A stretch of DNA of 64,000 bases from Burkholderiales bacterium. GTDB taxonomy: Bacteria > Pseudomonadota > Gammaproteobacteria > Burkholderiales > Burkholderiaceae_E. A model generated the notes under the pieces. It worked only from the letters and a program-made list of their open reading frames with translations. It was not told the origin of the DNA and did no database searches. How positions within the stretch are numbered: position 1 is the stretch's first letter; every line of letters begins with the position of its first letter. Position numbers and translations under genes: made by a program. Below, in pieces: positions 1 through 64,000 of the stretch. Location: positions 1 to 64,000 of the forward strand of contig CANKWX010000012.1 in assembly GCA_947487165.1 (NCBI GenBank), written 5' to 3'.

Positions 1-1
1 C

Positions 2-646
2 CTGAGCCACCATCGCCACACCCAGCAGGCCGTCGACCCTGACCTGCCGCTGTCAGCGGTGTTTCCGATCACCCGCACCAGCCTGCGCCGCAAGCTCGTG
101 CGCGATCTGCTCGGCATGACCGGCTATCAGCGTCGCAAGGAACAGTTCGCGCGGGCGCTGGGAGAATCACAAGGCTTCGATGCCAGGCTGATCGCGCTGA
201 TGCGCCATGAACGCGCCTTTTTGCTGACCAATCTCGTCCTGCTGGCTGGTCTGAGTGCAGCCGGCCTGTGGTGGGCTTACTTCCTGTTATGGCTGCTGCC
301 ACTGATGACCTGGTACCAGCTCATCAGCCGGCTGCGAAACATCGCCGAGCATGCGGTGGTCGGACCGGCCGATGATCCGCTGCGCAATACCCGCACCACG
401 ATCGCCAACCCGCTGATGCGATTGGTGCTCGCCCCTTACTGGGTGAACTATCACCTCGAGCATCACCTCTTCGTGTTCACACCGTGCTGGAAGCTGCCCC
501 GCGCGCATCGCCTGCTGCGCGCTGCAGGCCTGCTCGAGCACATGGAGGTCGAGACCAGCTACTGGCGGGTGCTGCAAAAAGCCTGCAGTGCTTCAGACGG
601 ATCCGATAGGCGCGGTCCGCGACGAAAGACTGCGTCGCATATCTGA
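2..646 (+). CDS. Fatty acid desaturase, C-terminal part (5' end outside window)
   Basis: The frame is open from the window edge, so the true start lies upstream; about 214 residues are visible. Two histidine boxes of membrane di-iron desaturases can be seen: HHRHT at the extreme left edge and NYHLEHHLF near residue 150, with RNIAEHAV between them. A strongly hydrophobic stretch (LLTNLVLLAGLSAAGLWW and following) would form the second transmembrane hairpin. The family inserts double bonds or hydroxyls into lipid acyl chains at the inner membrane. The first histidine box is missing because of truncation, so the exact substrate cannot be judged. The gene converges on an acyl-CoA dehydrogenase, with a hairpin between them. 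Confidence 0.85.
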   Translation: MSHHRHTQQAVDPDLPLSAVFPITRTSLRRKLVRDLLGMTGYQRRKEQFARALGESQGFDARLIALMRHERAFLLTNLVLLAGLSAAGLWWAYFLLWLLPLMTWYQLISRLRNIAEHAVVGPADDPLRNTRTTIANPLMRLVLAPYWVNYHLEHHLFVFTPCWKLPRAHRLLRAAGLLEHMEVETSYWRVLQKACSASDGSDRRGPRRKTASHI

Positions 647-674
647 GGGCAAGCGACAGCGTCAGAATCGACGT

Positions 675-703
675 CAGCGCTGAGGTCGCTCGCCTCAGCG
701 CTG
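675..703. terminator. Hairpin between convergent genes, probable bidirectional terminator
   Basis: A perfect 11-bp inverted repeat (CAGCGCTGAGG, 7-nt loop, CCTCAGCGCTG) lies between the desaturase stop at 646 and the acyl-CoA dehydrogenase stop at 714. There is no T-run, so intrinsic termination is inferred from position and stem strength only. Confidence 0.5.
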
Positions 704-713
704 GGGTCGAGCG

Positions 714-1961
714 TCAGCGGCTGGTGCGGGTTGGGATCTTGTCGAAAGGCATGCCCCGATCGGCCCGCATGTCGGCAGGCAGACCCAGAACCCGCTCGGC
801 AATGATGTTGCGCAGGATCTCATCGGTGCCGCCCTCGATCCGGGTGGCGGGCGAGCGCAGCAGCATCGCCTGGAAACGCGCCGACGCTTCGACGCGGGCC
901 GGATCCATCATGATGCCGGCCTGCCCTTGCAGGTCGAGTGCGAACATCGCGATTTCCTGCAGGGTCTGGCCGGCGACCAGCTTGCCAATGGAGTTCTCGG
1001 GGCCAGGCGTCTCGCCGCGCGACAGCGCCGAGATGGCCCGATAGCCGGTATAGCGCAGCCCGCTGGTGCGCACCGCCCAGGTGGCAAGCTTCGAGCGCAC
1101 CGCCGGATCCTCGATCGCCAGGCCCTCGCCGGTCTCGAAGGTGCAGCAAAAATCAAGCAGCTCGGCAAAGCCGGTCGACATGCCGGCACCGATCGACAGG
1201 CGCTCGTTCATCAGCGTGGTGAGCGAGACCTTCCAGCCCTGTCCGACTTCGCCCAGGCGCTGATGATCGGGCACGCGCAGATCGGTGAAGAACACCTCGT
1301 TGAAACCCGACTGTCCATTGACCTGCTTGATCGGACGGATCTCGACACCCGGGCTCTTCATGTCGATGAAGAACATGGTCAGGCCGTCGTGCTTGGCCAC
1401 CGTCGTATCGGTACGGGTCAGCAAGATCCCGAAGTTGCTGTAATGAGCGCCGCTGGTCCAGATCTTCTGGCCATTGATGACCCACTCGTCGCCATTGCGC
1501 ACGGCTCGCGTTCTCAGACCGGCGAGGTCGGAGCCGGCGACCGGTTCCGAGAACAGCTGGCACCAGACCTCTTCGCCAGAGGCCAGCGGCGGCAGATAAC
1601 GCAACTTGTGACGCTCCTGGGCGTGGGCCATCAGGGTCGGGCCACACATGCCCTGACCGATACCAAAGGGCGACGACAACTTTGAAAAGACGCCTTCTTC
1701 CTGCTGCCAGATCACACGCTCAATCGGCGTGGCACCGCGTCCGCCGAATTCGGTCGGCCAGTGAAGACAGGCCCAGCCGCCCTCCTGCTTGCGCTTTTGC
1801 CAGGCCTTGCCGGCTTGCAGTACATCACCGGTACGTAGCACAGGCTGGCCGAGACCGGCCGTGGCCAGTTGCTCGCGCAGTTCATGGGGAGCGTTGGCCG
1901 CGATCCATTCGCGCGCTTGTGCCCTGAAAGTGGCTTCCTGGGGGGTATCTGAAAAATTCAT
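714..1961 (-). CDS. Acyl-CoA dehydrogenase (long subunit of first pair)
   Basis: A 415-residue FAD-dependent acyl-CoA dehydrogenase, which introduces the alpha-beta double bond of an acyl-CoA and passes electrons to ETF. Family landmarks are an N-terminal helical domain, a middle beta domain with FSEPVAGSDLAGL and INGQKIWTSGA, and a C-terminal helical domain ending in EGGTDEILRNIIAERVLGLP. The start is the ATG at 1961 (MNFSDTPQEATF), because an upstream extension would be unrelated sequence. It lies about 50 nt downstream of a second, shorter dehydrogenase in the same direction. Paired dehydrogenase genes of this kind often form heterotetramers in steroid or branched-acid degradation; this role is an inference. 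Confidence 0.9.
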   Translation of the reverse strand: MNFSDTPQEATFRAQAREWIAANAPHELREQLATAGLGQPVLRTGDVLQAGKAWQKRKQEGGWACLHWPTEFGGRGATPIERVIWQQEEGVFSKLSSPFGIGQGMCGPTLMAHAQERHKLRYLPPLASGEEVWCQLFSEPVAGSDLAGLRTRAVRNGDEWVINGQKIWTSGAHYSNFGILLTRTDTTVAKHDGLTMFFIDMKSPGVEIRPIKQVNGQSGFNEVFFTDLRVPDHQRLGEVGQGWKVSLTTLMNERLSIGAGMSTGFAELLDFCCTFETGEGLAIEDPAVRSKLATWAVRTSGLRYTGYRAISALSRGETPGPENSIGKLVAGQTLQEIAMFALDLQGQAGIMMDPARVEASARFQAMLLRSPATRIEGGTDEILRNIIAERVLGLPADMRADRGMPFDKIPTRTSR

Positions 1962-2011
1962 TTTTTTATCCTCGGTTGGTTGTCCGATGACGATGGTCGT
2001 GGCAGCAGCGA

Positions 2012-3169
2012 TCAGGCGGCGCGCTGATCGCGCAGGCGCTCGACGAGACGGTCTTCCCAGCCGGACAGCGGGCCGAGCGAGACCGCCAGCAGATTCGATC
2101 GGCGATAGTAAAGATGGCAATCGAACTGCCAGGTAAAGCCCATGCCGCCATGGACCTGGATGTTGTTGCGCGAGCAGTGCTGATAGGCCTGCGTGGCGCT
2201 CACGCGGGCGGTCGCCGCTGCCGCGGGCAACTCGGGCGCATCGGTCGAGAGCGCCCAGGCACCGTAGTAGCAATTGGACCTGGCCAGCGTGGCTGACACA
2301 TACATGTCGGCGAGCATGTGTTTGATGGCCTGCAGCGAGCCGATCGGTCGCCCGAAGGCAAAGCGCTCGAGCGCATAGTCGCGGGCCATCTCGAGCGCAC
2401 GATCGGCGCCGCCGAGCTGTTCGAAGGCGGTCAGGATCGCGGCGCGGTCGAACACCTTTTCGATGATCGACAGGCCTGCGCCCGGCTCGCCGAGCGGCTG
2501 TGCATCAGCGTGCTCGAAATCGAGCTGGGCATGGCTGCGGGTGGGATCGATCGTGGCCAGCGGTGACCGCTTGACGCCGGCTTGCTGCAGGTCGACCAGA
2601 AAAAGCGAAATGGAGGGCGCACCTGAGGACGCACCTGAGGACGCCACTGAGGGATCACGCGCCGCGACCACAGCGAAATCGGCGATGTCGCCGTCAGCCA
2701 CCGCGGTCTTGCGACCCGACAGGCTTGCCGACTCACCGGCTCTGGCCACGCTTGCGGTGATCGACGCCGGCGTGACCCGACCGCTACCCTCGACCAGCGC
2801 CAGCGTGCCGATGGACTCACCACTGGCCACACGCGGCAGGTGTTTCTGCTTCTGCGCTTCGGTGCCTGCCATCAGCAAAAACTCGGCCGCCAGCGCGATC
2901 GACGATCCGAAGGGAACCGGGGCGACCGCGCGTCCGAGTTCTTCGGCAATCACGCAGACCTCGAGATAGCCGGCTCCCAGCCCGCCATACGCCTCGGGGA
3001 TCGAGGCACCGAGATAACCCAGCTCCCCCATCGCGCGCCACAGCGGGCGGTCGAAAGGCTGCTCACCCTCAAGCACCGCGCGCACCGCGTTGCGGTCGCA
3101 GCGATCGGCCAGAAAGCGTCGGACCTGATCCTTGAGTTGCTGCTGCTCGGCTGAAAATTCGAATTCCAT
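2012..3169 (-). CDS. Acyl-CoA dehydrogenase (short subunit of first pair)
   Basis: A 385-residue acyl-CoA dehydrogenase family protein beginning MEFEFSAEQQQLKDQVRRF. It has the N-terminal helical domain (GELGYLGASIPEAYGGLG), a divergent middle domain without the usual glycine-rich FAD loop of its partner, and a C-terminal domain with RFAFGRPIGSLQAIKHMLADM and IQVHGGMGFTWQFDCHLYYRR. A short 12-bp tandem duplication near 2620-2645 encodes an SGAS repeat in the middle domain. The divergence of the middle domain and the adjacent partner gene suggest the non-catalytic or FAD-sharing half of a heteromeric enzyme (inference). A MaoC hydratase and a thiolase gene lie just upstream in the same direction. 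Confidence 0.88.
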   Translation of the reverse strand: MEFEFSAEQQQLKDQVRRFLADRCDRNAVRAVLEGEQPFDRPLWRAMGELGYLGASIPEAYGGLGAGYLEVCVIAEELGRAVAPVPFGSSIALAAEFLLMAGTEAQKQKHLPRVASGESIGTLALVEGSGRVTPASITASVARAGESASLSGRKTAVADGDIADFAVVAARDPSVASSGASSGAPSISLFLVDLQQAGVKRSPLATIDPTRSHAQLDFEHADAQPLGEPGAGLSIIEKVFDRAAILTAFEQLGGADRALEMARDYALERFAFGRPIGSLQAIKHMLADMYVSATLARSNCYYGAWALSTDAPELPAAAATARVSATQAYQHCSRNNIQVHGGMGFTWQFDCHLYYRRSNLLAVSLGPLSGWEDRLVERLRDQRAA

Positions 3170-3200
3170 CTGGCAAGTCCTTTCAATGCCGGCCCGCCGG

Positions 3201-4073
3201 TCAGGCGAACTCGAAAAAAGCGTTCGACACCACCGTGCGATCGTTGACGTTCGCCTCGAAGGTGACGCGTCCGGGCCCGTCGTGCCAGGCGGACACCCGC
3301 AGGGCATCGCCCGGAAAGACCGGTGACGAAAACCGCACCCGCAAGGTCCTGAAACGACCCGGATCGCCTGCGCACAGCGCGCCAAGCAGCATCTGGGCGC
3401 AATGCCCGTAGGTGCACAGACCATGCAGGATCGGCGTCTCGAAGCCACCGAAACGGGCAGCCGCAGGCTCGATATGCAGCGGGTTGTAGTCGCCGGAGAG
3501 GCGATAGAGGTGGGCCTGATTGAGTGCAATCAGTGCACTGACCTCGAGATCGGGCGCACGCGCCGGCCGGTCGATCCTGACCGAAGTGGTCTGACCCGAG
3601 CCTTCGAAGGGCGCGATATCGCCAAGCTGCTCGACACCGCGACGAAACGACCCGTTGACCATGCGCACGCAGACATTGCCCTGCGCGTCGGTCACCTGGC
3701 TTTCGGTTTCGACGAAACCGTTGCCCTTGCCGCGAGGGTGCGCGGCAATCAGGCGCGAGCTGACATGAACCGTGCCGTCGAGCGGCAGAGGCCGCAGCAG
3801 CTCGATCTGTCTTTCTGCATCGATGTTAAGCGGCCCGGGCGAGGCCGGGATCAGCGCCAGGTCGATCGGCGCTCCCGCCCCGCCCCAGCGAATCGGGAAG
3901 GTCGGGAACACCGCAAAGCCCGGATCACGCTCGTAGACGAAGCGAAGATCGGTCGCCCCGATTCCGACGGCATAGAGCATGACGTCGCGCTGGTCGTAGG
4001 TGATGGCGACCGGCTCGCCCCAGGGACCCGGGACGCCCCCGGGCAAGGCCGCCTTTGCATCGTAGACCGCCAT
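3201..4073 (-). CDS. MaoC-family (R)-specific enoyl-CoA hydratase, two-domain
   Basis: A 290-residue protein with an N-terminal MaoC-like half and a C-terminal hot-dog domain carrying the hydratase-2 motif (DYNPLHIEPAAARFGGF followed by ILHGLCTYG). The Asp and His of this motif are the catalytic dyad of R-specific 2-enoyl-CoA hydratases. It would hydrate the enoyl-CoA made by the neighbouring dehydrogenases. The ATG at 4073 (MAVYDAKAAL) was chosen because it starts the conserved region and leaves 14 nt from the thiolase stop; an upstream extension would overlap the thiolase. Its length fits two-domain family members such as bile-acid or cholesterol-type enoyl-CoA hydratases. Confidence 0.88.
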   Translation of the reverse strand: MAVYDAKAALPGGVPGPWGEPVAITYDQRDVMLYAVGIGATDLRFVYERDPGFAVFPTFPIRWGGAGAPIDLALIPASPGPLNIDAERQIELLRPLPLDGTVHVSSRLIAAHPRGKGNGFVETESQVTDAQGNVCVRMVNGSFRRGVEQLGDIAPFEGSGQTTSVRIDRPARAPDLEVSALIALNQAHLYRLSGDYNPLHIEPAAARFGGFETPILHGLCTYGHCAQMLLGALCAGDPGRFRTLRVRFSSPVFPGDALRVSAWHDGPGRVTFEANVNDRTVVSNAFFEFA

Positions 4074-4087
4074 CGCCGGGCCTTCGA

Positions 4088-5248
4088 TCAGAAGACTTCG
4101 AGCAGACCGGCTGCGCCCATGCCGCCGCCGATGCACATCGACACCACCACATGCTTGGCACCACGACGTTTGCCTTCCATCAGCACATGGCCGGTCAGAC
4201 GGGCGCCGGTCATGCCAAAGGGATGGCCGATGGCGATCGAGCCGCCATTGACGTTGTATTTGGCAGGATCGATACCGAGCTTGTCGCGCGAGTAGAGGCA
4301 CTGGCTGGCGAAGGCTTCGTTGAGCTCCCACAGATCGATGTCGTCGATCTTCAGACCATGGCGTTCGAGCAGACGCGGCACGGCAAACACCGGGCCGATG
4401 CCCATTTCGTCGGGCTGGCAACCTGCGACCGCCCAGCCCTTGAAGGCGCCCAGCGGCTGAAGACCGCGACGCTCGGCTTCCTTGGCTTCCATCAGCACGA
4501 CCGCGGCTGCACCGTCGGACAACTGGCTGGCATTGCCGGCGGTGATGAACTTGCCTGCACCTTTGACCGGCTCGAGCTTCGCAAGGCCTGCCAGGGTGGT
4601 GTCAGGGCGGTTGCACTCGTCGCGATCGACGACGGCCTCGACCATCGATTCGGCCTTGGTGACCTTGTCGACCACCTTCATCATGGTCTTGACCGAAATG
4701 ATTTCATCCTTGAACTTGCCGGCCTGCTGGGCAGCTGCCATGCGGCGCTGCGACTCGAGCGAGTACTCGTCCTGATATTCGCGGCTGACGCCGTAACGGG
4801 CAGCCACCACATCAGCGGTATCGATCATCGGCATCCAGAAGTCGGGATACATCTCGGTCAGGCGATCAGACTTGCCGCCGCCGCCGCCGCCCTGATAGCT
4901 GATCGAATCGACGCCCCCGCCGACCATGATGCTGGCACCTTCCTCGACAATGTGATGGGCAGCCGCCGCGATGGCGTTCAGGCCCGATGAGCAGGCACGG
5001 TGCATGGTCATTCCGGAGGTGGTCACCGGCAGACCGGCCAGCAGCGCTGCGGCGCGAGCCACGTTGCCGGAGGCGGCCACGCATCCCGCAATGACGTCCT
5101 CGACCTCGGCCGGGTCAACCTTGGAGCGCTGCACTGCATGCTCGATGGCGTGACCGAGCATGGTCATGTTGGAAGTGTTGTTGAAGCCGCCGCGAGCGGC
5201 TTTGGCCAGCCCGGTGCGGGCATAGGAAACGATGACTGCTTGGCGCAT
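4088..5248 (-). CDS. Acetyl-CoA acyltransferase (thiolase)
   Basis: A 386-residue thiolase that cleaves 3-ketoacyl-CoA, or condenses acyl-CoAs. It shows the nucleophilic cysteine region ([15 protein letters not shown]), the [11 protein letters not shown] block, the [20 protein letters not shown] histidine block and the C-terminal [11 protein letters not shown] cysteine motif. The start at 5248 ([16 protein letters not shown]) has GGAGAAG seven bases upstream; an ATG 21 nt earlier is less well placed. It is the first gene of the reverse-strand cluster thiolase, MaoC, dehydrogenase, dehydrogenase. Together these supply every step except the 3-hydroxyacyl dehydrogenase. A run of glycines around GGGGGGKSD is unusual but in frame. 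Confidence 0.93.
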
Positions 5249-5524
5249 GGTCTTCTCCGTTTGTGTCATTGAAGGGAATGAATGAGAGCCAGGGTCAGAC
5301 AGAGCCGTCCGCGGCGCACCCTCTATGGTCACACCTTCGGGCCTGCCGGCAAAGTCCCTTCGATCCGGGAATGCATCAATGTGCACACTGCAGGCTCATC
5401 CGGCGCAATTGTGGCAGCGCCGATTCGATTAAGACGAAAGTACTAGTCCGGCCGATGGAAACCCTCGTTGACAGAAGCCTGACTGATTCGCAAACATACT
5501 CTCCACCCCCCGACGGAGACAGAC

Positions 5525-6184
5525 ATGAACCAGCGATTCCTGATCATCGACGATCACCCAATGATGCGCGGCGCAGTGCGGTACATGCTCGAAATGATGG
5601 GTGAGTCGATCCAGACCGAGCAGGCAAGCAGTCTGGCCGAGGCTCAGGTCATCCTGAACGCGGCACCGCCCTTCACCCTTGCCCTGCTCGACCTGGTCCT
5701 GCCCGACACCGTCGGCACCTCAGGGCTGCAGACGCTTCGCCTGCGACATCCCAACCTGCCGATCCTGATTACCTCGGCGCTGTGCGATCGCCAGACGGTT
5801 GAGCGTTGCCTGCAGGGCGGCGCGGCCGGCTTCTTCGGCAAGAGTTCGGCCTCCGAGCGACTGGCCATCGCAGTGCGCACCGTCTGCTCGGGCCGGATCT
5901 ATCTGCCGCCCGAAATCGATGCGCAGATCGATCAGCGCTGGGTCAACCGTGCTGCACAGCGTCTTGACGGCGATGTGCGCAAGCTCGGCCTGAGCGATCG
6001 GCAGACCGAGGTCCTGCGCCTGATCCTGCAGGGCATGTCGAACAAACTGATCGGGCGTCAGCTCCAGCTCGCCGAGGGTACGGTCAAGGTCCATGTCAGT
6101 GCCGTGCTGCGGGCACTCGGTGTGCGCAACCGCACGCAGGCGGTTCTCGCGGCCAACCGGCTCGGCTTGCGACTGCCCGAATGA
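5525..6184 (+). CDS. LuxR/NarL-family response regulator
   Basis: A 219-residue two-domain regulator. The N-terminal receiver shows the acidic pair (LIIDDHPMM), the phospho-acceptor Asp in ALLDLVLPD near residue 60, the Thr/Ser position (LITSALCD) and the switch Lys (GFFGKSSA). The C-terminal LuxR helix-turn-helix runs from LSDRQTEVLRLILQGMSNK to GTVKVHVSAVLRALGVRNR. A GGAG ribosome site precedes the ATG. No sensor kinase is adjacent. Its stop overlaps the start of the next gene (ATGA), so the downstream lipoprotein is translationally coupled. A consensus-like TTGACA lies at 5468-5473 but I see no well-spaced -10. The targets cannot be told from sequence. Confidence 0.92.
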   Translation: MNQRFLIIDDHPMMRGAVRYMLEMMGESIQTEQASSLAEAQVILNAAPPFTLALLDLVLPDTVGTSGLQTLRLRHPNLPILITSALCDRQTVERCLQGGAAGFFGKSSASERLAIAVRTVCSGRIYLPPEIDAQIDQRWVNRAAQRLDGDVRKLGLSDRQTEVLRLILQGMSNKLIGRQLQLAEGTVKVHVSAVLRALGVRNRTQAVLAANRLGLRLPE

Positions 6185-7788
6185 CACGCTGGCTGGGCGT
6201 CGGTCTTGCGATCGCACTGGCGGCGTGTGCATCGCCGCCGCCGAGTCTGGCGCCACCCAGTCAATCGCCGCGGGGCCTGCCGATCGCGGGTGTCGACGGC
6301 TGCCGAGCGCTTGCCAACGAGCTCGCGGCGGTGATCACCCAGGCCGGTGTGGGCGATGCCCAAGCGGTCAGGATCGAGGGCTTCGACTGGCTCAGGGTCG
6401 ACCGCTTCACGGCCGCGCTCGGCAGACAAGCCGGCGGCGGCACGCAGACCGCCGCCTGGCTGGAGCACCTGCGCGCACTCGATGCGCAGGCTCGACGCAT
6501 CGAGCTCGACAACTTGCCCGATGCGCAGGTGGCAAGGGTGGCGAGCCTGACGACACCGACATCCGACGCAGACCCTGCATTGCAGCCCGACGCTGTGCGC
6601 TTGGCGCGCCAGACCCTGCAGGCCCGGATCGATTCCTGCGGGCGTGCGAGCACTGCTGCCATCGCCCAGGAGCCCGAGACACTCGATCGCCTGCGTCGAT
6701 CGGCACGGGTGCCGGACGACTATGTCGACTGGCAGCGTGCGCTCGGCATCTACCCGCTCAGTGCACTGGCCTTCCAGGCTGGCGTGCGTCGGGAAGAAGC
6801 GGCCATGGCAGCGGCCCATGCCCGTCATGCGAATGCGGTGGCCCTCGATACCCGGCTGATGGTGATCGAGCGGGCGCCGACTGACGCGCAAGACGACGGG
6901 TCGCGGATTGCGAACTTCAGGCGGGATGCACTCGGCGTGCCGCAACCCGAGCTGCGACAGGCCACCGCCCTGCTGGCCCGACATGCGCCCGTCATCGCGC
7001 TTGCCGGGCACACCGGCGATGATCGGATCGGCACCCTGCAACTCGATGCGCAAGGTCGATCCGTCGTCGATACCGGCCGGCCCGCGGTCTATGGACGCAT
7101 CGCCTTCATGCACTGGCAGGGCGAGATCCGCATCCAGCTGGTCTACACCGCCTGGTTTCCAGGACGCCCGCCCGACAGCCGCGCCGATCTGCTCGCAGGC
7201 CACCTCGATGGGGTCGTGCTGCGGCTCACATTGGATGCCGACGAACGTATCGACATGATCGACAGCATCCATCCCTGCGGCTGCTGGCACCAGTTCATCC
7301 CGGTCGGCAACTGGCAGGTGCAGCCGGCCCCGGTCGCAGGTGAAGAATGGGCCTTCGTGGCCCGGCGTCTGGCGAGCGTGCCGCCGGAGCACCGGGTGCG
7401 AATCAGGGTCTCGGGGGGCGCGCACATGCTTGAAGGCATTGACAGCGTGTCGCGGCTGCAGGGTATCGATCAATCGGCTCAGCCCGGCGCTGGCTCGGCC
7501 AGCCCGGGTACTGATCATTACACCCTGCTGCCCGACGACATGCTGCGCAGCCTGGCGCTGCCTTCGGGTGGACGACGCAGCCTCTATGACCCGCAAGGCT
7601 TCGTGCCGGGAACCAATCGCGCCGAGGCCTGGCTATTCTGGCCAATGGGCATTGCCGACGCAGGCGCCATGCGCCAATGGGGTCACCATGCCACCGCTTT
7701 CGTGGGTCGGCGTCATTTTGACGACGCCGACCTCCTTGAGCGGCGGTTTATCAGGCCCGCGCAATCACCTGATCAGCTTCGCCCGTGA
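6181..7788 (+). CDS. Lipoprotein of unknown function, coupled to response regulator
   Basis: A 535-residue protein starting MTRWLGVGLAIALAACAS, which is a lipoprotein signal with lipobox LAAC at Cys16, so it is probably outer-membrane anchored. I recognise no domain. The body is Asp/Arg-rich, with a region around AYGRIAFMHWQGEIRIQLVYTAWFPGRP and a CGCW motif (HPCGCWHQF). The C-terminal third contains DHYTLLPDDMLRSLALPSGGRRSLYD. The start overlaps the response-regulator stop (ATGA) and the 3' end overlaps the convergent acyl-CoA dehydrogenase by 38 nt. Coupling to a regulator suggests a joint envelope-sensing role, but this is inference. Confidence 0.8.
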   Translation: MTRWLGVGLAIALAACASPPPSLAPPSQSPRGLPIAGVDGCRALANELAAVITQAGVGDAQAVRIEGFDWLRVDRFTAALGRQAGGGTQTAAWLEHLRALDAQARRIELDNLPDAQVARVASLTTPTSDADPALQPDAVRLARQTLQARIDSCGRASTAAIAQEPETLDRLRRSARVPDDYVDWQRALGIYPLSALAFQAGVRREEAAMAAAHARHANAVALDTRLMVIERAPTDAQDDGSRIANFRRDALGVPQPELRQATALLARHAPVIALAGHTGDDRIGTLQLDAQGRSVVDTGRPAVYGRIAFMHWQGEIRIQLVYTAWFPGRPPDSRADLLAGHLDGVVLRLTLDADERIDMIDSIHPCGCWHQFIPVGNWQVQPAPVAGEEWAFVARRLASVPPEHRVRIRVSGGAHMLEGIDSVSRLQGIDQSAQPGAGSASPGTDHYTLLPDDMLRSLALPSGGRRSLYDPQGFVPGTNRAEAWLFWPMGIADAGAMRQWGHHATAFVGRRHFDDADLLERRFIRPAQSPDQLRP

Positions 7789-8770
7789 TCAGGTCAAAGA
7801 GTCCGTCGGGGCCTGCGGCCAAGGCCTGCCGACCAAGCCAGGCATTCCAGTGATGTTCGTCGCCCCAACGATCGCGCCATAGCCACAACTGCTGAGTCGA
7901 GCGAAACAGCGAGAATTCAGCGGTGAATCCGATCGCGCCATGTACCTGATGCGTGATCGCGGCCACCTTGCCGGCGGCTTCTGCCGCGCGAGCCTTGGCG
8001 ATGGCGGCTGCTGGCATCGGCCGACCGACCTCGAGTTCCTGGGCCGCCCAGTCGAGGGCCGCCCGCGAAGCCGCGAGCTCTTCGGCGGCCAGCGCCAGCG
8101 AATGCTGGACCGCCTGAAACTGGCCGATCGGACGCCCAAACTGCACGCGCGTGCCGGCCCACTCGATCGCCATGGCCATCGCTTGCATCATCGCGCCGGT
8201 CAGCACCGACGCACCAGCCATCGCAATCAGGCCCTGCACCATCGCTGTCTCGGTCGATCGTAGGCTGCGACCCGAGGTCGCGCCAACCATCGGCGAAGAT
8301 AGATCGGCCAACGGATACCAGGTCATCACAAGCTCGTCTCCCCAGGGATCGACCTCAAGCAGATGGGCAAGCTCGTCCCCCGATTGAGTCTGCACCACCG
8401 CGGGCGCGCCGACATCGGGCGCGCCGTCGGGCGCTGCGATCCGCAACCGAATCGGACGCGCGTCAGACAGATCGATCGAGGACCGCGACAGCAGAAGATG
8501 CGCCAGCAGCGTGTCGGTAAGCGGCACCGCAGGCGCATACATGCCGGCCGCCTGCAGCACCTCAGAGGCGTCACGAAACGCATTGCCTGCACCGCCTTCG
8601 GACTCGGGCCGCAGCAGGCGCGGCACGCCCGACTCGACCAGTGTCTGCCACAAGGCGAGGTCGATGCCCTGCGTGTCGGTGGAAGCCCGTGAGCCCTGCG
8701 ACGGCGCGCTCGCCTGTGCCTGCGCGAGCATTTTGGCGACCGCGTCGCCAATCATCGATGGTTCGCTCAT
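7751..8770 (-). CDS. Acyl-CoA dehydrogenase family protein (short subunit of second pair)
   Basis: A 339-residue, shortened acyl-CoA dehydrogenase starting MSEPSMIGDAVAKML. The C-terminal domain is recognisable (GTRVQFGRPIGQFQAVQHSLALAAEE and ITHQVHGAIGFTAEFSLFRSTQQLW), while the middle domain is short. The final residues (DQVIARA) run into the convergent lipoprotein gene with a 38-nt overlap. Its start overlaps the stop of the upstream dehydrogenase (ATGA at 8767-8770), so the two are made together. It repeats the long/short pairing seen at 714-3169, which fits a heteromeric enzyme acting on a bulky acyl-CoA (inference). Confidence 0.86.
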   Translation of the reverse strand: MSEPSMIGDAVAKMLAQAQASAPSQGSRASTDTQGIDLALWQTLVESGVPRLLRPESEGGAGNAFRDASEVLQAAGMYAPAVPLTDTLLAHLLLSRSSIDLSDARPIRLRIAAPDGAPDVGAPAVVQTQSGDELAHLLEVDPWGDELVMTWYPLADLSSPMVGATSGRSLRSTETAMVQGLIAMAGASVLTGAMMQAMAMAIEWAGTRVQFGRPIGQFQAVQHSLALAAEELAASRAALDWAAQELEVGRPMPAAAIAKARAAEAAGKVAAITHQVHGAIGFTAEFSLFRSTQQLWLWRDRWGDEHHWNAWLGRQALAAGPDGLFDLITGEADQVIARA

Positions 8771-9915
8771 CTCAACCCCAGCCCGCGGGCGATCATGCCG
8801 CGCAGCACCTCCGGGGTGCCGCCACGCAGTGTGTAGGACGTCGCATCGACGATCGTATGGGCCAGCAAGGCCCGAAAGGGTGCTGCCTGCGCCGAGCCCG
8901 GATCGGTCAGCGCAAGGCCACGCAGCCGCTCCGGGATTTCGCGCTCAAGCGCGTTGCCGAGGTCTTTCATCAGCGCCGCCTCGGTGGCCGGATCACCGCC
9001 GGCGTCGAGCTTGGCGGCAATCGAAATCGCCATGCGCCGCAATGCCGCCAGATGCGCCACCGAGCGGCCGAGCTCGGCCTGCACCAGTGGCGAATCGGCC
9101 CTGGGCCTGGCTCGCAGGCACTCGACCAGCAGTGGAAAGACGCTCAGGAAGCGCTCGGGCCCGCTGCGCTCATAGGCCAGCTCGCCGGTGACCAGCTTCC
9201 AGCCGTCGCCCACCTGACCGAGGACATGGGTGTCCGGCACGAAAACATCGTCGAAGGTGATCTCGCTGAAATCCTCTCGCCCGGAGATGTTGCGGATCGC
9301 CCGGCGTGTGACGCCCGGCGAATGGAGATCAATCGCGAACTGGGTCAGACCGGCATGCCGACGCTTGGGGTCAGCCGGCTCGGTGCGAAACAGACCGATC
9401 ATGATGTCGGCCAGATGGCCGCTGCTCGTCCAGATCTTGCGACCATTGATACGCCAGCCCTTGTCGACCCGATCACCGCGCGACCGCACGCTCGCCAGAT
9501 CGGAGCCGGAATCGGGCTCGCTCATCCCGATTGCACAGAACAGCTCGCCGCGCACGATGCCGGGAAGCACTGCGGCCATGAGCGTGTCGCTGCCGTGGCG
9601 CAGGATCTGCGGACCGCTCTGTCGATCGGCGATCCAGTGGGCACCAACCGGCGCACCGGCCGCGAGCAACTCCTCGACCACCACATAGCGTTCGAGGGTG
9701 GAGCGGGCCTGCCCACCCCATTCACGCGGCCAGGTCAGTCCGATGAATCCGGCCTGACCGCAGCTCCTCGAGAAGTTGCGATCAAAGATCGTCCAGCCCG
9801 AGCAGCTCGGCTTGAACGACCCTGCTGCAAGCTGCTCGCGCAGGAAAGACCTGACCCGTTTGCGCATCTCGTGCGCTGCGGGCGGCAGTTCAACAGCCTC
9901 GAAGGCCAGACTCAT
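8767..9915 (-). CDS. Acyl-CoA dehydrogenase (long subunit of second pair)
   Basis: A 382-residue FAD-dependent dehydrogenase. It has the middle-domain FAD and substrate motifs (GMSEPDSGSDLASV and INGRKIWTSSGHLAD) and ends with GGTPEVLRGMIARGLGLR. The start at 9915 (MSLAFEAVELPP) is preceded by GAGGAG at good spacing; an in-frame start 24 nt earlier lacks this. It is followed with ATGA overlap by a shorter dehydrogenase. A Trp/Phe-rich stretch near the N-terminus (SGWTIFDRNFSRSCGQAGFIGLTWPREWGGQ) matches the substrate-cavity region of the family. Confidence 0.9.
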   Translation of the reverse strand: MSLAFEAVELPPAAHEMRKRVRSFLREQLAAGSFKPSCSGWTIFDRNFSRSCGQAGFIGLTWPREWGGQARSTLERYVVVEELLAAGAPVGAHWIADRQSGPQILRHGSDTLMAAVLPGIVRGELFCAIGMSEPDSGSDLASVRSRGDRVDKGWRINGRKIWTSSGHLADIMIGLFRTEPADPKRRHAGLTQFAIDLHSPGVTRRAIRNISGREDFSEITFDDVFVPDTHVLGQVGDGWKLVTGELAYERSGPERFLSVFPLLVECLRARPRADSPLVQAELGRSVAHLAALRRMAISIAAKLDAGGDPATEAALMKDLGNALEREIPERLRGLALTDPGSAQAAPFRALLAHTIVDATSYTLRGGTPEVLRGMIARGLGLR

Positions 9916-9980
9916 GAATGACTCCTCATCACCGAACACCCCTTGTCGACATCTTGCGACATCACATCGTCACCCCTTGC

Positions 9981-10643
9981 TCAGAGCGACTGCCCGAGGA
10001 AGGCCATCATGCGATCCCAGGACTGCTGCGCGCAGTCGGCGTTATAGACATCGCCGCGACGCTCATTGAAAAAGCCATGCGCCGCATCGTAGCGATAGAG
10101 CTGCGCGCTGCGACCGGCGGCTTTCATCGCCTCCTCCAGGCCGTCGACCGCAGCCGGCGTGCACCAGTCGTCCTGGTTGGCGAAGTGGCCTTGGAAAGGA
10201 ATCTTGATGTCGGCCGGACTGGCAAACGCCGCCGGCGGAATGCCGTAGAAACACACCCCCGCTGCAAGCTCGGGCACATGTACCGCTGCGCCGATGGTCA
10301 GTGCGCCGCCCATGCAAAAGCCCATCACACCCACCTTGCCGCCTTGCGCAGCCAGATACTGAACGGCGCCGCGGATGTCCTGATGGGCTGCCCCCGGGAA
10401 GTCGAGGCCGGTCATGAGATGGTTGGCCTCGTCGGGCTTTTGCGTGACACGGCCTTCGTAAAGGTCGGGCGCAAGCGCGTTGTAGCCGGCGCGTGCGAAG
10501 CGATCGGCCACGCCGCAGATCTGGTCGTTCAGACCCCACCACTCCTGAATCACCACAATGCCCGGGCGGCCTGCGCCAGCTGACGCGAAATAGCCCTTGG
10601 TCTTGCGGCCGTCGGGCCGCGAAAAATCGATCATCTGTCCCAT
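9981..10643 (-). CDS. Dienelactone hydrolase family protein
   Basis: A 220-residue alpha/beta hydrolase. The catalytic triad of the dienelactone hydrolase family is visible: Cys in GFCMGGAL, Asp in ANQDDWCTP and His in DAAHGFFNE, with the oxyanion-side motif VVIQEWWGLNDQ. It would open lactones such as carboxymethylenebutenolide in aromatic catabolism, though many relatives have other ester substrates. The start at 10643 (MGQMIDFSRPDGRK) has AGGAGA upstream; a longer upstream frame has no ribosome site. The neighbours on the same strand are an HCCA-isomerase-like gene upstream and the dehydrogenase pair downstream. Confidence 0.9.
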   Translation of the reverse strand: MGQMIDFSRPDGRKTKGYFASAGAGRPGIVVIQEWWGLNDQICGVADRFARAGYNALAPDLYEGRVTQKPDEANHLMTGLDFPGAAHQDIRGAVQYLAAQGGKVGVMGFCMGGALTIGAAVHVPELAAGVCFYGIPPAAFASPADIKIPFQGHFANQDDWCTPAAVDGLEEAMKAAGRSAQLYRYDAAHGFFNERRGDVYNADCAQQSWDRMMAFLGQSL

Positions 10644-10702
10644 GTCGTTCTCCTGTGTGAATGGTGGTTTGAATGGCGAACTGAATGGCAACGCCTGCGA
10701 AG

Positions 10703-11335
10703 TCAGGCTGGCTGGCCCGCGCGACGCTGCAGCGCATCGCGGATCAGCGGCATCCTGTCGTTGCCGAAAAACATGTCATTGTCGACGAAGATCGTAGGCG
10801 ACCCAAAACCGCCCCGCGCGATCAGCGATTCGGTGTTGGCCCGCAGTGTGTCCTTGACGCTTTGCTCAGAGATGCCAGCAAAGAAAGCCTTGGCATCGAC
10901 GCACAGACGCTCGCAAAGCGCTGCCAGCACCGGGTCCTGCGAAATATCCTGATCGTGCGACCAGTAAGCCTCAAAGGCTGCCTCGGCAAAGGGCACCAGC
11001 AGGCCCTGCGGCTGCAGCCAGATGCAGCCGCGCATCGCCTTGACGCTGTTGACCGGGAAAACCGCGGGCGGAAAGTTGATCTTCAGCCCGCTGAACCTCG
11101 CCCAGTCGCGCAGATCCTTGACCAGATAGGCCTGCTTGGCCGGCACCGGATTGTCGCGCGAGGCATAAACGCTCGGATTGACGCTGTTGAACACGCCACC
11201 GACAAGGATCGGGCGCCAGTTGACTTCAACGCCGAACTCGGCAGCGATTGGCTGCAGGCTGCGAAAACCCAGCCAGGTCCAGGGGCTGGAGCAGTCGAAA
11301 TAGCAATCGAGCAAGCAGGTCTCCAGAAGGCTCAT
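10703..11335 (-). CDS. 2-hydroxychromene-2-carboxylate isomerase-like (DsbA-fold GST kappa family)
   Basis: A 210-residue protein with the thioredoxin-like N-terminus DCYFDCSSPWTWLGFRSLQPIA, in which a Ser replaces the redox Cys as in glutathione-dependent isomerases. The C-terminal block GGFGSPTIFVDNDMFFGNDRM is typical of HCCA isomerases. The family isomerises 2-hydroxychromene-2-carboxylate in naphthalene-type catabolism, but many members act in other pathways. The ribosome site before 11335 is weak. The gene lies 59 nt upstream of the dienelactone hydrolase and may share its transcript. Confidence 0.85.
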   Translation of the reverse strand: MSLLETCLLDCYFDCSSPWTWLGFRSLQPIAAEFGVEVNWRPILVGGVFNSVNPSVYASRDNPVPAKQAYLVKDLRDWARFSGLKINFPPAVFPVNSVKAMRGCIWLQPQGLLVPFAEAAFEAYWSHDQDISQDPVLAALCERLCVDAKAFFAGISEQSVKDTLRANTESLIARGGFGSPTIFVDNDMFFGNDRMPLIRDALQRRAGQPA

Positions 11336-11421
11336 TCAGAGCGGACCCAAGGCTTCACGCAAAGCCAGGCCGTTGCTCTCAGTGCATTGGCCGATCGCGG
11401 CAGCATCGCGTGGCCGGCAGC

Positions 11422-12150
11422 TTATGCCCCCGACAATAACCCATCCAGACGGGCGATCTGTGCCTCAAGGTGGTCGACCCGGGCACGCAGCGTCTCGAAT
11501 TCACGCTGCCAGTCGGGCGATGGCTGGGCGGTGCCCTGCGGCAAGGCCGACCCGGCGCCCTGAGGCAAGTCCAGCCCGGTGCGATATCGCGACCCCGCAT
11601 CATCGGTGACACTGCCACCGATCAGCATCGCCGCGGACGGCTTGCCACAAAGAAGGTGCATCCAGCGCGACTCGCGCGAGCCGGGCTGACGGCTGAGCTT
11701 CACCACGAAAGCCTGCGGCTGTCGTGCCGCGAGTTCGTCGAGATAGGCTTCGACCGCCGAGACATCGGAAAAACGATGCAGCCGTTCGCAGTTGGCCCGC
11801 AACTCGGCGGCAGTCTGCGCCCCGCGCAGCATGAGCGTGGCGATCAGCGCGACGGTCTCGCCCGGCAGTCCCAGGCCGCGTCTGGCATTTTCGGCATAGC
11901 GCATGACCCGACCGCCGCTCGACTCGATCACGAGCGATCGGCGTCGCAATGATTCGAGCGCCGCATGAACGTCACCTTCGCTCATTTCCATCACCGGATC
12001 GCGGCTGGTCTTCTGATTGCAGCCGGCGAGCAGGGCATTGATCGACAGCGGATAGGTGTCGGGGACGGTATGCATCTTCTCGACCAGCACGGCCAGGACG
12101 CGCGCCTCGTCAGGGCTCAGTTCGATCGGGTTGGATTCACTCATCAGCAT
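11422..12150 (-). CDS. yceH: YceH family protein (DUF480)
   Basis: A 242-residue member of the YceH/DUF480 family, recognised by LSPDEARVLAVLVEKMHTVPDTYPLSINALLAGCNQKTSRDPVMEMSE in two winged-helix-like halves and by ALIATLMLRGAQTAAELRANCERLHRF. The C-terminus is a heptad-like helix (FETLRARVDHLEAQIARLDGLL). The function of the family is unknown. Two ATGs, at 12150 and 12144, are possible; GAGG precedes the first at short spacing and the second at ten bases. It is followed 6 nt upstream by the alpha/beta hydrolase gene in the same direction. Confidence 0.9.
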   Translation of the reverse strand: MLMSESNPIELSPDEARVLAVLVEKMHTVPDTYPLSINALLAGCNQKTSRDPVMEMSEGDVHAALESLRRRSLVIESSGGRVMRYAENARRGLGLPGETVALIATLMLRGAQTAAELRANCERLHRFSDVSAVEAYLDELAARQPQAFVVKLSRQPGSRESRWMHLLCGKPSAAMLIGGSVTDDAGSRYRTGLDLPQGAGSALPQGTAQPSPDWQREFETLRARVDHLEAQIARLDGLLSGA

Positions 12151-12156
12151 GCGACC

Positions 12157-13044
12157 TCAGGTCTGATCTTCGGCAAACCGCCGCCAGGCGGCAACGAAGG
12201 CATCGGGCATCTCAAAGTACATCAGCGCACCGGCCTCGAAAGGCTGAAATCGCCAGTTCGGGCGGGACCGCAAAAAATCGGCGCTGCTGAAATCACGAAA
12301 GTCGCCACGCGTGGCATGCGGCACCCAGACCGGCATCTGAAGCTGCGCATAAAGGCTTCGCACATCGGCGGCGAAAAGCCGAAAGCACAGAAACGACAGC
12401 GGCGCATAGCGTGCACCCGGCTGACGTGCGCTCGCCACGCAATAGTCAGCCAGCCCTTCATCGATATCGGGCGAACCCCAGGTGCGCTTCAAAAAGTAGC
12501 GCACGCTCGCACGGCTCGACAAAAGTTCGAACAGGGACTGGCTCCAGAAGGGCCAGGTCAGCACCCGATGCACGCCGGGCACCTCGCGCGATTGACCGGG
12601 CGCGCCGTCGAGCGCGGCCGAGCGTCGATCGAGGCCGGTCGGTGTCACCAGCGTCAGCGTGCGCAAGCGTTGCGGGCGACGCACCGCGGCACGCGCCGCG
12701 AACTCGCACGACAGCGACACCGCGATCAGATCGACCGGCTGCTCGCCGCAAGACTCGGCGATCGCATCGAGTGCGTCGTCGATCGCAGCGGTAAAGAGCG
12801 CAATGTCGTAGTGGCGCTCGCCCTGCTGAGAACCACCGTAGCCCGGCAGATCAATGGCGAACACCCGATGCGTCGCGCTCAGCCGCTCGAAAAGCGGTCG
12901 CACCTCATAGGCCGAGGCGGCGGCGTTGATACTGTGGATAAGGAGCACCGGTGCGCCGCTGCCGGCCTCATAAAGCGCCAGGCGACCCGCAGTGCCGCTG
13001 ATTTCGCGTCGAGTGGCCGCAAGCGGCGAGGGGAGCATTGCCAT
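12157..13044 (-). CDS. Alpha/beta fold hydrolase
   Basis: A 295-residue hydrolase of the alpha/beta fold. It has the oxyanion HG-like segment VLLIHSINAAASAYEVRPLF, then FAIDLPGYGGSQ, and a nucleophile elbow LIAVSLSCEFAA in which Ser sits in S-x-S-C rather than the usual G-x-S-x-G. The start is taken at ATG 13044 (MAMLPSPLAATRREI), where homology begins; upstream in-frame sequence is low-complexity and includes the 23-bp tandem repeat. It lies 6 nt from YceH. The substrate is unknown. Confidence 0.83.
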   Translation of the reverse strand: MAMLPSPLAATRREISGTAGRLALYEAGSGAPVLLIHSINAAASAYEVRPLFERLSATHRVFAIDLPGYGGSQQGERHYDIALFTAAIDDALDAIAESCGEQPVDLIAVSLSCEFAARAAVRRPQRLRTLTLVTPTGLDRRSAALDGAPGQSREVPGVHRVLTWPFWSQSLFELLSSRASVRYFLKRTWGSPDIDEGLADYCVASARQPGARYAPLSFLCFRLFAADVRSLYAQLQMPVWVPHATRGDFRDFSSADFLRSRPNWRFQPFEAGALMYFEMPDAFVAAWRRFAEDQT

Positions 13045-13107
13045 CGGGCGATAATAGCGAATAGGATCGCGGGTTTCGCTTGAGCGACGCTCCCGCCTTC
13101 CGATTGT

Positions 13108-13176
13108 CGGCTCGCTTGTCGGCCGTTGACCGGCTCGCTTGTCGGCCGTTGACCGGCTCGCTTGTCGGCCGTTGAC
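13108..13176. repeat. Three perfect tandem copies of a 23-bp unit
   Basis: Units at 13108-13130, 13131-13153 and 13154-13176 are identical. Each begins CGGCTCGCTTGTCGG and ends CCGTTGAC. They sit in the divergent gap between the alpha/beta hydrolase and malate synthase G genes. The copies are back to back with no spacers, so this is not CRISPR. They could be a set of regulator sites for glcB or a neutral duplication. Confidence 0.9.
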
Positions 13177-13241
13177 CATCTCGTTCAGCGGCGCTTCCCT
13201 CTTTTTCCTCCATTCCATCCGTTTTTTTCAAGGTTCATGCC

Positions 13242-15404
13242 ATGACCGACCGCATCGACACCCACGGCCTGAAGGTCGCCCGCCCGCTGTACGACATGAT
13301 CGAGCGCGAAGCCCTGCCAGGCACCGGCATCGCCTCCGACACCTTCTGGAAGGGGCTCTCATCGCTGGTTCATGAATTCGGACCACGCAATCGGGTCCTG
13401 CTCGACAAGCGCGATGCCCTGCAGTCGATGATCGACGGCTGGCACAAGGCGCGTCGTGGCCAGCCCCACGATGCCGCAACCTACACCGCCTTCCTGGAAG
13501 AGATCGGCTACCTGCTGCCCGAAGGCCCTGACTTCAAGGTCGAAACCGAGGGCGTCGATCCCGAGATTGCCAGCATCCCCGGCCCGCAGCTGGTGGTGCC
13601 GGTCATGAATGCGCGCTATGCGCTCAATGCCGCCAACGCACGCTGGGGCAGCCTGTACGACGCCCTTTATGGCACCGACGCGATGGGCGATGCGCCGCAG
13701 CCCGGCGGCTACGATCCGGTGCGCGGCGCGCGCGTGATCGCCTGGGCCAAAGGCTTTCTCGATGAGATCGCGCCGCTTGCCCGCGGCAGCCATGCCGCGG
13801 TCACCGCTTACAGCATCGTCGATGGCACGCTGGTGGCCCAGACCGCTGCAGGCCCGACCGGCCTGGCCGATGCCTCGCGCCTCGCCGGTTATCGTGGCAC
13901 CGCGCAAGCGCCCTCGGCAGTGCTGCTCAAGCACAACTACCTGCATGCCGAGATCCTGATCGACGCCGCCCATTCGATCGGCAAAACCGATCCGGCAGGC
14001 GTGGCCGACGTGATGCTTGAAGCCGCGATCACCACCATCATGGATTGCGAAGACTCGGTGGCTGCGGTCGATGCCGCCGACAAGGCGCTCGCCTATCGCA
14101 ACTGGCTTGGCCTCATGAACGGCACGCTGGTCGAGACCGTCGCCAAAGGCGGGGGATCCTTCGAACGCCGCCTTGCGACCGATCGCCTCTACACCCAGCC
14201 CGCCGGCGGAACGATGTCGCTCAAAGGTCGCTCGCTGATGCTGGTGCGCAATGTCGGGCATCTGATGACCAACCCGGCGGTGCTCGATCGCGACGGCAAC
14301 GAGGCCTTCGAAGGCCTGCTCGATGCGATGTGCACAGTCACCATCGCCCTGCACGATCTGAAGAAAACAGACGGTATTCGCAATTCAGTCGCGCACTCGG
14401 TCTATATCGTCAAACCCAAGATGCATGGCCCGGAAGAAGTCGCCTTTGCCGACGACATCTTCACGCATGTCGAAGAGGCGCTCGGGCTGCCGGCCAATAC
14501 CGTCAAGATCGGCATCATGGACGAAGAGCGGCGCACCACGGTCAACCTCAAGGAGTGCATCCGTGCCGCGAGCAAGCGGGTGGTCTTCATCAACACCGGC
14601 TTTCTCGATCGCACCGGCGACGAGATTCATACCTCGATGGAAGCCGGGCCGATGGTGCGAAAGGCCGAGATGAAAGCGCAGAGCTGGATTGCTGCCTACG
14701 AACTCTGGAACGTCGATGTCGGTCTGCGCTGCGGTCTGTCGGGTCGCGCCCAGATCGGCAAGGGCATGTGGGCGATGCCCGACCTGATGAACGCCATGCT
14801 GCAGCAAAAGATCGGCCATCCGCAAGCCGGCGCCAACTGCGCCTGGGTGCCGAGCCCGACCGCGGCGACGCTGCATGCGACCCACTATCACAAGGTCGAT
14901 GTGTTTGCGCGCCAGGCCGAGATCATGAAGGGCGGGCCGCGTGCCAAGCTGGCCGATATCCTCTCGATCCCGCTGGCCACCTCCACCGCCTGGAGTGAAG
15001 CCGATCTGAACGCCGAACTCGAGAACAATGCCCAGGGCATCCTCGGTTATGTGGTGCGCTGGGTCGATCAGGGCGTGGGCTGCTCGAAGGTGCCCGACAT
15101 CAACAACGTCGGTCTGATGGAAGACCGCGCAACCTGCCGCATCTCGTCGCAGCACATCGCCAACTGGCTGCATCACGGTGTGGTGTCCAAGGCGCACGTC
15201 ACCGAAGTCATGAAGCGCATGGCGGCGGTGGTCGATGCTCAAAACGCCGGCGATCCGGCTTACACCCCGATGGCACCGGGCTTCGACGGGTTTGCCTTCA
15301 AAGGTGCCTGCGATCTGGTGTTTGAAGGCACGGTGCAACCCTCGGGCTATACCGAGCCGGTGCTCCATGCCCGGCGCTTGCAACTCAAGGCAAAGCAGGG
15401 CTGA
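13242..15404 (+). CDS. glcB: Malate synthase G
   Basis: A 720-residue monomeric malate synthase, the usual length for isoform G. It condenses glyoxylate with acetyl-CoA to malate in the glyoxylate/glycolate pathway. Landmarks are [15 protein letters not shown] near residue 268, [17 protein letters not shown] near 330 (catalytic Arg), the metal and glyoxylate-binding segment around [22 protein letters not shown] near 450, and [20 protein letters not shown] near 630. Its position among acyl-CoA catabolic genes fits growth on acetyl-CoA-yielding substrates. It is transcribed away from the 23-bp repeat cluster. Confidence 0.97.
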
Positions 15405-15418
15405 GTCGCCTGAGGGTG

Positions 15419-15440
15419 ACGCGGGGCTGCGGCCCCGCGT
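15419..15440. terminator. Strong GC hairpin after malate synthase G
   Basis: The stem ACGCGGGGC, loop TGCG and complement GCCCCGCGT lie between the stop of glcB and the stop of the convergent 5'-nucleotidase gene. There is no T-run on either side, so bidirectional termination is inferred from placement. Confidence 0.5.
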
Positions 15441-15470
15441 GTGCGGTGTGCTCGGTGGACGACACCCCGA

Positions 15471-17432
15471 TCAGGGGTTGACGACAGCACCGGTCGGGCA
15501 GCTCGTGCCACCGGCCCGGCGGATACGCGGCTCGGCCGTGGCAGGCGATGAAGACGAAGACGACCGCGGCGACATCGTCGAAGACGGCAGGTAGGGCCGG
15601 TTCGGCGGCTTGTAGGCGGCGAGATAGTCGGCGAGTGCATCAACATCCGGCGGGCCGCCAATGCGATCGCGTCCGCGCAGGAAGGTCGAAAAACCGTCCC
15701 CCCCGTCGGCCAGATAATTGTTGACCGTGACCCGGTATCGCGAATCGGGTTTCAGCACCCTGCCCTGCATATCGACCAGCGTCTCGGTGCGGCCGTCGAC
15801 AGCGAGTGTCACCGCACTGATGCGGGCATCGCAGGCGGCTGCACCGTCCCATCGGTAGCCGAAACCGGCCGACGGAATCAGCACCCGGGTGGTCGCCGCC
15901 GACTGGCCGCGGCAGCCCGCGAACTGCTGCTCAAGGAGGTCCTTGATGTCCTGCGCGGTCAGGCTCATGGTCACCAGATTGTTGCCGAAGGGCTGCAGCG
16001 CGAAGATCTCGCCGTAGGTCACCGTGCCGTCATCCTTCTTGCCGGGCTGCGACACCATCAGGCCTGCGCCTCGCAATCCGCCCCGATTCATGAAAGCGAT
16101 CGCGGGCGCAGAATGACCGTGGCCATCGCTGCCGCCCGTGGTGTGGGCGTGGGAGTGGGCATCCGAACGCGCGGCCGCCAACTGCGCATCGGCGACGAGC
16201 TCGCCGGCGACCACATTGCAGGCGGCATCGCGCGGCACGGCAGGCAGATCGGCTGCGATCGTGCCGATCACCCGTGCGGCCTGATCGCTCACCAGACGTC
16301 GATAGCCGGCCACGATGCCGGCCACAACCGGATCGGGCTGGATAAGCGCCGGATCGCGAGTCACCAGCAGATTGGTGGCCTTCACCGACAGGACATCGCG
16401 GCTGACCGGATCAAGGCTCAGATCGATATCGGTGAGCAGCCGTCCGAAGGCATTGGCGCTGGTCACCGGCACCGCACGCCCACGTGAATTCAACAGGGTG
16501 CAGACATAGGCCGAATGGGTATGGCCACTGATCACCAGATCGACCGCATCGTCAAAGCCCGCAACGATGCCGGCAATCGGCGAGCCTGAGAGCCCGCCCT
16601 GACAGCGGTTGATGTCCGGATTCGGGCCGCTCTGCATGCCACCCTCGTGTATCAGCACCACGATCGCCTCGATGCCCTGGGCACGAAGTTGCGGCACGAG
16701 CGCATTGACGGTCTGGATTTCATCGCGAAACTCGAGCCCGGCGACCCCGGCCTGGCCGACGATCATCTGGGTGCCGCGCAAGGTCATGCCGATGAAGGCC
16801 ACGGGCACGCCGGCAAAGCGCTTGACGCCATATGCCGGCAACAGCGGCTTTCCCGAGGAGCGGATGATGACATTGGCAGACAGCCACTGAAACTTCGCGC
16901 CTTCGAAAGGCACCGGTGTGCCAACCACGCCGCCCCGGCAGCTGTTCGGATCGATCGCCTTCCCGTCAGCCGCACCCGGTGCCGGTTTGCAGCCACCTGT
17001 CTGCAAACGCAGCAGCTCGGCCTGGCCCTTGTCGAACTCATGATTGCCGACTGAGGTGAATTCGAGGCCGATGCGATTGAGCGTTTCGACCGCCGGCTCG
17101 TCAAAGAAGAGTCCCGAGATCATCGGCGTTGCGCCAATCAGATCTCCTGCGGCCACCACCACGTTGTTCGGATTCGTGGCCTTGAGTCTCGCCACATGGG
17201 CGGCCATGAACTCGGCACCGCCCACCGGCTGCCTGGCCGATACCGGTGCATCGGCGCTGGCGGCAAAGCTTCCCGGCGACTCGAGATGCCCGTGGTAGTC
17301 GTTGAGCGCAATGATTTTGACCGTGACCGGTCGTGAGGCGCCGGGCATGACGCAGGCCCCCAGCCCGATCAGCGCAAGCGCCAATGCCGCCATTGCGGCC
17401 CTTCCTGTGAATGCTCTGCGAATGCTTTTCAA
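15471..17432 (-). CDS. 5'-nucleotidase/2',3'-cyclic phosphodiesterase family lipoprotein
   Basis: A two-domain metallophosphoesterase of about 653 residues. The N-terminal calcineurin-like domain has IALNDYHGHLE, a GDLIG metal site, SVGNHEFDKG and VISGHTHSAYVC. The C-terminal 5'-nucleotidase domain has MNRGGLRG and TYGEIFALQPFGNNLV and ends in a proline/serine-rich tail. An N-terminal signal ends in the lipobox LGAC, so the mature enzyme is probably lipid-anchored in the periplasm, where it would hydrolyse nucleotides. The start is proposed as TTG at 17432 (MKSIRRAFTGR...), because AGGAG lies six bases upstream and this gives a normal signal-peptide n-region. ATG 17393 would also work but has no ribosome site. 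Confidence 0.85.
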   Translation of the reverse strand: MKSIRRAFTGRAAMAALALALIGLGACVMPGASRPVTVKIIALNDYHGHLESPGSFAASADAPVSARQPVGGAEFMAAHVARLKATNPNNVVVAAGDLIGATPMISGLFFDEPAVETLNRIGLEFTSVGNHEFDKGQAELLRLQTGGCKPAPGAADGKAIDPNSCRGGVVGTPVPFEGAKFQWLSANVIIRSSGKPLLPAYGVKRFAGVPVAFIGMTLRGTQMIVGQAGVAGLEFRDEIQTVNALVPQLRAQGIEAIVVLIHEGGMQSGPNPDINRCQGGLSGSPIAGIVAGFDDAVDLVISGHTHSAYVCTLLNSRGRAVPVTSANAFGRLLTDIDLSLDPVSRDVLSVKATNLLVTRDPALIQPDPVVAGIVAGYRRLVSDQAARVIGTIAADLPAVPRDAACNVVAGELVADAQLAAARSDAHSHAHTTGGSDGHGHSAPAIAFMNRGGLRGAGLMVSQPGKKDDGTVTYGEIFALQPFGNNLVTMSLTAQDIKDLLEQQFAGCRGQSAATTRVLIPSAGFGYRWDGAAACDARISAVTLAVDGRTETLVDMQGRVLKPDSRYRVTVNNYLADGGDGFSTFLRGRDRIGGPPDVDALADYLAAYKPPNRPYLPSSTMSPRSSSSSSPATAEPRIRRAGGTSCPTGAVVNP

Positions 17433-17512
17433 AACCGGCTCCTGCCTGACCGTGAGACGATCGGGATCCTTGACCTGATCCTTCCTGCTCCCTCTTTTGC
17501 GGCCCCGATACG

Positions 17513-18298
17513 ATGACACAGAGCCTGCGCTTTCTTCGCTACAACATCATTGACGGCATTGCCGAGATCCTCATGGACAACGGCCCGGTCAACGCCCTGA
17601 GCGTGCCGATGCTCGATGAACTGCTTGCCTGCTTCGAAACCGCCGCGACCGATGACTCGGTACGCGCGATCATTCTCGGCAGCGCCGTGCCGGGCCGATT
17701 TTGCGCCGGCCTCGATCTGAAAGCCTTCGCCAATGACGATACCGATGGCGTTCGCGCGCTGCTTGAGCGCCTCTACACGCGCTTTACCGACCTTCAATAC
17801 CGGCTGGGCAAGCCATCGATCGCTGCTGTCAACGGCACGGCGCGCGGCGGCGGCATGACGCTGTCGATCTCGTGCGACATGATCGTGGCCGACTCGGGCG
17901 CCGACCTCGGTTATCCCGAAATCGATGTCGGTCTGCTGCCGGCGATCCACTTTGCGCATCTGCCGCGGATCGTCGGCAGGCACCGTGCTTTCGATCTGCT
18001 TTTTACCGGCCGCACCTTCGGCGCCCCCGAGGCCTTCGAACTCGGTTTGGTCAGCCGCCTGGCCGCACCGGACACAGTGCTCGCCGAGGCGCATGCACTT
18101 GCTCAGGTGCTGGCGGCCAAACCGCCCAGGGTTCTGCGGATGGCGCGTGAGGCCTTCATGCGGGAATGCGACTCCGACTATCGCCGCGGCGTGGCAGCAG
18201 CGGTCGAGAACTTCTGCAACGTCGCTGCCACGCCCGAATCGAAAGCAGCCATTGCTGCCTTCGTCGAGCGTCAGGAGCAACGCAGGCAAAAGCGCTGA
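17513..18298 (+). CDS. Enoyl-CoA hydratase/isomerase family protein
   Basis: A 261-residue crotonase-fold protein. The two oxyanion-hole segments are visible: PGRFCAGLDLKAF near residue 62 and NGTARGGGMTLSISCDMIVAD near 107, followed by LGYPEIDVGLLPAIHFAHLPRIVG. The C-terminal helices are complete. The family hydrates or isomerises acyl-CoAs. It is divergent from the nucleotidase gene, with only about 80 nt between the proposed starts. The substrate is not predictable. Confidence 0.9.
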   Translation: MTQSLRFLRYNIIDGIAEILMDNGPVNALSVPMLDELLACFETAATDDSVRAIILGSAVPGRFCAGLDLKAFANDDTDGVRALLERLYTRFTDLQYRLGKPSIAAVNGTARGGGMTLSISCDMIVADSGADLGYPEIDVGLLPAIHFAHLPRIVGRHRAFDLLFTGRTFGAPEAFELGLVSRLAAPDTVLAEAHALAQVLAAKPPRVLRMAREAFMRECDSDYRRGVAAAVENFCNVAATPESKAAIAAFVERQEQRRQKR

Positions 18299-18526
18299 GG
18301 CCCGGGCTGGTCCTTTCAAACCGCGACCTGCGATCCATCAGAAGCACATCAAAACTAAAATATCTTTAGAATCAATTGTCTGAATAATAGTCTTGAGAAA
18401 ACAGCTCAATTTTGATCACAGACAATACTGGTGAAAAAAGCCAGTCCGGAAAGGTAATACGGATAGTCACACCGAATGAGCCGTTTTAAAGTCGAGTGCA
18501 AAAGTGCAATCAGTCGCGCAATACCC

Positions 18527-18555
18527 TTGTCATCAAAGCGTTTTTAATGTCTAAT
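18527..18555 (+). promoter_or_regulatory. Sigma-70 promoter of the H-NS-like gene
   Basis: TTGTCA at 18527-18532 and TCTAAT at 18550-18555 are separated by 17 nt, which is near consensus. Transcription would start near 18562, giving a leader of about 24 nt with CGGAG before the ATG at 18586. The surrounding 18,340-18,560 segment is clearly more AT-rich than the neighbours, as is usual for genes bound by their own H-NS-type product. Confidence 0.7.
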
Positions 18556-18585
18556 CCGCGCTCGCTTATTACATCCGGAGTTGAC

Positions 18586-18882
18586 ATGTCGACCCTTCAG
18601 GAACTCGTAGCACAACGCGACGCACTCGATAAGCAGATTGCCAGGACCCGTCAGCAGGAACTCCAATCTGTTATCAGTCAGGTGCGTTCACTGATTGCTG
18701 AATATGGCCTGCGTCGTCAGGACATATTCGCGGGCGATTCGCCGGAGCCAAAATCGTCGAAGCGCCGCGCCAAAGTCGCAGCCAAATACCGCGACCCCAA
18801 TTCGGGACAAACCTGGACAGGCAGAGGTCGCTCGCCGAAATGGCTGGAAGGCAAAGACAAGAGCCAATTCCTGATCGGCTGA
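18586..18882 (+). CDS. H-NS family nucleoid-associated protein
   Basis: A 98-residue protein. The N-terminal half is a coiled-coil oligomerisation helix (LQELVAQRDALDKQIARTRQQ and on), followed by a basic linker (KSSKRRAKVAAK). The C-terminal DNA-binding motif is KYRDPNSGQTWTGRGRSPKWL. This is the short betaproteobacterial H-NS/BpH3-like layout. It silences AT-rich DNA. The start at 18586 is set by CGGAG at good spacing; an upstream extension in frame lacks a ribosome site. It is flanked by a good promoter and a terminator hairpin, so it is a monocistronic gene. Confidence 0.93.
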   Translation: MSTLQELVAQRDALDKQIARTRQQELQSVISQVRSLIAEYGLRRQDIFAGDSPEPKSSKRRAKVAAKYRDPNSGQTWTGRGRSPKWLEGKDKSQFLIG

Positions 18883-18949
18883 TCGCGGTCGTCAAAGCTG
18901 AACTTCAGCTCAAACCAAGCCCGAACACGCCTCAAACGAGATAGACGCC

Positions 18950-18975
18950 GCGGGGACAACGATGGTCGTCCCCGC
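18950..18975. terminator. Hairpin between convergent H-NS-like and GST genes
   Basis: GCGGGGACAAC, loop GATG, then GTCGTCCCCGC pairs over 10 of 11 positions. It lies between the H-NS-like stop at 18882 and the GST stop at 18991, and probably serves both directions. There is no clear T-run. Confidence 0.5.
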
Positions 18976-18990
18976 AATCCGACGATTATC

Positions 18991-19599
18991 TCAGGCACGT
19001 GCCGTAGGGCGCGCGCTCACCTGCTGAAACCATCTCGCCAGATTTGAATGATCTTCGGGAATTCGAATCCCGACATTCTTGGCGACAATTATCGTGCACT
19101 GCAAAGTGATATCGGCCACGGTATAGCGATCGCCGGCGATGAACTGCCGCGTCGCCAGCTCGTCATCAAGCCATTTGAGGCGCTCGAAAGACTCTTTTTT
19201 CGAAACGTCGCCCCATTCGGTCACCTGAATCACGCGCCCGGCCCAGAACGGCGACAGGTGCCGGAATACATGAAGTATCGGCGCCATCACTGTCAATTCG
19301 ATACGGCGATCCCACATTTCGATGGCGGCCGATTCGCGAGCATCCCGGCCGAAGAGATTCGGCTCCGGATGCACGCTTTCGATGTAACGGCAAATCGCGG
19401 TCGATTCGCTGATGTGGCTGCCATCGTCGAGCTCGAGAACCGGCAACTTGCCAAGCGGATTGATCGCCAGAAATGCCGGGGTGGCATTTTCACCCTTGAG
19501 CATGTCGACCGGGACGATTGGAATAGAAACGCCTTTTTCGGCCAGAAAGATCCGAACCCGACGCGGATTGAGTCCGGCCGCGAGGTCATAGAGCTTCAT
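18991..19599 (-). CDS. Glutathione S-transferase family protein
   Basis: A 202-residue GST. The N-terminal thioredoxin domain is MKLYDLAAGLNPRRVRIFLAEKG, with NPLGKLPVLELDDGSHISESTAICRYIE carrying the cis-Pro and the Glu-Ser pair that bind glutathione. The C-terminal helical domain includes FIAGDRYTVADITLQCTI, the usual N-capping Asp motif. The start at 19599 has AGGAG upstream. It lies 19 nt downstream of an enoyl-CoA hydratase gene on the same strand and may be co-transcribed with it. Confidence 0.92.
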   Translation of the reverse strand: MKLYDLAAGLNPRRVRIFLAEKGVSIPIVPVDMLKGENATPAFLAINPLGKLPVLELDDGSHISESTAICRYIESVHPEPNLFGRDARESAAIEMWDRRIELTVMAPILHVFRHLSPFWAGRVIQVTEWGDVSKKESFERLKWLDDELATRQFIAGDRYTVADITLQCTIIVAKNVGIRIPEDHSNLARWFQQVSARPTARA

Positions 19600-19618
19600 C
19601 GGCAATCTCCTGGTCGAT

Positions 19619-20419
19619 TCAGCGGCCGCTGAACTGCGGCGGGCGTTTCTCGACGAAGGCCTTTGCAGCACCTTTGTGATCCTCGGTCTCGAAGGTGCGA
19701 ATCATGTTGGTGGCTTCCGAGTCAAGCACGTCAGACAGGTTGCTGCGCAGGCCGGTGTTGAGATTCTTCTTCATGTAGCCGACTGCAATGGTCGGCAGTG
19801 CGAGCAGCTCCTGGGCATAGTCGGCAGCCGCCTTGTCCAGCTGCTCATAGGGCACAACCCGATTGACCAGACCGATCCTGAGCGCCTCGTCGGCTTTAAC
19901 CACCTCGGCGGTGAAATACATCTGGCGAGCACGAGCAGCACCGACCAGCTGATTCAGGAAATAGCTGCCGCCGAAATCGCCCGAGAGTCCGACTTTCGAG
20001 AATGCGGTGGTCATCTTGGCGTCGTCAGCGGCGATTCGCATGTCACAGGCCAGCGCCATCGACAGGCCTGCGCCGGCAGCCGGCCCGGGGATGACCGCCA
20101 GCGTGGGTTTGGGCATCTCATGAAGCCAGCGCACCATCTCCATCCGGGCGCGCAGGTCGCTGACGCGACCCTCGAAGCTCTCGACGGCGCCGCCGCCGCC
20201 CGCTCTGGCAGCAAAGCTCTTGACGTCGCCACCGGCGCAGAAGGCCCGGCCGGCACCGGTCAGCACCACCACTCGCACCGCCGGATCGGCCGCCAGCCGC
20301 GGCAGCGCCTCAGCCAGACCTTTCATCATGGCCGGGGTCAGCGAATTGCGGGATTCGGGGCGGTTGAGGGTGATCGTGGCAATGCCACCCGAGATGGTTT
20401 CGATCAGTTCCTGGCTCAT
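19619..20419 (-). CDS. Enoyl-CoA hydratase/isomerase, PaaG-like
   Basis: A 266-residue crotonase-fold protein beginning MSQELIETISGGIATITLNRPESRNSL. Oxyanion segments are GRAFCAGGDVKSF and PGPAAGAGLSMALACDMRIAA. The segment FSKVGLSGDFGGSYFLNQLVG has Asp-Phe-Gly-Gly where hydratases carry a catalytic Glu, the arrangement seen in PaaG-type isomerases. The C-terminus ends EKRPPQFSGR, which is common in this group. GGAGG precedes the start. It is the last recognisably chromosomal gene before the acquired element. Confidence 0.9.
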   Translation of the reverse strand: MSQELIETISGGIATITLNRPESRNSLTPAMMKGLAEALPRLAADPAVRVVVLTGAGRAFCAGGDVKSFAARAGGGGAVESFEGRVSDLRARMEMVRWLHEMPKPTLAVIPGPAAGAGLSMALACDMRIAADDAKMTTAFSKVGLSGDFGGSYFLNQLVGAARARQMYFTAEVVKADEALRIGLVNRVVPYEQLDKAAADYAQELLALPTIAVGYMKKNLNTGLRSNLSDVLDSEATNMIRTFETEDHKGAAKAFVEKRPPQFSGR

Positions 20420-20753
20420 GGAGGTCTCCGGCAAACAGGGTTCAGGTGAATTATTTGAGTACAGCCTGACGATTATAGGACTCTTGAGCGGGGACCATTT
20501 CGGACGATCGCCATGACGATCGCCTTCACGCTCTTGCTGGCCGACTCGCTCTGAGCCGCGGACGCTGGCGATATCCGAGCGTCGACGATGCACGATGGCC
20601 CCACACGCGGGGCGGGTGCTTTGGTGGACTCACCGGTGAGAAGAATCGCGGCGAAGCGCCAGGATGCTGGCGTTCCCAGAAAGATGGCGTCCCGTAGGGG
20701 AGCAGTTCCGAGACCCTCAGTAAGCTATTGAGCGGAAAGCGGATTTTCGCGCC

Positions 20754-20829
20754 TGCCGCACAATGCCGCACTCCATTTGTGCGGCAAATTGCCCACTTTA
20801 TAGGCAAATCCGCCGCCTCATGTGCGGCA
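20754..20829. repeat. Cluster of TGCCGCAC half-sites at the left junction
   Basis: TGCCGCAC occurs at 20754 and 20764 on the plus strand and as GTGCGGCA at 20779 and 20822, making an 8-bp perfect inverted repeat with a 7-nt centre (20764-20786) plus two outlying copies. The gene-free stretch 20,420-20,960 otherwise holds nothing I recognise; its reading frames look non-coding. The cluster lies at the junction of chromosome and acquired DNA, so it might be an operator or part of an attachment region (inference). Confidence 0.6.
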
Positions 20830-20960
20830 TCTCGCATCGTGCAACGAGGTCGTGACACTGCTGACCCGCCCTCGCCGCCTAACCCGCGACGCCTCACACG
20901 GGCGAGCGTATCAGTCGCTACGAGGGCGGTAAAGGCTCGCTACTCGCGGCGCGACTGCTC

Positions 20961-23747
20961 CTAGAAGTGGTACTTCTCGCTGCGTTGTCGGAACGCCTTC
21001 TCCGACCCCTCCATGATGTCTAGGACCGCGCGAGTGACCCGCTGACGGTCCAAGCCACCGGCCGCACGGCATACCCCCCTGCCTTCGTGCGCGTCAAAGG
21101 CGTACACGAGCTCAGCGTCGGCGTTCACAGGAACGTTGGCGTTGTGAGTCGCAAGTATCAGCTGGCGACCGTTCTTAGCTTCTCGCAGTTGCGGAACGAG
21201 GTCGCTGAAGATGAAGCTCGAGTCCAGCTCATCTTCTGGCTGGTCGACCACTAACGGACCGTCCCCATTCGCGAGAATCAAGCTGAGAAGTGCAGTGTTT
21301 CGCTGCCCCTCGGACAGCGTCTTACCTCCGCCACCGCTCACGGTTCCTGCGACGGAGCCGTCCGACCGGCGGAGCTCAACGTCAACGTAGTCGGCAACAC
21401 GAGTCACCTGAACGCTTTCCCAGAGCACCCCGACATCTGCTGAATTCAGGTAGGTCTTCAGCTCACCCGCAATCGACGCGAATGCTCCGTCTTTCGGGGC
21501 CGTCTCAGGGCTGTTCAGCCAATCCAGGAGGACATTCCAAGGCGACGTGGGCGCGCCTGGCGACTGAAAAGCGGAGTAGACCTGCTTCGCAAGGTCTTCC
21601 CAGTGCCGAGCCAGTCGAGTCCGGCTGTCGCGCGGTGAGATGCGAGCGAAGTGCTCCTTGAAAGAGAGCTCATCACCCATGTAGCGCACTTGCACAGACG
21701 TTGCCACGGTAGACAGCGACTGGCTTGCTTTCTGCCGGAGTGCGAACTGCCGCTGCCAGGTATGAGTCAACTCCTCGCGGAGCTTTGCAGTTTCGGCCAA
21801 CTTGCTCGACAGCTCCTTGAGGCTCGCTTGGTTCCCGTCAAGCTGCCGTTGCTTAGCAGCACGCTCCACCTCCACGTCTCTCAATCGCCCCGCATCAGCG
21901 GGAGACACTCCCTTGGCTTCACAGGCATCGATGAACCGCTGTGCAGCGTGCTCTAGCTCCGCTTGCACGCCAGCTACTCCAGGCGCACTGTCCAAAGCTG
22001 TTCGCACCGCATGTTCATACCGCTCAATCGCCTGAGCGACCTCTGCCTTCAATGCCCCACTTGCGGAAGTCAGTGCATCGGATAGACCACCAAACCAAGC
22101 TGAATGCGGCCAGTCTTTAGACGTCTCAGGTAGTGGCGGGGGCGTCGCGAGGTCATCCAAGGCCCCGTCGAGAGCGGACCGCGTGTTTGCAACAAGTGTG
22201 TCGACCTCCCGAATATAGTCGGCTGCTTCTCCAGCTCTTCGCTGCGCAACTGCGTCTGCCTGAACTTCCTTTCTCGCCTCAAGCTGCCGGGTCAGTTCGG
22301 TAATCTCTTGGGCGACTCTCTTGATGTCTCCCTCAAGGGCTTGGGCTTGACGCGCCAGTGCGAACAAACTTTCAAGCTCTTTTCGCAGCTGACGCTCTCG
22401 GGACTCGAGCTTGTCGAGCTCATCGCCGCAGGCGGCGTCCAGGAGCTCCAGCACTTGTCCTGTGTGGCCAGGCTGACTGAAGCGCGACAACTCGCCCTGA
22501 CTGAAGAACTGAATCTTGAGCCCCGCTAGCGCAACCTGTAGGTCCTGAACATCTCTTCCGTCTAGGACGTGCTGATTGGCTTTCGGCCGCAGTACGACAG
22601 TGTCCTCAACCTCCGGAGCAAGTGAGTACTTGACTCGAACCTCCGCCCCCTCATCGGACAGCGTTCTGCGAATCGCGACAAGCTTCTCTAGGACGTCCTT
22701 ATCGACCTGCTTTTCATAGCCAGGCTGAAGACAGAACCTCAAGTATTCGAGCAGCGTGGACTTGCCACTTCCCCTTCCGCCGATGACACAGTTGAGATTC
22801 GACGAAAGATGAATCTCCTGGTCTGCGAGGAAGCTCGTGCCTCGGACTGAAACGGAAATGATGTGAGGATGCCGCTCGCCGTCAGAAGGCCGTGCATCCT
22901 GCAAGCGCACTCGCGATGCGTGGTCCAAGAAAGCCTGCCGTAGCGCTTCGATAGAAGGGCTCGACATCTTTATCCACGTCGAGCGCCAGCCGATGTAGTT
23001 GTTCGGAAGCTCATCCGAGGAATAAGCCTTGCAGTCTGACGAACTAATGCACGCGATGGGGCGCTCTCGCCTCCACTCTTTGGCGCAGGAGTCATCGGCC
23101 CGGAAGAGCTTCTGAAAGTTGGGGTTCATCTCCCCAACCGGCTTGTTAACCTCTACCGCCAGGAGCTCTGGGTTCAAAAACTCATACTGCTGGAGCCAAT
23201 TGCTGACTTTGTCATTGTCGAAGAGCCCTTCGTCGGACATCAGATGCGGCAGTATCACCAATCCAACAAGGTCGTCTCCTGGCTCGCTCGGAGATTGAAC
23301 ACACCGAAGTATCTCGACAAGGTTGCGCGTCGACTTCTTGAGGACTCCATCCTTCTCCCGTGGCATCGAAACGCCGCAGGTGGTCAACTTGTGGTCCACC
23401 GCATCAAGGTCGGCGTCCGGCTCGAAGATTGCCAGCACATGAACCCCCTTTCCCACGTTCGCTTCGAACTCGAAGCCGGGAAAGATGACAATCGAGTATC
23501 CAAACTCCTTCGAGAGCTTGGATACCGCCTGCCGTAGTTCAGGGATGAAGCTCTTCGAGAGAAAGTTGTGGTCGGTGACCGCGATGACCTCAAGCCCCGC
23601 CGCATAGCAAGCACGAATGTACTTTTCGGCTGCAGCGGCGACCTCTTCGGGAGTCCCTCCGCACTTGGCGCCCTGCCACCGTGCGAAATCCGCCGGGGTC
23701 TGCATCTGAAGGTCGCACTTGTACCAACGCATACCCTGGTAGCTCAC
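20961..23747 (-). CDS. TrlF-like PHP domain plus SMC/ABC-type ATPase
   Basis: A 928-residue fusion protein. Residues 1 to about 270 form a PHP-like phosphoesterase domain (KCDLQMQTPADF, AVTDHNF, ISSSDCKAYSSDE). An ABC ATPase follows, with Walker A GGRGSGKST near 335, a long coiled-coil middle (about 430-690), signature LSEGQRNTALLSLIL near 820, Walker B LVVDQPEDELD and the switch His in ILATHNANV. This matches the TrlF family of AAA/ABC-like ATPases often found near defence genes. The canonical HxH of PHP enzymes is QxQ here. The start is GTG 23747 with GGGAG upstream; ATG 23732 is an alternative. It follows the restriction operon by 117 nt. Confidence 0.85.
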   Translation of the reverse strand: MSYQGMRWYKCDLQMQTPADFARWQGAKCGGTPEEVAAAAEKYIRACYAAGLEVIAVTDHNFLSKSFIPELRQAVSKLSKEFGYSIVIFPGFEFEANVGKGVHVLAIFEPDADLDAVDHKLTTCGVSMPREKDGVLKKSTRNLVEILRCVQSPSEPGDDLVGLVILPHLMSDEGLFDNDKVSNWLQQYEFLNPELLAVEVNKPVGEMNPNFQKLFRADDSCAKEWRRERPIACISSSDCKAYSSDELPNNYIGWRSTWIKMSSPSIEALRQAFLDHASRVRLQDARPSDGERHPHIISVSVRGTSFLADQEIHLSSNLNCVIGGRGSGKSTLLEYLRFCLQPGYEKQVDKDVLEKLVAIRRTLSDEGAEVRVKYSLAPEVEDTVVLRPKANQHVLDGRDVQDLQVALAGLKIQFFSQGELSRFSQPGHTGQVLELLDAACGDELDKLESRERQLRKELESLFALARQAQALEGDIKRVAQEITELTRQLEARKEVQADAVAQRRAGEAADYIREVDTLVANTRSALDGALDDLATPPPLPETSKDWPHSAWFGGLSDALTSASGALKAEVAQAIERYEHAVRTALDSAPGVAGVQAELEHAAQRFIDACEAKGVSPADAGRLRDVEVERAAKQRQLDGNQASLKELSSKLAETAKLREELTHTWQRQFALRQKASQSLSTVATSVQVRYMGDELSFKEHFARISPRDSRTRLARHWEDLAKQVYSAFQSPGAPTSPWNVLLDWLNSPETAPKDGAFASIAGELKTYLNSADVGVLWESVQVTRVADYVDVELRRSDGSVAGTVSGGGGKTLSEGQRNTALLSLILANGDGPLVVDQPEDELDSSFIFSDLVPQLREAKNGRQLILATHNANVPVNADAELVYAFDAHEGRGVCRAAGGLDRQRVTRAVLDIMEGSEKAFRQRSEKYHF

Positions 23748-23864
23748 TGCGACCGTCTCCCGTTGTCCGTGCTGTCGTAGGTCATCGCACGAGTCTATCG
23801 CTGCGCACTACGAACGGGGTTACCAAGTTGGGCGGCCCCGAAGTGTCGAACGTCCTGATGCTGG

Positions 23865-26357
23865 TCACGAGTACCGCAGCCGCCTCGGCTCGAAAAGCCC
23901 GTCATCCACCAAGTCCCCTGAGGCGAGCTTCCATAGCCGAAACGGGCCATCCATCTCTTCCTTGCCGACCATGAACACTCGTCCATAGACCGGGTGGACT
24001 GCGCCGGCCTTCTTCCGTTCGACCTCGAGCAGGTGCGGCCCCTTCAGCTCGGTGAGCGCGGCGCCCTCTCCCTCCTTCCGGCCGGCGACTCCCACCACGA
24101 AGTCCGGGAAGAACCCAACGCCGTCGCTCCAGCCGTAGAGCGCTATCGAATCTGGCTTGCGCACCGGATTGCGGTGCCACCACAGCACCTCGTCGGCGGT
24201 ATCCAGCATGCTGGCGAACTCTCGCTCGGAGTGGTTCAGGTCGGGCGGGAACACCCCGTAGATGTTCCGTGCGGAGGGCTCCAGCGGCAGCTCGCTCTCG
24301 ACCGCATCCCGGATGTGGACCTTCCGGGATTGGACCTGCTCGGCCCGCACGCGCTTGTACGCGTCGCGGATGAGGCGCGGGTTGCGCACGAGCACGAGCT
24401 CCAGTTGCCTAGTCAACTCCTCATCGTCCTTGGGCGGCTCATGGCCTTGAGAGACGAGTGCCTCCTGGAAACGGTCCTTCAGGGCAGTGAGGAGCTCTCG
24501 TCGGTCGACGTCGTCGAACTCGAAGGCGAGCTGGCGGGCTTTCTCCGCGATGGCGACCGGCGAGACGGTCGCCCAGATGTCCCGGTCGGCCAGGCTGCCC
24601 TCGAAGACATCGGTCATACGCTCGGTGACCCGCGAGCGCACCTTGAGCCGGTCGCCGAGCACCCTGGTGAAGTCGATGTGCGAGACCAGCCGCTCTTCGA
24701 AGTCGTCCGGCAGCTCAGGCAGCGCCTCGGTGACCAGTTCCGCGGGCACGTCCTTGCGACGAGGGTAGCGCTTGGGGGCCTGCTTCGCGTCCAGCTCGAA
24801 CGCCTTGGTGAGAGGCGTCGGGTCTCCCTTGGCCGTCGCAAAGAGCGCCTGCGACAAGCCCTTGCCGCTGCCCACGACGTCCGCAAAAAGCGTCGTCTGC
24901 GAGGGCGTGGTCTCCGCGGGAGGCGCCTGAGCAGGCAGTTCCGGCTTCTTGCTCGCGGGAGGCTTGGTGTCATCCGCGGCAGCAGGCAGGAGGGAAAGTG
25001 ACTGCCCAGGGCGGACGACCTGGACCATTGGGCTGTCAGCCACGACGGTGACGACGATGGAGGTGCCTGCTGACGCGAGATGCTCCGGCATGTCGTTGAT
25101 GGCGCTCGCCGCGCCTACCAGCCCTTCCTGGGCCTCGTCGTTGGCGAGGAAGACGTAACCGAAGGAGAGCTCGGGCGGCACCTGCTGCAACCGTCCCTGG
25201 AGCAGCCGGTGGACCCGCATGATGCGGCCGACCACCTGGATACCGAAGCCGATGTCCCGTGCACCGCGCAGTGCGGCCAGCGTGAAGGCCCTCGGAGCAT
25301 CGAAGCCGGTTGCGATGGCCATCTTGAAGAGGATGACCTCGACCGCGGGGTCGTCAGCCAGCGCCGCCAGGTTCGGGTCCGGCTCATCGGCGGTATGCGC
25401 CTTCACCGAGTCCGCGGGGAACTTGAGCTTCTCGACCAGGAACTCGCGGGCGCTCTTCATCGCAGCCCCACCGTTGGGCACCTGCACGAGCATTAGGGGC
25501 GTGAGCCCGACGCCGGCCTGGGCGAGCGTCTTCTTGATGTGGCGGTGCATGGCCGCGCACTCCATCATCGCCACCTCCTCGTAGGCGATGAGCTGCGCGT
25601 CGTCCTGGTTCTTCGCGATGAACCGGGCCGCCTTCACGCTCTTCTTCAGCAGCTGGGCCGCCACGCCCTCGGCTCGCGTCACCGACGCCCACTCGGACGG
25701 CCCGCCAAGCCGGTAGCCGGTCGCGGCTGAGAACTTGCCCGCGTCCTGGTCTCGAGGCGTCGCCGTCATCAGCAGCACGTACTCGGGCGCCAGCACGTCC
25801 TTGAAGAAGCGGCAGGACTCCGGTGCGCGGACGAACCCGTGATGGGCCTCGTCGACGACCACCCCGATACGAAAGCCTTGGTCGCGAGCGACCAGGATGA
25901 CGTCGTCGATGGCCATGCCGGCGTCACCTGACGTGCGCGCCAGGCGCGACTCCTTGCTGCGGGCCGCGACCGTCTGCCAGTTCAGCACGAAGATGCCGCC
26001 CTGGGTCAGCGCATCCGGACGACGGTCCGCTTCGATGTCGAGCCGGGGCAGGCTCGGCGCCTGCTGCATCAGCGCACGTTCGGCCTGCCCGATGATGCCG
26101 GCGAAGGGGGCGAACCAGAACCAGAGAATCTGTTCTTCCGGGGTGAAGCGCGCGAGCAGCTCGCACGCCATCAGCGTCTTGCCGATGCCGGTCGGCGCCT
26201 GGAGCATGACGCAGGCCGACTGCTCCCGGACCTGCTTGAAGTCGTTCGGAGTCGGGTTCTTCCCGAGCTTGTCGTACTCGCTCTTCAGTGCGGTGAACCG
26301 AGCCAGCAGCGCATCGATGTGCTGCTGCTGAAAGGGCATGGGCGGGATGCGGCTCAT
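23865..26357 (-). CDS. Type III-like restriction enzyme subunit (SF2 helicase with PD-(D/E)xK nuclease)
   Basis: An 830-residue protein. Helicase motifs are APTGIGKT at residues 54-61, DEAH at 169-172, LLMTATPRDQ near 205 and QVVGRIMRVHRL near 385. A Pro/Ala/Thr-rich linker (about 450-490) separates these from the C-terminal part, which has GFFPDFVVGV and ALTELKG, the D and ExK elements of a PD-(D/E)xK nuclease. It would translocate on or hydrolyse ATP along DNA and cut unmodified sites with the Mod partner. Its ATG overlaps the Mod stop (ATGA). All key motifs are intact, so the system looks functional. Confidence 0.88.
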   Translation of the reverse strand: MSRIPPMPFQQQHIDALLARFTALKSEYDKLGKNPTPNDFKQVREQSACVMLQAPTGIGKTLMACELLARFTPEEQILWFWFAPFAGIIGQAERALMQQAPSLPRLDIEADRRPDALTQGGIFVLNWQTVAARSKESRLARTSGDAGMAIDDVILVARDQGFRIGVVVDEAHHGFVRAPESCRFFKDVLAPEYVLLMTATPRDQDAGKFSAATGYRLGGPSEWASVTRAEGVAAQLLKKSVKAARFIAKNQDDAQLIAYEEVAMMECAAMHRHIKKTLAQAGVGLTPLMLVQVPNGGAAMKSAREFLVEKLKFPADSVKAHTADEPDPNLAALADDPAVEVILFKMAIATGFDAPRAFTLAALRGARDIGFGIQVVGRIMRVHRLLQGRLQQVPPELSFGYVFLANDEAQEGLVGAASAINDMPEHLASAGTSIVVTVVADSPMVQVVRPGQSLSLLPAAADDTKPPASKKPELPAQAPPAETTPSQTTLFADVVGSGKGLSQALFATAKGDPTPLTKAFELDAKQAPKRYPRRKDVPAELVTEALPELPDDFEERLVSHIDFTRVLGDRLKVRSRVTERMTDVFEGSLADRDIWATVSPVAIAEKARQLAFEFDDVDRRELLTALKDRFQEALVSQGHEPPKDDEELTRQLELVLVRNPRLIRDAYKRVRAEQVQSRKVHIRDAVESELPLEPSARNIYGVFPPDLNHSEREFASMLDTADEVLWWHRNPVRKPDSIALYGWSDGVGFFPDFVVGVAGRKEGEGAALTELKGPHLLEVERKKAGAVHPVYGRVFMVGKEEMDGPFRLWKLASGDLVDDGLFEPRRLRYS

Positions 26358-28030
26358 GCTGCCTCCTCGACGGCATTGTCGTTGTCAACCACACGCGCTT
26401 TGCCTTGGCGGAACGTGCGCCGGAGGTCCTCGGGGACGGCGACTACGGTCAACGGCCGGTCCAGCTCCTCAGCCAGCGCAGTGACGACTGCCGGGGCCCA
26501 CGTGAACACCGCCGCAGGCCCTCGATGTTCCTGAAGAGCCTCGCCCAGCTTCTTCATCGTCGCCGGCTTCGTGTTGGCGCAGTAGAGCAGCATCTGCTCG
26601 TCACAGACCGACTTCGCAACCGGCCCCTCGTACGGAGCAAGCGGGTGGCCAGCCATCAACAGGGCGTGTGACCACACGAGGTCGTTCGTGAGTTGGTGCT
26701 CGAGGCGATGCATTGGCACCCGCACGGCGCGGGCATAGGCGAACGAGCCGCCCAAGGGTGCGACCGCGCCGCCGTCCTTGCCGTTGTAGCCCTCGATGGC
26801 GCGCCGGACGCGCCCGGCACAGACGTCCCGGCACAGGTTCTTGTCGGGGTCTTCTTCGGTTGACTCGCGATTAGAGACGAGAACGAACCGACGGTTGCCT
26901 CCATCGGCCGTGTTCATCTCCAGAACGGCATGCCCCAAGGTGCCAGACCCCGCGAAGAAGTCGAGCACCAGGGCGTCCTTTTCTGGCGCTCCGATGTCCA
27001 GCACACGTCGCATCAGCCGAAGCGGCTTGGGGGTCTCGAATGCCGTTTGCGTGCCAAACAGGGATTGAACTTCTTTGCGGGCTTCGTCGGTATGGCCCAC
27101 CTCGTCGTGCGCCCACCAGGTCCAAGGCACCAAGCCCGACACTTCATCCAGGTAACGAATGAGACCAGGCGCGCTGTCCCCGCGGGCCCCAAAGCTCACT
27201 CGCCCCGCAGCCCGAAGCCGTTCGAACTCTGGTTCGAGGACCGACCAGTGGCGGCCCTCCGGCGGGTACAGCACCTTCCCGGACGGCGTCGTAACGGGGT
27301 ACTGCTGATTCGGCCGCAGCCCCGGCCCGTTCATCGGGACAAGGCGCCAGGGTCCTCGGGGGTCATTGTTCGGGTTTCGGTAGTTCTGCCGAGTTCTCTC
27401 GTCGACAGGCAGCATCCCGCGCCGCAACTTGAACGCGTCGGGGTTCGGCGAGTACACCAAGAGGTACTCGTGGACGTTGCCAATCGCAGAGTTGTTCTCC
27501 CGGGAGTACCGCTTCTGCCAGATGCAGTTCGCGACAAAGCTGTTCTCCCCGAAAACCTGATTCATCAGCAGGCCGAGGTTGAACAGCTCGTTGTCGTCGA
27601 TGGAGATGAAGATGACGCCATCGTCCGCCAGCAGGTCGCGGGCCAAGATGAGCCGCTGGTAGATGAACTCGAGCCACGTCGAGTGTCGAAACCGGTTGGT
27701 GGCGTCGAAGTAGCGGTCGTTGTAGACGAAGTCCCGCCGACCAGTGTTGTATGGCGGGTCGATGTAGATGAGCTGGAACTGGCCAGCCATCGTGGACGTC
27801 AGCAGTCGCAGAGCATCGTAGTTGTCGCCCTCAATGATTAGATTGCCTTGCGGGCCGTCGCCACACGAGAGCTCCGAGTCTAGTTCCAGGCCCACGAAGT
27901 CCCGGTTCAGCGCTTTCTCGGCAGGTATCTCTTCACGTTCCCAAATGAGCCCGTAGTGCGCCTGGGCGTCCCGGCGCCGAAGAATCTCAACCAGGGCCTC
28001 CTTGCTAAGGCTCTCGTAGTCCCGACTCAA
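26354..28030 (-). CDS. Type III-like DNA-adenine methyltransferase (Mod)
   Basis: A 558-residue beta-class methyltransferase. The catalytic motif DPPYNTG is at residues 91-97, with the AdoMet motif DFFAGSGTLGHAVLEMN near residue 360, and FISIDDNELFNL between. The order (catalytic before AdoMet motif) and the intervening target-recognition region are typical of type III Mod and related enzymes. The start is TTG at 28030, with GGGAG six bases upstream, overlapping the preceding small gene's stop (TTGA). It protects host DNA from the restriction subunit encoded next. The recognition sequence cannot be read from the protein. Confidence 0.9.
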   Translation of the reverse strand: MSRDYESLSKEALVEILRRRDAQAHYGLIWEREEIPAEKALNRDFVGLELDSELSCGDGPQGNLIIEGDNYDALRLLTSTMAGQFQLIYIDPPYNTGRRDFVYNDRYFDATNRFRHSTWLEFIYQRLILARDLLADDGVIFISIDDNELFNLGLLMNQVFGENSFVANCIWQKRYSRENNSAIGNVHEYLLVYSPNPDAFKLRRGMLPVDERTRQNYRNPNNDPRGPWRLVPMNGPGLRPNQQYPVTTPSGKVLYPPEGRHWSVLEPEFERLRAAGRVSFGARGDSAPGLIRYLDEVSGLVPWTWWAHDEVGHTDEARKEVQSLFGTQTAFETPKPLRLMRRVLDIGAPEKDALVLDFFAGSGTLGHAVLEMNTADGGNRRFVLVSNRESTEEDPDKNLCRDVCAGRVRRAIEGYNGKDGGAVAPLGGSFAYARAVRVPMHRLEHQLTNDLVWSHALLMAGHPLAPYEGPVAKSVCDEQMLLYCANTKPATMKKLGEALQEHRGPAAVFTWAPAVVTALAEELDRPLTVVAVPEDLRRTFRQGKARVVDNDNAVEEAA

Positions 28031-28233
28031 CGCCTACTCCCTTTGGGCGAGCCTGCGGAAGACGATTCGGGCGACGACGGTGTCACGAGGCCCTTACGGC
28101 GGCAGAAGTCGAGGACTATCCACTCGAGCATGTTTGTCTGCGAGCGCTGCTCCGACTCGGCTGCCAGTTCGAGGCAACGTTTGAACTCCGGAGTAACCCG
28201 GAAACTTACGGAAACGCGCTTCTCAGCCTGCAC
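28027..28233 (-). CDS. Small ribbon-helix-helix-like protein heading the restriction operon
   Basis: A 68-residue protein starting at GTG 28233 with an excellent AGGAGG six bases upstream. The pattern KRVSVSFRVTPEFKRCLELAAESEQ followed by NMLEWIVLDFCRRKG fits a ribbon-helix-helix fold (one beta strand, two helices). Its stop overlaps the Mod start, so the three genes are coupled. A CCGTAT/ATACGG inverted repeat lies just upstream, which suggests that it represses its own operon, as control proteins of restriction systems do (inference). The tail is Ser/Pro-rich. Confidence 0.7.
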   Translation of the reverse strand: MQAEKRVSVSFRVTPEFKRCLELAAESEQRSQTNMLEWIVLDFCRRKGLVTPSSPESSSAGSPKGSRR

Positions 28234-28256
28234 GTGAGGCCTCCTGCTGGTGCGTG

Positions 28257-28279
28257 CCGTATAGCATAACGCGATACGG
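28257..28279 (-). promoter_or_regulatory. Inverted repeat upstream of the restriction operon, putative operator
   Basis: CCGTAT at 28257-28262 and ATACGG at 28274-28279 form a perfect 6-bp dyad with an 11-nt centre, 24 to 46 nt before the GTG of the ribbon-helix-helix gene. The centre contains TATA-like sequence on the minus strand, so the dyad could overlap the promoter. Confidence 0.45.
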
Positions 28280-28398
28280 TTTCGCTGCAGTGGAGAGGCT
28301 TCAGAAAGGAGCCCGGCGGCCCTCGCTCCACCTAGGCGCGTCCGAAAACGAAACAACCCTCTTCCGAGGGGTGCTTTTGCGGACAGGAAGTGCGTCGC

Positions 28399-28614
28399 TC
28401 AGGACGAAAAGGCCTCGTCGTCGAGCTTCTTTCGCTCCAGGAGCATGTCGTCCGCGAATCGGTATGCCTCGCGACCGATGCTTGGGCCAGGCCGCGTGCT
28501 GTGCCCCTTTTCCTTCATGAACATCGCAGCAGCAATGTGCGCTGCGAGCACGTCGCGAGTGCTGGGGGGCAGGTGACCGTTGGGGTCGATTGTGGAGTTG
28601 GAAGTCTTGGTCAT
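28399..28614 (-). CDS. Small hypothetical protein
   Basis: A 71-residue reading frame (MTKTSNSTIDPNGHL ... LERKKLDDEAFSS) with a helical, charged C-terminal half (REAYRFADDMLLERKKLDDEAF). The ribosome site is weak and I recognise no family. It lies 140 nt downstream of the DUF262-HNH gene in the same direction. It could be real but is supported only by composition and position. Confidence 0.4.
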   Translation of the reverse strand: MTKTSNSTIDPNGHLPPSTRDVLAAHIAAAMFMKEKGHSTRPGPSIGREAYRFADDMLLERKKLDDEAFSS

Positions 28615-28755
28615 GTCGAGAATGCTATGGGTGACGTCTGGTGTAGTACTTCGCTTTATTTTCGGCCAAGACGGTGCTTCAGCCCTCGGTCCCGACTCCG
28701 GCGGGAACTCCTGCGTACCGCGCAGGGAAACGCGCTCAGAAGGTTCGCCGCGCTG

Positions 28756-29880
28756 TCACGTCCCACCCTTTCGCCGGTTGCAGCCCTTGCACAGCATCCG
28801 ACAGTTAGACGCAATCGACCGTCCGCCTGCGTGCCAAGGGTCGATGTGGTCGGCTTCCATTTCGTCAAGCTTGAAAATGCGAGTCTTTTCGGGGCAGGCA
28901 CCATCGGCGCAGATGCCGGCTTGCTTGGTGTAGGTCTCGCGCTTTACCTTGTCGGAGAACGCTCGGAGGCTGAGCTGCCTCTCCTGGCCAGTCAGCACGT
29001 AAGCGTAGACGCCCGCTTTCCGGGTGACTTCTTCGTCTTGCATGAGTTCCGCCACCCGCTTCTCGAGTTCAATTGGGTCAAGGTCATCGTCCTTGTGCTT
29101 GTTGTAAAGCGTCCCCCACGGGACTGACTTCATCTCCTTGCGCACAACAGGGAAGGTTGCCTTGACCCAGTTGATGACCCCGGAGAAGTAGTTCCACAGC
29201 TCAACTGCTGTCTTGTCCGACTGGTGCGCCGCCATGTAGCTAGCAGGCTTGTCACCACTAATCCAGCTGAGCGCTGTCTCCAGATACTCTTGTCGGATGG
29301 GCGACCCCGTCAGGTAGTCGGAAGCCATCGCCTGCGCCGGGCAGTTCGGCTTGCTGAAGCGAGTCTTCGCCCATGAGAGCCATGGTCCGGTGTAGACCGC
29401 GTTCAGTAGCTCTTGCTCGGTTAGCCTCTCACCGGCGATGTTGATGGTTCGGAACCACTCCAGTTTCTCGCTCTCCGGTCCTTCGCAGACGTAAACGGTG
29501 AGCTCGTAGTTGAGGATGGCGTCTTTCTGGTCCTGCGTGAGGTTGTGGAAGTACTGCTCGTTGATGGAAAAATCGCTGTTCACGTACTTGCAGATGCTCA
29601 GTGTTCGCTGTTGCCCGTCTAGCACTTCGAACTTCGCCAAAGAGTCGTCTGCGGGCGCGCTCGGGTCCGGGTTGCGAACCCAATACATCACATTGAGCGG
29701 GTAGCCCTTACGAACGGTGTCGATGACCTTATTGCGCTGCTCATCCTTGTAGACGAACTCACGCTGGTAGGCCGGACGGATATTTAGCTGGCCGTCGAAG
29801 CCGACCACACCGGCATCGCCACTGTCGACGTAGCCGCTGGTCAATGCACGGACGGAAACTTGTCGCGGCTGAATCTTCAT
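28756..29880 (-). CDS. DUF262 domain protein with C-terminal HNH nuclease
   Basis: A 374-residue protein. The N-terminal DUF262 (ParB-like) domain has IRPAYQREFVY at residues 34-44 and the signature DGQQR at 88-92, followed by LEWFRTINIAGERLTEQELLNA. The C-terminus is a zinc-type HNH nuclease: ICADGACPEKT, then EADHIDPWHAGGRS and CRMLCKGCNRRKG. This is the layout of GmrSD-like, often modification-dependent, restriction enzymes. Here its start overlaps the stop of an adenine methylase (ATGA at 29877-29880), which suggests a methylation-blocked partner nuclease instead (inference). All HNH residues are present. Confidence 0.88.
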   Translation of the reverse strand: MKIQPRQVSVRALTSGYVDSGDAGVVGFDGQLNIRPAYQREFVYKDEQRNKVIDTVRKGYPLNVMYWVRNPDPSAPADDSLAKFEVLDGQQRTLSICKYVNSDFSINEQYFHNLTQDQKDAILNYELTVYVCEGPESEKLEWFRTINIAGERLTEQELLNAVYTGPWLSWAKTRFSKPNCPAQAMASDYLTGSPIRQEYLETALSWISGDKPASYMAAHQSDKTAVELWNYFSGVINWVKATFPVVRKEMKSVPWGTLYNKHKDDDLDPIELEKRVAELMQDEEVTRKAGVYAYVLTGQERQLSLRAFSDKVKRETYTKQAGICADGACPEKTRIFKLDEMEADHIDPWHAGGRSIASNCRMLCKGCNRRKGGT

Positions 29881-30800
29881 GCCGTTGCCTTTCGCTTGAT
29901 GAAAATGCGCTTGTAGAGCCCGGCTCCATTCAGAACGGGCGCGTCAAAGCGAGAGTGCGGCTTCTTCAGGTGCTCGAGCTTTCCGTCGCCACCCCTGTCG
30001 GTCGTCCAAATCACCTCGAATTGCTCGGGGTTGTACTTGTCCAGGAACGTAATCGGCACACCCATCACCCCCTCATAGTCGGCGGGGATGTCAGCTACCT
30101 TGCTCACTTCGATGGCTTCATAGTTGTCGTAGCGGGGGTAGCTGGACTCGTTGCCCGAATACATCCGGAAAACGGCGAGTTCTTCGTTTCGACGGTTGTG
30201 AAGCAGGTTGGTGTACCAGCAGATGTTCCCGAACAACTTCACGGTTCCGTCTGGCTGTCGGAACTCCTTCGGCTTGGTCAAGCCGAGCCACAGCGCGTTT
30301 GCCTGGATGAGTCGGAAAGTCTCCTTGTAGGTAATGGCGTTGCTGTTGCCGATGATGAGGAAAGACTTCCCGTGCTCGACCAACTGCGCCACGTACTCCC
30401 TAAAGAGCGAGAATGGTGGGTTGGTCACCACGACGTCAGCCTCGTTCAGCAGACTGACGCACTCCTCGCTGCGAAAGTCGCCATCCCCTAGGAGGGGCGT
30501 CTCGATGAGTCGGTCCTGCCCGAAGTACTCGAGCTTGTATGAGGACCTGCCGGGCGAGTAGTGAGTGGCGATGACCTTCTTCAAGCCCAAGCGCTCGAAG
30601 TTCAACGTGAAGAACTTCCAGAACGCGGACCACTGCGGGTCATCACAATTGCAGAAGACGACCTTACCTTTCAGGTGTGCTCGGTAGTGCCGCAGCTCCT
30701 TCTCGACGTCAGTGAGCTGGGTGTAGAACTCGTCGTTCTTCGCTGCTCGTGCAGCATGCAGCGAGCCATTGCTCGCGGAAGTGGTGGTGGCGCGCGCCAA
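29877..30800 (-). CDS. EcoRI-family adenine-specific DNA methyltransferase
   Basis: A 307-residue protein. KNDEFYTQLTDVEKELRHY and KGKVVFCNCDDP match the N-terminus of M.EcoRI-type enzymes, and the catalytic motif NPPF is at residues 127-130, followed by FLIIGNSNAITYKE and LFGNICWYTNL. It transfers methyl groups to adenine-N6. The start is TTG at 30800 with GGAG six bases upstream. It is directly coupled to the DUF262-HNH gene and no EcoRI-like endonuclease is present. GAATTC does occur in this element (near 21,440 and 33,013), so the target need not be GAATTC. Confidence 0.88.
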   Translation of the reverse strand: MARATTTSASNGSLHAARAAKNDEFYTQLTDVEKELRHYRAHLKGKVVFCNCDDPQWSAFWKFFTLNFERLGLKKVIATHYSPGRSSYKLEYFGQDRLIETPLLGDGDFRSEECVSLLNEADVVVTNPPFSLFREYVAQLVEHGKSFLIIGNSNAITYKETFRLIQANALWLGLTKPKEFRQPDGTVKLFGNICWYTNLLHNRRNEELAVFRMYSGNESSYPRYDNYEAIEVSKVADIPADYEGVMGVPITFLDKYNPEQFEVIWTTDRGGDGKLEHLKKPHSRFDAPVLNGAGLYKRIFIKRKATA

Positions 30801-30803
30801 GGA

Positions 30804-30872
30804 CTGCTCCGATAGAGCAGCACCCGTAACGAGCGGTTGTGTCCTTGCTCACAACGTGAGCTCTGTTACGGG
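30804..30872 (-). promoter_or_regulatory. Nested inverted repeats upstream of the methylase-nuclease operon
   Basis: Three perfect dyads lie just before the methylase start: CTGCTC/GAGCAG (30804-30820), CCCGTAAC/GTTACGGG (30823-30830 and 30865-30872), and inside it GTTGTG/CACAAC (30836-30841 and 30850-30855). They could be operators or a structured leader. The half-site CCGTA is shared with the dyad upstream of the type III operon. The whole stretch 30,801-31,203 has no convincing gene. Confidence 0.5.
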
Positions 30873-31132
30873 TTAGTGTCCTGGCGGGTGCTGATGGGGT
30901 TGGTCAGAGGCCTCAGCTGGAGGCCGGTTCAAGGCGTGTAGCCAGCCCGTTTATGCCTTTCGCTTCAGGCTCAGGTGCGCTCGGACCGGGGGTCACCCGT
31001 CCGAGTTGCTTGGCCAGAAATCGGTGGGCACCGGGCGAAGAGTGTCGTGCTGTAGAGGCGCGGGCTGCCACGGCACGCTTCTTGACGATGCGCGAGTGCA
31101 CCGGGGTCCGCCTTACCCACGGATTGGAGAAC

Positions 31133-31162
31133 TTGAGAGCCTTGACACAAGAGCCGTATCAT
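31133..31162 (+). promoter_or_regulatory. Sigma-70-like promoter for the small gene at 31204
   Basis: TTGAGA at 31133-31138 and TATCAT at 31157-31162 are separated by 18 nt, each one base from consensus. Transcription would start near 31169, 35 nt before the ATG. Confidence 0.45.
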
Positions 31163-31203
31163 CAGAATGTCGAGCGCGACGCCACGTCAGCCCCCTCTCC
31201 GAG

Positions 31204-31515
31204 ATGGACGACTTTCCAAACGGCTGCCTTGTCTCAGCCGCTGCGGCCGAACAGCTCGACGAACTTGAGTGGAATGCGGCTGACCTATTCGCCCGGCATT
31301 TGTCTGGCGACTGGGGCGAAGTGTCGAACGAAGTACGCCGGATGAACGAGGACCCAGCCAAATGGCGCAGACTCAGTTGCTACTGGCACGACCGAAAGGC
31401 CGGGCTGGGGCTGGTGGTCGTCGAAGAGGACGACCAGCTGACACTCCTCACGACGACCGAGCTCGCAGCCATCGGTAACCCTCAATCCCCGAAGCCTGCC
31501 TCGGGACTGCACTAG
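31204..31515 (+). CDS. Small conserved hypothetical protein (GDWGE-motif family)
   Basis: A 103-residue protein beginning MDDFPNGCLVSAAAAEQLDEL. The central LFARHLSGDWGEVSNEVRRMNED and the terminal VVEEDDQLTLLTTTEL match a family of small proteins that is common on plasmids and genomic islands and often loosely labelled as restriction-related; no function is established. The ATG at 31204 was chosen because the family homology begins there. The 3' end overlaps a convergent gene by 68 nt. The basis is family recognition from memory. Confidence 0.65.
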   Translation: MDDFPNGCLVSAAAAEQLDELEWNAADLFARHLSGDWGEVSNEVRRMNEDPAKWRRLSCYWHDRKAGLGLVVVEEDDQLTLLTTTELAAIGNPQSPKPASGLH

Positions 31516-32035
31516 CGCGCCCGGGTAGTCCGGGTGCTTTCGTGTCAGTTTCGGGCCGTTTCGACCCTTCTCTCGGGGTCGCTAGTCCGCAAGTCTTTGA
31601 AGTGCGTACCGCGCCGACCTCAGGGCCGAATAAGCTTCGTTGTCGGTCGGCGATGGCCCGACATCGAAGCCGCGGGCGTAGACGCGCCGCAGTTGCTCGA
31701 CCGACTTGCGGGTACAAAGATTCGACGCGGAGTAGCAGGGCGCCGGCCCAAATGGTGTCGGCATCGACATGCCCGCGATGAAGCTCCACCGCGATGCCTT
31801 CCCGTCGAAGAGCGAGTAGCGTTGCGCTGAGAACCACCTGATAACTGAGCGGCACGACCGCTGCAGGCCCAGGTGCGTCCATGCGTTCGGCGTGGAGCAA
31901 GCACGACGGCGCTTTCTCGCAGTGCCCGTCGACGAAGGAGCGCGAGTCTTGCGTCGACGCGTCGACCTCCACGAAGCGCCGTCGACCTTCGAGCGAAGAG
32001 AGGAACGCCCGGAGCTGGCTTGCATCCGATTTCAT
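31448..32035 (-). CDS. Hypothetical protein, third gene of coupled cassette
   Basis: A 195-residue frame starting MKSDASQLRAFLSSLEGRRRFVEVD. I recognise no family. The first 110 residues look folded (LSYQVVLSATLLALRREGIAVELHRG); the rest is Arg-rich and may be poorly structured. The ATG overlaps the stop of the upstream gene (ATGA at 32032-32035), which is the main evidence that it is translated. The C-terminal 22 codons overlap the convergent gene at 31204-31515. Confidence 0.5.
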   Translation of the reverse strand: MKSDASQLRAFLSSLEGRRRFVEVDASTQDSRSFVDGHCEKAPSCLLHAERMDAPGPAAVVPLSYQVVLSATLLALRREGIAVELHRGHVDADTIWAGALLLRVESLYPQVGRATAARLRPRLRCRAIADRQRSLFGPEVGAVRTSKTCGLATPREGSKRPETDTKAPGLPGRASAVPRQASGIEGYRWLRARSS

Positions 32036-32430
32036 GGCCTACGATTCTCAAACGCCCTTGGCGCACGCCGCGAGCCCGATGTGCCGGGTCGCTGGATGTC
32101 GTCGCCCATGGAGACGACTCGGTCGCGCTCCCTGCTCACCTCACAACGCACTGCGCTTATCAGACGAGTCCAGACCAGCTCGCCCAGCGGCTCCCAGGTT
32201 TCCGGCAAACCCGGCTCGTTCGGCAGCGGCTCCAATCGAAGCCGAGGTTTGTGCAGCTTCACGAACTTGGTGAGCGATTTCAGGTCGGCGTGCTTCGCGA
32301 GCTCCATACGACCCTCAGGGTGAAGAACAGCCGTCGTGAGATGAGAGACGCGGAACCGTAGACGGCCGACTGTCCCGAAGGGCTGGGCGTCGTTGAATGC
32401 CCAAGCGAGCAGCTCTTCGTCCTCCCTCAT
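32032..32430 (-). CDS. Hypothetical protein, second gene of coupled cassette
   Basis: A 132-residue protein starting MREDEELLAWAFNDAQPF. The core SLTKFVKLHKPRLRLEPLP followed by LPETWEPLGELVW resembles the core of the gene just upstream (VFVERHSPSLRLQRLP...LPTWRDLTASEW), so the two are probably paralogues. Start and stop overlap both neighbours by ATGA. No known family was recognised. Confidence 0.6.
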   Translation of the reverse strand: MREDEELLAWAFNDAQPFGTVGRLRFRVSHLTTAVLHPEGRMELAKHADLKSLTKFVKLHKPRLRLEPLPNEPGLPETWEPLGELVWTRLISAVRCEVSRERDRVVSMGDDIQRPGTSGSRRAPRAFENRRP

Positions 32431-32882
32431 TGTGGCTTCCCCACGCCCGCCTCCAGCTGCGCACCGCTGGCGGCGCGAGCGCCGCCGCGCATCTTCGGTC
32501 GGGGACGAATCGCGCTGAAGGCGCCGGGACTCTCGAACCCAGCATCGGCGAGTGGCGCAGGTTCCGCCACCGCGGCTAGGTGCTCGACAGCCGCGTCACC
32601 GAGGAGACGGACCAACTCGGCCCACTCAGAGGCCGTCAGGTCGCGCCAGGTCGGCAGCGCCGCTTCCGGGTATGGCAAGCGCTGCAAGCGCAGGGACGGA
32701 GAGTGCCGCTCGACGAAGACCGCTAGAGTCGAGAGGTCCGGGAACGGATAGGTGAACCAGCTTCCGTCGTCGCTGAACGTCACTACCCGGTAGGGAACTG
32801 GACGAGAGTGCCGCCTTGCGAGCGGACTTGCCTGGTCGACATCGAAGTAGACCCAGGAAGGCGATATTGTCGTTTCTGTCAT
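32427..32882 (-). CDS. Hypothetical protein, first gene of coupled cassette
   Basis: A 151-residue protein starting MTETTISPSWVYFDVDQ. An alpha/beta-looking core (YRVVTFSDDGSWFTYPFPDLSTLAVFVERHSPSLRL) is followed by a low-complexity Ala/Arg/Gly tail. It is paralogous in its core to the next gene and overlaps it by ATGA. It heads a three-gene translationally coupled unit. No function can be assigned. Confidence 0.6.
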   Translation of the reverse strand: MTETTISPSWVYFDVDQASPLARRHSRPVPYRVVTFSDDGSWFTYPFPDLSTLAVFVERHSPSLRLQRLPYPEAALPTWRDLTASEWAELVRLLGDAAVEHLAAVAEPAPLADAGFESPGAFSAIRPRPKMRGGARAASGAQLEAGVGKPQ

Positions 32883-33157
32883 GCGTTATGTGTCTGGCAG
32901 TAGCGCTCTGTTGAGCGGACGCGGAGCCTACTCATCCGCATCCGCCAGCGCACTGCATGACGCTCGTCCGGTACCGCTTTCCCGACAGTCGGCGAACGCT
33001 TCGACAGAGAACGAATTCTCGCGTGTGCGGTGCTTGCGCCGCCGGTCGCGTCAGTACGTCTCGCCACGCGCCCGCCCGGACCGAGCCTGGCAATGCCTGC
33101 CCCGCAGGACCTGTTTTCCCCGCCTGGTATTCACCCCCGCGGCAGCCTCAAACGCCC

Positions 33158-33490
33158 TCAGCTGAGGCTCGCGCCCGTCTTGAGGCTCAGCGGCGTGACG
33201 CTCGATAGCGCGTTGGACGCCTTGGCGGCCTCTCTGGCTTGCCAGAGGTCATAGGCGGCCTGCTGGGCCAGCCATACCTCCGCGGCCCCTCCATGACCCC
33301 TGCCCAGCCAGCGCTCGACGCGCAGAGCCATAAGCGGACTGATGGATGCGTGTCCGTTGAGAACCCGCGAGAGCGTCGTCCGGGACATGTGCAACTGGGC
33401 GGCCGCTTCGGCCACCTGCAGGTTCAAGGCAGGCAGGATGTCGTCGCGCAGGGTCAAGCCCGGGTGCGGCGGATTGTGCATGCGGCTCAT
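33158..33490 (-). CDS. higA: HigA-family antitoxin, apparently without a toxin
   Basis: A 110-residue protein starting MSRMHNPPHPGLTLRDDILPAL, the typical HigA/VapI opening. The helix-turn-helix is VAEAAAQLHMSRTTLSRVLNGHASISPLMALRVERWLG. HigA represses its operon and neutralises the mRNA-cleaving toxin HigB. The toxin gene is expected immediately upstream (33,491 onward), but no HigB/RelE-like frame is present there. It may therefore act as a lone regulator or anti-addiction factor (inference). Confidence 0.85.
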   Translation of the reverse strand: MSRMHNPPHPGLTLRDDILPALNLQVAEAAAQLHMSRTTLSRVLNGHASISPLMALRVERWLGRGHGGAAEVWLAQQAAYDLWQAREAAKASNALSSVTPLSLKTGASLS

Positions 33491-34467
33491 ACGGACTTCC
33501 GGGCTAGTCTGGGTCGTCAAAGTGGCGCTGAGGGAACGCCAGTAGCAAGTGTGCCGCGGTTGACGAGACTCTTGGCGAGGCAGCCAAGTTCAGGCGTCCA
33601 CCACCTTGCCAATGCGAAGCGCCACCCTTCCCCTGGCACGCCGCGCTGCGAGCCGTTGTGACGACGTCAGGCCCCTGAGGCGGTAAGGCCGGGAAGCCGA
33701 GGCGACACGGCGAACCTGAACTCTCGACGGCCCGTGCGGCAACGGCAGGCCGCCATCGCGTATGCAAGAACCGACAGATTTGGCATGTCGATGCATACGC
33801 CCTGGGTAGCGCTGAACCAGTTCGGTCTCGAGCGCCGACTGTGCGCTCTACCGACAGCGCCGACCGCCCAGCAGACGCCCAGGCCCGCAAGGGCCCTTGC
33901 AGGACATGAGCTCTGCCCTTCCAGACGCGGTTGCCTCGACCCCGTCGGAGACGGCAAGGCGTTCGTCCTTGGAAGCCTTCGGCGAGGCGGCAAGGTAGAG
34001 GCACCCGACTCATCCAAGGGCAGCCGCCCGGATTCGCGCACGAAGGATAGTAAGTAGACGGGCACCCGCAAACCCGCGTCGTTACTGGGTTTCCAGGCGG
34101 TTGCGCGGACTCTAAGACCACCAGAGCGGACTCTAAGCACATGTCGGCGGACTCAAAGCACATGGCCGGGGGCGCTTGGACGCCCCAAACGGACTCTAAG
34201 CACATGCGCCCGGACTCTAAGCACATGAGGCCCCGCGCCCTCAAAGCGGACCGATGGCGAACACCGCGGGTTGCCTTCTGGCCGTCGCCGGACCGCTCGC
34301 GGTTGCACAGTCGCACACGCGGTGGGCAGCGACGTCCTGCTCGACGGACCGAGGCGCGGACTCTAAGCACATGAATAGGTCGCCTTCTACCCCGGCCGCC
34401 AGTCAGCCAGGGTTGGCTTCGCGCGGGCAGAGGGTACTGGCGCTGAGGGCTGGCTGCCCTCCTCCGT
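33491..34467. other. Gene-free region, probable plasmid origin (oriV-like)
   Basis: No convincing coding region lies in these 977 nt. The right part carries iterons (34105-34373) just beyond the 3' end of a TrfA-family initiator gene. The left part (33,500-34,060) has no motif I recognise; no DnaA box or long AT-rich tract was seen. The arrangement of iterons and initiator supports a replication origin, integrated or autonomous. Confidence 0.6.
34105..34373 (+). repeat. Iterons for TrfA-like initiator
   Basis: The unit is GCGGACTCTAAGCACATG (18 bp). Copies are at 34126-34143, 34147-34164 (one internal mismatch), 34189-34206 and 34210-34227 (first base differs in both), and 34356-34373. A half copy lacking CACATG starts at 34105. 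Starts at 34105, 34126, 34147, 34189 and 34210 lie on an exact 21-nt grid, two helical turns, with one empty slot near 34168. That slot holds a hairpin (GGGGCG, loop CTTGGA, CGCCCC; 34169-34186). The short spacers exclude CRISPR. RK2-type oriV has iterons of similar length and spacing. Confidence 0.85.
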
Positions 34468-35640
34468 TCAGACGTCGACGACGTCGGCGGCCACCCGAGC
34501 GGCAGGCTCCCCCGCAGCGGAGGTCGCCGAGCCGGTGCTCGCCATGGTCCCGGCGGGCCTTGTCTTTCGCCACCGAACGACGCCTTGCCCAATCGTCCAG
34601 CCCTCGTCGATGACCTGAAGGTCGACGAGGTCGTTCAACGACCGGCGCAGCATCCGGGCAAAGGATTCAGGCTCCGCATCCGAGCCGCAGAGCTCCTGCA
34701 GCGTCGGCAGCGGCATTGGAATCAGTCGGCTCTGGCTCTCGATGAATCCGTAGAGCCAAGAAGATAGACCTTCCGGGACGACACGTCGGCGCTGGAAGTC
34801 CACCCAGACGTTCATCGAGGTCTTGAAGAGCGCCACGATGTCAGCGTCCAGGGCCACGCTCCACTGGCCGCGGCTGGGGAAGTGAAAGCGCTGGCAGAGC
34901 TGCACGCTGACGTCGGCGAACTGCACGAGGCCCCGCTGCAGCCTGACGATGTGGTCCTTCAGCAGCATGCGCGACTTACCGTCGTAGCGCTGGAACACGG
35001 CCCGACACAGCTCCTCTGCGGAGAAGTGGACGGTGCAGCCCGCCTGCGCGTCGCGGGTCAAGTTCAGCAGCGCCATGAACACCAGGCCGTCCGACTGCCG
35101 GAGCTCAGGGCCGATGTACTTCAACACTAGGCCCTGGCGTTCGCTCTGCATCTCGATGGTCACCGAGTCCGAGCGAGCCGTGCTGCGTGACGAGACCCGG
35201 AACAGCGGGGACACGAAGAAGGCTCGGGGGCTGATGAGCTGGCTGCTCCCGTGTTGCGGGATGAACTTGCTCTCAAGCTCTTTCTCGATGCGCTCCTCTT
35301 CGAGCAGCGAATCCTGGACCACGCGGAAGAGGCGCCGGCGCTCGGGGGTGTCGCTGCGCTCTTGGCGGGACTCCTGCGTAGCCGACTCTCGGCCCTTCCG
35401 GAGCGCCTTCTTCTGCTCGAGCAGGGTCGAACGCGTCGGCAGTACGCCAGAGGCGTGACCGACCACGAACGACAACGGCGCGTATTCGCCTAGCGCCGAC
35501 GACTCTGCTGATTTCTCCAAGACCTGCTCCGACACCTGGGGTTGCGGTGAGGGAGTCAAGCGAACCGCGCTTATACCTGTGTGCAAGGGGCTCGCCCTAC
35601 CGATAAGTCGCGTCGCTATAGAACCCGCAGCCCTCCTCAA
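34468..35640 (-). CDS. trfA: TrfA-family plasmid replication initiator
   Basis: Up to 390 residues. The C-terminal two thirds match TrfA: VLKYIGPELRQSDGLVFMALLNLTRD, then SRMLLKDHIVRLQRGLVQF, LSSWLYGFIESQSRLIPMPLPTLQELCGS and FARMLRRSLNDLVDL, which form the tandem winged helices. An extended charged N-terminus (LLEQKKALRKGRESATQESRQER) precedes them. It would bind the adjacent iterons and load the helicase. The N-terminal start is uncertain: TTG 35640 gives the longest form, GTG 35535 a shorter one. It is divergent from the gene at 35675. Ser/Ala-rich C-terminal residues are not part of the usual fold. Confidence 0.82.
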   Translation of the reverse strand: MRRAAGSIATRLIGRASPLHTGISAVRLTPSPQPQVSEQVLEKSAESSALGEYAPLSFVVGHASGVLPTRSTLLEQKKALRKGRESATQESRQERSDTPERRRLFRVVQDSLLEEERIEKELESKFIPQHGSSQLISPRAFFVSPLFRVSSRSTARSDSVTIEMQSERQGLVLKYIGPELRQSDGLVFMALLNLTRDAQAGCTVHFSAEELCRAVFQRYDGKSRMLLKDHIVRLQRGLVQFADVSVQLCQRFHFPSRGQWSVALDADIVALFKTSMNVWVDFQRRRVVPEGLSSWLYGFIESQSRLIPMPLPTLQELCGSDAEPESFARMLRRSLNDLVDLQVIDEGWTIGQGVVRWRKTRPAGTMASTGSATSAAGEPAARVAADVVDV

Positions 35641-35674
35641 GCTGGACGTTTATCCTCACCCTCCTCTTCCTGCG

Positions 35675-37084
35675 ATGAAACACACAACTCCTCGCCTGAC
35701 CGCGCTCGCGGTCGCCCTCGTTTCGGTGTGCGCCCATGCGCAATCGAACCCCCAATACGAGTACCGCGCCCTCAAGAAGGGACTGGCGGTCTCCGCGACG
35801 CCGTCTGCGCCCGGCGCAACCTACTTGGCCCAGGCCTCGGCCAACAAGCTCACTTTCTCGGCTGTCGAAGTGGGCCAGTCCAATACCCAGCAGGTGCTTC
35901 TCTCCAACATCGGCACGGGCACGCTCACACTGTCTGCGCCGACGGTGTCCGGCTCCGGCTTCGCCTCTTCGACGGCCTGCGGCGCGACCCTCGCGGCAGG
36001 CGCATCGTGCCTGGTGGACGTCACCTTCTCGCCTACGCAAGCCGGCTCCGCCAGTGGCTCGCTCAACCTCGTCTCGAACGCCCAGGGTTCGCCTATCGTC
36101 GTCACCCTCTCGGGCAACGCTGTGCAGGCTGAAGGCTCGCTCGTCGCCGCCACGTCCGCGGACTTCGGTTCCGTCCAGGTCGGAGGCTCTGTCAGCCGCC
36201 AATTCACCTTCACCAACACGGGCACCTCGGCCGCCACGGGCGTTCGCGCAGTGCTGAATCCGGCCTCTGGCCTGTCGTTTACCGTGAACAACTGCGGCAC
36301 GCAGGCAAGCCCCGTTACGGTGGATGCAGGCCAGAGCTGCTCGATGACGGTGAGCTGGGCCCCCTCGAGTAGCGGCGCCCTCTCGGCCTCGCTGTCTGTC
36401 GAGTCTTCCGCTGCCAACAGCCCCAACGCGCTGTCGCTCTCCGGCACCGCTACCGTCCCGGTCGATGCGAGCTTTGCCAACGTCGGCATCCTTTTGGGCG
36501 GTGACGCGCTTCCGCTCACCGACAGCAGCTCCAACGCGTTCTCGGTGTCCAACACCAATGTGTCGCTCACTACCGGCCGGTTCGGTTCGGGGGCGATGAG
36601 CTTTGACGGCGGCACGACGCTGCTGACGCTGCCAGGCAGCACGTTGTGGAGCCAGGTGGGCGCCTACACGCTCGAGGCCTGGGTGAACCTGCCAAACAAT
36701 GGTGGCGGTGGCTGGCTGTGGTCGCGCGTGACCCCCAACTATCTGAACCTCATCGTCAACAGCAACGGTTCGGTGGACATCGACAAGTCGTCGGTCGGCA
36801 TCCAGCGCTCCTTCGCCGCAGGCACCATTCCGACCAACACCTGGGCCCACATCGCGATGACCTCCGATGGCACGACGGTGCGCTTCTTCGTGAACGGTGT
36901 CCTCAAGGGCTCGTTTGCGGCCGGCTCCCAGAGCAACGGCGGTGGCGGTTCCATCGTCATCGGCCGCTATGCCAACGGCAACGGCTGGTTCAAGGGCGCC
37001 GTGGACGAACTGCGCTGGACGTCAGGCGTGGCCCGCTACACCGCTGACTTCACCCCGCCCACCGCGGCGTTCCCTCGTCAGTAA
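35675..37084 (+). CDS. Secreted choice-of-anchor D and LamG domain protein
   Basis: A 469-residue protein with a clear signal peptide (MKHTTPRLTALAVALVSVCAHAQS). Two immunoglobulin-like choice-of-anchor D/ASPM-type repeats follow (about 50-150 and 155-265; hallmarks FGSVQVGGSVSRQFTFTNTGT and GQSCSMTVSWAPSSSGALS). Then comes a LamG/concanavalin-like domain (about 300-465; YTLEAWVNLP, WAHIAMTSDGTTVRFFVNG, AVDELRWTSGVARY). It is probably surface-exposed or released and binds a sugar or another protein. No Shine-Dalgarno sequence precedes the ATG; the upstream bases are pyrimidine-rich. A strong terminator follows. Confidence 0.82.
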   Translation: MKHTTPRLTALAVALVSVCAHAQSNPQYEYRALKKGLAVSATPSAPGATYLAQASANKLTFSAVEVGQSNTQQVLLSNIGTGTLTLSAPTVSGSGFASSTACGATLAAGASCLVDVTFSPTQAGSASGSLNLVSNAQGSPIVVTLSGNAVQAEGSLVAATSADFGSVQVGGSVSRQFTFTNTGTSAATGVRAVLNPASGLSFTVNNCGTQASPVTVDAGQSCSMTVSWAPSSSGALSASLSVESSAANSPNALSLSGTATVPVDASFANVGILLGGDALPLTDSSSNAFSVSNTNVSLTTGRFGSGAMSFDGGTTLLTLPGSTLWSQVGAYTLEAWVNLPNNGGGGWLWSRVTPNYLNLIVNSNGSVDIDKSSVGIQRSFAAGTIPTNTWAHIAMTSDGTTVRFFVNGVLKGSFAAGSQSNGGGGSIVIGRYANGNGWFKGAVDELRWTSGVARYTADFTPPTAAFPRQ

Positions 37085-37105
37085 CCCTTCCGGGTCGTCC
37101 TTGGG

Positions 37106-37136
37106 GCGCGTCGGCGGCAAGCCGACGCGCTTTTTT
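37106..37136 (+). terminator. Intrinsic terminator after the LamG-domain gene
   Basis: A perfect 10-bp stem (GCGCGTCGGC, loop GGCAA, GCCGACGCGC) is followed directly by six T, 22 nt after the stop codon. The 245 nt from here to the recombinase stop hold no recognisable gene. Confidence 0.92.
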
Positions 37137-37381
37137 CGTTCTTGGGACGAGGCAGAGGTAGTGGCGGCCATGACCGCGGCGCAGGCACTGGTAGCGCACG
37201 CTCCTGACGCCGTGGCATTGCGGGCCGTATCGTGATTCGACAAGTCCTGCGTGTTCGGGCCTCTGCCGAGGGCACGAATCGCGGAATCGCTCAAGCGAAT
37301 CGCCTCTAAAGGCTTACCAAGGAACTCTTGGCTCGCTTTTCCTCCGGACTGTCGCGCACGAGTGCAGATTAGGGAGCTTCG

Positions 37382-39367
37382 TCACATCCGTTCCAGCGAC
37401 TCCTTCAGCACCTCCGCCATCTTCGCGGCCGCGTCCCCGTGGGTCACGCGGCCGTAGTACTTCTCGACCGTGGACATCCGGTCGTTCAGGAGCATCGCCG
37501 CGGTCTTGAAGTCGTTGCCGCTGGCTTTGAGCAGCGCGGTCGCGACCAGGTGCCGGAACGCATGCGGGCCGATACCCGGACAGCGCCACAGGTAGCGCTT
37601 CGTGTTGCTGAAGACGCGCTCCGCCAACTCCTCCCAGGGCCGATGCGGCTGCGGCTCGCCCTTCGGCGAAGGTAGGAACACGTACTCCGTCGGGCTGGTA
37701 ATCAGCATCGGCCGAAAGTCCTTCAGGTACCGCTCGAGGTCCTTCCACGCCATCTGCTGGACGGGCGAGTCGTACTTCTGGTCGCGAGCCGCGCCACGGG
37801 CGTTCTTGAAGTGCTTGCTCTCGATGCGAATCCACCAGGAGCTGTCCGCCCGCTGGTAGAGCTCGCCCGTGTTGTCCGCCTTCCACGTCAGCTGCGCCAC
37901 GTTCTTCCGGCGAAGCGGGTTCGAGATGAGGAGCTTCAGCAGCGCAATGTCTCGGGCCCAGATGGCCTCGGGCATGCCGCCGCCCACGGGCCGGTCCGCC
38001 TTCATCCGGGCGAACATGTCGACGACGGCGTCCAGCGGCCGCTCCATGTCCAGGATGTGCTGAATCGGCGCGAACGGGTCTCGGGAGACAACCCGCTCCT
38101 TGTCGTAGTGCCGTCGCAGGTCGTTCGACATCTCGAAGGCGCTGTGGCACAGGTCGTCCCACGGCTGGGCCCGATACGCCTGCGGGAGCGTCTCCTGAAA
38201 CTGCTCCTGCTGTCGGAGGTACCCCTCGCCGGGACGGGTAAGGCTGGCGACGAGGGCGAAGTACGTGAACATGAATCCCGACACATCCCCATCCGCCCTC
38301 TCCTGCCGCCACTTCACGTAGCGCTCCATGTGGTCCGGCACAGCCAGCCAGGCGAGCGTCTGGACGTCGTCCTCAGTCAGTCCGACACCGCCTCGTGCCG
38401 GGTCCATGCACAGCCATCCCAGGTACGCCGAGACCTGAGACCAGGCGACGTGTGCCGTCGGCACCTCCTGGCCCCTCAGAAGCCGCCACCACTGACCCGG
38501 CCGACCCGGCCGCATGTTGCGGGTGGCAATGGTCCACTGGCCCCGCCGCGTGCGCTTAAGCCGACCGGGGCGCACCGCAGTCTTGTAGTCCATGAACGCC
38601 GCCCACTGGGTGCGAATCGGCGACGTCTCCTTCGGGTGCAGGACGTAGAAGTCGGAGCTCGTCCGCCGGAGCCTATCGCGATACGGAAGGCGCTGAGCCT
38701 GCCCGACCTGCTGCTCACCCGCTGGCGTCTTCGCTTGCAGGAGGTCCACCAGGGCCCCGCGCTTCAGCCCGAAGAAGTACTCCAGCCGGTGAATCGCGGG
38801 AAGCAGCGTGCGCCTCTTCGGCATCTTCCCCTTCGTCCAGCCATAGAGGGCGTCAAAGGGCACCCCGGCTTGCTCGGCGACTCGGCGCACCGGGTGCTTT
38901 CCCATGGCGCTACGCAGCGCAGCGGTGAAGGGCTGAACGCTATCCGTAGATGCGGCGTACTCGCAGTCCCAGGCGAGGACCGCACGCCTCCAGTGGCGCA
39001 CGGCGGAGGTGTAGGTGATGACGACCGACTTCGAGCGGCCCTCTGCGGCCATGGACTGCCGGAACGCCTCGAGCTTCTCCTCGAAGTCCGCGCGCATCTC
39101 CTGGCCAACGACATCCGACTCTTCGAGTCGCAGGAACGCGAGGAACGCTCTCAACGAGGTCTTGCGGTTGATGAGCGTCTGCTTCGACGAGCTCTCGTAG
39201 GCTGCCCGCTTCTCCTCTCGTTCGATGAGAGCGGTGTATGTGCGTTTGGTGGGTTCCAAGCCCCGTCTCCGGACACGCCGGGACGCGATTTCGCTGTCTT
39301 GCGAAGCTTTCAAAGACAACGGCTCTAGAACACCTCGAAGAGCGTAGCCACTTGTAATGTCACTCAT
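37382..39367 (-). CDS. Large tyrosine recombinase/integrase
   Basis: A 661-residue protein. The catalytic domain is at the C-terminus: box I Arg in LLISNPLRRKNVAQLTW near residue 500, HxxR in GPHAFRHLVATALL near 605 and the nucleophilic Tyr in MSTVEKYYGRVTHG near 640. The N-terminal 250 residues contain a core-binding-like helical part (LINRKTSLRAFLAFLRLEE) and a helix-turn-helix-like segment (VRRVAEQAGVPFDALYGWTKGKMPKR). It is much longer than phage integrases. ATG 39367 is chosen because GAGGGA lies just upstream. It probably integrates or resolves the element; no attachment site was recognised. Confidence 0.85.
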   Translation of the reverse strand: MSDITSGYALRGVLEPLSLKASQDSEIASRRVRRRGLEPTKRTYTALIEREEKRAAYESSSKQTLINRKTSLRAFLAFLRLEESDVVGQEMRADFEEKLEAFRQSMAAEGRSKSVVITYTSAVRHWRRAVLAWDCEYAASTDSVQPFTAALRSAMGKHPVRRVAEQAGVPFDALYGWTKGKMPKRRTLLPAIHRLEYFFGLKRGALVDLLQAKTPAGEQQVGQAQRLPYRDRLRRTSSDFYVLHPKETSPIRTQWAAFMDYKTAVRPGRLKRTRRGQWTIATRNMRPGRPGQWWRLLRGQEVPTAHVAWSQVSAYLGWLCMDPARGGVGLTEDDVQTLAWLAVPDHMERYVKWRQERADGDVSGFMFTYFALVASLTRPGEGYLRQQEQFQETLPQAYRAQPWDDLCHSAFEMSNDLRRHYDKERVVSRDPFAPIQHILDMERPLDAVVDMFARMKADRPVGGGMPEAIWARDIALLKLLISNPLRRKNVAQLTWKADNTGELYQRADSSWWIRIESKHFKNARGAARDQKYDSPVQQMAWKDLERYLKDFRPMLITSPTEYVFLPSPKGEPQPHRPWEELAERVFSNTKRYLWRCPGIGPHAFRHLVATALLKASGNDFKTAAMLLNDRMSTVEKYYGRVTHGDAAAKMAEVLKESLERM

Positions 39368-39514
39368 TTGTTCCCTCACCATTCGGGGCCACCGAAGTTC
39401 AAGGGAGGGATGAGGACAAGTAGCGCTGTGTTGAGGCAGAGCGGGGTCGCGACCTGGCGAAAATCACTTCGCTGACGGTCTAGTCACCCTGTTTATGTGC
39501 GTGAGAGGCTGCTC

Positions 39515-39530
39515 GGTTCCACGTGAAATG
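39515..39530. other. parS-like palindrome (degenerate)
   Basis: GGTTCCACGTGAAATG matches the ParB-binding consensus TGTTTCACGTGAAACA at 12 of 16 positions, including the whole CACGTG core. No parA or parB gene is in the window, so chance similarity is possible. It lies in the divergent gap between the recombinase and the XRE gene. Confidence 0.3.
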
Positions 39531-39624
39531 TTCGCTTTCAGAGCGGAAGCGACGCTGGGCGGGTCGCCCAACACAGAAATCGCGCTAGCTACCGCCAGCG
39601 CTTAGGCTGCTGCACAATGCCGCC

Positions 39625-40080
39625 ATGCCAAATCTCGCTGCCACCCTGAAAGCCGAAATCACCCGCCTTGCTCGCAAAGAAGTACGGGCGGAAACGGAGT
39701 CGCTCCGAAAGACCGTTGCGGCCCTTCGAGTCGATTTGCAGGCGACGAAGAAGAAGCTCCGTGAGCTCGAGGCTCCGGTCAATAAGACTTCGCGCGCTCG
39801 TCTTGCCACGACCGCCTCGTCAGAAGGCTCGCACGTGGCGCCCGATGCCAAGTTCCGCTTCAGCGCGAAAGGGCTGGCTTCGAACAGGAAGCGGCTCGGA
39901 CTTTCCGCAGACGACTTCGGGCGGCTTGTTGGCGCGACCAGCCAGGCCATCGCAGGGTGGGAACGCGGCGCAAACAAGCCCAGAGAGAAATACCTGCCCG
40001 CAATCGCAGAATTGCGCGGCGTGGGGAAACGCGAGGTCGCCAAGCGCCTCGACGCAATTCGAGGCGAGGACCGAGGCTAG
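39625..40080 (+). CDS. XRE-family regulator with N-terminal coiled coil
   Basis: A 151-residue protein. Residues 1-50 form a charged coiled coil (ITRLARKEVRAETESLRKTVAALRVDLQATKKKLRELE). The C-terminal half is a Cro/C1-type helix-turn-helix (LASNRKRLGLSADDFGRLVGATSQAIAGWERGANKPREKYLPAIAEL). The layout resembles small island-borne regulators. It starts a series of small genes on the plus strand and is divergent from the recombinase, so it may control element excision or the following genes (inference). Confidence 0.85.
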   Translation: MPNLAATLKAEITRLARKEVRAETESLRKTVAALRVDLQATKKKLRELEAPVNKTSRARLATTASSEGSHVAPDAKFRFSAKGLASNRKRLGLSADDFGRLVGATSQAIAGWERGANKPREKYLPAIAELRGVGKREVAKRLDAIRGEDRG

Positions 40081-40180
40081 GCTGGTTGGCTCGACCCTCG
40101 GAACTGCTTTCCACTATTGGCATCGGAGAACACGTTCTCCGATATTCCCGCGAGCTCGCGGTCGTGGAAGACTCTCGCGC

Positions 40181-40693
40181 ATGCGAAACTACCCGCCTTG
40201 CTCTCACGAAGTGGCCCGCGAACGGCGCAGACTTCGGCTGCTATTTGAAAACGGGCTCGCGAGCGGCCCTGCTACTCCCGATACCGCGGAAGACCACGTG
40301 GAGCTCATCAGGCTTGCCCGGGAAGCAGATGACGCAGTCGTAGCCGGGCTACGACCGGGACGCGCAAACCAAACGCGCCGCGACGCAGCAGGTTCGGCTG
40401 AGGTCTGGCGCCACGACCAGGAGATGCGCGTGAGCACTAGGGTGACAATCCGTTCGAGCAGCCCGACCGAAGGGACGCCCGGATTCCACTTGTTCGAAGA
40501 CGCGGTCGAGGTGATGACCGCCGCGGATGGCGCCGAGCCTCCCGTCTACCTCCTGCTCCAAGGGGTTCAGGCGGAGCTACAGACGCTCGAAGGCGGCGGG
40601 GCCTTGCTGACGGTGTCTCTCCCTCGTTCGGTCGCCCGAGAACTAGGGCTCATCCCCTTCAAACCCGCTTCCGGGGAGGCGGCTGCTCCATGA
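40181..40693 (+). CDS. Hypothetical protein, first of a coupled trio
   Basis: A 170-residue frame starting MRNYPPCSHEVARERRRLRLL. The best-supported part is the C-terminal 87 residues from GTG 40430, which has AGGAG six bases upstream (VSTRVTIRSSSPTEGTPGF ... LPRSVARELGLIPFKPASGEAAAP), so the true start may be 40430. No family was recognised. Its stop overlaps the next start (ATGA at 40690-40693). Confidence 0.55.
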   Translation: MRNYPPCSHEVARERRRLRLLFENGLASGPATPDTAEDHVELIRLAREADDAVVAGLRPGRANQTRRDAAGSAEVWRHDQEMRVSTRVTIRSSSPTEGTPGFHLFEDAVEVMTAADGAEPPVYLLLQGVQAELQTLEGGGALLTVSLPRSVARELGLIPFKPASGEAAAP

Positions 40694-40926
40694 CCGCGTC
40701 CGCAGCAGCCCTGGAGCGCGCGAAGGCGCCGTCCCCGTTCCTGCTCTGCTTGTCGCGGGCCCGCCGCTACATGAATCGCAAGCCGCTGCAGTTCTGCATG
40801 TATCGGCTGCCCGCCGCGTTCGCCCTGCATCTTGCCGAGCGGCGCCCGGGCCGACGGCGTGTCCGCAGGCCCGCTGCCCCGCCCTTGAAGCAGCCTCCAG
40901 CACGTCATGAAGGCTTGGGTAAATGA
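40690..40926 (+). CDS. Small basic hypothetical protein
   Basis: A 78-residue Arg/Ala/Pro-rich protein (MTASAAALERAKAPSPFLLCL ... PARHEGLGK). The segment FLLCLSRARRYMNRKPLQFCMYRLPAAFALHL may be a helical pair. It overlaps both neighbours by ATGA, which is the main support for translation. Confidence 0.5.
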   Translation: MTASAAALERAKAPSPFLLCLSRARRYMNRKPLQFCMYRLPAAFALHLAERRPGRRRVRRPAAPPLKQPPARHEGLGK

Positions 40927-41177
40927 AGCGCCGCAGATGGGCGCCCGAGGCCATCTCAGCATGGCGGCCCGACCGGACGACAGCTGCAGAAGTCGAGCGC
41001 GATGTCGACCGCATCGTGGGTGTCGCCTCCGACGCTGAATACGCCCTACCCCGGGCCGACGCGGAACTCGTCTGGCTTGCGTATTCGGCCGAGCATTGTG
41101 CGACCTGGCTGACCCTCGAGAGCGTCCCAGACGAAGCGCTGCTTCGGATTATCGTGAAGTACACCCATACGCCATGA
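40923..41177 (+). CDS. Small hypothetical protein
   Basis: An 84-residue protein (MKRRRWAPEAISAW ... LLRIIVKYTHTP) with a predicted helical acidic core (AAEVERDVDRIVGVASDAEYALPRADAELVWLAYSAEHCATWLTLE). The start overlaps the previous stop (ATGA). No family was recognised. Confidence 0.5.
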   Translation: MKRRRWAPEAISAWRPDRTTAAEVERDVDRIVGVASDAEYALPRADAELVWLAYSAEHCATWLTLESVPDEALLRIIVKYTHTP

Positions 41178-41279
41178 GTTCAGCAGCAACACTTTTCGCC
41201 ACATCGCATGGCGGCGCACCCACCGTTTGTGGGTTCGCTTCCAGCCAGCTGACAACCCTTGCCCGAACAGGAGGAATCC

Positions 41280-41477
41280 GTGCAACACCAAGACGACGAT
41301 GGGATACCCGACGCCTCCAGTTCTTGCGAGCCGAATCGAAGCTCATCGCGCCTGTCTAACGCCTTCCGCCGGGAGATTGAGCGCAGCTGGAGCCTTGAGC
41401 ACGCAGACTTCGTTACCGCCCACAACGCGACCATCGAGGCGGAAGGCCTGCCCTTGGACGCATGGAGAGCGTTCTGA
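41280..41477 (+). CDS. CcdA-like antitoxin, apparently without CcdB
   Basis: A 65-residue protein starting at GTG 41280 with AGGAGG five bases upstream. The C-terminal half (RSWSLEHADFVTAHNATIEAEGLPLDAWRAF) matches the toxin-binding tail of CcdA (W..E....I..YN..IE..GLPL..W/YR.F). The N-terminal half is acidic and lacks an obvious ribbon-helix-helix. No CcdB-like gene follows in the 90 nt before the next gene. It may be an antitoxin remnant or an anti-addiction factor (inference). Confidence 0.65.
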   Translation: MQHQDDDGIPDASSSCEPNRSSSRLSNAFRREIERSWSLEHADFVTAHNATIEAEGLPLDAWRAF

Positions 41478-41569
41478 GGTTCGTCGGTGAGGACAGAGCT
41501 CAAGAAAGTCGGTGATTCGCCGATGGCCGCCATTCCACCCAGACTGCTCAGGCAGTGTCCGTGACGAAC

Positions 41570-42019
41570 ACGATGCGGCTCATCTTTCTGGACTTCGATA
41601 GTGTCTTGCACGAAGCGCGTGGCGACCTCGAGGAAGAGCAGTTCTTCCAGTGGGTGCCTGTCCTCGCTAAGCTCATTGCGCCGCACCCGGACGTTTACGT
41701 TGTCGTGCCCTCGTCATGGCGCCACATGCACACGCCGGAGGAACTGCGCGGGTTCATGCATGAGCTCGCAGGGCGCTATCTGGGTGCCGTACCGCCGGGA
41801 CCGAGAGAGCGCTCAATTCGCGAGTACCTTCGCCTGGTACCGCAGGTTCGCGAGTACATCGCCATCGACGACGCCCCGGAAGAGTTCTCGCGCATTCGCG
41901 GCAGGCGTCTGCTCGTCTGCGATTCGAGGACTGGCCTCTCCGCGCCGTATGTCCGGCAACGCCTGGCCGAATGGCTCGACGGAGCAGGGCAGGAAGGTAG
42001 GCGCGTTCGGGCCCGCTGA
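41570..42019 (+). CDS. HAD-superfamily protein of the Swiss-Army-knife RNA-repair type
   Basis: A 149-residue single-domain protein. The nucleophile motif is IFLDFDSVLH (DxD), then VVVPSSWRHMHTPEELRGFM, and YIAIDDAPEEF with the acidic motif IV, followed by LLVCDSRTGLS. This fits the HAD domain of SAK-type proteins, phosphatases often placed with RNA-repair or mobile genes. ATG 41570 starts the core; GTG 41555 and 41561 are in-frame alternatives, none with a strong ribosome site. Its role here is unknown. Confidence 0.75.
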   Translation, partial: TMRLIFLDFDSVLHEARGDLEEEQFFQWVPVLAKLIAPHPDVYVVVPSSWRHMHTPEELRGFMHELAGRYLGAVPPGPRERSIREYLRLVPQVREYIAIDDAPEEFSRIRGRRLLVCDSRTGLSAPYVRQRLAEWLDGAGQEGRRVRAR

Positions 42020-42045
42020 AACGTCCCGCTACCACGAAAAATGCA

Positions 42046-42111
42046 GAAGGGCCGACGCGAGGTCAGCCCTTCCATAGCTCGCGAGTCGCGAGCTAGACCC
42101 GCCGAAGCGGG
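42046..42111. repeat. Three consecutive hairpins after the HAD gene
   Basis: First, GAAGGGC/GCCCTTC (42046-42072), a plausible terminator. Second, a near-perfect palindrome with arms TAGCTCGCGA and TCGCGAGCTA around a single G (42075-42095). Third, CCCGC/GCGGG with loop CGAA (42098-42111). The gene-free stretch 42,020-42,371 has nothing else I can name. It separates the replication and recombination module from the metal module, so a recombination or res-like site is possible. Confidence 0.55.
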
Positions 42112-42371
42112 CAGCGACAAAGCAAGATGTAGTCAGGTGAAAGCGCTACGGTCTTCTCCGCGTTGCCCCGATACACCGGGGGACATCCTTAATCTACGCC
42201 TGCAATGCAGGCCTCGCAACCGCCGTAAGTCGGTCGGATGTGACGGATGTCAAGGCCGCAGATGGCGGACTCGCGACGTCCAGGCTCCCCGGGTCGGTCG
42301 CCACTACGGCGTTTCGCTCTACTTCGCATGAATTGGGCTGCAGCCCACGACGAAGGAACAAACAACGCGGC

Positions 42372-42839
42372 TCAAGAGTGTCGGCGTATGTGAACACCGC
42401 GCGGGGGGCCGTTGCGCGTGACGGCTTCTCCGGCCTTCTTGCCGAGGGGCGCGGACGCCAATTCGGACAAGATGCCGCAGTGCGCGGCGTCCGACTCGGA
42501 CGCGCATCGGGCACGCAGCGCCTTCAGCTCGCGCTCGAGTCCCTTGAGCTCCTTGATGCGCCGCGTGACGTGGCCCAGATGTTCGTCGAGCAGCGCATTG
42601 ACGTCTCCGCAATCCTCGCCAGGCGAGTTCTTCAGCCTGAGCAGCGCGCGCACCTCGTCGAGCGACATGTCGAGGCTGCGGCAGTGGCGGATGAACTGCA
42701 GCTGCTCGAAGTGCCCGGGTCCGTAGACACGGTAGTTGCCGTCCGACCGCGCCGGCTCGGGCAGCAGTCCCTCCCGCTCGTAGAAGCGGATGGTCTCGAC
42801 CTGGATGCCCGTGCGACGGGCCAGTTCACCGATGTGCAT
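42372..42839 (-). CDS. cadR: MerR-family Cd(II)/Pb(II)/Zn(II)-responsive regulator (CadR/PbrR-like)
   Basis: A 155-residue MerR regulator. The N-terminal winged helix is MHIGELARRTGIQVETIRFYEREGLLPEPARSDGNYRVYG, followed by the dimerisation helix. Three cysteines have the CadR/PbrR spacing: one in PGEDCGDVNALLDEHLGHV near residue 72 and two in RARCASESDAAHCGILSEL near 115-125. The ATG at 42839 has GGAGG five bases upstream. It is divergent from a metal operon whose promoter carries the matching operator, and a second copy of that operator lies before the P-type ATPase gene, so both units should be induced by toxic divalent metals. Confidence 0.93.
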   Translation of the reverse strand: MHIGELARRTGIQVETIRFYEREGLLPEPARSDGNYRVYGPGHFEQLQFIRHCRSLDMSLDEVRALLRLKNSPGEDCGDVNALLDEHLGHVTRRIKELKGLERELKALRARCASESDAAHCGILSELASAPLGKKAGEAVTRNGPPRGVHIRRHS

Positions 42840-42870
42840 GGCTGCCTCCGACAAGGTGCATGATAGCCGC

Positions 42871-42901
42871 TTGACTCTGGAGCTGCTACAGGGTTTGCAA
42901 T
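42871..42901 (+). promoter_or_regulatory. MerR-type (CadR) promoter of the metal-efflux operon
   Basis: TTGACT at 42871-42876 and TGCAAT at 42896-42901 are separated by 19 nt, the long spacing typical of MerR-controlled promoters. The spacer holds a dyad ACTCTGGAG/CTACAGGGT (42874-42882 and 42886-42894). The layout closely resembles the pbr/cad promoters of PbrR/CadR. It reads toward 42947; cadR is divergent. Confidence 0.85.
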
Positions 42902-42946
42902 GATGACTTCCGCAACTCCAGCCCGCGGACCGCCGCGCCCTGCGCC

Positions 42947-43723
42947 ATGACCACCGAAGACCTTGCCCGCCTGACCGCCCCGTCCCGACTTCTCGACTTC
43001 GGGCACCCCGACATCGGCCGACTCGTAGCCGAGCGGGGCTGGTCTCGACTGCCGCTGTTCGAGCGCATCGGCGCCGTCTACGCGTTCGTCAGGGACGACA
43101 TCCGCTTCGGCTACAACGCGTCGGACGACCTGCCCGCCTCGGACGTGCTCGCCGACGGCATCGGACAGTGCAACACGAAGAGCACCCTGCTGATGGCCCT
43201 GTTGCGCGCTGCGGGCGTGCCTTGCCGGTTCCATGGCTTCACCATCGACAAGGCGCTGCAGAAGGGGGCCGTCACCGGGCTGTGGTATCGCCTGGCGCCG
43301 CGAAGCATCATCCACAGCTGGGTCGAGGTGAGTTTCGAAGGACGCTGGGTGAACCTCGAGGGCTTCATCCTGGACAAGCCTTACCTGTCGGCCCTGCAGC
43401 AGCGGTTCATCGACCAATCCGGGCCGTTCTGCGGCTTCGGCGCAGCGACCCCCGACCTGCATACACCTCCGGTCGACTGGGTAGGCGAAGACACCTACAT
43501 CCAGCGCGACGGCATCAATCACGACTTCGGCCTCTACAACACGCCCGACGACTTCTACGCGCGCCACGGTACGAACCTGCGCGGTCCGAAGCGATGGCTG
43601 TACGTGAACCTGGTGCGGCACCTGATGAACCGCAACGTGGAATCGATACGTGCCCGCACGGGGGGTCAGCGCACCGCCCTTCCTATGCTCTCTGAGGAGC
43701 ACGCCGCCGGTACAAAGCGATGA
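42947..43723 (+). CDS. Transglutaminase-like cysteine protease-fold protein
   Basis: A 258-residue protein. The transglutaminase-like core has AVYAFVRDDIRFGYN, the nucleophile Cys in DGIGQCNTKSTLLMALLRAAGVPCR near residue 77, and the His in SIIHSWVEVSFEGRWVNLEG near 125. The remainder (SALQQRFIDQSGPFCGFG ... DTYIQRDGINHDFGLYNTPDDFY) is conserved-looking but unassigned. There is no signal peptide, so it is probably cytoplasmic. It is the first gene behind the CadR promoter, ahead of the czc-like genes, so a metal-stress role is inferred. Confidence 0.8.
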   Translation: MTTEDLARLTAPSRLLDFGHPDIGRLVAERGWSRLPLFERIGAVYAFVRDDIRFGYNASDDLPASDVLADGIGQCNTKSTLLMALLRAAGVPCRFHGFTIDKALQKGAVTGLWYRLAPRSIIHSWVEVSFEGRWVNLEGFILDKPYLSALQQRFIDQSGPFCGFGAATPDLHTPPVDWVGEDTYIQRDGINHDFGLYNTPDDFYARHGTNLRGPKRWLYVNLVRHLMNRNVESIRARTGGQRTALPMLSEEHAAGTKR

Positions 43724-43770
43724 CCTCGTCGAGCGTCAGGGCACCAGAGCTGTGCTATTTTCACGTTTGT

Positions 43771-44139
43771 ATGCGCAAGCTAGTCTTTCTCGCGCTGGTC
43801 TTCGTCGTGGCGTTCCAGGCCTCCTGGACGCTTGCGGCCCCGTATTGCCAGCACGAGCGCGATGCCGCGATAACGCATTTCGGGCACCACGAGCACGACC
43901 ACGGCTCGAAGCTCAGGGGCCAGGTGGGCGCCGAATCGCCCGATACCACGGACGGTCTGCTGTCTGGGGTCGATGTGGACTGTGCGGCATGTCACATGGC
44001 GGCCCCGGCTGTCATGCTCGACGCACCGTCCATCGGCTCGCTTCCTCCTATCCGCGAGCAATTCGTCCTCGCGTTGCCCGCCGCCCCTCCGCCGCCCGTG
44101 TCGCTCATCGAGCGACCCAACTGGTCCGCACTCGCCTGA
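43771..44139 (+). CDS. CzcI-like periplasmic protein
   Basis: A 122-residue protein with a signal peptide (MRKLVFLALVFVVAFQASWTLAAP) and a metal-ligand-rich N-terminus (YCQHERDAAITHFGHHEHDHG), then DVDCAACHMAAPAVM. The Cys-Gln-His opening, FGHHEHDH and CxxCH segments resemble CzcI, a small periplasmic protein that precedes czcC in Cupriavidus and modulates the efflux system. ATG 43771 was chosen as the signal-peptide start. Confidence 0.75.
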   Translation: MRKLVFLALVFVVAFQASWTLAAPYCQHERDAAITHFGHHEHDHGSKLRGQVGAESPDTTDGLLSGVDVDCAACHMAAPAVMLDAPSIGSLPPIREQFVLALPAAPPPPVSLIERPNWSALA

Positions 44140-44281
44140 GTCGGCGAGGCGGGCCCGGGCAGGCCCCACTTCCGTTGCGGCGCGTGCGACCTTAGCCTCC
44201 GCTGTAGGCTTAGCATCCGCGCGCGCATAGCGAACACGCCCCTCGCCGACTGTCCTTCGTGGTCCACCACCGGAGAGTCGG

Positions 44282-45559
44282 ATGTTCCGTGCCCTTCGGG
44301 CGCGCGCGGTCGTTGGAATACTGGCGACCGCGGGTGCCCTGTTCAACAGCCCTGCCTCTTGGAGCCAGCCGCAGCCGACAGCGTCGGTACCGCTCTCGCT
44401 CGCGAGTGCGTTCGAGACGGCCTGGGCCCTTCAGCCGCCGGCAGCCTCGCGCGCGTCGCGATTGGATGCCGCACTGGCGGCGCAGCGTGCAGCAGCGAGC
44501 TGGACGGCAGGCCCACCCACGGCGGGCGTCACCGCCCGCACAGACCGCGTCGGCTCGAACTCGGGCGAACGCGAGTACGACATCGGCGTCTCGGCACCGC
44601 TGTGGCTGCCGGGTGAGCGCGAACGAGCGGCCCGGCTCGCCGACGCGCAGCTGTCGGCGGTCGACGCGCGGGTGGTGGCGGCCCGACTAAGGCTCTCCGC
44701 GGCGATACGAGACGCGTGGTGGGGCTGGCAGCGCGCCGAGGTCGAACATGCGTTGGCCGTCGACCGTCTGGAGAGCGCCCGCCGCCTGAACGCCGACGTC
44801 CTTAAGCGGCATCGGGCCGGGGAGCTGTCTCGCGCCGACCTGTTCCAGGCCGAAGGCACGGTGGCTCAAGCCGAAGTCGCCCTGGCCGATGCCGCGGCGG
44901 CCCGTGCTTCCGCGCGCCAAGCCCTGGCCGCACTCGTCGGCACGCGTCTCGACAGTGCAACACCGCAACCGGCCCTGCGCAGCGAGCCCGAGCCCGCTGA
45001 CGCGTCTGCGTCGGTGACCCTGGAGGGCACCCATCCGGCGCTTGCCGAACTCGCGGTGCTGAGCGAGCAGAGCCGGCGGGTGGCCGACCTCGCCGCCGCG
45101 CAGCAACGCGCCAATCCGGAGGTCGTCGTCGCCACGGTCGCCGAGCGTGGCTCATCCGGCGAGTCCTACAACAACAGCATCGTCCTGGGCGTCCGCGTAC
45201 CGTTCGGCGCCGGTCCGCGTGCGCAGGCCCGTATCGCATCCGCGCGCGCCGATGCGGACGAGCTGTCCGCGCAGCTCGGCCTCGAACGCTCGCGGGTCCT
45301 AGCCGACATCGAGGGCTCGCGCTCGCGCCTTCAGTCGGTTCGCGAGCAGTTGACCGCTGCAGAGCGGCGCGCCGCGCTCGCCCGGGAGGTTCGCGGCTTC
45401 TTCGAGAGGTCCTTCCGCCTCGGCGAATCCGACCTGCCCACGCGGCTGCGCGTCGAGCTCGAGGCCGTCGAGGCCGAGCGCCAGGCGGCGCGAGCCCGCG
45501 TTGCGGTCGCGACCGCGGTGTCCGCACTGCGCCAGGCCCTGGGCCTCCTACCCGAATGA
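44282..45559 (+). CDS. czcC: CzcC-like outer-membrane efflux protein (TolC family)
   Basis: A 425-residue TolC-family protein with a signal peptide (ending near SPASWSQ). The two long helical repeats carry family features (SRADLFQAEGTVAQAEVALADAAAARASARQALAALVG and the second half from PEVVVATVAERGSSGESYNNSIVLGVRVPFG). It forms the outer-membrane channel of the tripartite RND pump encoded by the next genes. GGAG precedes the ATG. Its stop overlaps the following gene (ATGA at 45556). Confidence 0.9.
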   Translation: MFRALRARAVVGILATAGALFNSPASWSQPQPTASVPLSLASAFETAWALQPPAASRASRLDAALAAQRAAASWTAGPPTAGVTARTDRVGSNSGEREYDIGVSAPLWLPGERERAARLADAQLSAVDARVVAARLRLSAAIRDAWWGWQRAEVEHALAVDRLESARRLNADVLKRHRAGELSRADLFQAEGTVAQAEVALADAAAARASARQALAALVGTRLDSATPQPALRSEPEPADASASVTLEGTHPALAELAVLSEQSRRVADLAAAQQRANPEVVVATVAERGSSGESYNNSIVLGVRVPFGAGPRAQARIASARADADELSAQLGLERSRVLADIEGSRSRLQSVREQLTAAERRAALAREVRGFFERSFRLGESDLPTRLRVELEAVEAERQAARARVAVATAVSALRQALGLLPE

Positions 45560-46140
45560 ACCCGAGGACGACCCTCATGAAGCACCACGCATTCTCAGCG
45601 CGACTGACCGGCGCCTTGCTCGCCGCATCGCTCTCGGGACCAGTTACCGCCGGCCCCGGACACGACCACGATGACGCGCCTCAGGCGTCGAGCGGCTCCG
45701 CATCGCCTCGATTCGAGGCGGTTTCCGATGCATTCGAGCTCGTGGGCATCCTCGACGGAAAGCGCCTCACGCTATATCTCGACCGCGCCGACGACAACAG
45801 CCCGGTTCCCAACGCCAAGCTGGAGGTCGAGTTTGGCAGCGTGAAGCTGCAGCTGGCCGACAAGGGGGACGGGGTGTTCGAGGCCGAGCTGAACGAGGCC
45901 CCCGCACCGGGCGTCACACCGGTGACCGCTGTCGTTGCCGTGGGCGCCGAATCCGACCTGCTGGCCGGAGAACTCGACATCCACGCGGATGACCACGGGG
46001 AGGAAGCGTCCGATGCCTGGAGCGCCCGCAGCATCGTCTCGGCGGCAGGTCTCGGTGTCGGCGCGGTCGCGCTTCTCGCGGTCATTGGGTGGGGAGCACA
46101 CCGTGCGCTGGCTGGTCGCCGCGAAGGAGCCGCACGATGA
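45556..46140 (+). CDS. Periplasmic/membrane accessory protein between czcC and czcB
   Basis: A 194-residue protein. It has a signal peptide, then the His/Asp-rich GPGHDHDD, a beta-rich domain (ELVGILDGKRLTLYLDRADDNSPVPNAKLEVEFG) and a C-terminal transmembrane helix (AAGLGVGAVALLAVIGWGAH). It resembles small proteins placed in czc-type operons and the N-terminal extension of some adaptors; the function is unknown. The start overlaps czcC and the stop overlaps the adaptor gene, so translation is coupled. ATG 45577 is an alternative start. Confidence 0.72.
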   Translation: MNPRTTLMKHHAFSARLTGALLAASLSGPVTAGPGHDHDDAPQASSGSASPRFEAVSDAFELVGILDGKRLTLYLDRADDNSPVPNAKLEVEFGSVKLQLADKGDGVFEAELNEAPAPGVTPVTAVVAVGAESDLLAGELDIHADDHGEEASDAWSARSIVSAAGLGVGAVALLAVIGWGAHRALAGRREGAAR

Positions 46141-47255
46141 AGCGCCTTCTCCCGTCACTGCCGGGTCTTGCTGTCCTCGCTGCGGGCCTGCTCCTGTCCG
46201 TCCCCCTCTACGCGGGTCCGGGGCACGACCACGACGAACCGACGGCCGCCGCCCCGAGCAACGCCCCCAAGCGGCTGCCCGACGGCAGCGTCTTTCTGCC
46301 CAAGCCGGCACAGCGCCAGCTCGACGTCCGCACGGTGCGCGTCCAGCGCGAAGCCCTTCCCCGAACCGCGGAGCTCGCAGGTCGGGTCATGATGGACCCG
46401 AACGCGGGCGGACGCGTCCAGTCTTCGATTCCCGGTCGACTGGAGGCCGGTCCCAAGGGACTCCCGAGCATCGGACAGTCCGTCCGCAAGGGCGAGGTGC
46501 TGGCCTACGTCATGCCCACGTCAGGTTCCATCGAGCGTTCCAACCAGGTCGCCCAGCTGGCGGACCTGCGCAGCGCGAAATCCCTCGCTGAGCGGCGCCT
46601 CGCACGGCTGCGCCAACTCGAGGATACCGTCGCGCGACGCGACCTCGAAGCGGCCGAGGCCGACGTCGCGAGCCTGACCGAGCGCATCGCGGCGCTCGGC
46701 GCCGGGCTCAGCAACCGCGAGTCCCTCGTCGCGCCCGTCTCGGGCGTCATCGCCAGCGCCAACGCGGTCGCGGGCCAGCTCGTCGATGCACGCGAACTCG
46801 TCTTCGAGGTCGTCGACCCGATGCGGCTGCGCATCGAGGCAGTCGCCTACGACCCGGCTCTCGCCTCGGACGTCGAGGGCGCAAGCCTCGCAGTCGGCGA
46901 CAGGAGAGTGCCGCTGACGTTCCTCGGTGCGGCACGCACCCTGCGCGAGCAGGCCCTGCCGATGAGCTTCGCCGCGGACGGCAGCGCGCTGCGCGAGCTT
47001 GCGGTCGGCCAGCCCGTCCGCGTCTACGTTCAGTCGAAGTCCCGGGTCGAGGGTATCCCCGTGCCGGCAGGTTCGCTGGTCAGGAATCCGTCGAACCAAA
47101 CCATCGTGTGGGTCAAGGCGCGCACGGAACGCTTCGAGCCCCGCGTGGTGACGACCGAGCCCCTGGACGGCACGCAGGTCGCCGTGGTCGGCGGCCTGCA
47201 GCCGGGCGAGCGCGTGGTGACCCGCGGCGCCACCCTCGTCAACCAGGTCCGCTGA
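46137..47255 (+). CDS. czcB: RND efflux periplasmic adaptor (CzcB-like)
   Basis: A 372-residue membrane fusion protein. The signal peptide (MKRLLPSLPGLAVLAAGLLLSVPLYA) is followed by GPGHDHDE. Then come the adaptor body with lipoyl-like halves (GRLEAGPKGLPSIGQSVRKGEVLAYV and NRESLVAPVSGVIASANAVAGQLV), a short alpha hairpin, and a beta-barrel/membrane-proximal end (LQPGERVVTRGATLVNQV). The ATG at 46137 overlaps the previous stop and has AAGGAG upstream. It links the RND pump to the outer-membrane channel. Confidence 0.9.
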   Translation: MKRLLPSLPGLAVLAAGLLLSVPLYAGPGHDHDEPTAAAPSNAPKRLPDGSVFLPKPAQRQLDVRTVRVQREALPRTAELAGRVMMDPNAGGRVQSSIPGRLEAGPKGLPSIGQSVRKGEVLAYVMPTSGSIERSNQVAQLADLRSAKSLAERRLARLRQLEDTVARRDLEAAEADVASLTERIAALGAGLSNRESLVAPVSGVIASANAVAGQLVDARELVFEVVDPMRLRIEAVAYDPALASDVEGASLAVGDRRVPLTFLGAARTLREQALPMSFAADGSALRELAVGQPVRVYVQSKSRVEGIPVPAGSLVRNPSNQTIVWVKARTERFEPRVVTTEPLDGTQVAVVGGLQPGERVVTRGATLVNQVR

Positions 47256-47266
47256 GGAGCCGAACG

Positions 47267-50200
47267 ATGTTCCGATGGCTTCTCGAATCGAGCCTCGCCA
47301 ATCGGCTGCTGGTGCTGATGCTGGGCGCGGTGCTGATGGGGTACGGCGCGTTCACGCTCACGCGCACGCCGGTCGACGTGTTCCCGGACCTCAACCGACC
47401 GACTGTGACCGTCATGACCGAGGCCGGCGGCATGGCCACCGAGGAGGTCGAACAGCTCATCACATTCCCGCTCGAGACGGCGCTCAACGGCTTGCCCGGC
47501 GTCGAGAGCATCCGTTCCGTGTCGAGCGCGGGCCTGTCGTTCGTCTACGTGAGCTTCGGCTGGAGCACCGAAATCTATCGCGCCCGGCAGGTCGTCGCCG
47601 AGCGGCTCGCGACGCTCGAGGGCGTGCTGCCCGAAGCGGTCCAGCCGCGGATGGGCCCGGTGAGCTCCATCATGGGTGAAATCCTGCAGGTGGCACTGCC
47701 CATCGACGCCTCCAGGACCGACCCCATGGCCGTTCGCGAGTACGCGGACTGGGTGCTTCGCCCGCGCCTGCTGGCCATCCCCGGGGTCGCCCAGGTCATT
47801 CCCATCGGCGGACAGGTCCGCCAGTACCAGGTGCAGCCGAACACGGTCCGCATGGGCGAGCTGGGCATCTCGATGCAGCAGCTCGAATCGGCGCTGCGCG
47901 GCTTCTCATCCAACTCGTCCGGCGGATTCCTGGAGCTCAACGGCCGCGAGTACCTCATCCGCAACCTGGGTCGCACGTCGCGCCTCGAGGACCTGCGCAA
48001 CCTCGCGCTGGCCGCGAAGAACGGCCAGACGGTGAGACTGCGCCAGATTGCCGAGGTCGACTTCGCACCGGCGGTGCGTCGGGGCGACGCCGGCTTCGAA
48101 GGGCGTCCTGCGGTCATTCTCGGCATCCAGAAGCAGCCGACCGCCGACACCGTCTCGCTGACGCGGTCCATTGAGGCGGCGCTCGGGGACCTGAAGAAGT
48201 CGCTGCCCGCGGGCATGGACGCACCTCGCGTCACGTTCAGGCAGGCAAGCTTCATCGAGGCGTCCATCGACACCCTGGAGGGCAAGCTCGTCGGCGCATC
48301 GGTGTTCGTCGCGGTCGTGCTCTTCGTGTTCCTCGGCACACTGCGCCCCACGGTCATCGCTCTGGTCGCGATTCCGGTGTCCATCCTCGTCACCGTCCTG
48401 GTGTTCCACTACTTCGGGCTGTCCATCAACACGATGACCCTGGGCGGGCTCGCCATCGCCATCGGCGGGCTGGTCGACGATGCGGTGGTCGACGTCGAGA
48501 ACGTGATGCGCCGGCTTCGGATGGCGAGGGAATCGAACCCGCAGGGTGACTTCGACGTTCTCGACGTCGTGAAGAAGGCGTCCATGGAGGTGCGCTCGGC
48601 CATCCTGTACGCGACCGTCATCATCGTCCTGGTCTTCCTGCCGCTCTTCGCCCTGCCGGGCATCGAGGGACGGCTCTTCGTGCCGTTGGGCATCGCGTTC
48701 ATCGTCTCGACGCTCGCGTCGCTGCTGGTGTCGCTGACGGTCACCCCCGTGCTGGCATCGCTGCTGCTGCCGGGCATGAAATCGCTCGGCCACGGCGACA
48801 CGCGGTTTCTCGTGGCGCTCAAGCGTGCGTACCGGACACTGCTCGAGCGCGTGCTCGCCTGGCCGAAGGCGGCACTTGGTGCAGGCACGATGGCAGTCGT
48901 AATCGCCGCCGTGGCCGTGCCGTTCTTTCCGACCACCTTCCTGCCGCCCTTCAACGAAGGCACGCTGCTCGTCGGTCTGCGGCTCAATCCCGGTGTGACG
49001 CTCACCGAGTCAGCCGACATCGCCCGACAGGCCGAGGTCGCCGTCCGCAAGGTGCCCGAGGTCACTCATGTCGGCCGCCGAAGCGGCCGGGCCGAGCTCG
49101 ACGAACATGCCGAGGGCGTACACGTGAGCGAGCTTGACGTCGGACTCCTGCCTGCCGAGAAGCTCAGCCGCTCGATGGACGAGATACGGGCGGACATCCG
49201 CGCACGGCTTGTGAACCTTCCCGCTGCGATTGCCATCGGCCAGCCCATTTCGCACCGCATCGACCACATGCTGTCCGGCGTGCGGTCGCAGATTGCCATC
49301 AAGATATTCGGCGACGACCTCGACACCCTAAGGGGCGAGGCGGAAGCGTTGCGAGCCCGGCTCGCTCCGATTCGAGGGCTGGTGGACCTGGAGGTCGAGA
49401 AGCAGGTGCTCGCGCCCCAGGTAAAGGTGCGCGTTGACTACGACGCGGCCGCGCAGCTAGGCGTGCCGACCACCCAGATACTGGCCACGCTGCAAAGCCT
49501 GGTCGAAGGCGAACGCGTCGCGCAAATCGTCGAGGGCAACCGGCGATTCGCATTGCTCGTACGGCTTCCGGAGAGCGCCCGCTCGCCGGAGGGTCTCGGT
49601 CGGCTGCTCCTCGAGACCCCCAATGGACGCGTGCCGCTGTCGCGGGTCGCGAGCATCGAGGACAGCGACGGCCCGAACCAGGTGAGCCGCGACGACGGCA
49701 GGCGCCGCATCGTGCTGTCGGGCAACGTGCAGGGACGCGCGATGTCCGCCGTCGTCGCCGACATCCGTCAGGCGGTCGCGCAGGCGAAGCTGCCAGAGGG
49801 CTATTTCGTCACGCTGGGCGGTCAGTTCCAGGCACAGGAGGAAGCCTCGCGGCTGGTCGGTCTGCTCTCCATCGCGTCGGCGCTGCTGATGTTCGTGGTG
49901 CTCTACAGCCGGTACAAGTCGACGACGCTGTCGCTCTTGGTGATGGCCAACATCCCGCTCGCTCTGGTGGGTGCGGTCTTCGGGCTGTGGCTATCCGGCC
50001 AGCCACTGTCGGTAGCCGCCCTCATCGGCTTCATCACGCTCGCCGGCATCTCGGTGCGCAACGGCATCCTGAAGGTCAGCCACTACCTGAACCTGATGCG
50101 CCTGGAAGGCGAGCGCTTCGACCGCGCGATGATTCTTCGCGGCTCGCTCGAGCGGCTCAGTCCGGTGCTGATGACGGCACTCGTGACCGCGTTCGCCCTG

Positions 50201-50386
50201 GCGCCGCTGCTCTTCGAAGCCGAGCGTCCCGGTACCGAAATCCTGCACCCGGTGGCCGTCGTCATCTTCTCAGGGCTCATCAGCTCGACGCTCCTGGACA
50301 CCTTCCTCACGCCTGCCATGTTCTGGCTATTCGGTCGAAAGCCATCCGAGCGACTCCTCGGCGACCGTAGCGCCGACGCTTACTGA
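47267..50386 (+). CDS. czcA: Heavy-metal RND efflux pump (CzcA/HME family)
   Basis: A 1039-residue inner-membrane pump starting MFRWLLESSLANRLLVLMLG, with GAGGAG upstream. It has the RND layout: TM1, a large periplasmic porter loop (about 35-330), TM2-6, a second loop (about 550-860) and TM8-12. The TM4 proton-relay motif is AIGGLVDDAVVDVENVMRRL; it carries the Asp pair and Glu but is not the DFG...DGA signature of Zn/Co/Cd CzcA nor the AIGAMVDA signature of CusA, so substrate specificity is open. CadR control suggests divalent metals. Confidence 0.9.
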   Translation: MFRWLLESSLANRLLVLMLGAVLMGYGAFTLTRTPVDVFPDLNRPTVTVMTEAGGMATEEVEQLITFPLETALNGLPGVESIRSVSSAGLSFVYVSFGWSTEIYRARQVVAERLATLEGVLPEAVQPRMGPVSSIMGEILQVALPIDASRTDPMAVREYADWVLRPRLLAIPGVAQVIPIGGQVRQYQVQPNTVRMGELGISMQQLESALRGFSSNSSGGFLELNGREYLIRNLGRTSRLEDLRNLALAAKNGQTVRLRQIAEVDFAPAVRRGDAGFEGRPAVILGIQKQPTADTVSLTRSIEAALGDLKKSLPAGMDAPRVTFRQASFIEASIDTLEGKLVGASVFVAVVLFVFLGTLRPTVIALVAIPVSILVTVLVFHYFGLSINTMTLGGLAIAIGGLVDDAVVDVENVMRRLRMARESNPQGDFDVLDVVKKASMEVRSAILYATVIIVLVFLPLFALPGIEGRLFVPLGIAFIVSTLASLLVSLTVTPVLASLLLPGMKSLGHGDTRFLVALKRAYRTLLERVLAWPKAALGAGTMAVVIAAVAVPFFPTTFLPPFNEGTLLVGLRLNPGVTLTESADIARQAEVAVRKVPEVTHVGRRSGRAELDEHAEGVHVSELDVGLLPAEKLSRSMDEIRADIRARLVNLPAAIAIGQPISHRIDHMLSGVRSQIAIKIFGDDLDTLRGEAEALRARLAPIRGLVDLEVEKQVLAPQVKVRVDYDAAAQLGVPTTQILATLQSLVEGERVAQIVEGNRRFALLVRLPESARSPEGLGRLLLETPNGRVPLSRVASIEDSDGPNQVSRDDGRRRIVLSGNVQGRAMSAVVADIRQAVAQAKLPEGYFVTLGGQFQAQEEASRLVGLLSIASALLMFVVLYSRYKSTTLSLLVMANIPLALVGAVFGLWLSGQPLSVAALIGFITLAGISVRNGILKVSHYLNLMRLEGERFDRAMILRGSLERLSPVLMTALVTAFALAPLLFEAERPGTEILHPVAVVIFSGLISSTLLDTFLTPAMFWLFGRKPSERLLGDRSADAY

Positions 50387-50417
50387 CCCCTCTCTGCCCC
50401 CACTTGTGGAGTTCAAC

Positions 50418-50846
50418 ATGAATGTCCGATTTGTCGCCGCCGCCTTCGCATCCCTGCTCACCGTGTCCGTCGTCACGGGCGGGTTGGGCGCCGCGCTGTT
50501 CGTCTGCGCGACCGGTACCGCGCATGCCGCCGGAGGCCATGACCACTCCCCCAAGCATGGAGGCGTCGTCGCCGAGGCGAACGACCTCGACTTCGAGCTC
50601 GTCGCGCGGTCCGACCGGCTCACGTTGCATGTGCGCGACCACGGCAAGCCGCTGCCGACCCAAGGCGCCTCCGCGAAGGTCACGCTGCTCGTCGGGACGG
50701 AGCGCTCCGAGGCGGTGCTTGCCCCGACCGGCAGCGACCGATTGGAAGCGCAGGGCGCGTTTAAGCTCGGTCCCGGCACCAAGGTGGTCGCGGCAGTCAC
50801 GTTGCCGGGTCGCAAGCCTGCGAACGTGCGGTTCGTGCTGAAGTGA
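50418..50846 (+). CDS. Small periplasmic protein of the metal operon
   Basis: A 142-residue protein with a signal peptide and the mature N-terminus GGHDHSPKHGGVVAEANDLDFELVARSDRLTLHV, a His-rich opening followed by a beta-rich domain. Its core is similar in style to the accessory protein at 45556 (LDFELVARSDRLTLHVRD against AFELVGILDGKRLTLYLDR), which suggests related folds. The ATG at 50418 has GGAG upstream. It is the last gene of the first efflux unit and probably binds metal (inference). Confidence 0.75.
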   Translation: MNVRFVAAAFASLLTVSVVTGGLGAALFVCATGTAHAAGGHDHSPKHGGVVAEANDLDFELVARSDRLTLHVRDHGKPLPTQGASAKVTLLVGTERSEAVLAPTGSDRLEAQGAFKLGPGTKVVAAVTLPGRKPANVRFVLK

Positions 50847-50880
50847 GCTCGACGGGGCGTGGGCTCGATTCCGCCGCCGC

Positions 50881-50911
50881 TTGACTCCGTAGTCGCTACA
50901 GGGTTTGAAAT
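50881..50911 (+). promoter_or_regulatory. MerR-type (CadR) promoter of the P-type ATPase gene
   Basis: TTGACT at 50881-50886 and TGAAAT at 50906-50911 have a 19-nt spacer. The dyad ACTCCGTAG/CTACAGGGT (50884-50892 and 50896-50904) shares its right arm exactly with the operator at 42871. The expected transcription start is about 50918, at the ATG itself. Confidence 0.85.
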
Positions 50912-50917
50912 CTGTCC

Positions 50918-53143
50918 ATGGACATGAACACTCGACCCCAGAAAGACAACTTTACCGCGGCGAACACCGACCGCACCGAGTCGACCGCAGTACGCATCGA
51001 CAGGATGGACTGCCCGACCGAAGAGACGCTCATCCGCAAGCGGCTCGCCTCCGAACCGACGGTCCTCGACGTACGCTTCGACCTCCTCGCCCGGCTACTC
51101 ACGGTCACGCACGTGGCGGGCGCGCGTGCGAAGCTTCTTGCCGCGCTCGACGACGTCGACATGGGCGGAGAGGTCGTCAACCCCTCCGGCGAACCGAAAC
51201 CGTCCATCGAGCCGGAGCCCGCAAGTGGATGGCTGACCGACAACGCACGCCTCCTTGCGGGCGGCGCCGCAGCCATCGCAGCCGAGCTGGTCGCGTTCTC
51301 GGTCGGCGACACCGCGTGGCCGGCGCTTGCGCTCGCCCTGGCCGCCATCGGCCTCACCGGACTGTCAACCTACCGAAAGGGCTGGGTCGCCTTGCGCCAG
51401 CGCACGCTGAACATTAATGCGCTGATGTCCATCGCAGTCACCGGCGCCGTGCTCATCGGGCAGTGGCCCGAGGCGGCGATGGTGATGGTGCTCTTCGCGC
51501 TCGCCGAGGCCATCGAGGCACGCTCGCTCGCGCGGGCGCGCCGGGCGGTCGAGGGCCTGATGGCGATGGCGCCTGAGACCGCGGCGGTTCACGGAGCGGA
51601 CGGCTGGAGCGTGCAGCCGGTCGCGGCAGTCCCGGTCGGTGCACGCGTACGAGTGCGACCCGGCGAGCGCGTTCCGCTGGACGGGCATGTCCTTTCAGGG
51701 CACGCCACCGTCGACCAGGCGCCTATCACCGGCGAGAGCGTGCCCGTGGAGAAGGCGCCGGGCGATGCCCTTTTCGCGGGCAGCATCAACGAGGACGGCG
51801 AGTTCGAGTACGAGACCACCGCGACCGCGGACGGCTCGACGCTCGCGCGTATCGTGCGTGCGGTGCAGGAGGCGCAGGCCACGCAGGCGCCCACGCAGCG
51901 CTTCGTCGACCGGTTCTCGGCGTGGTACACGCCGGCGGTCGTCGCCGTCGCCGTCGCGGTCGCGCTCGTGCCGCCGCTGGTGACGGGCGGCGGCTGGCTC
52001 GACTGGCTCTATCGAGCGCTGGTAATGCTCGTGGTCGCCTGCCCGTGCGCACTGGTCATCTCGACGCCGGTGACGGTCGTATCGGGCCTGACCGCGGCCG
52101 CGCGCCGCGGCATCCTGGTCAAGGGCGGACTGTTCCTGGAGCGCGGACACGACCTGACCGCGATGGCGCTCGACAAGACCGGGACGCTGACCCACGGGCG
52201 TCCCGCGGTGACCGAGGTCGTCGCGCTCGACGGCGCCGACGCATCGAAGCTGCTCCTGGCCGCGGCGCTCGCGTCGCGCAGCGACCATCCCGTGTCGCGA
52301 GCCATCGCCGCGCACTTCGCAGGCACGGACACGCTGCCTGCGGTCGAGGCGTTCGGCGCGGTCAAGGGCCGCGGCGTGGCCGGTCGCATCGACGGCATGC
52401 AGGTCCGGCTCGGCAACCACCGCATGGTCGAGGAGACGGGAGCCTGCTCGCCCGGCTTCGAGGCTCGGCTGCGCGCGCTCGAGGAGAAGGGCCAGACGGC
52501 AGTCGTGCTGATTGAGGGCCTACGACCACTCGCACTCTTCGCGGTCGCCGACACGCTGCGGCCAGAGAGCGTCGAGGCCGTGCAGGCGCTGAAGGCGCTC
52601 GGCGTCAGGCCGATGATTCTCACCGGTGACAACCGTCACACGGCCGAGGCCATCGCGCGGCAGGTCGGCATCGACGACGTCCGAGCTGAGCTGCTCCCCG
52701 AGGACAAGCTCGCGGTGGTCTCGCAGGCGCAGGCCGACGGCGCTCGCATCGGCATGGTCGGAGATGGCATCAACGATGCACCGGCGCTCGCGAAGGCCGA
52801 CATCGGCTTCGCGATGGCCGCCGCCGGCACCGACACTGCCATCGAGACCGCGGACGTCGCGCTGATGGACGACGACCCGCGCAAGCTCGCCGAGTTCGTC
52901 CGACTGTCCCGGGCTACCCGGGCCGTGCTGTGGCAGAACATCGTGCTGGCCATCGGCCTCAAGGCGGTGTTCCTCGCGCTGACGTTGACGGGACACGCGA
53001 CGCTCTGGATGGCCGTGTTCGCCGATGTTGGAACGAGCCTTCTCGTCGTGTTCAACGGCATGCGGCTGCTGAGGTACGGCAGCGTTCGCCGCGCGCCCCT
53101 GGATGAATCGGCCCGGAAATCAGCCGGAAAGGCGCTTTCATGA
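50918..53143 (+). CDS. cadA: Zn/Cd/Pb-exporting P1B-type ATPase (CadA/ZntA)
   Basis: A 741-residue P-type ATPase. The N-terminal metal-binding domain is reduced (VRIDRMDCPTEETLIRKRL, one Cys in the MDCPTEE form). Other motifs are the actuator PITGESVPVEK, the transmembrane CPCAL, the phosphorylation site DKTGT, SDHPVSRAI for nucleotide binding and GDGINDAPAL. The last membrane helices have LKAVFLALTLTGHATLWMAVFADVGTS, in which the Lys and Asp are hallmarks of the Zn/Cd/Pb class. It exports divalent cations from the cytoplasm. No ribosome site precedes ATG 50918 or the ATG at 50924. Confidence 0.95.
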   Translation: MDMNTRPQKDNFTAANTDRTESTAVRIDRMDCPTEETLIRKRLASEPTVLDVRFDLLARLLTVTHVAGARAKLLAALDDVDMGGEVVNPSGEPKPSIEPEPASGWLTDNARLLAGGAAAIAAELVAFSVGDTAWPALALALAAIGLTGLSTYRKGWVALRQRTLNINALMSIAVTGAVLIGQWPEAAMVMVLFALAEAIEARSLARARRAVEGLMAMAPETAAVHGADGWSVQPVAAVPVGARVRVRPGERVPLDGHVLSGHATVDQAPITGESVPVEKAPGDALFAGSINEDGEFEYETTATADGSTLARIVRAVQEAQATQAPTQRFVDRFSAWYTPAVVAVAVAVALVPPLVTGGGWLDWLYRALVMLVVACPCALVISTPVTVVSGLTAAARRGILVKGGLFLERGHDLTAMALDKTGTLTHGRPAVTEVVALDGADASKLLLAAALASRSDHPVSRAIAAHFAGTDTLPAVEAFGAVKGRGVAGRIDGMQVRLGNHRMVEETGACSPGFEARLRALEEKGQTAVVLIEGLRPLALFAVADTLRPESVEAVQALKALGVRPMILTGDNRHTAEAIARQVGIDDVRAELLPEDKLAVVSQAQADGARIGMVGDGINDAPALAKADIGFAMAAAGTDTAIETADVALMDDDPRKLAEFVRLSRATRAVLWQNIVLAIGLKAVFLALTLTGHATLWMAVFADVGTSLLVVFNGMRLLRYGSVRRAPLDESARKSAGKALS

Positions 53144-53241
53144 CCGCGGCCTCGAGCGCTCAGGTACCTTGAACTTGAGTGTTCGTAAGCCACGGTGGGA
53201 AACCTGCATGCCCCTCTGCCCGTCCGGTAGACTTCTCCGAA

Positions 53242-53637
53242 ATGTCCCGGCGCCGCATCCACCGTCTGACGACCACCCTGGCACTGGTGGCTTCTCTGCT
53301 GCTGTCGCAGTGGGCGATGGCGAACTACGTGTGCCCCGTCGAAGCGCAGGCGGAGGCGGTGAAGCAGGCCATGCTCGAACGCATGGCGGCGGGCGAACCC
53401 TGCAACGGCATGGACGAAGCCCAACCGGCGATGTGCCACCAGCACGTCATGGGCAGTCCACAGTCGCTGGAAGCGTCGGGCTTTCCGCCCCTGACGCTGC
53501 CGGCCGTCATCCACCTAGTCATCCTGCCCGTGCTCGTGAACGAGCCCGGCGGCCATCCGACCGCCGCGGCGCCGCTCGTCGAGCCGCGCCCGCCTCCCGC
53601 CGCGCTGTTCCTGTCGACCCTCCGGCTGCGAGTCTGA
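53242..53637 (+). CDS. Small secreted Cys/Met-rich protein before the cus operon
   Basis: A 131-residue protein starting MSRRRIHRLTTTLALVASLLLSQWAMAN, a clear signal peptide. The mature part has YVCPVEAQ, AAGEPCNGMDEAQPAMCHQHVM (possible Cu ligands) and a hydrophobic segment (LPAVIHLVILPVLVN). Small proteins like this sit ahead of copper efflux genes in related bacteria and may sense or buffer copper; this is inference. It is 70 nt before the cusC start. Confidence 0.65.
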   Translation: MSRRRIHRLTTTLALVASLLLSQWAMANYVCPVEAQAEAVKQAMLERMAAGEPCNGMDEAQPAMCHQHVMGSPQSLEASGFPPLTLPAVIHLVILPVLVNEPGGHPTAAAPLVEPRPPPAALFLSTLRLRV

Positions 53638-53706
53638 CCTTCGCCGATTGAACGATGCGAGCGCGTCCGCGCGCTCGGGTGTGTTCCGTTCGTCTGCGGA
53701 GTGTCC

Positions 53707-54939
53707 ATGTCCATCCTTGCCCTGCGTGCAGCCGTCGTGGTTGCCGCGCTCCTGCCGGTGCTGGCTGCGAGCCAGCCCCTGACCCTTCAACATGCGCTCG
53801 AGCTTGCGAGTCGGCGGTCCGAAGCCGCCGCCGCGGCACGCGCCGGTGCCACGAGCGCGACCGAGACCGCCCGGGCCGCTGGCCGGCTGCCCGACCCAAT
53901 GTTCCGCATCGGCGTCGAGAACCTGCCGGTCACCGGGCCGGACCGCTTCAACCCCAGTGCCGACTTCATGACCATGAAGCGCGTCGGCATCAGCCAGGAA
54001 TGGCTGTCCCGAGACAAGCGCGCGGCGCGGGAAGCGGCCGCCCTCGCGAGCGTCGAGCGCGAATCGGTGCAGGCCCGCAGCGTCGAGGCCGACACGCGTC
54101 TGCAGACGGCACTCGCCTTTCTCGACGCATGGTTCGCCCAAGCCGCGCTCGACATCGCCGAACGGAGCGAGCGCAATCTTCGGGAGGAGCTCGAGGTGGC
54201 GCGTGCCCGAATGTCCGCGGGCCCCGGGTTCGCGACGGAGACGCTTGCCCTGACCACCGCCCGCGGGCTCGCCGAGGATGCGACGGACGAGGCGCGACAG
54301 CAGCACGCCGCAGCGATGACCGAACTGAGGCGCTGGGTGGGCGACGAGGTCACCGAACTGTCGTCGCCCGGGCGTCTCGAGCCTCCCTCCGAAGCACAGT
54401 ACCTCGCCTCGCATCCGACGCTCGTCGCCCTCGGCCGTGACATCGAGGTGAACCGCCGCGTCGCGGAGGCCACGGCGTCCGAGCGCACGTCGAACTGGAC
54501 TTGGGAAGTCGCCTACAGCCAGCGCACCGGTTTCTCGGACATGGTGTCCGTCGGCGTGAGCATCCCGCTGCAGGTCGCTCCGGCGCAGCGCCAGGACCGG
54601 GACATCGCGGCTCGGCTGGCCCTCGTCGACAAAGCACGCTCGAAGCTCGAGGAGGCCACGCGCGAGGCGGCGGCCGAGTTCCGCCGGTTGAGCGGCGACA
54701 CCGTACGAATGCAGCAACGCATCGAGCGGCTCCGCGCCGGAGTGCTCTCGCCCGCCCGCCAACGCGCGGTCGTCTCGTTGACGGCGTATCGCGGCAATCA
54801 GATGCCCCTGGCGAGCTTTTTCGAAGCCCGCAACGCGGAGGTCGACGCGCACAGGAAACTGCTCTCGCTGGAGCGGGAGCTGGCACGGACTCAGGCCCGC
54901 CTCGCGTTCAGGCCCTTCGCTCACGGAGTCGAGCGATGA
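53707..54939 (+). CDS. cusC: CusC-like outer-membrane efflux protein (TolC family)
   Basis: A 410-residue TolC-family protein with a signal peptide (MSILALRAAVVVAALLPVLAASQ). Family segments are PDPMFRIGVENLPVTGPDRF, FMTMKRVGISQEWLSRDKR, ARSVEADTRLQTALAFLDAWFAQ and the second repeat ending ERELARTQARLAF. ATG 53707 has GGAG five bases upstream; GTG 53701 is possible. It forms the outer channel for the Cu/Ag pump, and its stop overlaps the adaptor start. Confidence 0.9.
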   Translation: MSILALRAAVVVAALLPVLAASQPLTLQHALELASRRSEAAAAARAGATSATETARAAGRLPDPMFRIGVENLPVTGPDRFNPSADFMTMKRVGISQEWLSRDKRAAREAAALASVERESVQARSVEADTRLQTALAFLDAWFAQAALDIAERSERNLREELEVARARMSAGPGFATETLALTTARGLAEDATDEARQQHAAAMTELRRWVGDEVTELSSPGRLEPPSEAQYLASHPTLVALGRDIEVNRRVAEATASERTSNWTWEVAYSQRTGFSDMVSVGVSIPLQVAPAQRQDRDIAARLALVDKARSKLEEATREAAAEFRRLSGDTVRMQQRIERLRAGVLSPARQRAVVSLTAYRGNQMPLASFFEARNAEVDAHRKLLSLERELARTQARLAFRPFAHGVER

Positions 54940-56432
54940 ATCGAATCGCAGTGGTCGCCCTGTCCGTTGCCGCGGGCGCTGCCCTAGCCTCCGGAGGCTA
55001 CTGGCTCGGCACGCGCAACGTGGGAGTCGGACACCAGACCGCACCGGCTGCCGATGTGGCATCGAAACCCTCGCAAGGCGAGCGCAAGGTCCTGTATTGG
55101 CACGACCCGATGGTCCCGGGGCCGCGCTTCGACAAGCCCGGCAAGTCGCCGTTCATGGAAATGCAGCTTGTGCCGGTCTACGAGGACGAGGCCTCCGACT
55201 CCGGCGTGAGGGTCGCCCCGGGCATCCAGCAGAACCTGGGCATCCGGACGGTGGCGGTCGCACGCTCGCAGGTGTCGGCCGCGTTCGATGCCATCGGCAC
55301 CGTCCAGTTCGACGAACGGCAGGTCGCTGCGGTCCAGACGAGGGTGCCGGGTTACGTCGAGCGTCTGTTCGTACGTGCGCCCATGGAGCGCGTGGTCGCC
55401 GGTCAGGCGCTCGCGACGCTCTTCGCGCCCGATTGGCTGGGGCCGCTTGGCGAGCTGGCCGCGCTCAAGCGCGCGGGGGTCGACCCCGACCTGGTCGCAG
55501 CGGCCCGCGAGCGGACGCAGGCGCTGTCGATACCGCCGGAGCTCATGCGCCGAGCGGAGGCCGGGGAGCCAATCACGGGCCGGTTCACCGTCTTGGCGCC
55601 GAGCGCTGGCGTCGTCGCCGAACTTGGCGTCCGCGAGGGCGCGGCCGTAGCGCCCGGGACCACGCTGTTCCGCATCGCCGGGCTGCAGCGGGTGTGGGCC
55701 ATCGCGGAAATTCCCGAGTCCCAAGCGGTGCGCCTCGCTCGGGGCCAGCGGGTCAAGGCCGCGCTGCAGGCGGACCCCTCGCAGACGTTCTCGGGCGAGC
55801 TCAAGGAGCTGCTGCCGCAGGTCAACGAGAGCACGCGCACGCTGCAGGCCCGCTTCGAGGTTGACAACCGCGCCGGCAGGCTCGTGCCCGGCATGCTGCT
55901 GCGGCTCGAAGTCACCGGCCCGACCACCTCGCGACTGGTCGTGCCCGCCGAAGCCGTCATCCGCACCGGGACGCGCGCGGTGGCGCTCGTGCGACGGGAC
56001 GAGCGGACCTTCGAGCCGCGCGAGGTGAAGCTCGGCGCGGACCTGGGCGACCTGCTCGAGGTCACCGAGGGCCTCTCCGAAGGCGAGCAGGTGGTCGCCA
56101 GCGGACAGTTCCTCGTCGACTCCGAGGCGCGCCTACGGTCGGTGCTCGGGTCGATGGCGGCCGCGGGCAGCCCGTCCGCCGCGCCCGCCAAGGCAAGCGC
56201 CACCTACACCACGCGCGGCAAGGTGGAGAGCGTCGACGCCGATGGCGTGCTCATCTCGCACGAGCCGGTGCCCGAGCTCAAGTGGCCGTCGATGACCATG
56301 GGGTTCTCGCGGGCGGACCCGAAGGCGCTGCCGGAGCTCAAGCCCGGCGATGCCATTGAGTTCGAGTTCCGCGAAGGCGGCCCGATGGGCTGGGAGCTGG
56401 TCGCTGCCCGCAGACAGGGACGGGCGAAATGA
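54936..56432 (+). CDS. cusB: CusB/SilB-like adaptor with heavy-metal-binding and C-terminal CusF domains
   Basis: A 498-residue adaptor. After an N-terminal membrane/signal helix there is a heavy-metal-binding motif ([31 protein letters not shown], with the family's WHDPM and MEMQLVPVY). The fusion-protein core follows ([36 protein letters not shown] to [30 protein letters not shown]). Residues about 425-495 are a CusF domain ([33 protein letters not shown]), which keeps the His, the Trp and both Met copper ligands. Such a fusion is known in SilB of Cupriavidus. ATGA overlaps join it to both neighbours. Confidence 0.92.
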
Positions 56433-59400
56433 TTGCCGCGCTCATCCGCTGGTCGGTCACGAACCGGTTCCTGGTGCTCGTCGCCACCGCGCTGCTGACC
56501 GCCGCAGGCCTCTGGTCGGTCGCCAGGACGCCGCTCGACGCGCTGCCGGACCTGAGTGACACGCAGGTCATCATCCGCACGCCGTACCCGGGCAAGGCGC
56601 CACAGGTCGTCGAGGACCTCGTGACGTATCCACTGACCACCACGATGCTGAGCGTGCCGGGCGCGCGTGTCGTGCGCGGCTACTCGTTCTTCGGCGACTC
56701 CTTCGTCTACGTGCTGTTCGACGACGGCACCGACCCTTACTGGGCCCGCTCGCGCGTGGTCGAGTACCTGAACCAGGTCCAGAGCAGGCTGCCGCCGGGC
56801 GCCCCCGCCTCGCTGGGACCGGATGCGACGGGCGTGGGCTGGGTGTTCCAGTACGCGCTGGTCGACCGCTCGGGCCGTCACGACATCTCCCAGCTTCGGG
56901 CGCTCAACGACTGGTTCCTGCGATTCGAGCTGAAGACCGTGCAAGACGTCGCCGAGGTGGCGAGCGTCGGCGGCATGGTCCGCCAGTTCCAAGTGGTGCT
57001 CGACCCGGACCGCATGCGAGCGCTCGGTGTCACCCAGTCGATGGTCACCGAGGCGATTCGGCGGGCGAACCAGTCCGCGGGCGGGTCGGTCCTTGAGATG
57101 GCCGAAGCCGAGTACATGGTCAGGTCGACGGGCTTCCTGCGCTCGCTGCAGGACTTCCGCGCCATTCCGGTGACCTTGTCGGGCTCCACCCCGGTGATGC
57201 TGCACGACGTCGCCTTCGTTCAGCTGGGTCCGGAGATGCGCCGGGGCGTGGCCGAGCTCGATGGCGAGGGCGAAGTCGCGGGCGGCATCGTCGTGATGCG
57301 CTCGGGCAAGAACGCACGGGCGACCATCGAGGCGGTCAAGACGAAGCTCGACACGCTGCGCGCGGGCCTGCCGCAGGGCGTGGACATCGTGACGACCTAC
57401 GACCGTTCGCAGCTCATCGACCGCGCGGTCGCGAACCTCGGCTGGAAGCTGGCGGAGGAGTTCCTGGTCGTCGCGCTCGTCTGCGCGGTGTTCCTTTTTC
57501 ACCTACGCTCCGCGTTGGTCGCCGTCGTAGCGCTGCCCATCGGCGTGCTCGCGGCGTTCATCGTCATGCAGTGGCAGGGCATCAACGCGAACATCATGTC
57601 GCTGGGCGGCATCGCCATCGCTATCGGCGCAATGGTCGATGCGTCCATCGTGATGGTCGAGAACGCGCACAAGCACCTCGAGGCGTTCGAGGAGACCCAC
57701 AGCCGCAGGCCGTACGCCGCCGAGCGATGGCGACTGGTCACCGATGCGTCGGTCGAAGTGGGGCCGGCGCTCTTCTTCTCGCTGCTCGTCATCACGCTGT
57801 CCTTCGTCCCGGTCTTCACGCTTGAGGCTCAGGAGGGGCGGCTCTTCTCTCCCCTGGCGTTCACCAAGACCTACGCGATGGCCGCCGCTGCTGGCCTGTC
57901 CGTGACGCTGGTGCCTGTGCTGATGGGCTACCTGATTCGGGGGCGCATCCCGCACGAGCACGCCAACCCGGTCAACCGAATCCTCATCGCGGTCTATCGT
58001 CCGGTGCTCGATGCGGTGCTCCGGTTCCCGGTCCTGACGCTCCTGACGGCCGCCGCGGTGCTGGCGCTCACGGTTGTTCCGATGCAGCGGCTGGGCGGCG
58101 AGTTCCTGCCGCCGCTGGACGAGGGTGACCTGCTGTACATGCCCTCCGCGCTACCGGGCCTGTCGGTCACGAAGGCCTCGGAACTTCTGCAAGTGACCGA
58201 CCGGCTCATCAAGACCGTTCCGGAAGTCGCCCGAGTCTTCGGCAAGGCGGGACGCGCGGACACGGCGACCGACCCCGCGCCGCTGGAGATGTTCGAGACG
58301 ACCATCCAGTTCAAGCCACGCGAGCAGTGGCGGCCCGGGATGACCCCGGACAAGCTCGTCGAGGAACTCGACCGTGTGGTGAAGGTGCCGGGCCTGACGA
58401 ATGTGTGGGTGCCACCCATCCGCAACCGCATCGACATGCTGGCGACCGGTATCAAGAGCCCCGTCGGCATCAAGGTGGCCGGTCCCGACCTCGCGACCAT
58501 CGACCGGTTGACCGCGCGCATCGAGGGCGCGGTGAAGCCGGTGCCGGGCGTCTCATCGGCACTGGCCGAGCGGCTGGTCGGCGGACGTTACGTGGACGTC
58601 GAGGTCGACCGCGCCGCGGCCGCCCGCTTCGGCATGTCGGTGCAGGACGTCCAGTCCATCGTTTCGACCGCCGTGGGCGGCGACAACGTCGGAGAGGTCA
58701 TCCAGGGGCGCGAGCGTTATCCCATCAACGTCCGCTATCCGCGCGAGATTCGAGACTCGCTGCAGCGCCTGAGGGAACTGCCGGTGGTCACCGAACGCGG
58801 GGCGCGAATCCAGCTTCAGGACGTCGCGCGCATCCGCATCGACGAGGGCCCACCGATGCTGCGCAGCGAGAATGCCCGACTGTCGGGCTGGGTCTACGTC
58901 GACGTGCGGGGCCGGGACCTGCGGTCGGTAGTGAAGGACCTGCAGGCGACCGTCTCTGCGAAGGTCGACATCCCGGCAGGCTATTCGGTCTCGTGGTCCG
59001 GGCAGTTCGAGTACCTCGAGCGGGCAAGCCAGCGTCTGAAGGTCGTGGTGCCGGCCACGCTCGCCGTCATCTTCCTGCTGCTCTACCTGCTCTTTCGCTC
59101 CTTCAAGGACGCGTCGCTCGTCATGCTCGCGGTGCCGTTCTCACTGGTGGGCGGGTTCTGGCTCGTCTGGGCACTGGGGCACGCGCTGTCGGTCGCGACG
59201 GCGGTCGGATTCATCGCGCTGGCCGGAGTCGCGGCGGAGTTCGGCGTCGTCATGCTGGTGTATCTGCAAGGCGCGTGGTCACGCCGACTCGCTGCCGGGG
59301 AGCCCGACGACGATGCGACGCTGCTTGCGGCGATTCGCGAGGGCGCGGTACAGCGGGTGCGGCCCAAGGCGATGACGGTCGCGGTCGTGCTCGGTGGGCT

Positions 59401-59620
59401 GCTCCCCATCCTGTGGACAGGCGGAACCGGTTCGGAAGTGATGGGCCGAATCGCCGCTCCGATGGTCGGCGGCATGGTCACCGCGCCCTTGCTCAGCATG
59501 CTGGTCGTGCCGGCAGCCTGGTACCTCATCCATCGACGTCGCGCGGGGCGCTCGCGAGCGGCCAATGCGGCCGGCTCGGTGGCGCTCGACGCCCGTTTCA
59601 CTGAAGTAGACAACCGATGA
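56429..59620 (+). CDS. cusA: Cu(I)/Ag(I) RND efflux pump (CusA)
   Basis: A 1063-residue HME-RND pump. The TM4 signature [21 protein letters not shown] is that of the Cu/Ag (CusA/SilA) group. Early periplasmic motifs are [31 protein letters not shown] and [25 protein letters not shown]. The second loop has [21 protein letters not shown], and the C-terminus shows the last TMs ([19 protein letters not shown]). It exports monovalent copper and silver from periplasm and cytoplasm. Both ends overlap neighbours by ATGA, so the pump, adaptor and CusF are made as one unit. Confidence 0.94.
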
Positions 59621-59946
59621 AGTCATGCCATGCGCTCGCACTCGTGGTCGCGCTCGCGGCCGCCGGCCCCGCTGCTGCACAGCAGACAACGAAGCCCGCA
59701 TCCGCCAGGACATTGGGTGCGATGCCTCTGGTCGACGCGGAAGTGCTCAAGGTGGACGCCGCGAAGGGACTCATCGTTCTGAAGCACGGTGACCTTCCGA
59801 ACCTCGCGATGCCACCGATGACGATGGGATTCGACGTCGTCGACAAGGGGATGCTGTCCGGCATCAAGGCGGGGGACAAAGTCTTGTTCCAAGCGGAAAT
59901 GCGGGACGGCAAGGCGATGGTGACGGCGCTCAAGCCGCGCAAGTAG
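59617..59946 (+). CDS. cusF: CusF-like periplasmic copper/silver chaperone
   Basis: A 109-residue protein with a signal peptide ([22 protein letters not shown]) and one CusF OB-fold ([35 protein letters not shown]). The His in LKHG and the Met pair in MTM are present. The copper-capping Trp of E. coli CusF is replaced by Met (AMPPMTM instead of NWPEMTM). It delivers Cu(I)/Ag(I) to the pump. The start overlaps the cusA stop (ATGA). Confidence 0.9.
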
Positions 59947-60116
59947 GGGCCACTCAGTCGACGAGTTGCTCGCCTCGGACGAGCCGAACGGACGCGCCGA
60001 ACGGCCTACGCCGGTACACCGGCCGATTTCGAATGTCGTCCAGGGCAGGGTCATGCCGCTGGTGCGTCGCGCGCGGAGGCTCAGCCCGAGCCTCGCACCG
60101 CCTCCTGCTCGTCAAG

Positions 60117-60245
60117 CTACGGCCGCCTGTCGAAGAACAGATACTTCGCCGCTGCGGCGCCCACCAGCAGGAGGTCGACCACGACCAGGACCCACACGAG
60201 GCTCATTCCCCACATCACCGGTCCGCCGTTCATCATCGCGTACAT
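60117..60245 (-). CDS. 42-residue single-pass membrane protein
   Basis: A short frame starting MYAMMNGGPVMWGMSLVW, with one transmembrane helix (LVWVLVVVDLLLVGAAAAKYLFF) and a basic end (DRRP). The Met-rich N-terminus and the strong GGGAGGTG site five bases before the ATG make it convincing despite its size. Similar small Met-rich membrane proteins occur beside copper genes; no function is established. It converges on cusF and lies downstream of the gene at 60315. Confidence 0.7.
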   Translation of the reverse strand: MYAMMNGGPVMWGMSLVWVLVVVDLLLVGAAAAKYLFFDRRP

Positions 60246-60314
60246 GACTTCACCTCCCACGCTAAGGGTCTCGGCACGGCGCCTGGCGGGAGATTCGCCA
60301 TGGCGAACGACTCG

Positions 60315-60620
60315 TTACGACCTCACGACGAAACCGAGGAGCAACGCTGCCATCAGGAACATTAGGGCCAGCCAACAGGCGCCGAACAGCATGTGCTCCC
60401 AGTCCGGCTGGACGCGCTGCTCCCGCTCCAAGCGGTGCTTTACAGTCATCCCCAATCCGTGCACCGCGGTACCGACCCCGATGAGCCAATAAACATGGGG
60501 CGCCAAGGCCGCCGGAGCTAGGAGCGCCAGGCCGGCGCCCAAGACGCCCGCGCCAAGGACCGACAGCACCTCTGCATGCTTGATGCTGCCGATACGTTTG
60601 TCCTCGGTGGAGTTGCTCAT
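60315..60620 (-). CDS. Small membrane protein of the copper cluster
   Basis: A 101-residue protein (MSNSTEDKRIGSIKHAEVLS ...) with three likely transmembrane helices: VLGAGVLGAGLALLAPAALA, VYWLIGVGTAVHGLGMTV and MLFGACWLALMFLMAALLLGFV. The start overlaps the stop of the upstream gene (ATGA at 60617-60620), so the pair is coupled. Unknown function. Confidence 0.75.
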   Translation of the reverse strand: MSNSTEDKRIGSIKHAEVLSVLGAGVLGAGLALLAPAALAPHVYWLIGVGTAVHGLGMTVKHRLEREQRVQPDWEHMLFGACWLALMFLMAALLLGFVVRS

Positions 60621-61069
60621 CGGAAGCCTTCGCCGCCGTATGCCTCAAGCACGGTAAACAGTGCTGCCGGAGCAATCAGCCATAGAACGATTGCTGCCGC
60701 GAGCACCCAGCGGAAGTCGGACTGCAGGATGAAGTTCGTGACGGCCATCCAAGTGCACACCGCCAATCCGGCGACCGCGGCGCCACGCCGCACGCGCGTC
60801 GTGGCCCCGGAGGCGACGAGCCATACGACAAGTCCTCCCAGGGCAGCCGCGAACCCGCCCAGCACATCGAAGATATGCCCGAGCCAGGCGACGAGCCCCG
60901 GCAGCGCCGCCGAGGCATCCTGGAGCGACTTGCCGATGAATCGTTCGTCTTCGGGCAGCAGCGGCGGGCGCAGGACGATGAAGTAGAGTCCCACTCCGAG
61001 CAGCCATACTCCGCCGAGCACCAATGCGACATTGGCCGTAACGCCGGCGCGCTTCGTGGTTCCGTTCAT
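60617..61069 (-). CDS. Membrane protein of the copper cluster
   Basis: A 150-residue protein starting MNGTTKRAGVTANVALVLGG, with four hydrophobic helices (the first at residues 10-30, the last WVLAAAIVLWLIAPAALFTVLEAY). Between helices 1 and 2 is a soluble loop (LPEDERFIGKSLQDASAALPGLVAWLGHIFD). Unknown function; coupled to the downstream membrane protein. Its ATG faces the ATG of the patatin gene within a shared CATG. Confidence 0.72.
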   Translation of the reverse strand: MNGTTKRAGVTANVALVLGGVWLLGVGLYFIVLRPPLLPEDERFIGKSLQDASAALPGLVAWLGHIFDVLGGFAAALGGLVVWLVASGATTRVRRGAAVAGLAVCTWMAVTNFILQSDFRWVLAAAIVLWLIAPAALFTVLEAYGGEGFR

Positions 61070-61937
61070 GGACGAGTCCTCATTCAATCACTCCGCACGA
61101 TGGGGTCGACGCCGCTTCCTCGGAAGCGTGGCGGCCTCGGCAACGGCGTTCGCTGGCATTCGGAACTCGCACGGCGCTTCGCGGGGTCTCGGACTCGCGC
61201 TCGGTAGCGGCTCTATTCACGGATATGCCCATCTCGGTGTCCTCAAGGCACTCGAGGCCCGCGGTGTGCGTCCGGGAGTGGTGACCGGGACCAGCGCCGG
61301 TGCCATCGCAGGTGCGTTGTGGGCATTCGGGCTGTCGTGGAAGGCGGTGCACGAGGCGGTGATGGGGCTCGGGTGGTGGACGAACCAGGCGCTCGGGCTC
61401 GACCGCGGGCTCCTGCGGAACGACGCCGTCGGTAGCCTCGTCGCACGGCACACGCGTGGCCAGCCCATCGAGCGCTGGCCGACGTCGTTCGCAGCCCTGG
61501 CGACGGACTTCGCGACCGGGCAGCGCGTGATGCTGTCGAGCGGACCGGCCGGTCCCGCGGTGCAGGCCTCCAGCAGCCTGCCGGTTCTCTACTCGCCGAT
61601 TCGCCTCGAAGGCAGATTGCTGGTCGACGGTGGACTGTCCGAGCCGATACCTGTTCGTGCGGCCCGCGAGCTCGGCGCGCAGCGGGTCATCGCCGTCGAC
61701 GTCGCCTACCGACCCTGGGAGGCAAGCGCGCCGGGGCTGGCCGGCACGCCCTTGCACACCGTCCACATCCTGATTGACCGACTCATCGCGGAGCAGGTGA
61801 AGGAAGCCGACGTCGCCATCCGGCTGGACGCTCATCGGTGGGTCGAAAGAAGGGGCGGTCACGAGGCGCTCATCACGGCCGGCGAACGGGCCGTCGAGGC
61901 GCAGTGGCATGACATCGCCGCGCTCCTCGGGCGGTAA
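61068..61937 (+). CDS. Patatin-like phospholipase (RssA-like) with a twin-arginine signal
   Basis: A 289-residue protein. A twin-arginine signal (RWGRRRFLGSVAASATAFAG) precedes a patatin domain: LGLALGSGSIHGYAHLGVLKAL (oxyanion loop), nucleophile elbow GTSAGAIAG and catalytic Asp in VDGGLSEPIPV. It should act as an esterase or lipid acyl hydrolase in the periplasm. ATG 61068 is the only plausible start near the signal peptide; it overlaps head to head with the start of the divergent membrane-protein gene, and no good ribosome site is visible. Confidence 0.85.
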   Translation: MDESSFNHSARWGRRRFLGSVAASATAFAGIRNSHGASRGLGLALGSGSIHGYAHLGVLKALEARGVRPGVVTGTSAGAIAGALWAFGLSWKAVHEAVMGLGWWTNQALGLDRGLLRNDAVGSLVARHTRGQPIERWPTSFAALATDFATGQRVMLSSGPAGPAVQASSSLPVLYSPIRLEGRLLVDGGLSEPIPVRAARELGAQRVIAVDVAYRPWEASAPGLAGTPLHTVHILIDRLIAEQVKEADVAIRLDAHRWVERRGGHEALITAGERAVEAQWHDIAALLGR

Positions 61938-61942
61938 CGTCT

Positions 61943-62218
61943 CTAAAACGAGCCCTCCTTGCCGCGTCCCGACTCGGGGCGGGTGTTACCACCCCCCCGA
62001 TGGTGGCCGTGCCCGCCCCCATGACCATGGCCATGCCCGAACAGATGCATCAACGGACAAGCGAGCAGCAGCAGATAGGCCGCGCTGCCGGCGATGTGAT
62101 TCCAATGCTCCCTGAGCAGGTAGAAGGCAACCAGCGCAGCGACCATCAGCACCGCCCCTTTCCATGGCAGCCCTCGAACGGCAGGGGTGTCGAAGTTCGC
62201 GCTCATGTTCTCGACCAT
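61943..62218 (-). CDS. DUF2933 membrane protein with His-rich tail
   Basis: A 91-residue protein starting MVENMSANFDTPAVRGL, with two hydrophobic helices (AVLMVAALVAFYLLREHW and GSAAYLLLLACPLMHLFG) and a histidine/glycine tail (HGHGHGGGHGHHRGGG). This is the DUF2933 layout common in copper-resistance clusters. ATG 62218 is preceded by GGGAGG at nine bases; ATG 62206 is an alternative. The tail may bind metal. Confidence 0.82.
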   Translation of the reverse strand: MVENMSANFDTPAVRGLPWKGAVLMVAALVAFYLLREHWNHIAGSAAYLLLLACPLMHLFGHGHGHGGGHGHHRGGGNTRPESGRGKEGSF

Positions 62219-62303
62219 TTCGATGTCCTCCCGGCAACGCTTCGCGCCGCCGAATGTGGAGTGCATCGCCGCATCGAGCCGAGCGGCGATGCGCCCCGTG
62301 CCG

Positions 62304-62636
62304 TCAGCGGGTGCCGGCGGTACCTCCGCAGTTCTTCTCCATCATCTCGCGATGCATGCGGACCTGCTCGGGCGTGACGTTGCCGCCGTGCATCGAGCGC
62401 ATCTGCGCCTCCATGGCCGCGTTCTGCTCCGCGGGCGACTTGCCCGCCATCATCTGGCGGTGCATCGCGCACATCTGGGCCGAATCGCCGCCAGCCATGC
62501 CCATGCCACCGGAGCCGCCCATTCCCGTTCCGCTACCGGAGCCGCCCATCATCGAGCCATGGCCCTGCGGTGACGTGCATGCGGATAGAAGTGCGAGCGC
62601 TGCTACCGGGACCAGCATCAGACTGCGTGGTTTCAT
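62304..62636 (-). CDS. Met-rich lipoprotein
   Basis: A 110-residue protein. The lipoprotein signal has the lipobox LLSAC (Cys20). The mature part is a Gly/Ser/Met-rich linker (SMMGGSGSGTGMGGSGGMGMAGG) followed by a Met/His/Cys helical segment (MCAMHRQMMAGKSPAEQNAAMEAQM ... VRMHREMMEKNC). The regular Met and His residues suggest Cu(I)/Ag(I) buffering in the periplasm (inference). It has a short gap to its neighbours on the same strand. Confidence 0.75.
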   Translation of the reverse strand: MKPRSLMLVPVAALALLSACTSPQGHGSMMGGSGSGTGMGGSGGMGMAGGDSAQMCAMHRQMMAGKSPAEQNAAMEAQMRSMHGGNVTPEQVRMHREMMEKNCGGTAGTR

Positions 62637-62690
62637 CTTTCACTCCTCGTGGAAAGACCCCTGTATGAACGGTCCAGTGAACACCCTGCC

Positions 62691-63041
62691 TCACTGCGCA
62701 GGTTCGACAGCGGTGACCGTGTATGCGCCGTCGACCTTGTCGGCCTTGAATCTCACTTTGTCGCCGACCTTCAAGCCTTGAAGCATCGCCGGGTCCCGGA
62801 CCTGGAAGACCATCGTCATGTCCGGCATCTGCAGATTCGGGATGGGGCCGTGGCGCAGGGTGACCTTCTTCGTCTCTTGGTCGATGCGGCGAACCTCGCC
62901 CTGGACGAATTCCGCGCTTGAACCGGCCGAAGCCGCTGCCGGCGAATGGTGCGAAGAGTGGTCAGTGCTCGGCGTTTGAGCGTGCACGCCCCAAGAGGTC
63001 AGCGCGACGACGAGCATGGCTGTGACTCGAAGAGTTTTCAT
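62691..63041 (-). CDS. Second CusF-like copper-binding protein
   Basis: A 116-residue protein. The signal peptide (MKTLRVTAMLVVALTSWGVHAQ) is followed by a His-rich linker (TDHSSHHS) and a CusF OB-fold (VQGEVRRIDQETKKVTLRHGPIPNLQMPDMTMVFQV). The His and MTM ligands are present; the capping Trp is Met, as in the cusF at 59617. ATG 63041 has GGAG nine bases upstream. It probably acts as a periplasmic copper chaperone for the downstream cluster. Confidence 0.87.
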   Translation of the reverse strand: MKTLRVTAMLVVALTSWGVHAQTPSTDHSSHHSPAAASAGSSAEFVQGEVRRIDQETKKVTLRHGPIPNLQMPDMTMVFQVRDPAMLQGLKVGDKVRFKADKVDGAYTVTAVEPAQ

Positions 63042-63064
63042 GGTTGTTGCTCCATTGATGAGGG

Positions 63065-63514
63065 TCAAGACTGGCGGGACCACACGCGGGTAGCGCCCTT
63101 GCGTTCGACAAGGAGGACGTCGTAGGGGTCCTTGCGCCCCCCGGCCACTTCCATCCCCGGGGAACCGACTGGCATGCCTGGAACGGCCAGGCCGATAGCA
63201 TCGGGCCGCTCCTTGAGCAAGCGCAGGACGTCAGCTGCAGGCACATGTCCCTCGAGCGCGTAGCCGCCTACCCTGGCGGTATGGCAGCTGCCGAGACGTT
63301 CCGGGATGCCAGCGAGCCTGCGGGGACCGGATGTATCGGCCACCTCGGTCACATTGACCGAGAACCCGTTCGCCTTCATGTGCTCAATCCATTCTGTGCA
63401 GCAGCCGCAGGACGGGTTCTTGAACACCGTCAATTGCGGGCCGGCAGCGAACACAGGGAGGCCGTGCGCCAGAGATGCACCGGCGAGCAACAACAGGACG
63501 GTACGTCGATTCAT
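63065..63514 (-). CDS. DUF411 family metal-binding protein
   Basis: A 149-residue protein. The signal peptide (MNRRTVLLLLAGASLAHGLPVFA) is followed by the DUF411 core: LTVFKNPSCGCCTEWIEHMKANGF with the CGCC pair, then RLGSCHTARVGGYALEGHVPAADVLRLL and GLAVPGMPVGSPGME. Members are found with copper and silver resistance genes and probably bind metal through the cysteines. The ATG overlaps the stop of the upstream cupredoxin gene (ATGA at 63511-63514). Confidence 0.9.
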   Translation of the reverse strand: MNRRTVLLLLAGASLAHGLPVFAAGPQLTVFKNPSCGCCTEWIEHMKANGFSVNVTEVADTSGPRRLAGIPERLGSCHTARVGGYALEGHVPAADVLRLLKERPDAIGLAVPGMPVGSPGMEVAGGRKDPYDVLLVERKGATRVWSRQS

Positions 63515-64000
63515 TTCACCACCACCGTGCCGGTCATGCCGGCTTCGAAGTGACCGGGAATCAGGCAGGCGAAAGAGAACGTTCCCGCCTTGTCGAACTT
63601 CCATGCAAGCTCTCCCGTAGCGCCGGGCTTGACGTGCGCCATGTTCGGCTCGTCGTGCTCCATGTCGGGAAACTTGCGCATCAGTTCGGCGTGCTTGGCG
63701 AGCTCTTCGGCCGTACCGAGCACCATTTCGTGCAGAACCTTGCCTTCGTTGCGTACCAGGAACCGAATCGTTTCGCCGCGACGCACGACGATTTCCTTCG
63801 GCGTGAATCGCATCCGGTCGTCCATCGTTAGATGCACAGTCCGGGTGGCTTTCTTCGGGTCGGCGGCACGTCCATACGGCGTGTCCTCGACCCGGCTCGC
63901 ATCAAATTTCTTCGGCTTGTCGTCGTGACCGCCATGAGCCAGCGCCGCCGGAGAGGTCACTCCGAGTGCAACCATCAAGAATACGTGAGCGGTCGCAATC
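63511..64000 (-). CDS. Cupredoxin (plastocyanin-like) protein, 5' end outside window
   Basis: The frame stays open to the right edge, reading into a signal peptide (IATAHVFLMVALGVTSPAALA), so the start lies beyond 64,000. The mature protein opens HGGHDDKPKKFDASRVEDTPYG. The type 1 copper site is complete: His in GKVLHEMVLGT and Cys, His and Met in ACLIPGHFEAGMTG. An insertion with Met/His (KFPDMEHDEPNMAHVKP) lies between the first His and the Cys. It is a periplasmic copper or electron-transfer protein and the upstream member of the DUF411/CusF cluster. Confidence 0.9.
   Translation of the reverse strand, partial: IATAHVFLMVALGVTSPAALAHGGHDDKPKKFDASRVEDTPYGRAADPKKATRTVHLTMDDRMRFTPKEIVVRRGETIRFLVRNEGKVLHEMVLGTAEELAKHAELMRKFPDMEHDEPNMAHVKPGATGELAWKFDKAGTFSFACLIPGHFEAGMTGTVVVK

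Follow-up and report, generated by a model that had tools for sequence, protein, structure and literature searches.

The window, a 64,000-nucleotide stretch, carries on its minus strand a gene for an EcoRI-type adenine methyltransferase (M) and, downstream of it, a gene for a DUF262-HNH nuclease (R). A sequence-only reading of this DNA had reported that the start of R overlaps the stop of M and that both proteins have intact motifs. We confirmed both points at this place; the overlap is the 4-nt ATGA. The features of the locus are:

30818-30893, no strand: nested dyads (inverted repeats) lying upstream of M, with arms at 30822-30830/30865-30873 and at 30818-30826/30885-30893
about 30803-30821, minus strand: second hairpin, covering the GGAG found 6 nt ahead of M's TTG start (folding)
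29877-30800, minus strand: M, EcoRI-type adenine-specific DNA methyltransferase, 307 aa, TTG start (Pfam PF13651 and PADLOC MTase_II)
30222-30296, minus strand: variable segment 1 of M, the proposed target-recognition segment TRD1, residues ~169-193 (alignment and TRD typing)
29922-30029, minus strand: variable segment 2 of M (the 'tail'), a second proposed recognition segment, residues ~258-293 (alignment and TRD typing)
29877-29880, minus strand: ATGA, the 4 nt shared by the stop of M and the start of R (ORFs)
28756-29880, minus strand: R, DUF262 (GmrSD_N, ParB/Srx-like NTPase) with C-terminal HNH nuclease, 374 aa, ATG start (Pfam and PADLOC)
29392-29781, minus strand: GmrSD_N/DUF262 match in R, residues 34-163 (Pfam, E 1.9e-20)
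29605-29619, minus strand: DGQQR in R, residues 88-92 (motif, in 149/149 aligned nucleases)
28765-28875, minus strand: HNH domain of R, residues 336-372 (Pfam HNH PF01844, E 2.4e-9)

M matches the Pfam family EcoRI_methylase (PF13651) with E 5.5e-112 (374.9 bits, curated cut-off 26.4) and the PADLOC model MTase_II (PDLC03297), and its NPPF motif is intact at residues 127-130. It is ~45% identical to the methylase that an E. coli plasmid (L287) carries next to R.EcoRI. The AF2 model of M has a mean pLDDT of 89.0; a search of solved structures by sequence gave no credible match for M.

R matches the PADLOC model REase_II (PDLC03418; E 9.9e-126, 417.8 bits, residues 1-371 on model positions 1-369 of 372), and its motif residues D344-H345...N359 are intact in the window. 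Conservation among 149 distinct aligned nucleases is close to complete (DGQQR in 149, D344 in 145, H345 in 146, N359 in 145). In the AF2 model of R (mean pLDDT 88.4), the N-terminal domain aligns with BrxU (7p9m_B; Z 8.4, rmsd 4.5, 129 residues) and with SspE (6jiv_A; Z 7.2, rmsd 4.3, 134 residues), and the HNH part with 4h9d_C (Z 6.8, rmsd 2.7, 67 residues). The middle helical part (~155-300) is scarcely covered by these structural alignments, and solved structures searched by sequence returned partial matches only, for example HNH 4h9d and BrxU 7p9k. Pfam, searched up to E 0.001, found no DUF1524 (PF07510) in R, just HNH PF01844 and, below cut-off, HNH_5; it gave no ResIII or DEAD (helicase) match, and neither Pfam nor PADLOC linked R to R.EcoRI. 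A profile scan of adjacent genes found the EcoRI-type M, a Type III Mod/Res and TrlF. No Ssp genes (sspABCD linkage) were found among the adjacent genes scanned.

The nested dyads, which had also been noticed from the letters alone as something that could control the pair, proved real: their 9-nt arms are 100% complementary, and the dyad strand folds at -38.5 kcal/mol versus -25.0 (sd 3.1) for shuffles (z -4.4, 0/200 as good). They were rejected as a repeat, since the stretch 30801-30960 is single copy in the genome, and as a known RNA, since Rfam, searched up to E 0.1, gave nothing for 28000-31600. The second hairpin, over GGAG, is a possible candidate for translational control of M.

Pairing and distribution of the two genes

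We surveyed the neighbourhoods of close relatives, taking the best 80 of at least 449 genome candidates and the best 80 of 188 viral candidates. Every one of the 158 testable loci has an M near R (79/79 genome loci and 79/79 viral loci); the set is partly redundant and holds about 151 distinct nucleases. Two contig-edge loci (L062, L158) were set aside from this count and one (L120) was judged by hand. Of the 152 cases with M upstream of R, 129 have the two genes overlapping or no more than 24 nt apart, and the commonest spacing is -4. In the phylum, 398 genomes include just four with a strong R, and these are also the only four that have an M over the cut-off. The pair is spread over many bacterial phyla, one archaeal MAG and viral contigs. 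Chance neighbourhood is thus rejected, and the pairing extends well past the window's genome, the point that the sequence-only reading had wanted surveyed. That reading had called the pair possibly unusual; a coupled restriction-modification (R-M) pair is supported, but it is not rare, and PADLOC already names such proteins Type II R-M. We regard it as a probable defence pair of many bacteria and viruses.

The pairing is asymmetric. No intact R without M was found among the loci examined, whereas viral contigs often carry M but no R. In a set of 80 viral loci with M, R is present in 47. Another 30 (27 distinct Ms; three loci with <1200 nt upstream of M) lack R on both strands although there is room for it downstream; two more lie at a contig edge and one retains an N-terminal remnant of R. 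In mycobacteriophage Marchy, M is accompanied by a remnant of R 50 aa long. The record L042, from a Staphylococcus phage, has a broken C-terminal part of R and no M within ~3 kb; this is a remnant, yet an R without M. Two tandem Ms with different TRDs accompany one R at L033 and in one viral contig (L169/L255). We also considered a dockerin-like loop in M as a docking element for R. Its strict pattern occurs in 58 of 143 R-linked Ms, in 3 of 31 Ms without an intact R and in 0 of 8 R.EcoRI-linked Ms. Neither the window's M nor the Variovorax M has the loop, and its distribution is confounded by ancestry; it was left as a lead.

Variable segments of M beside a near-constant R

For comparison of the two proteins, 156 pairs were collapsed to 149 by removing identical ones, and Ms cut by contig ends (L051, L063, L102, L106) were dropped before TRD typing. 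The 145 pairs hold 36 TRD1 types, 59 tail types and 112 combinations in M; the TRD1 type of the window's M is common to L131, L141, L178 and L195. The M family has a third variable block at alignment columns 80-118. No stretch of R is hypervariable when the 149 distinct nucleases are aligned. Distances between Rs correlate with those between M cores (rho 0.58) and hardly with those between TRD1 segments (rho 0.14, partial 0.07). Mean R distance is slightly smaller within a TRD1 type (0.378 versus 0.404, p 0.0005) and within a tail type (0.375 versus 0.404, p 0.0005), a small association above chance that may be explained by shared ancestry.

Methylases of the same family linked to R.EcoRI served as a control. 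Their segments are conserved, with TRD1 distances of at most 0.38 and tail distances of at most 0.32 in a small set of 8 systems and 28 comparisons (3/8 systems from Enterobacteriaceae; one R read across 194 residues). We excluded near-duplicates, Acinetobacter L295 (an annotated DNA methyltransferase upstream of R), Helicobacter phage L285 (its R is short and its M is split in two) and Paracoccus (a match over half the length). With the largest TRD1 and tail distances of this control as the threshold for change, so that the control stays within it by construction, a changed TRD1 or tail was seen in 23 of the 29 disjoint pairs whose Rs are at least 80% identical, and 6 retained both segments. 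Different TRD1 types stand beside Rs that differ by 3 (L071/L134), 4 (the rumen pairs L053/L057) or 11 residues (L099/L105), these loci being drawn from MAGs and one viral contig. DNA mosaics showed M segments swapped inside otherwise near-identical loci. Among the matches listed in plasmid DNA searches we found no isolate-level TRD switch; nine Enterococcus faecium plasmids are identical across the pair.

Because R has no hypervariable stretch and the segments of M are diverse and exchanged beside a near-constant R, whereas R.EcoRI-linked systems keep them conserved, it is probably M that sets the target and protects it. That specificity resides in M is well supported by these sequence comparisons; R seems to have none of its own. 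The family and the EcoRI control suggest that it is the variable segments of M that set it.

Proposed mode of action and alternatives

On balance, we think that M and R form a two-gene R-M system in which specificity lies in M only and R is directed by M to unmethylated sites. M would recognise a site through its two exchangeable segments and methylate an adenine there. R, a GmrSD/BrxU-like NTPase-HNH protein with no apparent target-recognition domain, would be guided by M, in the simplest case within an M-R complex, and would cut or nick DNA where the site of M is unmethylated; self DNA would be spared through methylation by M. We infer a physical M-R complex, NTP use, cleavage and phage defence. 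We see an even chance that the pair represents an NTP-dependent two-gene R-M organisation with a compact, GmrSD-like, non-specific effector programmed wholly by M through two recognition segments that can be exchanged independently, in which new specificities would arise by short-cassette swaps in M alone. The sequence-only reading had left a choice between a methylation-blocked nuclease and a two-part defence of opposite logic. The former fits best, in a form it did not foresee, with specificity in M only; the latter is weakened.

Comparison with known systems points to a logic that is probably Type I/III-like rather than Type IIP or IV. The pair shares the methylase family of EcoRI (Type IIP), but its R is a DUF262-HNH protein and the segments of M vary freely, whereas they are conserved in R.EcoRI-linked systems. 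With the Type IV enzymes GmrSD and BrxU, R shares an N-terminal DUF262 with DGQQR and a C-terminal His-Me/HNH nuclease. It differs in length (374 aa versus 580 residues in the BrxU chain), in having HNH PF01844 and no DUF1524 match, and in having a partner methylase in all testable relatives. SspE of SspABCD-SspE (phosphorothioate) is likewise, according to passages of PMC10952713, a DUF262-type NTPase nuclease that works with host DNA modification, but the partner of R is an adenine methylase and the adjacent genes scanned include no Ssp genes. Type III systems (Mod/Res) also have two genes and an exchangeable recognition segment in the methylase, and movement of TRDs in Type III M genes is described in parts of PMC3983042. 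Judged by segment exchange, specificity appears to sit in the methylase here too; the difference lies in R, an NTPase-HNH protein for which Pfam gave neither a ResIII nor a DEAD match.

A possible though unlikely alternative is an opposite logic like that of SspE: R would read N6-methyladenine generically, host methylation by M would switch its NTPase state, and unmodified DNA would be attacked, so that any TRD would suffice. A near-constant R under changing TRDs fits this equally well, the N-terminal domain of R aligns with SspE, and portions of PMC10952713 and PMC12707154 describe the DUF262 proteins GmrSD, BrxU and SspE as responsive to DNA modifications. Against it, R.EcoRI, which is linked to the same M family, acts in a methylation-blocked manner according to a part of PMC4081073, and no adjacent gene scanned explains how R would spare self DNA. 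The lack of intact R without M does not discriminate between this alternative and direction of R by M, because SspE is said, in a section of PMC12707154, to arrest growth without its modification genes.

An ordinary Type IIP system, with R recognising the site of M independently and blocked by methylation as in EcoRI, is very improbable. The PADLOC names REase_II and MTase_II, the gene overlap and the family of M would all suit it. However, Rs only 3-11 residues apart adjoin Ms with unrelated TRD1, 23 of 29 disjoint close pairs have an altered TRD1 or tail while the R.EcoRI control behaves otherwise, and hypervariable stretches are absent from R. The TRD analysis and the control weaken this reading; on this indirect, evolutionary evidence the specificities of R and M do not appear to be matched. 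It is very improbable that M is an antitoxin-like partner that restrains a non-specific R by binding or regulation, without site-specific restriction. Such a role would agree with the lack of intact R without M (158/158 testable loci from the best 80 of at least 449 genome and best 80 of 188 viral candidates) and with an R almost indifferent to TRD, but it leaves unexplained the catalytic motif and segment exchange of M and the frequent Ms without R in viral contigs. That the two are independent defence genes, a solitary methylase next to a modification-dependent nuclease of Type IV, as the homology of DUF262-HNH to GmrSD might suggest, is scarcely credible given the pairing in all 158 testable loci and the short gap in 129 of 152.

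DUF262-nuclease proteins are mostly regarded as modification-dependent (Type IV) enzymes. PADLOC already names both proteins Type II R-M; what is new is an R that seems, on sequence grounds, to have no specificity of its own. We found no published description of the M-R pair in our searches of the open PMC literature. If R takes its target from M, a widespread family is misplaced in its mechanistic class, and DUF262 proteins would be able to serve methylation-blocked restriction. One small nuclease might then be re-aimed by swapping two short segments of M, so that many methylases would use one unchanged cutter. The two-gene system also makes the switching of DUF262 NTPase-nucleases directly testable.

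The gene pair and its setting

The pair and its neighbours in the window are as follows, M denoting the methylase and R the nuclease, here and in relatives.

29877-30800, minus strand: M, EcoRI-type adenine methylase, 307 aa, TTG start (PF13651, E 5.5e-112)
28756-29880, minus strand: R, GmrSD_N/DUF262 protein with a C-terminal HNH domain, 374 aa (Pfam)
26354-28030, minus strand, same direction, downstream of R: Type III methylase, Mod (database matches)
23865-26357, minus strand, same direction, downstream of R: Type III-like Res (weak PADLOC matches only)
20961-23747, minus strand, same direction, downstream of R: TrlF-family ATPase (NF045780, E 3.5e-149)
34468-35640, minus strand, upstream of the pair: TrfA-like replication protein (database match)
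37382-39382, minus strand, upstream of the pair: protein with a tyrosine-recombinase match just under the Pfam cut-off

The sequence-only reading had described an R start overlapping the M stop and nested dyads upstream of the pair, and both were borne out. M lies 5' of R on the minus strand and shares an ATGA with it; upstream of M are nested inverted repeats with a strong fold (z –4.4), present in one copy in the genome and matching no Rfam family. A second hairpin spans the GGAG preceding the TTG start of M, and control of the pair by these elements is possible.

PADLOC model REase_II (PDLC03418) matches R over most of its length (E 9.9e-126; next best NsnA, 5.5e-21), as MTase_II (PDLC03297) does M (E 5.4e-109); the pair is therefore already catalogued by PADLOC as a Type II R-M system. 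It is also known to databases through RefSeq-style plasmid names, with 'adenine-specific methyltransferase EcoRI family protein' beside 'DUF262 domain-containing protein'. No NCBIfam model exceeded its cut-off for M or R. Searches of the open PMC library brought up no description of the pair or of segment exchange. Machnicka et al. 2015 report R-M domains, above all Type I, to be enriched near GmrSD homologues, and the sections consulted make no mention of EcoRI-type methylases (PMC4619093).

The Res and Mod genes overlap by 4 nt and, with the TrlF ATPase, form a second defence cluster (20961-28030, minus strand) beside M-R. A 109-aa ORF (28027-28356, minus strand), whose end overlaps the Mod start by 4 nt, drew no hit from the Pfam, PADLOC or NCBIfam models (E up to 0.001); our impression is of a ribbon-helix-helix protein. 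The TrfA-like and putative tyrosine-recombinase genes (34468-39382, minus strand) suggest an integrated plasmid-like element, and the surroundings of M-R look like a defence island on it.

Conservation of the pairing

The survey of neighbourhoods proposed in that reading found the pairing well beyond a single genome. Genome contigs were scanned with a nuclease alignment (A1), and the best 80 of 449 relatives were examined. M lies upstream of R on the same strand in 77 loci, at a distance of up to 300 nt in 70 and of 621-1557 nt, mostly with an intervening gene, in seven; it lies directly downstream in L084 only. In L120, an Altimarinus-like MAG, in-frame stops break both genes into pieces, those of M lying upstream; a code in which TGA specifies an amino acid would produce this pattern. 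With one locus (L062) set aside as untestable because its contig ends before M could show, M is near R in 79/79. Among the best 80 of 188 viral contigs, M is upstream in 75 (74 within 300 nt) and directly downstream in four (L178, L192-L194), again 79/79 testable loci, L158 lying at a contig edge. The gap, overlaps counted, is at most 24 nt in 129 of the 152 loci of both best-80 sets with M upstream; these sets are partly redundant and hold about 151 different nucleases. All eight opened plasmid and phage loci with a full-length nuclease (L033-L039, L041) carry M. Hosts include Pseudomonadota, Bacillota, Actinomycetota, Bacteroidota, Patescibacteria and, among archaea, one MAG. Of 398 genomes sampled evenly from the window's phylum, 106 hit the PADLOC nuclease model at E up to 0.001, but only four of them strongly (E below 1e-80; next 3.9e-16). 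M passes the Pfam cut-off in these four genomes and in no others of the sample. M and R almost certainly constitute one functional unit.

Extra genes occur between M and R in L053, L057 and L077 (about 2993-3947), L080:1368-2691, L105:752-1598 and L061:3363-3981. The first three are Paludibacteraceae MAGs with the gene, which we take from its motif to be Fic-like, at an equal position and methylases of three different TRD1 types (see below). In an Enterococcus dispar plasmid (L035:61-4699) an optrA-like resistance gene sits between M and R. A Staphylococcus phage record (L042:3001-3709) retains only the C-terminal part of a related nuclease, broken into pieces, and M is absent within about 3 kb of it.

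Exchange of methylase segments

We aligned 149 distinct M-R pairs and computed column entropy by 20-column block. R has no hypervariable stretch: block means range from 0.79 to 1.72 bits, and no block exceeds 3% gaps. In M, blocks that reach 2.2-3.4 bits and contain indels fall in two proposed target-recognition segments, TRD1 (about residues 169-193, numbered on the window's M) and the tail (around residues 258-293). A third variable block, of 2.0-2.4 bits, occupies columns 80-118. At about columns 90-112 many relatives' M carries a loop that we presume to be EF-hand/dockerin-like; a strict pattern finds it in 58/143 R-linked Ms, 3/31 without intact R and 0/8 with R.EcoRI, and it is absent from the window's M.

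R distance tracks the core of M (rho 0.58), but barely TRD1 (0.14; partial given core 0.07) or the tail (0.12), and the two segments are independent of each other (0.02). The 145 pairs with both segments complete comprise 36 TRD1 types and 59 tail types in 112 combinations, a single TRD1 type being found with nucleases 43-91% identical and with 18 different tails. A slight association of R with TRD1 and with tail types persists (p 0.0005 each), as shared descent would give.

As a control we used eight systems of the same methylase family linked to R.EcoRI (L287-L294), a small set whose nucleases lie 0.08-0.39 apart, one of them read over 194 residues. In its 28 comparisons TRD1 (0.07-0.38) and tail (0.05-0.32) are conserved about like the core (0.11-0.39) or better. 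Of 4519 DUF262-linked comparisons in which neither R nor the core is more than 0.39 apart, 4485 lie beyond the control's maximum for TRD1 or for the tail. Free segment exchange therefore seems to track the nuclease partner rather than the methylase family. Since the 4519 comparisons are not independent, disjoint pairs were also counted, "changed" meaning further apart than any control comparison: of 29 such pairs whose nucleases share 80% identity or more, 23 had a changed TRD1 or tail and 20 a changed TRD1. By segment type, the 27 comparisons at 85% R identity or more gave both kept in 6, both changed in 17, only the tail in 3 and only TRD1 in 1.

Close relatives show the exchange most sharply. 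The nucleases of L071/L134, L053/L057 and L099/L105 differ at 3, 4 and 11 residues, and TRD1 types differ in all three. In 60-base windows, L099/L105 DNA is 87-100% identical over most of the common stretch, 37-73% in TRD1, then 98-100%, 53-77% in the tail, and again 87-100% across the intervening gene and R. For L053/L057 the values are 40-50% in TRD1, 45-78% in the remaining M and 93-100% from the M end almost to the R end; for L071/L134, 75-90% over most of the M 5' part, 33-58% in TRD1 and 92-100% thereafter, with identical tails. L033 (Variovorax) and one viral contig (L169 = L255) have two tandem Ms for one R, with cores 74-82% and TRD1 25-36% identical. L099, a Rickettsiales MAG, has TRD1 and tail near those of the R.EcoRI-linked methylase, yet a DUF262 nuclease alongside. 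The TRD1 of L099, L109, L145, L168, L037 and L095 shows 61-74% likeness to the TRD1 of that R.EcoRI-linked methylase, a possible hint that GAATTC or a related site is their target.

A proposed mechanism and its main rival

In viral contigs M often lacks R. Among 80 viral loci found with M, R is present in 47; 30 (27 distinct Ms) have room downstream but R on neither strand, two end at a contig edge and one (L229) has a short N-terminal remnant of R. L284, one of the 30, shares its contig with the R.EcoRI of L288. In mycobacteriophage Marchy a 50-aa protein (gp71, L040:5065-5217, annotated hypothetical) directly 3' of M matches R residues 1-47 (E 3e-7), an apparent decayed pair. None of the loci examined showed an intact R lacking M. 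This asymmetry is what a nuclease harming unprotected DNA predicts. The main rival, an SspE-like nuclease that would sense N6-methyladenine irrespective of sequence, would leave a similar one, since such a nuclease needs its modifier.

In GmrSD, BrxU and SspE, DUF262 binds or hydrolyses NTPs and reacts to DNA modification (sections consulted of PMC10952713 and PMC12707154). The AF2 model of R (mean pLDDT 88.4) suggests an N-terminal domain like those of BrxU (7p9m_B, Z 8.4, rmsd 4.5, 129 residues) and SspE (6jiv_A, Z 7.2, rmsd 4.3, 134 residues); the whole chain aligns to 7p9k_A with Z 8.7 but rmsd 12.6. The HNH domain aligns to 4h9d (Z 6.8, rmsd 2.7, 67 residues), and the middle helical part is barely covered by these alignments. 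For the M model (mean pLDDT 89.0) the better structural matches are mostly methyltransferases.

Type I and Type III systems can move recognition segments since modification and restriction share them. In the parts consulted of the respective sources, Type I S genes and Type III M genes change specificity by TRD movement (PMC3983042), and a Type IIP nuclease recognises its site by itself, by a mechanism unlike its methylase's (PMC4081073), so that a specificity change in M only would leave the host unprotected. The M-R pair evolves like Type I and Type III systems, with recognition segments exchanged, and unlike Type IIP. We therefore propose that M finds the site and recruits or licenses R. 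M would recognise its site and methylate it; at an unmethylated site it would recruit or license R, whose NTPase state would then release the HNH nuclease. Judging from the alignments, specificity very probably resides in M only; methylation is likely to protect, and a physical complex of M and R is marginally favoured.
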